Source: Bacteroidales bacterium (GTDB lineage: Bacteria; Bacteroidota; Bacteroidia; Bacteroidales; JAADGE01). From it: a stretch of DNA of 35,814 nucleotides. The notes beneath the pieces are model-generated. The model searched no databases and was not told the DNA's origin. It saw only the letters and a list, made by a program, of their open reading frames with translations. The translations under genes and the position numbers were made by a program. This document shows, in pieces, positions 1 to 35,814 of the stretch (positions are counted from its first letter, which is position 1; each line of letters starts with the position of its first letter). The stretch is taken from NCBI GenBank assembly GCA_021108035.1, contig JAIORQ010000111.1:1-35814 (forward strand), in the 5' to 3' direction.

Positions 1-214
1 CAATTTCATCCATAGCAGTATCAAAATCCAAAACCTGTTCAGGATTATTTTTATAATCTGACAGTCTTTCATCTAATATATCTTTTTGCCATTGATGAAT
101 TTTAATTTCATCATTTTGCAAATCTGTCAATTTTTCAATTAATGAAATATCTTGTAATTGAGAAATCCAATTGATTAAACTTAATTTTTTTTCTTGTATA
201 TCTTGTGCTTCCAT
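1..214 (-). CDS. Putative addiction-module antitoxin component, partial
   Basis: Reading leftward from an ATG at 212-214, the frame stays open for 71 codons and runs off the window edge, so the C-terminus is missing. The protein begins MEAQDIQEKKLSLINWISQL and continues with an acidic, helical stretch (IEKLTDLQNDEI, then WQKDILDERLSDY and DFDTAMDEI). This resembles the short antitoxin-like 'addiction module component' proteins of Bacteroidota that precede RelE-type toxins. It lies directly downstream of a broken HTH gene on the same strand (225-515). The family assignment is from overall look and is moderate; that it is a real gene is fairly likely given the open frame and ATG. The toxin, if present, would lie outside the window to the left. 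Confidence 0.55.
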   Translation of the reverse strand, partial: MEAQDIQEKKLSLINWISQLQDISLIEKLTDLQNDEIKIHQWQKDILDERLSDYKNNPEQVLDFDTAMDEI

Positions 215-224
215 AGTTTTTGAT

Positions 225-515
225 TTATAAAACAGCAACATTTTTATTAAAGAAGTCTTTAAATTTTTGCTTTGTAAGCATTGTATCAATCATACGAAAA
301 ATTACATTTTTTATCTTCATCTTCAAGTTGTTGAATTAATCTTACTTGTTCAAGTGTAGTTTTATCTTCAATAATTACTTCTTTCGGAACATCTTTATCC
401 GGATTTAAAATATCATCAACAGTAACACCAAAAAAACCGGCTAATTTATTTAACATCTCAACAGATAGTGATCTTTTTCAATTTTCTATTTTATTATAAT
501 TTATTACAAAAATAG
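225..515 (-). pseudogene. Broken HTH (XRE-type) regulator/antitoxin gene
   Basis: On the minus strand a recognisable C-terminal half of a Cro/C1-type helix-turn-helix protein can be read: NYNKIEN, stop, KRSLSVEMLNKLAGFFGVTV, then DDILNPDKDVPKEV and TTLEQVRLIQQLEDED. Two lesions are visible. An in-frame TGA (plus-strand 478-480) replaces what is normally a Gly in the 'ENGKRSLS' turn. A run of six A's (plus-strand T's 307-312) shifts the frame; with five A's the reading continues as VIFRMIDTMLTKQKFKDFF to a stop at 225-227. The N-terminal helices are not recognisable upstream of about 515. Such proteins bind operator DNA as repressors or antitoxins. A homopolymer sequencing error could explain the frameshift, but not the separate nonsense codon. 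Confidence 0.7.
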
Positions 516-585
516 GCTAAAAGCCAATAAAAAGCAAATAATTATTAAATGCCTTGCCCGGTTTATATGACTTTTAAAATTTAGC

Positions 586-601
586 GTCCCGATATCAGGA
601 C
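586..601. repeat. Near-palindrome downstream of yjbQ
   Basis: GTCCCGATATCAGGAC pairs with itself at 14 of 16 positions and sits 20 bases past the yjbQ stop codon. On the yjbQ strand it could form a hairpin, but no T-run follows, so it is a poor intrinsic terminator. Together with GGCTAAAAGCC at about 514-524 it is the only structure seen between the HTH remnant and yjbQ; no gene was found there. Confidence 0.4.
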
Positions 602-620
602 AGCTATAATCAAATATTTT

Positions 621-1037
621 TTAATGCGGATGTTCAGAAAAAAGAATTGTTATAACTATACTTCTCTCCCTCCTCGGTCCGTCAAATTCGCAAAGAAAAA
701 TGTTTTGCCAAGTTGATAAGCCAAGTTGACCGTCAATTACAGGTATGTTTTCACTTGGTCCTACAAGACCCGACTTTAAATGAGAATCTCCGTTTCCGTC
801 CTGTGCATCGTGCTTCCAAACTCCTCTCGGTATTAACTTTTCTAAAAGGCTGATAACATCATCTTGAACAGAATCATCCCAATTTTCTTGAATCATTATT
901 CCGGCAGTTGCTCCTTGAACATACACATTTAAAATACCTTGATTTATTCCTGAACTTGACAAAATTGATTTTACTTTTCCTGTAATATCAATTAATTCGC
1001 ATCTTTTTCGTGTTTGAACTTTTATTATACTTTGCAT
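621..1037 (-). CDS. yjbQ: YjbQ family protein (UPF0047)
   Basis: This 138-residue protein matches the single-domain YjbQ/UPF0047 family in length and motifs: VYVQGATAGIMIQENWD near residues 38-54, HDAQDGNGDSHLKSGLVGPS near 76-95, then IPVIDGQLGLSTWQNIFLCE and the conserved end FDGPRRERSIVITIL. The His/Asp-rich segment is the likely metal-binding and active site. The family has been annotated as a secondary thiamine-phosphate synthase because some members rescue thiE mutants, but the physiological role is uncertain. The gene stands alone, transcribed toward the TA remnant. A -7-like TAATTTTG lies on the minus strand at 1048-1055, only about 10 bases before the ATG, without a clear -33 partner. 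The cytoplasmic location is inferred from the lack of a signal peptide. Confidence 0.9.
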   Translation of the reverse strand: MQSIIKVQTRKRCELIDITGKVKSILSSSGINQGILNVYVQGATAGIMIQENWDDSVQDDVISLLEKLIPRGVWKHDAQDGNGDSHLKSGLVGPSENIPVIDGQLGLSTWQNIFLCEFDGPRRERSIVITILFSEHPH

Positions 1038-1139
1038 TTTTTATTTTCAAAATTACAAAAAATTAAACAAAGAGTTATACATTTGCTCTTGTATGAAAAA
1101 TTAGAAATAAAATAGTTAAGCATTCAATCATTATCGCAT

Positions 1140-1164
1140 TTCCTGTCTGCCGACAAGGCAGGAA
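1140..1164. repeat. Small hairpin with intergenic-repeat look
   Basis: Between the divergent yjbQ and rsgA starts, CTGCC-GACAA-GGCAG forms a 5-bp GC-rich stem flanked by TTCCTGT and GAA. This GC-rich island is unlike the AT-rich surroundings and looks like a fragment of a dispersed intergenic repeat. No gene is seen in 1038-1253. Confidence 0.4.
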
Positions 1165-1253
1165 TCATTAAAATCAGTTAGATAACTGTATTTAGAATAA
1201 GATATTTCCGATAAAATAATGACAGAACCTAATTTTTTTCAAGATTTTTAGAA

Positions 1254-2198
1254 GTGGATAAAATCAATAAAGGCAAAGTAATAAAATCAACAGGAAGCTG
1301 GTATTATGTTATGCAAAATGATAATGTTGTTTTGTGTAAAATCAGGGGTAAATTCAGAACACACGGTTTAAGAACAACAAATCCGGTTGCAGTTGGTGAC
1401 ATTGTTAATTTTGAATATCAAAAAGACGGAATTAAAGGCATAATAACTTCAATTGAACACAGAAAAAACGTTTTAATCAGAAAATCAACAAATTTATCCC
1501 GGCAATCAAATATTATTGCGGCAAATATTGATTATGCTTTTCTTATTGTTACCCTGACTGAACCCCTTACGTATCCAATGTTTATTGACAGATATTTAAT
1601 TGCATGCGAAGCAAACAGTATAAATGCAGTATTAATCTTTAATAAAACAGACCTTCATAATCAAAGTTTAACAAAAATACACAAAGAATACATATCTGTA
1701 TATAAATCTGCAGGATATAAATGTCTCTCTGTTTCCGTAAAAAACAATGATAATATTGATGAAATAACAAAGTTAATCTCTAATAAACTTGTTGTTATAT
1801 CAGGAAATTCAGGTGTCGGAAAATCAAGTTTGATTAATTTACTTGAACCCGGTTTAAAATTAAAAACATCAGAAATTTCGAAATATCATAAACAAGGCAA
1901 ACATACAACCACATTTGCCGAAATGCACAAAATCGGCAACGGATACATAATTGATACTCCGGGTATTAAAGGATTCGGATTAGAAGGAATTGACAAATCA
2001 AATTTAAGTGAATACTTTCCGGAAATGAAAGCAATAAAAAATAATTGCAAATTTAATAATTGTACACATACTCATGAACCGGACTGTGCCGTAAAAGAAG
2101 CTGTATCTGCAAAAAAGATCAGCTTAATGAGATACAATAATTATCTGAATATTCTCGCCGATGAAAATGATAAATACAGACAGGATGATTATAAATGA
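1254..2198 (+). CDS. rsgA: Ribosome biogenesis GTPase RsgA
   Basis: RsgA binds the 30S subunit late in assembly and uses GTP hydrolysis to help mature it and release RbfA. The 314-residue protein has an N-terminal OB-fold region (about 5-70), then a circularly permuted GTPase domain in which NKTD (G4, 130-133) precedes the P-loop GNSGVGKS (184-191) and DTPG (G3, 234-237). A C-terminal zinc-binding knuckle follows, with C265, C270, H272/H274 and C278. This order is diagnostic. The chosen start is GTG at 1254; an upstream ATG at about 1220 is out of play because its frame closes before 1254, and there is no clear Shine-Dalgarno. The gene is 14 bases upstream of the outer-membrane protein gene and may be co-transcribed with it. 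Confidence 0.96.
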   Translation: MDKINKGKVIKSTGSWYYVMQNDNVVLCKIRGKFRTHGLRTTNPVAVGDIVNFEYQKDGIKGIITSIEHRKNVLIRKSTNLSRQSNIIAANIDYAFLIVTLTEPLTYPMFIDRYLIACEANSINAVLIFNKTDLHNQSLTKIHKEYISVYKSAGYKCLSVSVKNNDNIDEITKLISNKLVVISGNSGVGKSSLINLLEPGLKLKTSEISKYHKQGKHTTTFAEMHKIGNGYIIDTPGIKGFGLEGIDKSNLSEYFPEMKAIKNNCKFNNCTHTHEPDCAVKEAVSAKKISLMRYNNYLNILADENDKYRQDDYK

Positions 2199-2212
2199 TT
2201 GAAATATAAAAT

Positions 2213-3799
2213 ATGGTAATTAAAAATGTTAGCAAAGAATTTAAGAAATTAGGAATATTAATTTTTTTCATATTAATTTTCTTTGAAACGAATTATGCTC
2301 AACAACAATTATTACCTCTCGGCAACCATTTCCGACAACAAACAGATTTTGAGTTAAACAAAGCAAATATTAGCATAAATACAGGATTTAAGCCCTTGTT
2401 AAAATCTGAACTGAATAATTTTGTAAATATTGATTCCGTTATTTATGATTTTGAAAAACATGATAAATTCTTTACAAATCATAAGAGAAATTGGGTTTGG
2501 AGAAAACTCCTTTTTGAGGATTTTATTTCTGTTAATAAAGATAATTTCAGTATATATGTAAATCCGCTTTTTTATATGGAAAAAGGAATCATCGGTGATA
2601 CTTCAAACTTTTTTATTAATACACGCGGCATAGAAATAAAAGGTGATATCGGAAAAAAAATCTCTTATTATTCAAGTTTCAGAGAAAATCAAACTCGTTT
2701 TCGTTCATATATTTATGATTGGTCACGGGAACGATTAGTTGTTCCGGGTCAAGGTGCTTTAAAGAAAAATAACAATGATTTAAGAAAATTTGATTTCTCA
2801 CAGGCAAGTGCATACCTCTCTTTTACTCCTTACAATTGGTTAAATATTCAAATTGGCCAAGATAAAAACTTTATAGGTGAAGGACATCGCTCACTGCTTC
2901 TGTCTGACAATGCTTTTAATTATCCTTTTGCAAAACTCTCATTTAATTATAAAAGCTTAAAATATGTTACCATGTTCACCGAATTCAGAGATTTTGAAGG
3001 TGCTTATTATCACTATCATTTTAAGAAACACGGAGCATTTAATTATTTGTCATATAATTTTAAGAACCGTTTTGAAATAGGTTTATTTGAAGGTGTTATA
3101 TACAGAACCACAGATACTTCAGCATATATCAATAAATTTAAAGCTGATTATTTTATACCTGTACCGGGTGTCAGAACAGCTGTTAACGGTTTCGGATCTG
3201 AGCATAATGTAATTACGGGCCTTAATGCAAAAGTTAAAATAAGCAATTTTATACAATTATACGGACAATTTGTTGCAGATGATCCCTCTCAAAGAAAGCT
3301 TGCCTGTCAAGGAGGACTGAAAATCTTTGATGTTTTACATTCTTCCTTAGATAATCACTTATTATTTTTTCAAGCTGAGTTTAACAAAGCATTACCAAGA
3401 ACTTATTCGCATCAAAATTTAAAATATCAAACTTGGACACATTACAATCAAGAGTTTGCACATCCAATAGGATCAGACTTCAAAGAAATTGTTATTAAGT
3501 TGAATTACAAAATTTTTAATTTCTTTTTAAACTATAATTTCATCGGTATTACTTTAAATAATAAATCATCATTTTCAGACATCTGTATTTTGGATGAAGA
3601 TAATTATTTAATGATGCCTGAACCATATACTGTTATGCATCATTCAATATCTTTCGGATACACAATTAATCCGCGTACAGGTTTACAATTATATGCAGGT
3701 ATTGACCAAAGAAACATATTAAAAGAAACTAAAAGCGTTGAAAATTACTTTATGTTTGGTATAAGAACAAGTTTAAGTAACTTTTATTATGATTTCTAA
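2213..3799 (+). CDS. RemB/Wzi-like outer-membrane beta-barrel protein
   Basis: A 528-residue exported protein. Residues about 10-30 (KLGILIFFILIFFETNYAQQ) form a signal peptide cleaved near AQ/QQ. The mature part is rich in alternating aromatic strands and ends in a terminal Phe (NFYYDF), typical of outer-membrane barrels. The segment IGQDKNFIGEGHRSLLLSDN resembles the signature region of capsule-assembly Wzi proteins and the gliding-motility-associated RemB proteins of Bacteroidota. Such proteins act at the outer membrane in polysaccharide attachment or surface translocation; which applies here cannot be told. It follows rsgA by 14 bases and precedes a histidine kinase by about 135 bases. 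I am sure of the outer-membrane barrel and moderately sure of the RemB/Wzi family. Confidence 0.8.
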   Translation: MVIKNVSKEFKKLGILIFFILIFFETNYAQQQLLPLGNHFRQQTDFELNKANISINTGFKPLLKSELNNFVNIDSVIYDFEKHDKFFTNHKRNWVWRKLLFEDFISVNKDNFSIYVNPLFYMEKGIIGDTSNFFINTRGIEIKGDIGKKISYYSSFRENQTRFRSYIYDWSRERLVVPGQGALKKNNNDLRKFDFSQASAYLSFTPYNWLNIQIGQDKNFIGEGHRSLLLSDNAFNYPFAKLSFNYKSLKYVTMFTEFRDFEGAYYHYHFKKHGAFNYLSYNFKNRFEIGLFEGVIYRTTDTSAYINKFKADYFIPVPGVRTAVNGFGSEHNVITGLNAKVKISNFIQLYGQFVADDPSQRKLACQGGLKIFDVLHSSLDNHLLFFQAEFNKALPRTYSHQNLKYQTWTHYNQEFAHPIGSDFKEIVIKLNYKIFNFFLNYNFIGITLNNKSSFSDICILDEDNYLMMPEPYTVMHHSISFGYTINPRTGLQLYAGIDQRNILKETKSVENYFMFGIRTSLSNFYYDF

Positions 3800-3825
3800 A
3801 ATAATATAAGAACGCATTTGTCGTT

Positions 3826-3939
3826 ATGCCATTAAAAGAAATAAAGCAAGAAAACAAGAAAACAATTTTTACGGTAATTATTCCCGATTTTGTCGGCTTT
3901 TTATCAAAAATTTTACAAAAACCTATCCTGTTAAGATGA
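3826..3939 (+). CDS. Possible 37-residue leader ORF coupled to the histidine kinase
   Basis: ATG at 3826 opens a 37-codon frame (MPLKEIKQENKKTIF..., ending ILQKPILLR) whose TGA at 3937-3939 overlaps the kinase ATG at 3936 as ATGA. The arrangement is what translational coupling looks like, and the product would be a short basic N-terminus followed by a hydrophobic patch (TVIIPDFVGFLSKIL). There is no recognisable family, and an ORF this short can arise by chance in AT-rich DNA, so it is offered only as a candidate. Confidence 0.25.
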   Translation: MPLKEIKQENKKTIFTVIIPDFVGFLSKILQKPILLR

Positions 3940-5087
3940 ATATTTATTCTAAAAAACAGATATTAAAACTGGGCCTGTTTATAATTGCGATATTAATAGG
4001 TGTCGGAATAATTTATTATTCAGGGAACTTGGCTTCAAAAATTGCTGAACAGGAAAGAGGAAGAATTGAAATTTGGGCAAAATCTATGATAGAATTGTCA
4101 GAAATAAATTTAGATATTCTAATCAGCCCGACTTTGTATAAAATAATGGAAGATAATAAAACTATTCCGGTAATATTAACAGATGATTCTTTAAATATAA
4201 TTAGCCATCGAAATTTAAATGAGCGGATAGTAGGAGATTCTGTCCTTTTACACAAAGAATTAGACAGAATGAAAAAGCAACATGATCCGATAATTATTGA
4301 ACTTGCTTCTGAACATAAAAATTATGTATTTTATAAAGACTCGGCATTATTAACAAATCTTATTTACTATCCGTTTATACAAATCTTTGTAGTAACGTTT
4401 TTTATAATTATTTCATATTGGGCTTTTTCAAGTTCTCGAAAAGCTGAAGAGAACCAATTATGGGCAGGTATGTCAAAGGAAACGGCACATCAATTAGCCA
4501 CGCCCATTTCTTCTCTCGTTGCATGGATTGAATTACTTAAATTAAAAGAAAACGATCCTAAATTAATCGAAGAAGTTCAAAAAGATGTTAAACGTCTTGA
4601 AACTATTACCGAAAGGTTTTCAGGTATCGGTTCTACACCTGTTTTGGTAAAAAATAATTTGTATAAGATATTAACATATGCTGTTTCATATCTCCAAAGC
4701 AGAACATCAAAAAAAATTGAATACATTTTGAATTTTAACAAATCAGGGGAACTGTTTATACCTCTTAATGAATCCCTCTTTGAATGGGTAATTGAAAATA
4801 TGTGCAAAAATGCTATAGACGCTATGCAAGGAAAGGGAAAGATCATTATTTCAGTAACTGAAAAAAAAGATCGAATTTTTATTGACATACAAGATACCGG
4901 TAAAGGTATTCCGAAATCTAATTACAAAACAATTTTCAAACCCGGATATACAACAAAAAAACGAGGCTGGGGCTTGGGACTGTCTCTTGTAAAACGGATT
5001 ATTGAAACCTATCATTCAGGTAAAATATTTGTAAAAACATCTGACATTAATAAAGGTACTACTTTCAGAATTCATTTAAAAAGATGA
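3936..5087 (+). CDS. Membrane sensor histidine kinase
   Basis: A 383-residue kinase that would autophosphorylate on His and pass phosphate to an unknown response regulator. Two membrane segments (about 10-29 and 146-165) enclose a small extracytoplasmic sensor of about 115 residues. The phosphoacceptor helix reads SKETAHQLATPISSLVAWIE with the His at about 185. The HATPase domain has the N box ENMCKNAIDAM (287-297), the G1 box DTGKGIP (320-326) and the G2 box GWGLGLSLVK (344-353). All catalytic motifs look intact. No response regulator is adjacent, so it is an orphan. The start overlaps the stop of a 37-codon ORF. It converges on the T9SS protein gene, with a REP-like inverted repeat between them. 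Confidence 0.93.
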   Translation: MNIYSKKQILKLGLFIIAILIGVGIIYYSGNLASKIAEQERGRIEIWAKSMIELSEINLDILISPTLYKIMEDNKTIPVILTDDSLNIISHRNLNERIVGDSVLLHKELDRMKKQHDPIIIELASEHKNYVFYKDSALLTNLIYYPFIQIFVVTFFIIISYWAFSSSRKAEENQLWAGMSKETAHQLATPISSLVAWIELLKLKENDPKLIEEVQKDVKRLETITERFSGIGSTPVLVKNNLYKILTYAVSYLQSRTSKKIEYILNFNKSGELFIPLNESLFEWVIENMCKNAIDAMQGKGKIIISVTEKKDRIFIDIQDTGKGIPKSNYKTIFKPGYTTKKRGWGLGLSLVKRIIETYHSGKIFVKTSDINKGTTFRIHLKR

Positions 5088-5155
5088 CCTTTAAGTATAA
5101 TATAAAATTTTAAACAATTAGATAAACTTCATTATCAAGCTTCAAGTTTCCAATG

Positions 5156-5290
5156 TTGAGTCCACTCCGAAAAGTAATATCCTGCAAAAAAAGGTGCATA
5201 GCAACTTCATTAATTGGCTGGCAATAAGCCTATTGTGTTGTTGAATTTTTGCAGAATTAGTTGCTTTGCACCTTTTCTGAGTAGTCTCAA
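5156..5290. repeat. Large imperfect inverted repeat (REP/MITE-like)
   Basis: A 135-base element with nested inverted arms. The outer arm TTGAGTCCACTCCGAAAAG (5156-5174) matches the complement of 5272-5290 at 16 of 19 positions. The inner arm AAAAGGTGCATAGCAACT (5189-5206) matches the complement of 5259-5276 at 17 of 18. A near-palindrome CAATAAGCCTATTG lies in the centre (about 5222-5235). It sits between two convergent genes. The arms are far longer than a terminator needs and no T-run is suitably placed, so a small mobile or REP-type element is the better reading. No protein is encoded; the rest of 5088-5375 shows nothing else. Confidence 0.7.
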
Positions 5291-5375
5291 TGTTTCGTCA
5301 TTCCAATATTCTACTAAAATAATTATAGTAATCCATGAAAAAAAAATCGCATTAATCGAATGAATCATCTAATAA

Positions 5376-8093
5376 TTATTCCAACACAATTATTTTACTG
5401 ACTTTTTTATCTTGATTTATTATACTTATTATATATGTTCCCTTTTTTAAATTTGAAAGATTTAAAATCTGGTTTTTTGCTTCATTCAATCTTCCTTTTA
5501 GAATAGTTTGACCAATACTATTAGTAATTTCATAATTATAATTAATATTTTGATCTGTTTTTATATTAATAATACCCGTTGACGGGTTAGGATAAATAAT
5601 AAGTTCCTTTTCATTTTTCAGCTCATCAATTGAAACATACTGATTATCATAAATTGCAGTATATAACCCTCTTCCGTGTGTTGCAGCAACAACCGTATTA
5701 TCACTTTCTCTTATATCAAGCATATCAACCCTTACATTAGCCAAACCGGTAATTGATTGCACCCAATTAACATCTGTTGCACTAATATCAAGTGTTGTCC
5801 ATATTCCTAATTCTGTTGCTAATATTACTTGCTTATTATTTTCAGGATGTACTAAAGACCATCTGACCGGTATATCAGATAAATCACCTTCTTTATTTTC
5901 CCATATTAATCCACCGTCAAATGAAGCCCATACAGATTCCACCCCGTAGTTAGAAAATGTAACAATAATTGTATTTTCAGATGTACCCAAAGATATGCTT
6001 GAAATTGCAGCAACAGGGAAATCATATCCTGTTATTTCAACAGTTGTAGGATTAGATTGTGCGTTCACTACTTTAAATAAACGTCCGGACATTGTCCCTG
6101 CAAATAAAGTTGTAGTATTTGCAGCTGAATAAGGAGAAACTCTGACACACGAAAACGGAACATTATTACTTGTATTTAAAGTAATTTTATCCCCTGTAAG
6201 ATTACTTGGGATACCGGAAATTCTCAAAATTTTATCCTGATAGTAACCGCTGTATGTTACAGCATTAGCATACAAAGTATTAAGCTTATAATCATAATCT
6301 GCCGGGCTGATAAATGTTCCGCTGTAATCATTAAAAGAATTTATATATTCATAATTATTAAAAAAAGAATAACCATTATTATAATAAGATGTTATTGCAA
6401 GATTCGGTTCATTCTTATCATAAAAGCAAAATGCACCGTCACCGCCGTCAATCATATCTTCTACATCAATATAATCTCCATAATTTACAACGGTTCCGTT
6501 ATCTTGCAGTCCTCCAATAAGTTCAGGGCTTCCGGTTACAAGTTTTATGGCACATGTATAAAATTGGAGTGTGTTATAATCCAAACTTCTTTCCTGAAAG
6601 ACAGGATAATCAAGATTTCCTGTATTTGTATAAAAAACACCTCCGTCTGTTCCGAATATAATTTCTGAAGAACTTCCCGATTTAAATACAATTTCATGTT
6701 GATCGGCATGAACATAATCATCTCCACCACCACTGTACATTGCAGCCCAATCAGAAATATGATTCCAGTTCAAACCGCCGTCAGATGATTTATATAAATC
6801 CAAGCCTCCTATAAATAATGTATTCTCATCATTCGGATCAACTTTTGCAATTAATGCATGCCAAGCTAAATATGCCCATCCGTTGCTTCCGTCAGGATGA
6901 TTTTTTTCAGTCCAAGTACTTCCTTTATCATCTGACCGAAGTATATATGTACATCTGTATGTTCTGAATGTTTGTATTGTTTGAGAATCTGATCCTGCAG
7001 CTAAAAACGCATATATTACATTTTCATTTGAAGATGATGCTGTCAGTTTAATACGTCCCGGAATATTATAAGGGCTGTCAGACTGTATGATTGAAACATA
7101 ATCATTATAAATCGTCCAAGTTCCTGATGTTCCGTTATCGGAATATAAGATTACTGCACCGCCTGCGTCATTGATGTTTGGCATGGTCCCGATGTATATT
7201 CTGCCGTCAGCCCCTATTTCTATATCAGCCGGTGAATACGGTACATCTTCACCCGGGATATCAGGTAATACTTGTTCCCATGTTACACCTCCGTCTTCAG
7301 ATCTGTAAAGTCCGTCATTCGGATCACTCTGATGAACTTCTCCCTGATATACCCCCGATACAACACTTGCATATATTACACTTGTTCCGCTTTCATTCTT
7401 TACTGCAATATCTGTTATGTACTCAAATCCTGAAGTTGAAGAAAGTAAACTCCAGGTATCTCCGCCATCATTTGAAGTATATATCCCGACACCTCTGCCG
7501 GAAGATTCTCTATAAGTAACTACTGCCGTCTCCGCCTCACCCGTACCCACATAAAAAATCTGTGTATCATTAGGATCATATACTATTTTGCTTACGCTTA
7601 AGCTTTGCCAAAAATCATCAACAGGTATCCAAGATGAATTTTCATTTGTAATATCATTGTTATACCATAACCCCCCTGTAACTGATCCTGCCCAAACTTT
7701 ATTACCGGAAACATCATTAGGATCAAACATCAGACACCTTGTTCGACCACCCATTGTAACTTGCGTCTCTTGCCAAGATATATTCTCGTCTCTTAAAGTT
7801 TTCAATCTTGCGATTTTATATGCTTCAAAAAGTCGTTCAGACGGGACTCTTCCTAATTTTGGATCCATTGTCATTAAAAAATTCTGAAATGCCGCCAATT
7901 GCGGATTGTCTAACTTTTTTTCTTCATTTTTGTTTTGTAAAAAATTTTCTGAAAATTCATTCATCTTTGAATTAAGAAATTTTTCATATTCATTTCTCTT
8001 TGTATCTTGATTATTAAATTGAAGAGTTTGAAAAATAACAGTAGCTGTAATTATTATAAAAAGAGATAAAAAAATAATTGATATTTTTTTCAT
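5376..8093 (-). CDS. T9SS-secreted Asp-box (sialidase/sortilin-like) beta-propeller protein
   Basis: A 905-residue secreted protein. Residues 1-23 (MKKISIIFLSLFIIITATVI...) are a signal peptide or anchor. The body carries repeated Asp-box motifs: SNDGGDTW (207-214), SEDGGVTW (265-272), then SDDKGSTW, SSDGGLNW and SFDGGLIW, which mark BNR/VPS10-type beta-propellers. The last 75 residues form a type A Por sorting domain: IYPNPSTGIINIKT, then LKKGTYIISI and the end KKVSKIIVLE. The protein should therefore cross the outer membrane through the type IX system and be cell-surface anchored or released. Sialidase catalytic residues cannot be assigned, so enzymatic activity is unproven. Xyloglucanase-like exo-acting propellers share this architecture. 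The gene stands alone on the minus strand. Confidence 0.92.
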   Translation of the reverse strand: MKKISIIFLSLFIIITATVIFQTLQFNNQDTKRNEYEKFLNSKMNEFSENFLQNKNEEKKLDNPQLAAFQNFLMTMDPKLGRVPSERLFEAYKIARLKTLRDENISWQETQVTMGGRTRCLMFDPNDVSGNKVWAGSVTGGLWYNNDITNENSSWIPVDDFWQSLSVSKIVYDPNDTQIFYVGTGEAETAVVTYRESSGRGVGIYTSNDGGDTWSLLSSTSGFEYITDIAVKNESGTSVIYASVVSGVYQGEVHQSDPNDGLYRSEDGGVTWEQVLPDIPGEDVPYSPADIEIGADGRIYIGTMPNINDAGGAVILYSDNGTSGTWTIYNDYVSIIQSDSPYNIPGRIKLTASSSNENVIYAFLAAGSDSQTIQTFRTYRCTYILRSDDKGSTWTEKNHPDGSNGWAYLAWHALIAKVDPNDENTLFIGGLDLYKSSDGGLNWNHISDWAAMYSGGGDDYVHADQHEIVFKSGSSSEIIFGTDGGVFYTNTGNLDYPVFQERSLDYNTLQFYTCAIKLVTGSPELIGGLQDNGTVVNYGDYIDVEDMIDGGDGAFCFYDKNEPNLAITSYYNNGYSFFNNYEYINSFNDYSGTFISPADYDYKLNTLYANAVTYSGYYQDKILRISGIPSNLTGDKITLNTSNNVPFSCVRVSPYSAANTTTLFAGTMSGRLFKVVNAQSNPTTVEITGYDFPVAAISSISLGTSENTIIVTFSNYGVESVWASFDGGLIWENKEGDLSDIPVRWSLVHPENNKQVILATELGIWTTLDISATDVNWVQSITGLANVRVDMLDIRESDNTVVAATHGRGLYTAIYDNQYVSIDELKNEKELIIYPNPSTGIINIKTDQNINYNYEITNSIGQTILKGRLNEAKNQILNLSNLKKGTYIISIINQDKKVSKIIVLE

Positions 8094-8523
8094 TTTTAAT
8101 ATGTTAATGTGAGTAGATATTTGTATATTTTAAGATTGAAGAACATAAAAAAGTTGCATTAAACTTACCTGTTTAATATATTCCCGTGAATTCGTAACAG
8201 AACATTTAACGACCTGACAGTCAGGGCTCGATTTGAGAAACAATTTTATTTAAATGTCTAATATTATAAAGAGTCAAACCCTCGCTTGCCGGGTTAAAAA
8301 TATTTCAAGGATAATCCCTGTTAAATAAGATAAACCAAAGTTAAATTACCCTACGAATTTTTGTGAATAAATTATTTTCTTTTGCAATATCTGTTTTTAT
8401 AAATACTTTTGCATCCGGCGGAAAGATTTGATTGATTGCAACCGCAATAAAAAATGCTAAAACATTAGCTTTTCAATCGTATCTGTTTCCTCCTATATTT
8501 TTTAATCTAAATTTTAAATTTTT
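8094..8523. other. 430-base intergenic region between divergent genes
   Basis: No gene is seen. It holds a perfect odd palindrome CCTGACAGTCAGG (8213-8225), a small stem AACCC...GGGTT (8277-8281 with 8291-8295), and the candidate riboswitch at 8418-8466. No complete TTG-N19-TAnnTTTG promoter was found on either strand, so promoters for the two flanking genes are not placed. Confidence 0.6.
8418..8466 (+). promoter_or_regulatory. Candidate SAM-II riboswitch upstream of metK
   Basis: The conserved blocks of the SAM-II (metA/SAM-alpha) aptamer appear in order: a stem strand GCGG (8418-8421), GATTTG (8425-8430), TTGCA (8437-8441), the closing strand CCGC (8442-8445), then ATAAA and GCTAAAA. The spacing of about 15 bases between TTGCA and GCTAAAA is close to known examples. 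It lies about 60 bases before the metK ATG, a gene for SAM synthesis and hence a plausible SAM-repressed target. Weak points: the P1 stem has only 4 bp, and the pseudoknot partner just before GCTAAAA gives about three pairs. A second hairpin GCTAA-AACA-TTAGC overlaps the 3' end. Called from memory of the consensus. Confidence 0.42.
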
Positions 8524-9804
8524 ATGTCATATTTTTTCACATCAGAATCAGTTTCTGAAGGACATCCCGATAAAATTTCGGACCAAATCTCGGATGCATT
8601 ATTAGACGAATTCCTAAAACAAGACCCGGAATCAAAAGTTGCTTGTGAAACAGTAGTTACAACCGGTTTAACCATATTGGTCGGAGAAGTTAAAACCAAT
8701 GCATGGGTTGATCTTCAACAAACTGCCAGACAAGTTATCAAAGATATTGGTTATACAAAAGGGGAATACAAATTTGAGTATGAATCTTGTGCAGTAATGT
8801 CCTCAATACATGGTCAATCACCTGACATTAATCAAGGAGTAGTAAGAGCAAAAGAAGAAGATCAAGGTGCGGGAGATCAGGGAATGATGTTTGGTTATGC
8901 AGTTAATGAAACCGAAGACCTTATGCCTTTGCCAATTGATCTCTCACATAAATTGCTCATTGAACTTGCCGATATTCGTAAAGAAGGTAAGAAAATGACA
9001 TATTTACGTCCTGATTCAAAATCACAAGTTACAGTTGAATATGATGAAAATAATAAACCTGTAAGAATTGATACAATTGTTATTTCAACCCAACATGATG
9101 ACTTTGTGCAACCGGATAATAACAAATCCCAAAAAGAAGCAGATGATGAAATGTTGAAAACCATCTATGAAGATGTAAAGAACATTCTTATACCTTTAGT
9201 AAAAGAAAAACTTCCGCAATCAATCAATGAATTATTCAAAGGAGATTTTAAATTATTCGTCAATCCTACGGGAAAATTTGTAATTGGCGGACCCCACGGA
9301 GATTCCGGTTTAACGGGAAGAAAAATTATTGTTGATACATACGGAGGTAAGGGCGCTCACGGCGGAGGTGCGTTTTCAGGAAAAGATTCCTCTAAAGTAG
9401 ATCGTTCAGCAGCATATGCTACACGTCACATAGCAAAAAACCTTGTTGCTGCCGGAGTTGCCGATGAAGTTCTTATACAAGTAGCTTATGCAATTGGGGT
9501 TGCCGATCCTGTAGGACTTCACGTTGAAACATACGGAACATCAAAAGTAAACTTGCCTGACAATGAAATTGCAGATAAAATAAACGAATTATTTGATATG
9601 CGCCCTGCTGCAATCGTTAAACGATTTGGTTTAAAAAATCCTGTTTTCAGAGATACTGCTGCATACGGGCATATGGGCAGAAAACCATACACAAAAGAAG
9701 TTGTATTTTCAAAGAATGGTGCTACATATACAAAAGAAGTTGAATTTTTTGCTTGGGAAAAATTAGATGCCGTTAATAAAATAAAAGACGCATTTAACCT
9801 ATAA
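8524..9804 (+). CDS. metK: S-adenosylmethionine synthase
   Basis: MetK joins ATP and methionine to make S-adenosylmethionine in the cytoplasm. The 426-residue protein carries the family signatures: [20 protein letters not shown] near the N-terminus, [12 protein letters not shown] with its ATP-binding hexapeptide (about 117-128), and the P-loop-like [19 protein letters not shown] (about 279-297), followed by ARHIAKN-type sequence. It is somewhat longer than the E. coli enzyme but within the range seen in Bacteroidota. The ATG at 8524 gives the standard [10 protein letters not shown] start; no Shine-Dalgarno is present, as is usual in the phylum. The leader contains a candidate SAM-II element, and a hairpin terminator follows. 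Confidence 0.98.
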
Positions 9805-9835
9805 TCTGACATGTACACCAAAAATATATTTTTAA

Positions 9836-9874
9836 AGGTATCATTATTTTATTAATTTTGATACCTCTTTATTT
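9836..9874 (+). terminator. Hairpin terminator after metK
   Basis: AGGTATCA (9836-9843) pairs perfectly with TGATACCT (9859-9866), followed by CTTTATTTTA. The location just past the metK stop suits an intrinsic terminator. The loop contains TAATTTTG (9853-9860), which matches the -7 consensus, so the same bases could contribute to a promoter for mntA; no -33 TTG is seen at the right distance. Confidence 0.6.
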
Positions 9875-9886
9875 TATATATCCACT

Positions 9887-10198
9887 ATGATTCCGATAAT
9901 TATTTCAGAAAAAGAAAAAATCAATAAATTATTTAAAAATCATAAAGTTGTTAAAGCATATATTTTTGGCTCAGCAATAAAAAGTGATTTTAATATTAAC
10001 AGCGATATTGATTTTTTAATTACTTTTCAAGATGATCTTGAACCTCTTGAAAAAGGAGAATTATGGTGGAGCTTACATGACTCTTTAAGGAATTTACTTA
10101 ATCGAGAAATTGATCTTTTAACTGAAAGGTCTCTAAAAAATCCGTATTTAATTAAAGAACTTGACAGAACAAAACAATTAGTATGGAAAATACAGTGA
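9887..10198 (+). CDS. mntA: MntA-type nucleotidyltransferase antitoxin
   Basis: A 103-residue minimal nucleotidyltransferase. The signature GSX10DXD is intact: G28-S29, ten residues, then D40-I-D42, in FGSAIKSDFNINSDIDFLI. In characterised MntA-HepT systems this antitoxin transfers AMP from ATP to a tyrosine of the toxin HepT and so silences it. The hepT gene follows with a 16-base overlap, which supports co-translation and a functional pair. The start ATG (MIPIIISEKEK) fits the family length. The gene lies between the metK terminator and gmd and looks inserted between housekeeping genes. Role from family knowledge; the module looks complete. Confidence 0.9.
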   Translation: MIPIIISEKEKINKLFKNHKVVKAYIFGSAIKSDFNINSDIDFLITFQDDLEPLEKGELWWSLHDSLRNLLNREIDLLTERSLKNPYLIKELDRTKQLVWKIQ

Positions 10199-10515
10199 AA
10201 AAATATCTTTTTGATATTCTTACATCCATAAAAAATATTGAATCATATTTAGGAAGAGAAAAATCCTTTGAAAAATATGAAACTGACGGAATGTTACAAG
10301 ATGCTGTCGAAAGAAATATTGAAATAATTGGAGAGGCCATGAATAATTTATTGCAGATTAATCCGGAAATTAAAATTTCAAATGCAAGAAGAATTGTTGA
10401 TGCAAGAAATAAAATCATACATGGATATGATGAAATCGAAAATACTCAAATTTGGAGTATTATTATTAACCATTTGCCGGTATTAAAGGAAGAAGTGAAT
10501 ATTTATCTTACATAA
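10183..10515 (+). CDS. hepT: HepT-type (DUF86) RNase toxin
   Basis: A 110-residue all-helical DUF86/HEPN protein. The catalytic RX4HXY motif reads R75-NKII-H80-G-Y82, fully conserved, so the predicted metal-independent RNase site is intact and Tyr82 is the expected target of AMPylation by MntA. Other family features include EAMNNLLQINPEI and the DARNKIIHGYD turn. The ATG lies inside the last codons of mntA. HepT toxins cleave RNA (tRNA in one studied case) and may act as anti-phage or plasmid-addiction modules. Confident about family; the biological role here is inferred. Confidence 0.92.
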   Translation: MENTVKKYLFDILTSIKNIESYLGREKSFEKYETDGMLQDAVERNIEIIGEAMNNLLQINPEIKISNARRIVDARNKIIHGYDEIENTQIWSIIINHLPVLKEEVNIYLT

Positions 10516-10548
10516 TAATTCAAATTTTACCGAAAAACATATTAAACA

Positions 10549-11667
10549 ATGCCAAAAACAGCTTTCATTACAGGTATAACCGGACAAGACGGTGCATATC
10601 TTGCGGAATTTCTTTTAAAAAAAGGATATATAGTTCACGGTTTAAAAAGAAGAAGTTCTCTTTTTAATACTGACAGAATTGATCATCTTTATCTTGACCC
10701 GCATGTTGAAGATCGTAACTTTATATTGCATTACGGTGATCTTACAGACTCAACAAACCTTATTAGAGTTATTCAAGAGATACAACCGGATGAGATATAC
10801 AATTTAGCAGCAATGAGCCACGTTCAAGTAAGCTTTGAAACTCCTGAATATACAGCAAATGCAGACGGTATAGGAACCTTAAGGATATTAGAAGCTGTAA
10901 GACTTCTGGGACTGACAAAAAAAACAAAGATCTATCAAGCCTCAACCAGTGAATTATACGGCTTGGTTCAAGAAGTTCCGCAAAATGAAAAAACAGCTTT
11001 CTACCCCAGAAGTCCGTATGGTATTGCTAAACTTTATGCATATTGGATAACTGTTAATTACAGAGAAGCATACGGAATGTTTGCTTGTAACGGAATACTG
11101 TTCAATCATGAATCTCCTATAAGAGGGGAAACATTTGTAACAAGAAAGATAACAAGAGCTACAGCTAAAATTGCTCTCGGGTTACAAGATGTTTTATACA
11201 TAGGAAATCTTTCTGCAAAACGCGATTGGGGACATGCAAAAGATTATGTAAAAGCTATGTACCTTATGATGCAACAAGAAAAACCGGAAGATTTTGTGAT
11301 TGCAACCGGTACTGCAACTTCAGTAAGAGACCTGATCAAAACATCATTTAAAAACATAGGTGCAGAACTTGCATTTAAAGGTGAAGGAAAAAATGAAATC
11401 GGATTTATTAAATCATCCAAAGGAAAATATAAAGAATCCTTAAAACCGGGGAAAGAGGTCATAAAGGTTGATCCTCGCTATTTCAGGCCTACCGAAGTCG
11501 ATCTTTTAATTGGTGATCCCTCAAAAGCAAATAAACAATTAGGCTGGGTGCCTGAATACACGTTCGAAGACCTTATAAAAGAAATGGTGGAAAGCGATTT
11601 AAACCTTATGCAAAAAGACAAGTTCTTAAAAGATTCCGGTTATGAGGTTAAGAATTATTTTGAGTAA
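10549..11667 (+). CDS. gmd: GDP-mannose 4,6-dehydratase
   Basis: Gmd converts GDP-D-mannose to GDP-4-keto-6-deoxy-D-mannose, the precursor of GDP-fucose and related sugars for surface glycans. The 372-residue extended SDR protein begins with the Rossmann motif [20 protein letters not shown], has ASTSELYG (catalytic Thr/Ser-Glu region), the active-site YGIAK (Tyr and Lys in [12 protein letters not shown]), and the family segment [18 protein letters not shown]. The C-terminal [15 protein letters not shown] is also typical. The usual partner fucose synthase (fcl) is not next to it, so this copy is detached from a glycan cluster. manC, the supplier of GDP-mannose, is at 34.4 kb in the same window. 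Confidence 0.97.
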
Positions 11668-11703
11668 AATTCATGCAAACTGTCGTCTATAATTTTAAAT
11701 GAT

Positions 11704-12831
11704 ATGATGAAACATTTAACAGTTATATTTTTAATATTCTTGAGTTATTTTAGTTACTCACAACAAATTTCTTTTAGCAAACAAATTTCTCAATCCAATG
11801 ATAAATCAGTTATTAAAGTTAAAGAAAAATGGAATGCATACATAAATGAATGTATTATAAATACTTTTACAGGAAATAAAGATTATTTACAAAAATATTG
11901 GAATAAAACAGAGTTAAAAGACAACCGAAAAGATATTGTAAAAGATAACATTTCTTCAAAATATCCAATTTATTTATTTGGAGAAGTTTTTACTTTTGAA
12001 ATAATTAAAATTGACAGCAATTTTTATAAATTAAAAAGTATGGTTATTGCATCTGACAGTGTTGGTAAAAATGTATTAGCTATTTTTACCAACTATGCAA
12101 AAATTGCAGTAACTGATGTTAAATTTTATAATTATTTCTTTTATCAAAAAGAAAAACTCAAAAAATACCAAGCCAAAAACATTGATTTTTATTATCCGCC
12201 AAATTGCAAATTTGATACTTTAAAAGCAAAACAAGCAGTGCAATTTTACCAAATGCTGTCTTCGCAATTAGATTTTGCACCTAACAATAGATTAACATAT
12301 ATTGTTGCCGATAATTTAGAAGATGCCAACAAACTTCTTGGATATGATTATACAGTTCGTAACACTACTAACAGAAATTCAGGTTATTATCAATCAAATT
12401 ATAATCTTATAGTTACATGTCAAGAGTTTCATAAACATGAAATTGTTCATTCAATTTTTGACAATAAATTCCCTTATTCACCTCGAATTTTACATGAAGG
12501 TATTGCAACTTATTATGGTGGCACAAATGGGAATGATTTAGAATTCCATATTAAAAAACTGCAAACAATACTAAATTCTGATACGAATATTGATTTATCC
12601 GACTTTAAATCTTTAGATAAAGAGATAGATAATTGCACTAATCTTTTTTATACTGTTGGTGCAATATTTATTGATTATGCATATAAAAACGGTGGGTTTA
12701 ATAAAGTTATGGAATTATTTAAAAATACAAATTCAGGAGACGATATATATTCAACTTTAAACGAAGCGTTAAATATTAAAAAAGATCAAATAAATTCTTT
12801 TATTAAGAATTATTTAAAAGATTACAAATAA
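11704..12831 (+). CDS. Secreted zinc metallopeptidase-like protein (HExxH)
   Basis: A 375-residue exported protein of no named family. Residues 1-20 (MMKHLTVIFLIFLSYFSYSQ) form a signal peptide ending SYSQ/Q. The C-terminal half contains HEIVH at 245-249, a zincin motif, followed 25 residues later by RILHEGIATYYGG (E275), the usual spacing for a third glutamate ligand in gluzincin/peptidase-MA-like enzymes. The region 160-245 (YYPPNCKFDTLKAKQAVQFY..., NNRLTYIVADNLEDANKLLG) resembles the strand-helix core seen before the zinc motif in such proteins. It therefore looks like a periplasmic or surface peptidase; the substrate is unknown. Two ATG codons are adjacent at the start; either may be used. 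It stands between gmd and a small membrane protein. Confidence 0.75.
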   Translation: MMKHLTVIFLIFLSYFSYSQQISFSKQISQSNDKSVIKVKEKWNAYINECIINTFTGNKDYLQKYWNKTELKDNRKDIVKDNISSKYPIYLFGEVFTFEIIKIDSNFYKLKSMVIASDSVGKNVLAIFTNYAKIAVTDVKFYNYFFYQKEKLKKYQAKNIDFYYPPNCKFDTLKAKQAVQFYQMLSSQLDFAPNNRLTYIVADNLEDANKLLGYDYTVRNTTNRNSGYYQSNYNLIVTCQEFHKHEIVHSIFDNKFPYSPRILHEGIATYYGGTNGNDLEFHIKKLQTILNSDTNIDLSDFKSLDKEIDNCTNLFYTVGAIFIDYAYKNGGFNKVMELFKNTNSGDDIYSTLNEALNIKKDQINSFIKNYLKDYK

Positions 12832-12875
12832 GCAGAAGATTATCAATCTATAAAATTTCAGCACATTATCTTCAT

Positions 12876-13412
12876 ATGAAATTAAATCACAAACCACTGC
12901 CACCGGTAGCAGTTTCTGTTAATTATAAATTGATCATTTCTCATACTTTGGCAGGAATCTTTCTTATTTGGGCCTTAAATGAATTGGTTTATTTGTATGA
13001 TACAGAACTTTTAAGAATCTATGATGAAATAAACATTATTGATGCTTGGAGAATGGATAATAAAGCAGAGCGGATCAGTAAGTTTTTACTTCTGAAATAT
13101 ACAAGTTCATATATTAGTTTAATAATTTCACTTATAATATCTTTAAGTATAACATTAAAAAAAAAATTGGGGGGAATTAATTCTTTTATTGCATTTTTTG
13201 TAATTGCTGTGCTTGTTAGATTAGGTATAATAACTTCAGAAGTTGTTGAAAAGGTTGTTTATTTTCCGGGAGAAATACTGTTTGGATTTTCAGTAAAATC
13301 TGTAAGTTTAAACGGTATTTTGCTTTTATTGATAAGCCTTTGGTTGTATTTCTCTAAATTTATTTACCTTTGGATAAAAAAGAATGGAAAAAAGAATAAA
13401 TATTCATATTGA
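12876..13412 (+). CDS. Small integral membrane protein of unknown function
   Basis: A 178-residue protein with four predicted membrane segments: about 23-46 (LIISHTLAGIFLIWALNELV), 76-91 (SYISLIISLIISLSITL), 101-118 (SFIAFFVIAVLVRLGII) and 146-168 (GILLLLISLWLYFSKFIYLW). A short amphipathic loop after helix 1 contains YDEINIIDAWRMDNKAERIS. I recognise no family. Its 3' end overlaps the hicB start by 29 bases, so it may be transcribed with the TA module, or the module may have inserted next to it. Confidence 0.7.
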   Translation: MKLNHKPLPPVAVSVNYKLIISHTLAGIFLIWALNELVYLYDTELLRIYDEINIIDAWRMDNKAERISKFLLLKYTSSYISLIISLIISLSITLKKKLGGINSFIAFFVIAVLVRLGIITSEVVEKVVYFPGEILFGFSVKSVSLNGILLLLISLWLYFSKFIYLWIKKNGKKNKYSY

Positions 13413-13614
13413 AAAATTGCCGGAAGGAATTTACCTTGCAACTTCTGATAATTTGCAAGGATTGGTTGTTCAAGGGAGAACAATATCTGAAACTTTAGAA
13501 ACAGCAAGAGATGTTGCAAAAAAATTATTAGAAGCACAAAGTCTTGAAAAAATAAATGAAAAATTCTCTTCGTTTAAAAACAGTTTCGATTATCCTTTAG
13601 TTGTAGGATTATAA
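13384..13614 (+). CDS. hicB: HicB-type antitoxin
   Basis: A 76-residue protein with the partial RNase-H-like fold of short HicB antitoxins: INIHIEKLPEGIYLATSDNL, then QGLVVQGRTISETLETARDV and an amphipathic helix AKKLLEAQ. It lacks an evident C-terminal HTH or RHH DNA-binding domain, so it belongs to the short form; autoregulation would need another protein or the TA complex. HicB binds HicA and masks its active site. hicA begins two bases after its stop. The order antitoxin-toxin is less common than hicAB but well known in Bacteroidota. The ATG falls inside the preceding membrane-protein gene. Confidence 0.85.
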   Translation: MEKRINIHIEKLPEGIYLATSDNLQGLVVQGRTISETLETARDVAKKLLEAQSLEKINEKFSSFKNSFDYPLVVGL

Positions 13615-13616
13615 AT

Positions 13617-13844
13617 ATGGGAAGGCTTTCAGGTTTCAAATATCGTGAAATAGTCAAAAGATTAAAGAAATTCGGATTTGTCTTTTACCGACAGGCAGCA
13701 GGCAGTCATGAGATTTGGCATAATGAGAAAACAGGCAGATTTACGACTATTCCGAATCATCCCGGAGATATGCCCGAAGGAACTTTAAGAGCAATATTAA
13801 AACAAGCCGACATAAAACCAAATGATTTTTTGAATATAAAATAG
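13617..13844 (+). CDS. hicA: HicA-type mRNA interferase toxin
   Basis: A 75-residue double-stranded-RNA-binding-like toxin. The conserved core reads VKRLKKFGFVFYRQAAGSHE, with the catalytic His at residue 31 in GSHEIW, followed by TTIPNHPGDMPEGTLRAILK and a C-terminal helix ending QADIKPNDFLNI. All the usual motifs (G-S-H, IPxH, GTLRxILKQA) are present, so the enzyme looks active. HicA cleaves mRNA and inhibits translation when free of HicB. It is co-transcribed with hicB, with two bases between the genes. Confidence 0.93.
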   Translation: MGRLSGFKYREIVKRLKKFGFVFYRQAAGSHEIWHNEKTGRFTTIPNHPGDMPEGTLRAILKQADIKPNDFLNIK

Positions 13845-13899
13845 TAAAAACAAATTTAACGAACTTATTGACAAATATTATCACCTCCGCCATAAGCAC

Positions 13900-14115
13900 T
13901 TGTTACGAAAAATAAATTACTATAAATTTGATTTCAAGAAACAACACAAAGACGATAAGCAAGTGAACTACATGTTAACGAAAGAAATGGGTGAGGAAAA
14001 ATATTTGCAAGATGTTTTTCGACTTCAGCATCTTTACTACTTATATTTTACAAAAAATGAAGAAACCAAAACTATAATTTTAGTCAGAACAGGTACACAT
14101 GCAGACCTGTTCTAA
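13900..14115 (+). pseudogene. Degenerate RelE/YafQ-type toxin
   Basis: The frame ends in TIILVRTGTHADLF, which closely matches the conserved end of YafQ/RelE-family toxins (RTGTHSDLF). The rest (HKDDKQVNYMLTKEMGEEKY, DVFRLQHLYYLYFTKNE) keeps only loose resemblance, and the GYRECHI-type core is not recognisable. The first usable start is a TTG at 13900; the frame is open back to about 13843, giving roughly 90 codons, the normal toxin length, but with no ATG. No antitoxin gene precedes it; hicA does. I read it as a decaying toxin. It could be a diverged functional toxin with a non-ATG start. Confidence 0.5.
14086..14113. terminator. Hairpin spanning the end of the YafQ-like frame
   Basis: AGAACAGGT (14086-14094) and ACCTGTTCT (14105-14113) form a perfect 9-bp stem with a 10-base loop. 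The same bases encode RTGTHADLF, so coding and structure overlap. It ends 18 bases before the convergent dehydrogenase gene stop and could terminate transcription from either side, although no long T-run follows. Confidence 0.5.
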
Positions 14116-14131
14116 CCAATAAATTTCGTAA

Positions 14132-15346
14132 TTATTTACTTTCTGCAAAATCTTTTAAATATTGAAAATGTTTTCCGAGTTTTCCGTTTTCTGTAATACT
14201 TGCACGCTCAATTATTCCGGTTGTATCTTCACCGAATAATGCAGGAAATATTTTCTCAATCAATCCTTTACCGAAATCAACAGATGCATCACGCGGAACT
14301 TCTCCGGGTAAGTTATCAACTGCCATTACGGTAATATTATTTTTATCAAAAGCATCTGCTTCTTTTTCTGTTTCAGCATTATAGCCATAGAAAGGATCAG
14401 CAATTTCAGACGGTCTTATTGTTGAAGGAATCGGTCCGGCAATATCACAACTAACATCAGCTATAACAGAGATTTTAAAATCATCTTCTTTCATATCATC
14501 TTTGCTCATAAAAACAGGAGAATTCTCATCCCAAAAATGACAGGCAACATAAACATCTGCAACTTTTGTATAAGGCTTAAATGTAGATTCATACATTTCG
14601 GGATTATCAAAGAAATGATGCAAATCAAATTCTGAATCGTCTTTTCTTTTCACATAAGAATCAGGGTCTAATTTTGTATAAACTGCATAATCATAATTCT
14701 TGTTCATAAAATCATCAGGAGAAATTTGTTTTATTCCGGCTGCTTCAAGAACCTCCATTGCTCCGTGAGCAACTCTTCCTCCACCGGTTATCAGAAACTT
14801 CACAGCCGGAACTTTAATCTTTTTAAGTTCTGACATCACCTCTTTGATATCATGGCAATCAATTGCACGTTTCAAATCAAACGATCCTGTTCTTTTGCCG
14901 AGAGCAATTAATCCGTTATATGCGCCTACTAAACCTGCCCAATTACCGAAAGCAACCAATCGCATACCTTTTTCATCAGTAAAATACTCATGGTCGAGCA
15001 TCTTTATTTTTTTCTTTAAGAACTCTTGAAGCAACGATCGGTTATATTCCTGCTCTTTTGCCGTATGCGAAAAAAATAAATAAGTTTTATTCGCAATTAA
15101 TTCAGGAATATGAACTTCTTTCACACCAATGAGAATATCGCAATGACTCACATCTTCAGTAACTTGTAATCCAAGTGCAGTATATTCTTCATCTTTATAT
15201 GCTCTAATATCACTTGATTGAATAAAAAGTTCAACATTTGAAAATTTCTCTGACAATTCAATACCTTGTTTTGGTGATATTGCTGTTCGCTTGTCCGGCG
15301 GTGTTTTGGTTTCTTTTAATATTCCGACTTTAATTTTTTTGCTCAT
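14132..15346 (-). CDS. Alanine dehydrogenase/saccharopine dehydrogenase-like oxidoreductase
   Basis: A 404-residue NAD(P)-dependent enzyme of the AlaDH/PNT fold. The N-terminal domain starts VGILKETKTPPDKRTAISPK, with the conserved Arg and Lys that bind the substrate carboxylate, and has KEVHIPELIANKTYLFFSHT further on. The nucleotide-binding part contains LITGGGRVAHGAMEVLEAAG (about 185-204), a GxGxxxxG-like motif. The later ISVIADVSCDIAGPIPSTIR and AVDNLPGEVPRDAS resemble lysine-forming saccharopine dehydrogenases (LYS1 type) more than classical alanine dehydrogenase. It probably performs reductive amination or saccharopine chemistry; the exact substrate is unsettled. It stands alone, with REP copies upstream of its start. 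Confidence 0.85.
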   Translation of the reverse strand: MSKKIKVGILKETKTPPDKRTAISPKQGIELSEKFSNVELFIQSSDIRAYKDEEYTALGLQVTEDVSHCDILIGVKEVHIPELIANKTYLFFSHTAKEQEYNRSLLQEFLKKKIKMLDHEYFTDEKGMRLVAFGNWAGLVGAYNGLIALGKRTGSFDLKRAIDCHDIKEVMSELKKIKVPAVKFLITGGGRVAHGAMEVLEAAGIKQISPDDFMNKNYDYAVYTKLDPDSYVKRKDDSEFDLHHFFDNPEMYESTFKPYTKVADVYVACHFWDENSPVFMSKDDMKEDDFKISVIADVSCDIAGPIPSTIRPSEIADPFYGYNAETEKEADAFDKNNITVMAVDNLPGEVPRDASVDFGKGLIEKIFPALFGEDTTGIIERASITENGKLGKHFQYLKDFAESK

Positions 15347-15398
15347 ATCTTTCTATATATTAAATGTGTTTATAATATAATTCGTTGTCATATCTTAT

Positions 15399-15447
15399 GG
15401 ATTAAAAATCCTGTACAGTTACTTTCGGATTACAAATCCGAAAGAGC
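15399..15447. repeat. Double-hairpin REP element, copy 1
   Basis: Two adjacent hairpins: GGATT-AAA-AATCC (15399-15411), a linker TGTACAGTTA, then CTTTCGGATT-ACA-AATCCGAAAG (15422-15444), followed by AGC. The second copy is 221 bases downstream with the same layout. The pair-of-hairpins form with a conserved linker is typical of REP elements mobilised by RAYT transposases; none is in the window. Confidence 0.8.
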
Positions 15448-15508
15448 ACCAATTATTTTTTCAATCGGAAAAGATATTGATTTTTTTCTGACTGTCAAAA
15501 AAATATTG

Positions 15509-15516
15509 TAATTTTG
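15509..15516 (+). promoter_or_regulatory. Probable -7 element for ssrA
   Basis: TAATTTTG matches the Bacteroidota -7 consensus TAnnTTTG. A CTG, rather than TTG, lies 18 bases upstream, so the -33 partner is imperfect. Nothing better lies nearer to the mature tmRNA 5' end at 15680, which implies a pre-tmRNA leader of about 160 bases containing REP copy 2, to be removed by RNase P. Confidence 0.4.
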
Positions 15517-15619
15517 CAGTCCTTATGACATAATAAAGGAAGTATTCAAGCCTTTTTGTCTGTAAAGAGTATGATTGTACAATTTTTGTAATATTTATTT
15601 TAAAATTTGCATTTTAATT

Positions 15620-15668
15620 GGATTTTAAATCCTTTACAGTTACTTTCGGATTACAAATCCGAAAGAGC
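15620..15668. repeat. Double-hairpin REP element, copy 2
   Basis: GGATTTTAAATCC (15620-15632), linker TTTACAGTTA, then the same second hairpin CTTTCGGATT-ACA-AATCCGAAAG (15643-15665) and AGC. The second hairpin is identical to copy 1; the first hairpin and linker differ at a few bases. It ends 11 bases before the mature 5' end of tmRNA. Confidence 0.8.
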
Positions 15669-15679
15669 AAAAAATCTTT

Positions 15680-16076
15680 GGGGTCGTTTTTGGTTTTGAC
15701 TGCAAGGATAATGGATTTGTAAGCATGTCGAGCAATGTTGATTAACTCGTAAAACTGTTTGACAAACCTATAAACGGCAATAATAATTATGCTCTCGCTG
15801 CATAACTGAAGTTTAGTAAGTTAACTGCTTTATCCCGAATCAAGTTCGGGACGAGATGTCTCACAAAAGGGATTGCCCGATTCCTTTTTGATTTGAGGCA
15901 CCGACAACATCGGGATAGTTTCGGTAAGTCTTCGGTATCGGAATAAAATTAAAGAAGATAAGGTTTAATCTTGGGTGCTTTTTCCCGAATTACTCTCGAC
16001 AATCAATAAAAAGATAAACATGTAGAAGGCACTTTTGTTACTTGTTTGGACGCGGGTTCGACTCCCGCCGGCTCCA
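15680..16076 (+). ncRNA. ssrA: tmRNA (ssrA)
   Basis: The acceptor stem pairs GGGGTCG (from 15680) with CGGCTCC (16069-16075), using G-U pairs, with A at 16076 as discriminator. The T arm is GCGGG-TTCGACT-CCCGC (16052-16068). The tag reading frame runs from about GGC at 15776: GNNNYALAA, then TAA at 15803-15805. Tags starting with Gly and ending YALAA are usual in Bacteroidota. Pseudoknot-forming segments such as CCCGAATCAAGTTCGGGA follow. The terminal CCA is not fully encoded (the bases after the discriminator are CTT), so it would be added after processing. tmRNA with SmpB rescues stalled ribosomes and tags the nascent chain for proteolysis. Confidence 0.96.
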
Positions 16077-16079
16077 CTT

Positions 16080-16110
16080 AAAGCATGAAATTAAGTTTCA
16101 TGCTTTTTTT
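16080..16110 (+). terminator. Intrinsic terminator of ssrA
   Basis: AAAGCATGAAA (16080-16090), loop TTAAG, TTTCATGCTTT (16096-16106), then more T's. This perfect 11-bp stem with a T-run, directly after the tmRNA 3' end, is a textbook rho-independent terminator. Confidence 0.9.
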
Positions 16111-16186
16111 ATTTAATAAAAAAATAACAAATCTTATGAAATATTCTATATCTATATTCATATTTTTGCTTTTTTAAACTTTAATT

Positions 16187-16642
16187 ATGAAAAACATAGC
16201 ACTTGTAGCGCACGATAACAGAAAAGTTGATCTTATTGAATGGGTAAGTTATAATTGGGAAGAAATAATAAAGCACAAAATATATTGCACGGGAACAACC
16301 GGAAAGTTAGTTGAACAAGCCTTAAAACAACAATGCGAAGAACATAACTGTAATTTGCCGGAAATTATAAAATTAAAATCAGGACCTTTGGGTGGGGACC
16401 AACAAATGGGTTCTTTGATTACTGAAAATAAAATCGACCTTTTTATTTTCCTGTGGGACCCGATGCAACCACAAGCACATGATGTTGATGTAAAAGCACT
16501 TTTAAGAATTGCGGTTTTGTACAATGTTCCGACAGCATGCAATCGTTCTACGGCAGATTTTATGATTTCATCTCCGTTAATTAATGAGGATTATAAACCT
16601 TTGATAAAAAATTATACGGAATATATTAACAGAGAAGTCTAA
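16187..16642 (+). CDS. mgsA: Methylglyoxal synthase
   Basis: MgsA converts dihydroxyacetone phosphate to methylglyoxal and phosphate, a bypass that relieves sugar-phosphate stress. The 151-residue protein has the full set of family motifs: NIALVAHDNRKVDLIEWV at the start, the phosphate-binding CTGTTG (about 34-39), the catalytic KSGPLGGDQQMG segment, FLWDPMQPQAHDVDVKALLR with its catalytic Asp/His, and VPTACNRSTADFM. The length matches the family. It is monocistronic, starting about 76 bases after the ssrA terminator and converging on the NAD(P)-binding gene. Confidence 0.97.
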   Translation: MKNIALVAHDNRKVDLIEWVSYNWEEIIKHKIYCTGTTGKLVEQALKQQCEEHNCNLPEIIKLKSGPLGGDQQMGSLITENKIDLFIFLWDPMQPQAHDVDVKALLRIAVLYNVPTACNRSTADFMISSPLINEDYKPLIKNYTEYINREV

Positions 16643-16688
16643 ACATAAATATTGTTAAATTGTTAAATTGCTTCATTGTTAAATGTTG

Positions 16689-17600
16689 TCATTTTCGTCT
16701 CGACAATTCATTTGCATACTTTTTTCCGAGTGTGTTTTTATTTTCTTTTACCCATTCGCTTAACTTTATTTTTCCTGTTGGTTCTTCATTAACATAAAGA
16801 AGATTTTGCATCAATCCCTTTATTTCTTCTTTTGTAATTGTTACGTCTTTTTTCAGAAAGCTGATAATTTTACCAACATAATAAGCAATTTGCGGCGATG
16901 TATTTATTATTCTTTTTCGAATTCCGATATTTTTCATTATTGCTGAAACCAATTCTTTATATGTAAAAGTTTCCGGACCGATTGCATTTATTATTTTATT
17001 ATCGGGATTTTCAATTTCTTTAATAATTATATCTGCAAAGTCCTCTACATGAATCGGTTGCAGTTTGTAATCACCCTTGCCAAAAACACCCGTAATCGGT
17101 AAATGTCTTATCATCCAAGCAATATTATTAATTAAAATATCTTCTTTCCCGAATAAAACAGCAGGGCGAATTATTGCATAAGCCGGTATAATTTCTTTCA
17201 AATAATTCTCTAATATTCCTTTACCTTTAAAATACTCTAATTCAGAATGTTCATCGGGATTTGTGATACTGACGTGAATAATCTTTTTTACACCTGCTTC
17301 TTTTGCTGCATCAAAGAGAATTTTTGTATTGTCCACAGCTTGATTATGATTGAAATTTCGATGATTGAAACGTACCCAATATGTGTTTATTAAAACATTA
17401 ATATCGGAAAGATTATCTGTTAACAAATCTCTGTTCTCAAAACTTAAAGGAACAACTTCAATTTTTTTTTCAAACGAATTTTTTTTATGAGGCGAATTTG
17501 TTAATGTTTTTACTTGATATCCTTTCTCAAACAACTTTTGTGTTATATATTTTCCTGAGTAACCGAAAGCACCGGTAATTGCAATTTTTTTTGTTTCCAT
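16689..17600 (-). CDS. NAD(P)-binding atypical SDR / NmrA-like protein
   Basis: A 303-residue Rossmann protein. The dinucleotide-binding motif is ITGAFGYSGKYITQKLFEKG at the N-terminus (GxxGxxG form). HVSITNPDEHSELEYFKGKG replaces the usual YxxxK region, and PAYAIIRPAVLFGKEDILIN and LQPIHVEDFADIII follow, as in the NDUFA9/NmrA-like atypical SDRs. These act on quinones, sugars or simply sense NAD(P)H. It follows the GbsR-type regulator gene on the same strand and has the same operator palindrome just before its start, so it is probably the regulator's target. The exact reaction is unknown. Confidence 0.85.
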   Translation of the reverse strand: METKKIAITGAFGYSGKYITQKLFEKGYQVKTLTNSPHKKNSFEKKIEVVPLSFENRDLLTDNLSDINVLINTYWVRFNHRNFNHNQAVDNTKILFDAAKEAGVKKIIHVSITNPDEHSELEYFKGKGILENYLKEIIPAYAIIRPAVLFGKEDILINNIAWMIRHLPITGVFGKGDYKLQPIHVEDFADIIIKEIENPDNKIINAIGPETFTYKELVSAIMKNIGIRKRIINTSPQIAYYVGKIISFLKKDVTITKEEIKGLMQNLLYVNEEPTGKIKLSEWVKENKNTLGKKYANELSRRK

Positions 17601-17615
17601 TTTATATGTTATAAT

Positions 17616-17637
17616 ACTTTCAGAAATTACTGAAAGT
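17616..17637. promoter_or_regulatory. Palindromic operator upstream of the SDR gene
   Basis: ACTTTCAG (17616-17623), six-base spacer, CTGAAAGT (17630-17637): a perfect 8-bp inverted repeat 16-37 bases before the SDR ATG. It differs from the site at 18179-18200 only in its central bases. The likely ligand is the GbsR/MarR-type protein encoded just upstream (inference). Confidence 0.75.
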
Positions 17638-17652
17638 TAATGATAAAAAAAT

Positions 17653-18153
17653 TTACTTTATTAATTTTATAAATGTTGACCAAAACCAATTTTCATCCAT
17701 TTTGATAAATTTACTTAACAAACTATCTGCCTCTGACGCAAATTTCTCAATATTTTCAAGTCTTTCTGAAACAAGTTCATTTTCGGAACTAATTTCTTCC
17801 TCTTTTTTTAAGTTTTTCAAAACTTCCAACATCGGGTCTAATTCTCTTTCTTTTCTGACTTTCATAACACGTTTTAATATAAGCCACATATCTTTTTCCC
17901 CCACAAAATACTCTTTCCTCTCTCCCAGCCTATTTTCTTTATAAACCAAACCCCAATCAATTAAAGTTCTGACATTCATATTAGCATTTCCGCGTGAAAT
18001 CTTTAAACTTTCCATTATTTCTTCAGCACTCAAAGGTATTTCCGTGATTATGAATAAAGCATGAATTTGAGCCAAAGTTTTATTTATTCCCCATTTGGAA
18101 CCAAGACTACCCCATGATTTAATAAATTCTTCTTGTGTTTTATTAAGTTTCAT
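17653..18153 (-). CDS. GbsR/MarR-family transcriptional regulator
   Basis: A 166-residue winged-helix regulator. The N-terminal EEFIKSWGSLGSKWGINKTL and AQIHALFIITEIPLSAEEIM are typical of the GbsR-like group, followed by the recognition-helix region LKISRGNANMNVRTLIDWGL (about 67-86) and the wing VYKENRLGERKEYFVG. The C-terminal half is a long charged helix region for dimerisation. Proteins of this type repress genes in response to small ligands or membrane state. Two near-identical palindromes, one at its own promoter and one before the downstream SDR gene, indicate autoregulation and control of a two-gene regulon. The ATG at 18153 lies 5 bases from a TATCTTTG -7 element. Confidence 0.9.
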   Translation of the reverse strand: MKLNKTQEEFIKSWGSLGSKWGINKTLAQIHALFIITEIPLSAEEIMESLKISRGNANMNVRTLIDWGLVYKENRLGERKEYFVGEKDMWLILKRVMKVRKERELDPMLEVLKNLKKEEEISSENELVSERLENIEKFASEADSLLSKFIKMDENWFWSTFIKLIK

Positions 18154-18157
18154 ATTG

Positions 18158-18200
18158 CAAAGATATAATTCTTTTTATACTTTCAGAAATATCTGAAAGT
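18158..18200 (-). promoter_or_regulatory. gbsR-type promoter with overlapping operator
   Basis: On the minus strand, TATCTTTG (plus 18158-18165) matches the TAnnTTTG -7 element, and a CTG lies 18 bases upstream as a partial -33. That position falls inside the perfect 9-bp inverted repeat ACTTTCAGA-AATA-TCTGAAAGT (18179-18200). A protein bound to the palindrome would cover the -33 region, the layout of autorepression. The 5' leader would be only a few bases. Confidence 0.75.
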
Positions 18201-18302
18201 TTTATTGTTAATTTTTTTTATTACTCAATTGATATATTCAAATTTAAGTTGATTAATAATTAAGATGTACAGTACAAAATAAAATCCTGCAAACAAACTG
18301 CT

Positions 18303-21300
18303 TTAAATTCTTATCCCTAAAACAACAACATCGTCAATTTGTTCAATTTCTCCTTTCCATTCCAAGAAATTTTTTTCCAGGATGTCTTTTTGTTTAGCCA
18401 TTGGTTTATCAACATTTTCAAATAACAGTTGTTTGAATTGTTTATACTTAAATTTGCGTTCATCAGGACCTCCAAACTGATCGGCATACCCGTCACTGAA
18501 CATATAGATATTGTCTCCTTTTTGAAGTTCTATTTCGTGAGTGGTGAATTTATCCATTTTCAGATATATTGCTATGGGCATTCTATCCGGTTTGATTTCG
18601 TAGAAACGATGTCCGTTCGAGTTGTTTCCGTTCATATCAAACTCAAAAACCTTATCATTTTTTGTTTCTAATTTTCCTTTTCTAATTATGTATAAAGAAT
18701 TATTAGCTCCTGAAAATTGGAGACTGTTTTTTTCATGATTAATTGATATCAAAGCCATATCCATACCGTCTTGAGAACCGGTTTCGTTTCCTTTTTGTCT
18801 TAAAGCGTTTATAATTTCTTTTCTTAATTTTCTTAAAATAACACCTGTATGAGTTATGTATTCTTTATTCACTATTTCTCGCAAAAATGAAACGCCGAGC
18901 ATACTCATAAACGCACCCGGAACCCCATGACCTGTACAATCAGCCGCAGTAATAATTGTATGATTCTCAATATGGGACCACCAATAAAAATCACCACTTA
19001 CTTTATCTTTTGGATTAAATAAAACGAAGTGATCAGAGAGAAATTCTTTCAGTATATTTTCATTCGGCAAAATGGATGCCTGTATTCTTGTGGCATAATT
19101 AATACTGTCTGTAATGTGTTCATGAATTTCCTCAATTTCTTCTTTTTGTTTAACAACAGTATCCCTTTGGGTCAATATCTCTTCATTTCTTGAATTTAAT
19201 TCATCATTTTGTGCCTTTATCTCCTCGCTTTGCAGTCTTACTTCTTGTGTGCGCTCCTCAACTGTTTTTTCAAGTTTTACATTATCTCGTTTGAGTTTTC
19301 GTTCTCTGAATTTAATTAAAGCTATAATTAACAGGATGCCGGCAAGAACTTCCAATGTATAAAACCACCAAGTTTTCCAAAAAGGAGGTGTTATGATAAT
19401 CTTTAACGAAACTCCTTCCTCATTCCAAACCCCGTCATTATTTGAAGCTTTAACACGGAAAGTGTATTTGCCGGGAGCAAGATTAGTGTATTTTGCTTTG
19501 CGGTCTTTGTAATCGGTATATATCCAATCTTTGTCAACCCCTTCAAGCATGTATGCGTATTGGTTTCGTCTGGGGTCTGTGTAGTCTAAAGCAACAAATT
19601 CAAAAGTTATAAAATTATTTGTATAATCTACTTTTATTAATTTCTTTTCATATACAGCACTGTCAGGAATATATTCTTTATCATTTATTTCAATATATGT
19701 TATTGCAACTGTAGGAGGAATTTTATTAATATTATCAGGAATAAATGAACAAATTCCCAGAGTTCCGAAAAAACCTCTTTCATCTCCTAAATGGAATATA
19801 CTGTCAGAAATATTATGAAAGAAATAATTGTCTAAATAATCGCCACCTCTGTGATAATTAATAAAACTCTCATTTTCCGGATTAAATTTTGAAATGCCAA
19901 AATTTGTAGAAAACCAAAGTTTCCCGAAATTATCCATATACATGTCTGCAATAGTATTGTCGATTAATCCGTTTTTTTCTGTAAAATGAGAAAATTGCTT
20001 AGTATTTAAATCAAATTTATAAAATCCGTTCCCTGTTGAAATCCAAATAATATTATCATTTTGTACGACTCCTGAATGATAAATTCTATTTCTTAAATTA
20101 TAATAATTTATTTCCGAATGCATAATAAATAAATTTTCCTTAATTTTTTCATTATTCAAATTATAAGATATTAATTTAGCTTCTGTAGAAAACCATAGTG
20201 TATTATTATCATTATCAAAGATAATATTTCCGAAAAAATAATTTTCATTTTTAAATTCTTCCTTAAATTTATATATTTCTTTAATCTTATAAGTTTCAAT
20301 ATCAAAAATATATACTCCTGCAAATGTTCGAATTATTAATTTATTGTTTAAGTTTAAAATATAGTCAATTATATTATTCTTACCATATTCATTAGATTTT
20401 AAATCAGCTCTTGGTATTAATTTGTTTTTTTCAAGTTGATAAACCTTGTTTAGTGTAAACACCCATGTTTTTTGGTCTTCTGATTGATAAACAGAGAGAA
20501 TTCTACTGTCAGATTCAATACTGTCCGTAAAAGTATTATTATCTTTATCAAATAACAGTAATATATTTTTTTGAGATATCCATATTTTATTCTCATTACT
20601 GACAAAAATGTACGCATTGCGCCAATCAATATTTCGATCTATAATAAAAGAATCTGTTTTTTCAGATTCAAAATCATAGACCCTCAAGACATATTTTCTA
20701 TGGTTCTCAAATATAGCATCTAAATAATAAAAACAATTATCTTTATAATAAGCAGCTCTGCAATCAGATGTTCGATATTCAGTTTCAGGGTGGTAAAATT
20801 TTATTTTTTTTGTTGAATTCTTGAAAATTCCTTTATTTGTTACCAAAAAAATATTTCCTGTTTTATCAATAAAAATGTCATTATATCTTATATGTTCACC
20901 CTCCTTTAGTTTGTTTATTAATTTGGAATTATCATAAGTAAGAATACTTTTTGTTTGAAAATCATAAAAGAATAAATCATTATAAGCAAACCACATTCCG
21001 TTTCTGTGTTTGTCAATTGCTAATGCATTACATCTATCATTATGAATTAATGTAGCATCTTTTTCTTTTAAATCTATTTTTAAGATACCACCAATTAACC
21101 ACCAAACATTTCCTATATGATCAGCATAAATATCATCAAAGGCATAAGAAGTTGGTGTCATGTTTGTAGCCTTAAACCAGTCGAACTCAGTAAATTCAAA
21201 CTCTTTATTGCTGTTTTGAACATACAAACCTTTTGATGTCAGCATACTTATTCGTTCTTCATTATTTAAGAATATATTATACACATCACCAATTTCAGAA

Positions 21301-22220
21301 CTTATAAGGTTATTTATATTTGCTATTTTTTCAGGAGATTCAAATATTCTGACTCCGTAAAAATTTCCTAAAGTTGGTTTTGGCTCATTCCAATTATTAA
21401 AAGAATGGGAATCGTCACTAATATATCTTAAGTTGTAATTTCCCTTTTTAAAATTTAAAATTTTTATTTCAATTCTATTCTTTAATGCACCTCCGGCATA
21501 TCTTGTATTATTGTAATTCATTTTCCATATTGTGTCTTCACCTTTTAAGAGCATTCCGTAATCAAACATATCAACATCTCCTTCACCAATACACGCCAAC
21601 ATAATCTCATTATCTTTATCAATTGTAAAATTAATTACTGTGTCTTGAAGGTTTGATATATGAGATAGTTCAGCAATGATTTTTTCATCCTTATTATTGA
21701 TATAATCTAAAAGATTATCTGAAAAAGGACTGTATCCTTCTTTCAATTTTTGATTTTTTTTGTTGTAAGAATATACATCTGTTCCTTCTAATATCCACAA
21801 AATACCATCTTTGTCCTTAATGATTTTATCAAATGAAACAGAATCATTGACAAGTTTTGTAAATTGAGAGTTTCTATTATTTTTCAAAGAATAAAAATCT
21901 ACAACTTTATTTTCAGATCTAACATTTATTAAAAGCTCTCCTTCATCACCAAAAAAATAAGAAGACCCATAGGATTGAACAGTTGTGCTGTCATTTGGAT
22001 AATATTTATGATATAATACACTATTCCCATCGTAACGATACATTCCGTTGATGAATCTCATAAACCAAAGAAATCCTTTCGCATCTTGTTTAATTTCTAA
22101 TATGTCAAAAAAAGAATTCCCGTTTTGGTCATAGATTTCCTCAAATTCAAGCTCATTTTTTTGGGCAATACCAGATAGAATTATAAAAATGAAGAAAAAG
22201 AAGAAAAACAGTTTTTTCAT
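18303..22220 (-). CDS. Two-component-propeller receptor fused to SpoIIE/PP2C phosphatase (A)
   Basis: A 1305-residue membrane receptor. Signal peptide MKKLFFFFFFIFIILSGIAQ; then a periplasmic region of about 900 residues with Reg_prop beta-propeller repeats (e.g. GFLWFMRFINGMYRYDG, GKLWFSTNFGISKFNP) and a Y_Y_Y domain (ITFEFVALDYTDPRRNQYAY, PGKYTFRVKASN); one membrane helix (about 948-968); a coiled coil rich in E/Q/N; and a PP2C-type SpoIIE phosphatase. Metal-binding motifs look intact: KVSGDFYWW, AADCTGHGVPGAFMSMLG, FSDGYADQFGG, IDDVVVLG. The last domain presumably dephosphorylates an anti-sigma-factor antagonist or similar target after ligand sensing; no such partner is nearby. Residues about 983-1280 appear identical at DNA level to the next gene. 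Confidence 0.93.
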   Translation of the reverse strand: MKKLFFFFFFIFIILSGIAQKNELEFEEIYDQNGNSFFDILEIKQDAKGFLWFMRFINGMYRYDGNSVLYHKYYPNDSTTVQSYGSSYFFGDEGELLINVRSENKVVDFYSLKNNRNSQFTKLVNDSVSFDKIIKDKDGILWILEGTDVYSYNKKNQKLKEGYSPFSDNLLDYINNKDEKIIAELSHISNLQDTVINFTIDKDNEIMLACIGEGDVDMFDYGMLLKGEDTIWKMNYNNTRYAGGALKNRIEIKILNFKKGNYNLRYISDDSHSFNNWNEPKPTLGNFYGVRIFESPEKIANINNLISSEIGDVYNIFLNNEERISMLTSKGLYVQNSNKEFEFTEFDWFKATNMTPTSYAFDDIYADHIGNVWWLIGGILKIDLKEKDATLIHNDRCNALAIDKHRNGMWFAYNDLFFYDFQTKSILTYDNSKLINKLKEGEHIRYNDIFIDKTGNIFLVTNKGIFKNSTKKIKFYHPETEYRTSDCRAAYYKDNCFYYLDAIFENHRKYVLRVYDFESEKTDSFIIDRNIDWRNAYIFVSNENKIWISQKNILLLFDKDNNTFTDSIESDSRILSVYQSEDQKTWVFTLNKVYQLEKNKLIPRADLKSNEYGKNNIIDYILNLNNKLIIRTFAGVYIFDIETYKIKEIYKFKEEFKNENYFFGNIIFDNDNNTLWFSTEAKLISYNLNNEKIKENLFIMHSEINYYNLRNRIYHSGVVQNDNIIWISTGNGFYKFDLNTKQFSHFTEKNGLIDNTIADMYMDNFGKLWFSTNFGISKFNPENESFINYHRGGDYLDNYFFHNISDSIFHLGDERGFFGTLGICSFIPDNINKIPPTVAITYIEINDKEYIPDSAVYEKKLIKVDYTNNFITFEFVALDYTDPRRNQYAYMLEGVDKDWIYTDYKDRKAKYTNLAPGKYTFRVKASNNDGVWNEEGVSLKIIITPPFWKTWWFYTLEVLAGILLIIALIKFRERKLKRDNVKLEKTVEERTQEVRLQSEEIKAQNDELNSRNEEILTQRDTVVKQKEEIEEIHEHITDSINYATRIQASILPNENILKEFLSDHFVLFNPKDKVSGDFYWWSHIENHTIITAADCTGHGVPGAFMSMLGVSFLREIVNKEYITHTGVILRKLRKEIINALRQKGNETGSQDGMDMALISINHEKNSLQFSGANNSLYIIRKGKLETKNDKVFEFDMNGNNSNGHRFYEIKPDRMPIAIYLKMDKFTTHEIELQKGDNIYMFSDGYADQFGGPDERKFKYKQFKQLLFENVDKPMAKQKDILEKNFLEWKGEIEQIDDVVVLGIRI
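18382..19274. repeat. 893-base identical tract, copy A (PP2C half)
   Basis: Compared line by line with 22376-23268, offset 3994, I find no mismatch or gap across 893 bases. On one side (18303-18381) the two genes drop to 7 differences in 79 bases. On the other (above 19274) they diverge at once, though the proteins stay homologous. It covers the coiled coil and nearly the entire phosphatase domain. Confidence 0.9.
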
Positions 22221-22238
22221 GATGATAGAGTTTGAATA

Positions 22239-22278
22239 TAAATATCAAAAAAATTGAATGCTAAATATATGAAAAAAA
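22239..22278 (-). repeat. 40-base identical upstream element, copy A
   Basis: Just upstream of receptor A's ATG (22220), 40 bases are identical to 25681-25720, upstream of receptor B. On the gene strand the sequence contains TATATTTA, one base off the TAnnTTTG -7 element, and a TTTTTTTGATATTT run. It is probably the shared promoter/leader; no canonical -33 TTG was placed. Confidence 0.75.
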
Positions 22279-22296
22279 TTGGATTTTAGCAGATGT

Positions 22297-25200
22297 TTAA
22301 ATTTTAATCCCCAAAACAACAACATCATCAATCTGTTCAATTTCTCCTTTCCATTCCAAAAAATTTTTTTCCAGTATGTCTTTTTGTTTAGCCATTGGTT
22401 TATCAACATTTTCAAATAACAGTTGTTTGAATTGTTTATACTTAAATTTGCGTTCATCAGGACCTCCAAACTGATCGGCATACCCGTCACTGAACATATA
22501 GATATTGTCTCCTTTTTGAAGTTCTATTTCGTGAGTGGTGAATTTATCCATTTTCAGATATATTGCTATGGGCATTCTATCCGGTTTGATTTCGTAGAAA
22601 CGATGTCCGTTCGAGTTGTTTCCGTTCATATCAAACTCAAAAACCTTATCATTTTTTGTTTCTAATTTTCCTTTTCTAATTATGTATAAAGAATTATTAG
22701 CTCCTGAAAATTGGAGACTGTTTTTTTCATGATTAATTGATATCAAAGCCATATCCATACCGTCTTGAGAACCGGTTTCGTTTCCTTTTTGTCTTAAAGC
22801 GTTTATAATTTCTTTTCTTAATTTTCTTAAAATAACACCTGTATGAGTTATGTATTCTTTATTCACTATTTCTCGCAAAAATGAAACGCCGAGCATACTC
22901 ATAAACGCACCCGGAACCCCATGACCTGTACAATCAGCCGCAGTAATAATTGTATGATTCTCAATATGGGACCACCAATAAAAATCACCACTTACTTTAT
23001 CTTTTGGATTAAATAAAACGAAGTGATCAGAGAGAAATTCTTTCAGTATATTTTCATTCGGCAAAATGGATGCCTGTATTCTTGTGGCATAATTAATACT
23101 GTCTGTAATGTGTTCATGAATTTCCTCAATTTCTTCTTTTTGTTTAACAACAGTATCCCTTTGGGTCAATATCTCTTCATTTCTTGAATTTAATTCATCA
23201 TTTTGTGCCTTTATCTCCTCGCTTTGCAGTCTTACTTCTTGTGTGCGCTCCTCAACTGTTTTTTCAAGAATTACTTTTTGCTTTTTTAATTTTTTTGTAT
23301 TAAGTTTTACAATTACATAAACGGCAATAACTACCAAAAGACCATATACAATATATGCAAAAACAGTTCTGTACCATGGTGGTTTGATTATAAATGTATA
23401 TTCGGCGGTTTCACTTTCGATACCATAAATATTTTTTGTTTTAATTTTAAAAGTATATTTTCCTTCTCTTAAATTTGAATATTCTCTCGAATTACCCTTA
23501 AACCATCTTGACCAATCATTATCATTCCCTTCAAGTAAACAACGATATTCAATATTTTCAGGTTGAACAAATTCAATTGTTGAAAACGAAAACCGAACTG
23601 AATTTTTTTCGTAAGGTAATGAAATAATCATTTCTTTCGGTTGTTCTGCTATTATTTTTCCTGTATTATCGCCAAACGTCCCATTAAATACAATATATGA
23701 ACTATCTTGATTTACTGTTTGTTCAAATTCTCTTATTAAAACAGGGGAAGCATGTAATTTCTTAACATCAAAATTATTGTTAAATAATGTAAAGCCAATA
23801 TCATTACCAATGACAAATAAACTGTCATTAATTTGTTTAAAATTGTATATATCATTTTGGAACTGTTTAAATATGTCTTCCTCTACTGTATAAGTATCAT
23901 CCTCATTTATACTTAAGCGAACTAAATCCCAATAATATGCATCGACTCTGTTTTTATTTGGTTTTTGGGTTTTTAGCCAAATATCACCTTTGCTGTCTGA
24001 ATTAATAAATATTACTTGTTTATTTCCAATTGCATTATTTATATTGTTCTCCGGATAGAAATAATCTTTTCCCTTATTATACTTGTATATCCCTTTTTTT
24101 GTAGCAAAAACAATTTCATTATTAATTTTACAAACATTATTATCCAAGCTGTCAGGCAAACCGTTTGATGTTTTATATAAATCAATTTTTATAACAGAGT
24201 CTAATGAATTATTAAGTTGCAATTTATATATTCCTTTTTCTCTGTCAGAGATCCAAATCTTACCGTCAATATCTTGTTGCATATGTCTGCATTTTTGGTC
24301 AAATCCTTTAATTTTATTTTTAAATACCCATTTGTTGTTTTTGTTTTCAACCAGAATTAATCCTTTACTACCACCAACAAGCAGATAATTAGAATAATTA
24401 AAAAGCTTGGAAAAAGCATAAACACTATTTTCTTTTAAAATATATTCTTCCTTATGGTTTTTCAAAATAAACAACCCCTGACTTCCGGCACAATAAAGCT
24501 CATTATTAATGGTGTCAATTTTATATATATGAAAATCATTAATCTGCTTAAAATTAGCCTCTTGAATGAGTGATTTGTTCCATTCTACACTGTATAAACC
24601 GTCACCTCCCACATAAAGATTTTCTTCAAATAATAAAGCGTCCCATATGTAATCAGAAAGACTGTAATCAGCGTCGAAAAAGGAAAAGGGGGTATTAAAA
24701 TTTAATACTGTGATACCATCATTAGTGCCCAACCATATATTTTTGTTGTTATCAACAAAGACAGAGAAAATTGTATTATTAATTAGTCCGTTTTCAATGG
24801 TAATATGTTTAATAATATTAAATTTTTTGTCAATAATAAAAAGTCCTTTACCGTAGGATCCCAAAATATAATAATCATTATGATACTTGCTGTATGAATA
24901 TGTATTGATTAGAAGTTCATTTTTTTTTAAAGGTTCAATTTTACCTTGATTATAAATAAATTGACCTTCAAGCCAAGTAAGTATCAACATTTTGTTGTCA
25001 TCAGTCGGAAACATTCCTACTATCCAAATATCAGAAAACAGTTCTGTATTTGGCAATAAATCAATTTTACCGTTATTAAATTTTACTATCCCTTTTCCTT
25101 TAACTTGAATATATAAATTATTTTTAATTTTAAATCCTTGAATAAAAACATTACCCGGGTTTTGAATGTCAATTATTTTAAAAATGCCCTTTGAAAAAGT

Positions 25201-25647
25201 AAATAATGAACTCGGACTTAAAAAAACTACTTCATTTTTATTTGTAACATAAATCCCTCGAACAAACTTAAAGTTTTGTTTGTCCTTTGGTAACTTATCC
25301 TTAAGTGAAACATATTTTGTTGTACCGGTCGAATCAGCAATAAGATAGCCAAGTTCATTTTTCCCGCCGACATATATCTTCCCTGTCTTATCCTTTTTCA
25401 AAGCATAAACTAAACTGGTGGGTATTTTTATCGTTTTCCATATAAGCCCGTCATATTCTAATATGTTATTATCTGTTCCGAGGTAAATTACACCTCTGTT
25501 ATCTTGAACATAGGCAAATATCTGGGGAGCACCTTGATATTCTTTTTTAGAATAATTTTTTAATATTGGTTTTCCCGGTAAAAATTGTGCATATATATCT
25601 GTAAATATTAATAAAAAGAACAAAAGAAGTAAAATCAGTTTTTTCAT
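22297..25647 (-). CDS. Two-component-propeller receptor fused to SpoIIE/PP2C phosphatase (B)
   Basis: A 1116-residue paralogue of receptor A, with a shorter sensor. Signal peptide MKKLILLLLFFLLIFTDIYA; propeller repeats such as GVIYLGTDNNILEYDGLIWK, NKNIWLGTNDGITVLNF and GKIWISDREKGIYKLQL; a Y_Y_Y domain (VRFSFSTIEFVQPENIEYRC, EGKYTFKIKT); one membrane helix (about 758-779); a coiled coil; and the SpoIIE phosphatase with the same intact metal-binding motifs as receptor A. The sensor halves share architecture but little sequence, implying different ligands, while residues about 794-1091 are identical to A. Transcribed in the same direction, 76 bases upstream of receptor A, which has its own upstream element, so the two genes may be separately initiated. 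Confidence 0.93.
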   Translation of the reverse strand: MKKLILLLLFFLLIFTDIYAQFLPGKPILKNYSKKEYQGAPQIFAYVQDNRGVIYLGTDNNILEYDGLIWKTIKIPTSLVYALKKDKTGKIYVGGKNELGYLIADSTGTTKYVSLKDKLPKDKQNFKFVRGIYVTNKNEVVFLSPSSLFTFSKGIFKIIDIQNPGNVFIQGFKIKNNLYIQVKGKGIVKFNNGKIDLLPNTELFSDIWIVGMFPTDDNKMLILTWLEGQFIYNQGKIEPLKKNELLINTYSYSKYHNDYYILGSYGKGLFIIDKKFNIIKHITIENGLINNTIFSVFVDNNKNIWLGTNDGITVLNFNTPFSFFDADYSLSDYIWDALLFEENLYVGGDGLYSVEWNKSLIQEANFKQINDFHIYKIDTINNELYCAGSQGLFILKNHKEEYILKENSVYAFSKLFNYSNYLLVGGSKGLILVENKNNKWVFKNKIKGFDQKCRHMQQDIDGKIWISDREKGIYKLQLNNSLDSVIKIDLYKTSNGLPDSLDNNVCKINNEIVFATKKGIYKYNKGKDYFYPENNINNAIGNKQVIFINSDSKGDIWLKTQKPNKNRVDAYYWDLVRLSINEDDTYTVEEDIFKQFQNDIYNFKQINDSLFVIGNDIGFTLFNNNFDVKKLHASPVLIREFEQTVNQDSSYIVFNGTFGDNTGKIIAEQPKEMIISLPYEKNSVRFSFSTIEFVQPENIEYRCLLEGNDNDWSRWFKGNSREYSNLREGKYTFKIKTKNIYGIESETAEYTFIIKPPWYRTVFAYIVYGLLVVIAVYVIVKLNTKKLKKQKVILEKTVEERTQEVRLQSEEIKAQNDELNSRNEEILTQRDTVVKQKEEIEEIHEHITDSINYATRIQASILPNENILKEFLSDHFVLFNPKDKVSGDFYWWSHIENHTIITAADCTGHGVPGAFMSMLGVSFLREIVNKEYITHTGVILRKLRKEIINALRQKGNETGSQDGMDMALISINHEKNSLQFSGANNSLYIIRKGKLETKNDKVFEFDMNGNNSNGHRFYEIKPDRMPIAIYLKMDKFTTHEIELQKGDNIYMFSDGYADQFGGPDERKFKYKQFKQLLFENVDKPMAKQKDILEKNFLEWKGEIEQIDDVVVLGIKI
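22376..23268. repeat. 893-base identical tract, copy B (PP2C half)
   Basis: The partner of 18382-19274, in direct orientation, 3994 bases away. Both borders are sharp: a G/T difference at 18381/22375 and TT/AA just past 19274/23268. Confidence 0.9.
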
Positions 25648-25680
25648 GGCAAAAGAGTTTTTTATAATCCAAAAAAGGAT

Positions 25681-25720
25681 TAAATATCAAAAAAATTGAA
25701 TGCTAAATATATGAAAAAAA
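25681..25720 (-). repeat. 40-base identical upstream element, copy B
   Basis: Identical over 40 bases to 22239-22278 and placed 34 bases upstream of receptor B's ATG. Sequences on either side differ, so the conservation is specific to this element. Probably the promoter/leader shared by the two receptor genes. Confidence 0.75.
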
Positions 25721-25747
25721 CAGGAATATATTAATCAAGAAATTAAT

Positions 25748-26080
25748 TTAGTCAGCACAATTTACACAAAACCTGCTTTGAGGCATAAAAAGTAAACGCG
25801 GAACAGGGATAGCTTGTTTGCATCTTTGACATAGCCCGAAATCTTCATTACCCAAAGTTTTTTGCATATATTTTAATCCTTCAAGTTTCTTTTCAGCTTG
25901 TCGGAGTGCGGCTTCCGTAACGCTCTTGTTGTTTATAGCGTCCATACGAGAAATTCTGCCTATTGCACAATCCGGAGCAATCGGCTTATTTAACTCTTTA
26001 TAATCAGCAATTTTTTTCTTCGTTTTTGAAATCTCTTGTGAAATTTTTATTCTAATTTCTATTTTTTCGGATTCATTCAT
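25748..26080 (-). CDS. DksA/TraR-type C4 zinc-finger protein
   Basis: A protein of 110 residues from the chosen ATG (MNESEKIEIRIKISQEISKT). The N-terminal two thirds is a helical coiled coil (EISKTKKKIADYKELNKPIA ... ALRQAEKKLEGLKYMQKTLG). The C-terminus is the zinc finger LCQRCKQAIPVPRLLFMPQS followed by RFCVNCAD, i.e. C-x2-C-x17-C-x2-C. This is the DksA/TraR family layout; members bind RNA polymerase through the secondary channel and modulate transcription initiation, often with ppGpp. The coiled-coil tip does not carry the classical DxxDxA motif that I can see, so it may be a divergent member. A longer start at 26107 adds nine residues, but the 26080 start overlaps the upstream stop (8 bases), fitting translational coupling. 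Confidence 0.82.
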   Translation of the reverse strand: MNESEKIEIRIKISQEISKTKKKIADYKELNKPIAPDCAIGRISRMDAINNKSVTEAALRQAEKKLEGLKYMQKTLGNEDFGLCQRCKQAIPVPRLLFMPQSRFCVNCAD

Positions 26081-27035
26081 CTTCCTCTGTTTCTTGATTA
26101 TACTCATTGTATAGTTCTCTTAATTGCTGATGAAAATATACTTTTCCCTTATCTTTTGTTTTGTTTTCAACTTCAAAAACAACATCACCGGTATTTGTAT
26201 CAATTTTTTCCGAAACTTCAATTTCTTCTCCGTATCTTCTGTTTCTCAAAAGAATACGAATGGCTTGAACCAATCTTTCCAAATTATTGGAATAGCCCTC
26301 AGGAACATTTAAAGAGGGTATATCTGTTAAAATGATTAGACGATCGCCTGACATATTAGTCAGTTTAAATACTTTTGCAATGCCTATTTCCATTTCTTCA
26401 TTATCAATAAACTTATATTCCAAATTTAAGGTATCATTACTTACCGAAGCAATATCATCAAAAAAATACTCATTAGTTCTTTCATCATGAATTGAAGAAT
26501 TTATCCAATCGTAAATACATGAATAATAGCTGATAAAATTATCTGTTACAATTAAAATTTGCACCATCCAAATTGAATATGTATAAGTTCCGTCTTCTCC
26601 AATTTTTCTGCTTATTTGTTCAGTAGTGAAACCGGGCAATTGCCAATAAACAGGATAAGGTACAATAATAATATTTTCATCTTTAATACTTGAAGGATTA
26701 ATCTTCAACTGCTCAAGAGCTTTAGGTTTTATTACTTCATGAATATCTTCTGAAAACCAAATATCCATATCTCCGTCAGCAGCTTTTGAAGAGAATATAA
26801 TACCGGATGAAATAAAAGGTTTTATCAAAATCCATAAAGAAAACAATCCGACCAAAATAAAAACTACACTGATAACCGTAAAATCACCTATAATTTCAGC
26901 TTGCTCTAAATATAACATCAAAATACCGAGTATGAACACAATAAGGCCATATCTTGCATATTTTTTCAAAGTCGGTAAATCCGGCTCATCAAAATCAAAA
27001 TAATTATTGATCAGCTTCCTTTTATCACTACTCAT
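26073..27035 (-). CDS. Two-helix membrane protein of unknown function
   Basis: A 320-residue protein. Two membrane helices lie near the N-terminus: about 27-43 (YGLIVFILGILMLYLEQ) and 54-73 (VISVVFILVGLFSLWILIKP). The remaining 240 residues are hydrophilic and probably cytoplasmic, with an acidic end (NEYNQETEEDE). I recognise no family. The segment DNIIIVPYPVYWQLPGFTTE followed by WMVQILIVTDNFISYYSCIY suggests a globular domain. Its stop overlaps the start of the DksA-like gene, so the two are probably co-translated and may act together. A perfect 16-bp palindrome sits just upstream of its ATG. Confidence 0.8.
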   Translation of the reverse strand: MSSDKRKLINNYFDFDEPDLPTLKKYARYGLIVFILGILMLYLEQAEIIGDFTVISVVFILVGLFSLWILIKPFISSGIIFSSKAADGDMDIWFSEDIHEVIKPKALEQLKINPSSIKDENIIIVPYPVYWQLPGFTTEQISRKIGEDGTYTYSIWMVQILIVTDNFISYYSCIYDWINSSIHDERTNEYFFDDIASVSNDTLNLEYKFIDNEEMEIGIAKVFKLTNMSGDRLIILTDIPSLNVPEGYSNNLERLVQAIRILLRNRRYGEEIEVSEKIDTNTGDVVFEVENKTKDKGKVYFHQQLRELYNEYNQETEEDE

Positions 27036-27040
27036 ATGGT

Positions 27041-27056
27041 AATCTTTATAAAGATT
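27041..27056. promoter_or_regulatory. Perfect 16-bp palindrome
   Basis: AATCTTTATAAAGATT is its own reverse complement and lies 6 bases upstream of the minus-strand membrane protein ATG, in the intergenic region shared with mlaE. A dimeric regulator could bind here. AT-rich palindromes also arise by chance, so this is tentative. Confidence 0.4.
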
Positions 27057-27190
27057 ATGTAAAGATAAAAATAATTATATTAAGGCAAATTGAATATTGC
27101 CGTAAGATAAGTAAATTTGTTCTTTAATTGAATAACAGTTAAATATTTAAAATTATTTTACTTACTTTGTAGATGTAGCAAATAAGTTTA

Positions 27191-27931
27191 ATGAATACAT
27201 TTTATCATATAGGAAGATATCTGCTTTTCATGAAAAAGGTCTTCAAAAGACCTCAAAAATCTTCAATATTTTTAAATAATGTTTTTTTCGAGATTGAAAA
27301 ACTGGGTATCAATTCAATTATGATTGTTTTAATTATTTCTGTTTTTATGGGTGCTGTAATTACCCTACAAACGGCATATAATATTGAACTTTCTTTTGTA
27401 CCGCTTTATTTGGTTGGTCTCGGAACCAGAGATTCAATGTTTTTGGAGTTCTCATCAACCATTGTAGCATTAATCCTTGCCGGAAAAGTAGGTGCCAATA
27501 TTGCTTCGGAAATAGGTACAATGAAAATACATGAGCAGATTGAAGCACTTAATATGATGGGTGTGAATTCTGAAAGTCATTTAGTTCTGCCAAAAATCAT
27601 TGCTGCTGTTCTTACATTTCCCTTACTTACATTGTTCAGTATGTTCATTGGTATATTAGGGGGTTATTTGGCTGTTTATTTTACAAATGCCGTTCCCATA
27701 GATGATTTTGTATATGGACTCCATTATTATTTTATCCCTTTTTATATAACATATTCTTTAATTAAAGTTGTAATATTTGCTTTTATAATTGCTACAATAC
27801 CTGCATACCATGCATATTATGTACAAGGAGGAGCTTTAGAAGTTGGTAAAGCCAGTACTAAAGGTGTGGTTTATTCCAGCATATTAATTTTATTCTTCAA
27901 TGTTGTGATAACTCAAATCCTTTTATCTTGA
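27191..27931 (+). CDS. mlaE: MlaE-type ABC transporter permease
   Basis: A 246-residue integral membrane permease of the MlaE/YrbE family, part of the system that moves phospholipids between the membranes to keep the outer membrane asymmetric. Typical features: an N-terminal amphipathic interfacial helix (about 1-35), FMGAVITLQTAYNIEL, then TIVALILAGKVGANIASEIG, the conserved core IHEQIEALNMMGVNSESHLV, PKIIAAVLTFPLLTLFSMFI, and the end KASTKGVVYSSILILFFNVV. About five membrane segments. mlaF follows with a 4-base overlap. No mlaD (MCE) gene is present in the window. Confidence 0.93.
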   Translation: MNTFYHIGRYLLFMKKVFKRPQKSSIFLNNVFFEIEKLGINSIMIVLIISVFMGAVITLQTAYNIELSFVPLYLVGLGTRDSMFLEFSSTIVALILAGKVGANIASEIGTMKIHEQIEALNMMGVNSESHLVLPKIIAAVLTFPLLTLFSMFIGILGGYLAVYFTNAVPIDDFVYGLHYYFIPFYITYSLIKVVIFAFIIATIPAYHAYYVQGGALEVGKASTKGVVYSSILILFFNVVITQILLS

Positions 27932-28674
27932 TAGTCGCAAAAAACATATCGAAATCCTTCAATGATAATCATGTTTTGAATGATATTTCACTGATATGCA
28001 AAAAAGGAGAGACTAATTTGATCATCGGAGAAAGCGGTTCCGGTAAAACCGTTCTTTTAAAGTCAATATTAGGAATTCACCAAATAGACAAAGGACAGAT
28101 TATATACGGTGATGATATTTTCACTGATATGAATCATAAAGAAAAGCAAAAGATACGACAGGAGATCGGTATGGTTTTTCAAGGCGGTGCACTTTTTGAT
28201 TCTTCCACAGTATTTGAAAACATTATATTTCCTCTGCAAATGTTTTCAAAGATGAGCAAGGCAGAAATGCATAATCGAGTAAGATTTTGTCTTGAGCGTG
28301 TTAATCTTCACAATGTTGATGATCTTTATCCGTCTGAGATCAGCGGAGGTATGCAAAAAAGAGTCGCAATAGCGAGAGCTGTTGTTTTAAATCCTAAATA
28401 TCTTTTTTTTGATGAACCTAATTCAGGTTTGGATCCGAAAACAGCAATCGTTATTGATAATTTGATAAAAGAGTTAACCATTGATTTTAATACCGTTACC
28501 GTAATTAATACTCACGATATGAATTCTGTTGCTGAGATCGGCGATAATATTGCATTTATTTATAACGGACAAAAATGGTGGTACGGTAATAAAGAAGAAA
28601 TAATGCACACAGATAATAAAGAGCTGAATGATTTTGTTTTTGCAACCAAATTAATGCGTGATCTAAAAAAATAA
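27928..28674 (+). CDS. mlaF: MlaF-type ABC transporter ATPase
   Basis: A 248-residue ATP-binding subunit powering the MlaE permease. Walker A GESGSGKT (34-41), Q-loop MVFQGGALFD (82-91), ABC signature SGGMQKRVAIARA (139-151), Walker B YLFFDEP (158-164) with D-loop SGLDP, and an H-loop His in NTHDMNS. The start is TTG at 27928, overlapping the mlaE stop as TTGA; an ATG-initiated version would lose the first strand of the domain, so TTG is preferred. The overlap supports translational coupling. Cytoplasmic face of the inner membrane. Confidence 0.95.
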   Translation: MIVAKNISKSFNDNHVLNDISLICKKGETNLIIGESGSGKTVLLKSILGIHQIDKGQIIYGDDIFTDMNHKEKQKIRQEIGMVFQGGALFDSSTVFENIIFPLQMFSKMSKAEMHNRVRFCLERVNLHNVDDLYPSEISGGMQKRVAIARAVVLNPKYLFFDEPNSGLDPKTAIVIDNLIKELTIDFNTVTVINTHDMNSVAEIGDNIAFIYNGQKWWYGNKEEIMHTDNKELNDFVFATKLMRDLKK

Positions 28675-28707
28675 ATTGTTCATTTATTCTTATTATTTTA
28701 TATCCCC

Positions 28708-29733
28708 TTAATTATTTTTCACGGCATTCCATCCTTGTGCTTGTATTTCAATCTCCGATCCTTCACCGGTAACCAAATAATTACCTTTTGTTTGCTCTGT
28801 TATATGTCCAATAATTGTAACATCCGGATTGCTTTTAAATTTATTATAATCTGCTTGTGAAATAGTAAATAACAATTCATAATCTTCACCTCCGTTCAGG
28901 GCAAATGTTGTCGGTACAATTTGAAGTTCATTTGCAAATGCATGTGTTTCCTCAGCAATCGGAATTTTTTGATCATAAATTCTGCATCCGCAATTTGATT
29001 CCTCACTAATGTGTAACAGTTCAGAAGATAAACCATCGGAAATATCTATCATAGATGTCGGCTTGATTTTCAGTTCATCAAACAATTTTATAATATCAAC
29101 TCTTGCTTCCGGTTTTAATTGTTTACCCAATATATAATCATAACCTTCCAATTCAGGTTGAATTTCCGGATTACTTCTGAAGACATCTTGTTCTCTTTGT
29201 AATAATTTTAAACCTGCATATGCTCCGCCCAAATCTCCTGAAACACAAATCAAATCATTTTCTTTTGCACCGGATCTGTATGTAATTTTATTTTTATCTG
29301 CCTCTCCCACTGCAGTAATACAAATTACCATACCGGTAACAGAAGAACTTGTATCACCGCCGATCAAATCAACTTTATAAGTATCACATGCTAATTTAAT
29401 ACCTTTATAAACTTCTTCAATTGATTCCAATGTAAATCGGTTTGAGATTGCAACAGATACAGTAATTTGCTTTGGACTTGCATTCATTGCAAATACATCC
29501 GAAAGATTAACAATAACAGCTTTGTAGCCAAGATGTTTTAAAGGAACATAAGATAAATCAAAATGTATTCCTTCTATTAATATATCTGTAGTTATCACAG
29601 TCTCTTTATTTTGATATGATAAAACTGCAGCATCATCTCCTACTCCTTTAACAGTAGATTTATTGTAAATTGATATATCTTTGCTCAGTCTTTTAATCAA
29701 ACCAAATTCACCTAATTCAGAAATACTTGTCAT
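28708..29733 (-). CDS. thiL: Thiamine-monophosphate kinase
   Basis: ThiL phosphorylates thiamine monophosphate to thiamine pyrophosphate, the last step of cofactor synthesis. The 341-residue protein has the AIR-synthase-like fold signatures: the N-terminal ISELGEFGLIKRLS, GVGDDAAVLSYQNKETVITT with its Mg-binding Asp, TDILIEGIHFDLSYVPLKHL, the conserved GGDTSSSVTGMVICITAVGE, and STLNGGEDYELLFT-type text near the end (ALNGGEDYELLFTISQ). The length fits the family. It is divergent from the lipoprotein gene with only 38 bases between starts, and it converges on mlaF. yjbQ, at the left end of the window, belongs to a family also linked to thiamine, but there is no operon link. Confidence 0.96.
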   Translation of the reverse strand: MTSISELGEFGLIKRLSKDISIYNKSTVKGVGDDAAVLSYQNKETVITTDILIEGIHFDLSYVPLKHLGYKAVIVNLSDVFAMNASPKQITVSVAISNRFTLESIEEVYKGIKLACDTYKVDLIGGDTSSSVTGMVICITAVGEADKNKITYRSGAKENDLICVSGDLGGAYAGLKLLQREQDVFRSNPEIQPELEGYDYILGKQLKPEARVDIIKLFDELKIKPTSMIDISDGLSSELLHISEESNCGCRIYDQKIPIAEETHAFANELQIVPTTFALNGGEDYELLFTISQADYNKFKSNPDVTIIGHITEQTKGNYLVTGEGSEIEIQAQGWNAVKNN

Positions 29734-29771
29734 AATAATTCTGCGTTTAAACTATAAAATAAAATGCAAAG

Positions 29772-30257
29772 ATGAAAAAACACTTATATATAAAAAATTT
29801 ATTCTTTCTGATTTTAATTACACTAACTTTATCAAATTGTAACTATAAAGAAGTTGAGATTGGAGAAATTGAAGAAATAAAATTAAAAGAAACAGGAATA
29901 AAAAAAATTCCTTTGACAATAAAAATACAAGTAAATAATCCGAATAATTACAAAATAAAAGTTACAAGTTATAATATTAAATTGTCAATCAAAGAAATAG
30001 ATTTTGTTACTGCAGAAGATGATTCAAAAATTGTTATACCTGCAAAATATAAAGGAACAATACCTATAGCTTTTACACTTAAACCAAACATCAGAGGAAT
30101 TTTTTCAATTAAATCGCTTATATTAATTGCAGAAATTTTCAAAAAAAATTCAATTAAAATTAATGCAACCGGTTACTTCAAAATTAAGGTGTTTTTGTTT
30201 TCAAAAAAAATTCATGTTAATGAAAAAAGAACAATAAAATTAACCGGTAACCAATAG
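29772..30257 (+). CDS. LEA14-like (LEA type 2) lipoprotein
   Basis: A 161-residue protein with a lipoprotein signal peptide: MKKHLYIKNLFFLILITLTL and the lipobox LSNC, with the acylated Cys at about residue 23. The mature part is one beta-sandwich resembling the LEA type 2/WHy domain, including PLTIKIQVNNPNNYKIKVTS with its NPN(N) turn, IVIPAKYKGTIPIAFTLKP, and a final INATGYFKIKVFLFSKK. Such domains occur in envelope lipoproteins of Bacteroidota; no activity is known. It begins a small same-strand cluster with the SPOR protein and the outer-membrane barrel. Confidence 0.8.
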   Translation: MKKHLYIKNLFFLILITLTLSNCNYKEVEIGEIEEIKLKETGIKKIPLTIKIQVNNPNNYKIKVTSYNIKLSIKEIDFVTAEDDSKIVIPAKYKGTIPIAFTLKPNIRGIFSIKSLILIAEIFKKNSIKINATGYFKIKVFLFSKKIHVNEKRTIKLTGNQ

Positions 30258-30288
30258 TTTTTTTACTTTTGAAGTCTGAAAACCGCAA

Positions 30289-30804
30289 ATGAAACTAATG
30301 AAAAAAATAATTCTTATTTTAATATTTTCCATTTTTTCTCTTTCAGTTTTTTCTCAAAAAGAAACCTTCAAAATTGAAAATTCCGGTATTACTCCGGTTG
30401 GTATAATTTCCGGTAACGGTAATATCAGCATCACACAGGATGTTCTTCTCCGAAAAGCTGTTAAAAGGCATATTGAGATAAATAATAATAAATTCAAAGG
30501 ATATAGAGTTCAAATCTACATGGGTTCAGGACAAAAAGCAATGGGTGAAGCACAAGGAGCAAAAAGAAGATTCTTGACAAGGTACGGGAATCAACATGGT
30601 GCTTATACTAATTTCGATTCACCTTTTTATAAAGTAAAAGTCGGCGATTTCAGATCCAAAGCAGAAGCCATGAATTTTAAAAGTATTATTGAAAAGACCT
30701 TCCCGAATTCCTGGGTTGTTCCGGGCAGAGTTAATTATCCCGTTGATGTTAATGATCCTGCAGAAATTAATGATCCCGTAGAAGTTAATGATGTCAATAA
30801 TTAA
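30289..30804 (+). CDS. SPOR domain-containing exported protein
   Basis: A 171-residue protein with a signal peptide (MKLMKKIILILIFSIFSLSV, FSQ/K) and a SPOR-like domain at about 71-147: GYRVQIYMGSGQKAMGEAQG, FYKVKVGDFRSKAEAMNFKS, TFPNSWVVPGR. SPOR domains bind glycan strands lacking stem peptides, such as septal peptidoglycan. The tail repeats VNDP-type units (DVNDPAEINDPVEVNDVNN). An alternative ATG at the second MKK would shorten it by three residues. Four bases separate it from the next gene, so they are co-transcribed. Confidence 0.85.
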   Translation: MKLMKKIILILIFSIFSLSVFSQKETFKIENSGITPVGIISGNGNISITQDVLLRKAVKRHIEINNNKFKGYRVQIYMGSGQKAMGEAQGAKRRFLTRYGNQHGAYTNFDSPFYKVKVGDFRSKAEAMNFKSIIEKTFPNSWVVPGRVNYPVDVNDPAEINDPVEVNDVNN

Positions 30805-30807
30805 ACA

Positions 30808-31566
30808 ATGAAAATAAAAAAAATATGTTTACTTACATTTTTTTTAATCTTCACAATCACAAGTTTTTCACAAATAGTAAATATTGAAAAAAAAAGAAAA
30901 GAAGAAAACGGATTTCAAACAACAATCGGCTTATATTTTAATATAGATGAAACAAACAACCGTATAACAGAACTGAAAAATCTTATTGATTTGCAATATT
31001 CTCTAAACTCGCACACATTTATTCTTTTAAACGATATAAAATTATTAAAGACTGATAAGGGATCGTTAACCAACAACGGCTTTCAGCATTTAAGATATAA
31101 TTACACTATTAAAGACAGTAGTTTTCTCACATTAGAGGCATTCGGACAATATCAATACAATGAACAAAAATTATTACAACACAGGATATTAGGCGGTGTG
31201 GGTCCTCGTTTCAGGATAATCAATGAAAAGAAGATCAAATGGTATATCGCTCCCTTGATCATGTATGAATATGAACAATTATCTGACAGTTTAACCACAG
31301 AAACAAAATTTATGAGGTGGGATGCATATACTAACTTTAATTATTCTTTAAGCAAATTGCTTTCATTTAATTTGATTGCATATTACCAACCTGCTTTTTC
31401 AAATTATTACGATTTCCGTATTTCAGGAGAAGCCGGAATTAGATTTAATATTGCCGAATATTTATTTTTTGATATAAGTTATTCTGCTGATTATAATAAT
31501 CTTCCTCCAAGTGATGTTCAAAATACATTTTGGTATTTTAAAAACAGACTTATTTTCAAATTGTAA
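30808..31566 (+). CDS. DUF481-like outer-membrane beta-barrel protein
   Basis: A 252-residue protein with a signal peptide (KKICLLTFFLIFTITSFSQI). The body has the alternating aromatic strands of a small barrel: GFQTTIGLYFNIDETNNRIT, the central LTLEAFGQYQYNEQKLLQHR, GGVGPRF, YIAPLIMYEYEQL, RWDAYTNFNYSL, and the end FWYFKNRLIFKL. The pattern 'F.QYQYN..RLL.R.L.G.GPR' resembles DUF481 (salt-induced outer-membrane protein/YdiY) family members. Probably an outer-membrane protein of unknown function, third in the envelope cluster. Confidence 0.75.
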   Translation: MKIKKICLLTFFLIFTITSFSQIVNIEKKRKEENGFQTTIGLYFNIDETNNRITELKNLIDLQYSLNSHTFILLNDIKLLKTDKGSLTNNGFQHLRYNYTIKDSSFLTLEAFGQYQYNEQKLLQHRILGGVGPRFRIINEKKIKWYIAPLIMYEYEQLSDSLTTETKFMRWDAYTNFNYSLSKLLSFNLIAYYQPAFSNYYDFRISGEAGIRFNIAEYLFFDISYSADYNNLPPSDVQNTFWYFKNRLIFKL

Positions 31567-31603
31567 AGGATAAATTTGCTGTAATCCCTTTTTATTTTCT
31601 TTC

Positions 31604-31633
31604 TTGTTTTTCAGGTTTACTGTCTTATATTTG
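31604..31633 (+). promoter_or_regulatory. Canonical Bacteroidota promoter before valS
   Basis: TTG (31604-31606), exactly 19 bases, then TATATTTG (31626-31633) match the TTG-N19-TAnnTTTG consensus fully. Transcription would start near 31640, leaving a leader of about 150 bases before the valS ATG. The leader has a tiny ORF (MVLLLFL) but no clear terminator hairpin. Confidence 0.75.
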
Positions 31634-31792
31634 CACAAATTTTTGGCTGTTATTAATATGGTTCTCTTGTTATTTTTATGAAACAATTTTTTATAAATGT
31701 AGTTATATGACTGATTTAAATGATCAAATGCTATAATGATTGAATGCTTAAATAAAACAAAAAGATATTATTGAGATTAATATTTTCATATA

Positions 31793-34429
31793 ATGAACGA
31801 AACTTCAACAAAATACAACCCGCAAAAAACAGAAAATAAGTGGTATCAATACTGGCTTGATAATAAATTCTTTAAGTCAACACCTGATGAGCGTAAACCA
31901 TATACAATAGTTATACCTCCTCCCAATGTTACAGGTGTTCTTCATATGGGGCATATAATGAACAACACCATACAAGATATTCTCATCAGACGTGCAAGAA
32001 TGCAAGGTAAAAATGCTTGCTGGGTACCCGGAACTGATCATGCTTCCATTGCCACCGAAGCAAAAGTTGTGAACAAACTTGCAGAAGAAGGCATAGATAA
32101 AAATTCAATCAGTAGAGATGAGTTTATGAAACATGCTTGGGATTGGACTGATAAACACGGAGGAATAATCCTTGAACAATTAAAAAAAATTGGTGCATCT
32201 TGTGATTGGGACAGAACAAAATTCACACTTGATGACGATTTGTATGAAAGTGTTATCAAAGTATTTATCGACCTGTTTAATAAAGGGTTGATATACAGGG
32301 GTGTCAGAATGGTAAATTGGGATCCGAAAGCAAAAACTGCAGTTTCTGATGAAGAAGTCGAATATAAAGATGAACAATCAAAACTTTATTATGTAAAATA
32401 TAAGATAGTTGACAGTAATGATTATATCACTATCGCTACAACCAGACCTGAAACTATATTAGGGGACTCTGCTGTTTGTGTTCATCCCAAAGATGAAAGA
32501 TACTTTAAATTTCACGGAAAAAAAGCAATCATTCCGCTTATCAACAGAGAAGTTCCGATTATTACTGATGATTATATTGATATTGAATTCGGAACAGGAG
32601 CATTAAAAGTAACTCCGGCACATGACGAAAATGACTACAAACTCGGAGAAAAACATAATTTGCTTAGTTTCAACATATTCAATGACGACGGAACAATGAG
32701 TAAAGATGCAATTCTTTATGAAAATAAAGACAGATTTGAAGTAAGAAAACTTATTATTACAGACCTTGAAAAAGCAGGAAATATTGTTAAAATTGAAGAT
32801 TACACAAATCGCGTCGGATATTCACAAAGAACACAAGTTCCAATAGAACCAAAACTTTCAATGCAATGGTTTTTAAAAACGGAAGAGCTTGTAAAGCCTG
32901 CCATTGAACATGTTAACAATAATGATATTAATTTTTCTCCAAAAAGATTTGTAAATACTTACAATCACTGGATGGAAAATATCAGAGATTGGAATATATC
33001 TCGCCAATTATGGTGGGGACACAGAATTCCGGCTTATTATTTACCAAACAGTAATGAATTTGTTACAGCAGAAAATATTGAAAAAGCATTAATTCTTGCT
33101 ATTGAGAAGACCGGAAACAAAAATCTTAAAATTGAAGACCTAAAACAAGACGAAGATGTTTTAGACACCTGGTTTTCATCTTGGCTTTGGCCTATTTCAG
33201 TTTTTGACGGAATAAGATACCCTGAAAATGAAGATATTAAATATTATTATCCGACCAATGTTCTTGCAACCGGTCATGATATTATCTTCTTTTGGGTTGC
33301 AAGAATGATTATTGCAGGATATGAATTCCGAAAAGAATTACCTTTTAAAGATGTATATTTTACGGGAATGGTTAGAGATGAACAAAGACGTAAAATGTCC
33401 AAACAACTTGGCAATTCTCCCGACCCGCTAAAATTAATTGAGCAATTCGGAGCTGACGGTGTAAGATTCGGAATGATGTTATGCTCGCCTGCCGGAGGCG
33501 ATTTGTTATATAATGAAAGCTTACCTGAGCAAGGCAGAAATTTTTCTAACAAAATTTGGAATGCATTCAGGTTAACTCAAAGTTGGGAAATTGATAAAAC
33601 CATTGAACAACCGGAACATGCAAAAGTTGCTCTTGATTGGTTTAATGAAAAATTTAACGAACAAATTGCAAGTTTAAACGGGTTGTATGATACCTTCAAA
33701 CTTTCAGAAGCATTAATGCTTGTTTATAAACTTTTTAGAGATGAGTTTTCATCATGGTTATTGGAAATTTTAAAACCCAATTATCAAAAACCGATAGATG
33801 TAAAAACTTACAATAAAGTAAAAGCATATTTTGATAAATTGTTAAGAATTCTTCATCCTTTTATGCCGTTTATTACAGAAGAAATTTGGCAACAAATTGA
33901 AAAAAGAAAAGACGGAGAAAGTATTATGATTTCAAAAATGCCTGTTTCACAAAAATATGATACAGAAATAATTGCAACCTTCGATTTGGCAAAAGAAATT
34001 ATAACACAAGTAAGAAATATCAGAAAAGAAAAAAATCTTTCTTATAAAAACAGATTAATCCTTTTATATAAAGATACAAACAACAGTTACGACAAAAGCT
34101 TTGAAACTGTAATTTTAAGGTTAGGCGGAATAGATAAAATTTCAGAAACAAAAGAAAAAGTTGACGGAGCATTTCATTTTGTTGTTAAAAAAACAGAATT
34201 TTTTGTTCCTCTCGGAGATTTAATTGATAAAGATGACGAGATTAAGAAATTAACGGAAGAATTAAAATATGCAACCGGTTTCCTTAATTCTGTGATGAAA
34301 AAATTAGGGAATGAACGTTTTGTAAATAATGCACCTGCACAAGTTATTGAAAAAGAAAACATAAAAAAGGCTGATGCTGAAGCAAAGATTAAGGCTTTAG
34401 AAGAGCAGATAAAAACACTAAAACAATAA
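31793..34429 (+). CDS. valS: Valyl-tRNA synthetase
   Basis: A class I aminoacyl-tRNA synthetase charging tRNA-Val. The 878-residue protein has the HIGH signature as HMGH (51-54, in PPPNVTGVLHMGHIMNN), the ACWVPGTDHASIATEAKVVN segment, an editing domain with TTRPETILGDSAVCVHP, the KMSKS signature as KMSKQ (534-538, in RRKMSKQLGNSPDP), a helical anticodon domain and a C-terminal coiled coil (DEIKKLTEELKY ... ALEEQIKTLKQ), typical of bacterial ValRS. The length is normal. manC begins four bases after the stop, so both are probably on one transcript. Confidence 0.98.
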   Translation: MNETSTKYNPQKTENKWYQYWLDNKFFKSTPDERKPYTIVIPPPNVTGVLHMGHIMNNTIQDILIRRARMQGKNACWVPGTDHASIATEAKVVNKLAEEGIDKNSISRDEFMKHAWDWTDKHGGIILEQLKKIGASCDWDRTKFTLDDDLYESVIKVFIDLFNKGLIYRGVRMVNWDPKAKTAVSDEEVEYKDEQSKLYYVKYKIVDSNDYITIATTRPETILGDSAVCVHPKDERYFKFHGKKAIIPLINREVPIITDDYIDIEFGTGALKVTPAHDENDYKLGEKHNLLSFNIFNDDGTMSKDAILYENKDRFEVRKLIITDLEKAGNIVKIEDYTNRVGYSQRTQVPIEPKLSMQWFLKTEELVKPAIEHVNNNDINFSPKRFVNTYNHWMENIRDWNISRQLWWGHRIPAYYLPNSNEFVTAENIEKALILAIEKTGNKNLKIEDLKQDEDVLDTWFSSWLWPISVFDGIRYPENEDIKYYYPTNVLATGHDIIFFWVARMIIAGYEFRKELPFKDVYFTGMVRDEQRRKMSKQLGNSPDPLKLIEQFGADGVRFGMMLCSPAGGDLLYNESLPEQGRNFSNKIWNAFRLTQSWEIDKTIEQPEHAKVALDWFNEKFNEQIASLNGLYDTFKLSEALMLVYKLFRDEFSSWLLEILKPNYQKPIDVKTYNKVKAYFDKLLRILHPFMPFITEEIWQQIEKRKDGESIMISKMPVSQKYDTEIIATFDLAKEIITQVRNIRKEKNLSYKNRLILLYKDTNNSYDKSFETVILRLGGIDKISETKEKVDGAFHFVVKKTEFFVPLGDLIDKDDEIKKLTEELKYATGFLNSVMKKLGNERFVNNAPAQVIEKENIKKADAEAKIKALEEQIKTLKQ

Positions 34430-34433
34430 AAGG

Positions 34434-35522
34434 ATGAACAAAAACAATTTTTGCGTAATAATGGCCGGCGGAATCGGAAGCCGTTTTTGGCCGATAAGTA
34501 AAACCAAAAAACCAAAGCAATTTTTAGATATATTAGGAACGGGGAGAACGCTTCTGCAACAAACTTTTGACAGGTTTATAAAAATATGCCCCAAAGAAAA
34601 TATATACATTGTTACCAATGAAATTTATGCAAACCAAGTTGCAGAACAACTTCCGGAGATCAGTCAAGAACAAATACTTTCAGAACCCTTAAGAAGAAAT
34701 ACTGCTCCTTGTATTGCATATTCTAATTTAAAGATAAAACAAAGGAATGAAAATGCTAACATTGTGGTTGCACCATCTGATCATTTAATTATTAATGAAG
34801 ATAAATTTGTTGAAGTTATACAAAAAAGCTTTGGATTTATTTCCGCAAACAACTGTTTGTTGACATTAGGCATCAACCCGACACGTCCGGAAACGGGATA
34901 CGGATATATACAGATCAGTGATAATCAACCTGAAGGTTTTAATTATATTAATAAGGTTAAAAGTTTTACGGAAAAACCGGATCGGGACACTGCCGAGAAA
35001 TTTCTTGAAAGCGGTGAATTTTTTTGGAATTCGGGAATATTTATTTGGTCGTTAAAGAGCATAAATAAAGCATTTAAGAAACACCTTCCGGATGTTGAAC
35101 GTTTATTCTCAAATATTGATAAAATCTCAACTCCCGAAAAAGAAAAAATATATATAAATGAATCCTATTCTGAATGCAAGATCATTTCCATTGATAACGG
35201 AATTATGGAGCATGCCGATAATGTTTATGTTTATTGTACAGAGTTTGGTTGGTCTGATCTGGGAACTTGGGATTCATTATATGAGAACTCAACCAAAACC
35301 AAAGAAGGCAATGTTTTCAGTTCCGAAAATATTTTAACATACGACACGAAAAACACTATAATTAATGTCCCGGATAATAAACTAATTGTTGTTGAAGGTC
35401 TTGAGGGATATATTATTGCAGAATCAGAAAATACCCTGATGATTTGCAAAAGAGACAATGAAAAAAAGATCAGAGAATTTGTAAAAGACGTAGAAGAAAA
35501 AAAGGGAGACAGTTATATATAA
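34434..35522 (+). CDS. manC: Mannose-1-phosphate guanylyltransferase
   Basis: The enzyme makes GDP-mannose from mannose-1-phosphate and GTP. The 362-residue protein carries the nucleotidyltransferase signature MAGGIGSRFWPISKTKKPKQ at the N-terminus and the substrate-binding segments QILSEPLRRNTAPCIAYSNL, VVAPSDHLI, GINPTRPETGYGYIQI, VKSFTEKPDRDTAEKFLESG, FWNSGIFIWS and EFGWSDLGTWDSLYE. It is the single-domain type without the C-terminal phosphomannose isomerase. The ATG is preceded by AAAGG, one of the few Shine-Dalgarno-like sequences here. The product feeds gmd (10.5 kb) and other glycan pathways. Confidence 0.96.
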   Translation: MNKNNFCVIMAGGIGSRFWPISKTKKPKQFLDILGTGRTLLQQTFDRFIKICPKENIYIVTNEIYANQVAEQLPEISQEQILSEPLRRNTAPCIAYSNLKIKQRNENANIVVAPSDHLIINEDKFVEVIQKSFGFISANNCLLTLGINPTRPETGYGYIQISDNQPEGFNYINKVKSFTEKPDRDTAEKFLESGEFFWNSGIFIWSLKSINKAFKKHLPDVERLFSNIDKISTPEKEKIYINESYSECKIISIDNGIMEHADNVYVYCTEFGWSDLGTWDSLYENSTKTKEGNVFSSENILTYDTKNTIINVPDNKLIVVEGLEGYIIAESENTLMICKRDNEKKIREFVKDVEEKKGDSYI

Positions 35523-35571
35523 TACAACGGATCACATTAAAAAGTTGTGGGAATTAAATTTTCAAGCATAA

Positions 35572-35751
35572 ATTTTAGCTAATCTAAGCAAACATAAATA
35601 TCATGTATTTGCTGAATACCCTATAAAATCAATTGCAATTTTTGGTTCGTATGCAAAAAAAGAACAGACAGAAGAAAGCGATTTAGATTTAATAGTTGAG
35701 TTTAACGAACAAATTGGTATTCGTTTTATTGATCTTGCAGAAGAGATTTAA
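35572..35751 (+). pseudogene. Remnant of an MNT-type nucleotidyltransferase
   Basis: The frame reads ILANLSKHKYHVFAEYPIKS, then IAIFGSYAKKEQTEESDLDL and IVEFNEQIGIRFIDLAEEI, ending at TAA (35749-35751). The GSX10DXD signature (G-S-YAKKEQTEES-D-L-D) is intact. It has no in-frame ATG: the frame closes upstream at a TAA just before 35572. The usual C-terminal segment (KVDLV...) is cut off by the stop. Codons past the stop continue with only weak resemblance (HKVVDDNLFLN, then TAG). It was probably an antitoxin of the MntA type; no HepT partner is within the window. Confidence 0.7.
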
Positions 35752-35814
35752 AGATTAATTGTTAAGTTTCACAAGGTTGTTGATGACAACTTGTTTTTAA
35801 ATTAGAATTTAAAG

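What the first reader, a model, noticed from the sequence alone, without database searches (positions are those of the whole stretch)
18382..23268. 893-base identical tract joins two otherwise diverged receptor phosphatases
The coiled coil and SpoIIE domain of receptors A and B match base for base over 893 positions (no mismatch found by eye). The 79 bases at the 3' end of the genes differ at 7 positions, and the sensor halves differ widely. Sharp borders inside a homologous domain point to recent gene conversion or recombination, not simple duplication. The result is two different sensors wired to one identical output, so both ligands would act on the same downstream target. Concerted evolution of the output domain may be a general way this lineage multiplies sensors.
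Basis: partly seen in the sequence, partly recalled or inferred. Interest (0 to 1): 0.72.

Follow-up and report, generated by a model that had tools for sequence, protein, structure and literature searches.

The report
Tandem receptor genes, one shared output
Two neighbouring bacterial receptor genes carry very different outside sensors but an output enzyme that is letter-for-letter identical over 893 bases, most likely because one copy recently overwrote the other, a known kind of event seen here in an unusually clean form.

Summary
Window 18382-19274 equals 22376-23268 at 893 of 893 bases. The last 79 bases of the genes differ at 7 sites, nothing aligns past the stops, and identity collapses upstream, just after the transmembrane helix. 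All 7 differences falling in the last 79 of 972 bases has P = 1.8e-8. Synonymous changes: tract 0 of 297 codons, tail 6 of 26, orthologues in a near relative 75 of 1435. So the outputs had diverged and 893 bases were homogenised recently: gene conversion is best supported, on the 3' side. The 5' border is simply where homology ends. New here: A and B also share an exact 40-base leader, so both ends match and only the sensors differ. Three of three relatives tested lack the pair at this site. The output's nearest relatives found lie in other families. In this genome the tract is unique among 630 SpoIIE gene pairs. A looser parallel exists in another family. Closest published case: Campylobacter Tlp2/3/4. 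Assembly could hide sparse differences; no reads were available.

The parts
18303..22220 (-). receptor A, 1305 aa: hydrophobic N-terminus (signal peptide), Reg_prop propeller, Y_Y_Y domain, one transmembrane helix, coiled coil, SpoIIE/PP2C phosphatase
   Evidence: ORF; Pfam; hydropathy
22297..25647 (-). receptor B, 1116 aa: same plan with a shorter and different sensor; lies upstream of A in the direction of transcription, 76 bases between the genes
   Evidence: ORF; Pfam
18382..19274 (-). identical tract in A (codons 983-1280), coiled coil plus most of SpoIIE
   Evidence: 893 of 893 identical
22376..23268 (-). identical tract in B (codons 794-1091)
   Evidence: 893 of 893 identical
18303..18381 (-). 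tail of A, not homogenised: 7 of 79 differ from B; contains the last metal-site Asp pair
22297..22375 (-). tail of B, not homogenised
22239..22278 (-). 40-base leader upstream of A, identical to that of B
   Evidence: core pattern (0 of 100 shuffles reach 2 matches)
25681..25720 (-). 40-base leader upstream of B, identical to that of A
18309..18965 (-). SpoIIE phosphatase domain of A (PF07228)
   Evidence: aa 1086-1304
22303..22959 (-). SpoIIE phosphatase domain of B (PF07228)
   Evidence: aa 897-1115
19392..19586 (-). Y_Y_Y domain of A
23383..23571 (-). Y_Y_Y domain of B
18204..25748 (.). stretch holding A and B that is absent from the same site in G005; absent too from G001 and G010, where the gap is larger
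   Evidence: G005:C8 matches window 16185-18203 then 25749-28656 with 6 bases between

Best explanation
A and B are two tandem receptor phosphatases. A periplasmic propeller sensor drives, through one transmembrane helix and a coiled coil, a cytoplasmic SpoIIE (PP2C) phosphatase. They descend from a duplicated gene unit (leader, signal peptide, sensor, output) in which the sensor half came to differ (replaced or exchanged; inferred). The two outputs then drifted to about 9% difference. Recently a RecA-type gene conversion between the tandem copies, 3994 bases apart, overwrote 893 bases of one output. It ran upstream to the point where homology ends at the sensor/output junction, and stopped 79 bases before the end of the gene. 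The result is two sensors on one near-identical phosphatase (one Arg/Lys difference). Shown: the identity, its borders, the synonymous-site contrast, the shared leader, the absence of the pair from the site in three relatives. Inferred: direction of copying, mechanism, origin of the pair outside the genus, ligands, and the target (a STAS- or SiaC-like phosphoprotein).
For: 893 of 893 against 72 of 79 identical. All 7 differences in the last 79 of 972 bases, P = 1.8e-8; synonymous differences 0 of 297 codons (86 fourfold sites) against 6 of 26 in the tail, P = 1.5e-7; G000/G010 orthologues 75 of 1435. The tail is not a fast-evolving end: mean identity to 118 other outputs 0.49 in the tail, 0.51 in the body. 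A and B tails are closest to each other, 72 of 79; the best outside tail reaches 62, the best in the own genome's other SpoIIE genes 56. Exact 40-base leader, local score 100 against a shuffle maximum of 50. Pair absent from the site in 3 of 3 relatives. Full-length relatives of sensor B in the genus reach 40% at most; those of sensor A match only its last third or less, at 37-40% for the best. A second tandem pair of this genome (C9) has exact patches of 345, 180 and 89 bases within genes 88.75% alike, and 97 bases upstream of them. G217 has a tandem pair with 84% outputs and 31% sensors.
Against: The 5' border coincides with the end of homology, so only one border is diagnostic. The tail contrast rests on 26 codons. 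No donor or recipient can be named. The assembly is a 116-contig draft and no reads were available; a repeat longer than the read length would be rebuilt from one consensus, which can hide sparse differences. Hidden differences at 1 per 33 bases would weaken the contrast to P = 0.016. The nearest outputs found are only 58-66% identical, so no close outgroup dates the event. Two propeller receptors of other organisms (L100, L101) lie in the wider clade of this output (95), so the output may be native to some propeller receptors and no swap need be assumed for A.
Confidence: 0.68

Rival explanations
1. Assembly collapse. The two outputs differ at sparse sites, and the assembler merged them into one consensus used twice (a simple loop in the assembly graph).
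For: Genome is a 116-contig draft; the tract is longer than usual short reads; the tandem order gives a graph with only one possible path, so the loop can be closed from short reads (inference).
Against: Merging by shared words needs sparse differences. At the tail's 9% (one per 11 bases) few or no long shared words would exist and the copies would stay apart (inference). Even 16 hidden differences leave P = 0.0015 for the contrast with the tail, 27 leave P = 0.016. The window has no N.
Confidence: 0.13
2. Recent output capture. A gene with a different sensor received a fresh copy of its neighbour's output through illegitimate joining, and the 79-base tail was left over from its own older, closely related output or came from a third gene.
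For: The 5' border is at the domain junction. The output lies in a clade with TPR- and PAS-linked outputs, away from the outputs of sensor B's nearest kin (tree; domains; about 41% identity).
Against: The tails are closer to each other than to any other tail examined, so the recipient already had a sister output, which makes this conversion in effect. The shared leader needs a separate explanation.
Confidence: 0.12
3. Purifying selection alone keeps the outputs identical.
For: Catalytic domain under constraint.
Against: 0 changes at 86 fourfold sites while the tail carries 6 synonymous changes; other SpoIIE pairs in the genome share at most 34 exact bases.
Confidence: 0.02

Closest known systems
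Campylobacter jejuni chemoreceptors Tlp2, Tlp3, Tlp4 (PMC9769880, passages read; PMC6433261, passages read)
   Same: Paralogous receptors with about 30% identical sensory regions and, in that paper's words, identical signaling domains. PMC6433261 reports extensive recombination among these receptors and a large invertible region bounded by them.
   Different: Chemotaxis receptors in another phylum; the passages explain them by duplication and divergence, not by conversion. Here: SpoIIE phosphatases, adjacent tandem genes, a shared leader, and a residual unconverted tail that dates the event.
SiaA of Pseudomonas aeruginosa (PDB 6k4e; PMC7647112, passages read)
   Same: Only solved structure found by sequence at E up to 0.001; E = 4.4e-30, matching coiled coil and phosphatase.
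   Different: Different sensor and genome context; none of the eight neighbouring genes scanned with Pfam is a SiaC match; SiaB was not looked for elsewhere.
Bacteroides hybrid two-component systems (PMC11253607 and PMC3243724, search listing only)
   Same: Reg_prop and Y_Y_Y sensor plan (recalled for that family).
   Different: A and B have no His-kinase, receiver or DNA-binding domain in Pfam.
Gene conversion among bacterial rRNA operons (PMC8022953, passages read)
   Same: RecA-dependent copying between near-identical repeats in one genome.
   Different: Here only the output half of a protein gene is homogenised.

Membership tests
SpoIIE/PP2C phosphatase receptor | PF07228 above the curated cut-off | tested here: met
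   57.7 and 57.6 bits against a cut-off of 25
SpoIIE/PP2C phosphatase receptor | metal-binding Asp motifs intact | tested here: met
   GDFYWW, DCTGHG, SDG and DDVVVL present in both; their Asp residues face Asp in 6k4e; the roles of the motifs are recalled
SpoIIE/PP2C phosphatase receptor | phosphatase activity on a STAS-type protein | not testable with these tools
   needs an assay
Hybrid two-component system | HisKA, HATPase, receiver and HTH domains | tested here: not met
   none among the Pfam hits of A and B
Ectopic gene conversion tract | identical stretch ending inside a more diverged homologous stretch | tested here: met
   3' side only
Ectopic gene conversion tract | 5' border inside homologous sequence | tested here: not met
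   border lies at the sensor/output junction; identity 0.60 then 0.28-0.43 upstream
Ectopic gene conversion tract | synonymous sites also identical | tested here: met
   0 of 297 codons, 0 of 86 fourfold sites
Ectopic gene conversion tract | identity confirmed by reads | not testable with these tools
   no reads available
SiaABC-like pathway | SiaA-like phosphatase with SiaC and SiaB partners | tested here: inconclusive
   output nearest to SiaA; a SiaC gene lies beside other SpoIIE genes at G000:C24, not among the genes scanned beside A and B; SiaB not searched

The most novel reading that the evidence does not exclude
In Bacteroidales, tandem SpoIIE receptor loci act as sensor-exchange arrays. 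The leader and the output are kept alike by recombination and serve as homology arms, while whole sensor halves are gained, swapped or lost between them. The A/B pair is a freshly homogenised array. G217 with its relative G117 shows the gain or loss of one sensor-plus-output unit at the output border.
Probability: 0.22. Interest if true: 0.7.

Novelty: new variant of a known kind. Interest (0 to 1): 0.42.

Why it matters
It is a clean natural case of two sensors joined to one near-identical output, with a residual tail that shows the outputs had diverged before being made alike. It predicts an unstable locus: recombination between the two tracts would delete sensor A and fuse sensor B to A's tail. 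It would let one test whether bacteria add senses by reshuffling sensor halves onto a homogenised output. The pattern itself has precedent in Campylobacter chemoreceptors, so the surprise is moderate.

Tried and rejected
Third close copy of the tract in the genome: none found; next best-scoring match 66% DNA (40 of 212 candidates scored). Exact matches among the 36 SpoIIE genes: one search is the valid count (both strands, 630 pairs). Searches compared some loci on one strand only, held 33 of 36 genes, and two of its rows were overlapping loci; they gave 30 as the next longest, one search gives 34. The number 36 comes from 39 matches, merging the split rows of A, B and the C84 gene. Fast-evolving 3' end: rejected. 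Donor search: best outputs 58% over full length and 62% over part in genome contigs, and 66% in 393 genomes of the order, of which at most 5 candidates each were scored; no near donor. Relatives of the sensors in 14 genus genomes: at most 40% over the whole of sensor B, 37-40% over the last third or less of sensor A for the best hits; short partial matches run higher. Family search for B with a strict cut-off: 3 of 21 genomes including its own. Base composition as a sign of transfer: sensors 27-28% GC, tract 33%, rest of window 31%, not decisive. Target-site duplication or mobile gene at the insertion: none seen by eye, not tested further. Literature: no paper found on SpoIIE propeller receptors with shared outputs, in an open-access library only; listings and a few passages were seen, not whole texts.

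The leader test covered 16 of the 19 adjacent pairs; three were left out (L279, L144 and the first L123 pair). L099 and L279 look like the same pair fetched twice. The L276 leader score comes from the coding tail of the preceding gene, not from a leader. The tree (quick method, long branches flagged by the tool) was capped at 95 rows, best first; one search counted 168 distinct hits by a slightly different rule. The tail comparison used the 122 loci; one search adds 36 own-genome open frames, some repeated.
Full report
WHAT IS THERE. The window is placed at C111:1-35814 of a 4.96-Mb draft genome in 116 contigs. Two long genes lie in tandem on the minus strand: B (22297-25647, 1116 aa) and, 76 bases downstream in transcription, A (18303-22220, 1305 aa). 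Pfam gives both the same plan: Reg_prop propeller, Y_Y_Y domain and SpoIIE phosphatase, with no His kinase, receiver or DNA-binding domain. Hydropathy shows a hydrophobic N-terminus and one further transmembrane helix in each, at residues about 950-973 (A) and 758-785 (B).

THE OBSERVATION. Window 18382-19274 and 22376-23268 are the same 893 bases. The tract begins just after the transmembrane helix, in the coiled coil (codon 983 of A, 794 of B), and ends 79 bases before the end of the gene. The tail differs at 7 of 79 sites. Past the stop nothing aligns. Upstream of the tract, identity in 60-base bins is 0.60, 0.40, 0.43, 0.28. The sensors are about 29% identical in a global alignment, and the main BLAST alignment of the sensors covers only their last part, with the Y_Y_Y domain.

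IS IT CHANCE OR CONSTRAINT? All 7 differences in the last 79 of 972 bases has P = 1.8e-8. Synonymous differences are 0 of 297 codons in the tract, including 0 of 86 fourfold sites, and 6 of 26 codons in the tail, P = 1.5e-7. The tail is not a generally faster end: across 118 other outputs, identity to this output averages 0.49 in the last 26 residues and 0.51 in the body. The A and B tails match each other at 72 of 79; the best outside tail reaches 62, the best among the genome's other SpoIIE genes 56. So the two outputs are sisters that had diverged before the tract was made identical.

A ROUGH CLOCK. G010 of the same genus matches the window's right flank at 96%. Over six genes there, 75 of 1435 codons differ synonymously, 5.2%. 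The A/B tail (6 of 26) is more diverged than that, P = 0.002; the tract (0 of 297) is far less. From the 5.2% rate, zero in 297 has a probability near 1e-7 (my arithmetic). The homogenisation is therefore younger than the G000/G010 split, while the split of the two outputs looks older. The tail is only 26 codons, so the second statement is weaker.

THE LEADER, A NEW OBSERVATION. A and B also share an exact 40-base stretch upstream of their start codons (22239-22278 and 25681-25720), followed by a looser match through the first codons. A 33-base core of it occurs twice in the window; none of 100 shuffles gives two matches. Of the 280 loci held, 5 contain it, all fetched from this place. In 16 of the 19 adjacent SpoIIE pairs tested, one other pair shares a leader, and that one (L174) is a whole-gene duplication; one more score (L276) comes from coding sequence of the preceding gene. 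So in A and B both ends match and the middle differs. The simplest reading is a duplicated whole unit whose sensor half was later replaced or exchanged. That step is inferred.

WHERE THE PAIR CAME FROM. In G005 the sequence matching window 16185-18203 runs, after 6 bases, into that matching 25749-28656. In G001 the match to 16187-16658 abuts the match to 25757-26026. In G010 about 270 bases separate the two sides, and the matches to the MarR and NmrA genes are missing too. The pair is thus absent from the site in 3 of 3 relatives examined; the other genus genomes were not checked at the site. In 14 genus genomes no full-length relative of sensor B exceeds 40%, and the best relatives of sensor A match only its last third or less, at 37-40%. 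The output's nearest relatives found are in other families of the order, up to 66% (393 genomes, at most 5 candidates each scored). In the tree it sits in a clade of eight outputs (SH-aLRT 98, quick method); four of these were scanned and carry TPR or PAS domains. The outputs of sensor B's nearest kin form a separate group and are mostly about 41% identical to it. Against a clean swap, two propeller receptors from elsewhere (L100, L101) lie in the next wider clade (95). Acquisition from outside the genus fits, but base composition does not decide it.

IS IT GENERAL? In this genome no other pair among 36 SpoIIE genes shares more than 34 exact bases (630 pairs). Another tandem receptor pair, at C9, with the same sensor class but PAS and His-kinase domains (copy 1 scanned), is 88.75% identical, with exact patches of 345, 180 and 89 bases inside it and 97 bases upstream. 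The homologue in G010 resembles copy 2 in its first half and copy 1 near its 3' end. Of 69 loci from genome contigs, none holds an exact direct repeat longer than 88 bases. Of 19 adjacent pairs in 122 loci, A/B is the extreme: outputs 0.98, sensors 0.29. Next is G217 with 0.84 and 0.31; a whole-gene duplication (L174) has 0.71; pairs in G085 have 0.62-0.66 and 0.25-0.28; the rest lie at 0.35-0.52. In G217, gene 741 has a sensor 60% identical to that of G117's gene 743, yet its output is slightly closer to its tandem neighbour (0.84) than to G117's (0.81). The 105 or so bases after G117's single gene match those after the second G217 gene, not the first, so one sensor-plus-output unit was gained or lost at the output border. 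This supports a recurring tendency, not a rule.

HOW IT WORKS. The most likely function is ligand-controlled dephosphorylation: a propeller sensor outside, a PP2C phosphatase inside. Catalytic motifs are intact, and the nearest solved structure is SiaA of Pseudomonas aeruginosa (PMC7647112, passages). The genome has 36 SpoIIE genes (split rows merged) but 2 PF01740 STAS matches and 2 HATPase_c_2 matches above cut-off (other STAS families not searched), plus at least one SiaC-like protein beside two other SpoIIE genes. Many phosphatases may therefore share few targets, and an identical output is not needed for convergence. The ligands are unknown.

ASSEMBLY. No reads were available. The tandem order gives an assembly graph with a single path, so a short-read assembler could rebuild both copies from one consensus and hide sparse differences (inference). 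It could hardly hide 9% divergence, because the copies would then share few long words. With 16 hidden differences the contrast with the tail keeps P = 0.0015; with 27, P = 0.016.

COMPARISON. Receptors with identical signalling domains and divergent sensors are known: Tlp2, Tlp3 and Tlp4 of Campylobacter jejuni, with about 30% identical sensory regions (PMC9769880, passages). What differs here is the output type, the adjacent tandem order, the shared leader and the residual tail. I rate it a new variant of a known kind.

The recount changed the next longest exact match from 30 to 34 bases; the identities claimed for the sensors in the genus, the patches of the C9 pair and the tree statement were narrowed.

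Noticed in passing
L172 (G000:C9:40500-50500): Tandem Reg_prop/Y_Y_Y/PAS/His-kinase pair, 88.75% identical with exact patches of 345, 180 and 89 bases and 97 bases upstream; the G010 homologue looks like a mosaic of the two copies.
   Followed up: partly
L272 (G217:C14) and L278 (G117:C24): Tandem TPR-SpoIIE pair with 84% outputs and 31% sensors; the relative G117 has one gene with the flank of the second.
   Followed up: partly
L173:4586-4948 (G000:C24): SiaC-family phosphoprotein gene beside two PAS-SpoIIE genes, a candidate target for SpoIIE phosphatases of this genome.
   Followed up: no
window 31646-31794: Short stretch that matches nine other G010 contigs at 74-81%, likely a dispersed repeat; the G010 counterpart of this place lacks about 96 bases of it.
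   Followed up: no
window 15398-15458 and 15619-15679: 61-base direct repeat, 89% identical, between the alanine dehydrogenase-like gene and the MGS-domain gene.
   Followed up: no
window 16663-25742: Variable site in the genus: MarR and NmrA genes matched in G005, not in G001 and G010 at this site; A and B only in this genome of the four compared.
   Followed up: partly
L174 (G000:C83:44000-49000): Tandem SpoIIE open frames of 371 and 373 aa, about 76% identical in DNA over 1111 bases and with similar leaders, an ordinary whole-gene duplication.
   Followed up: no
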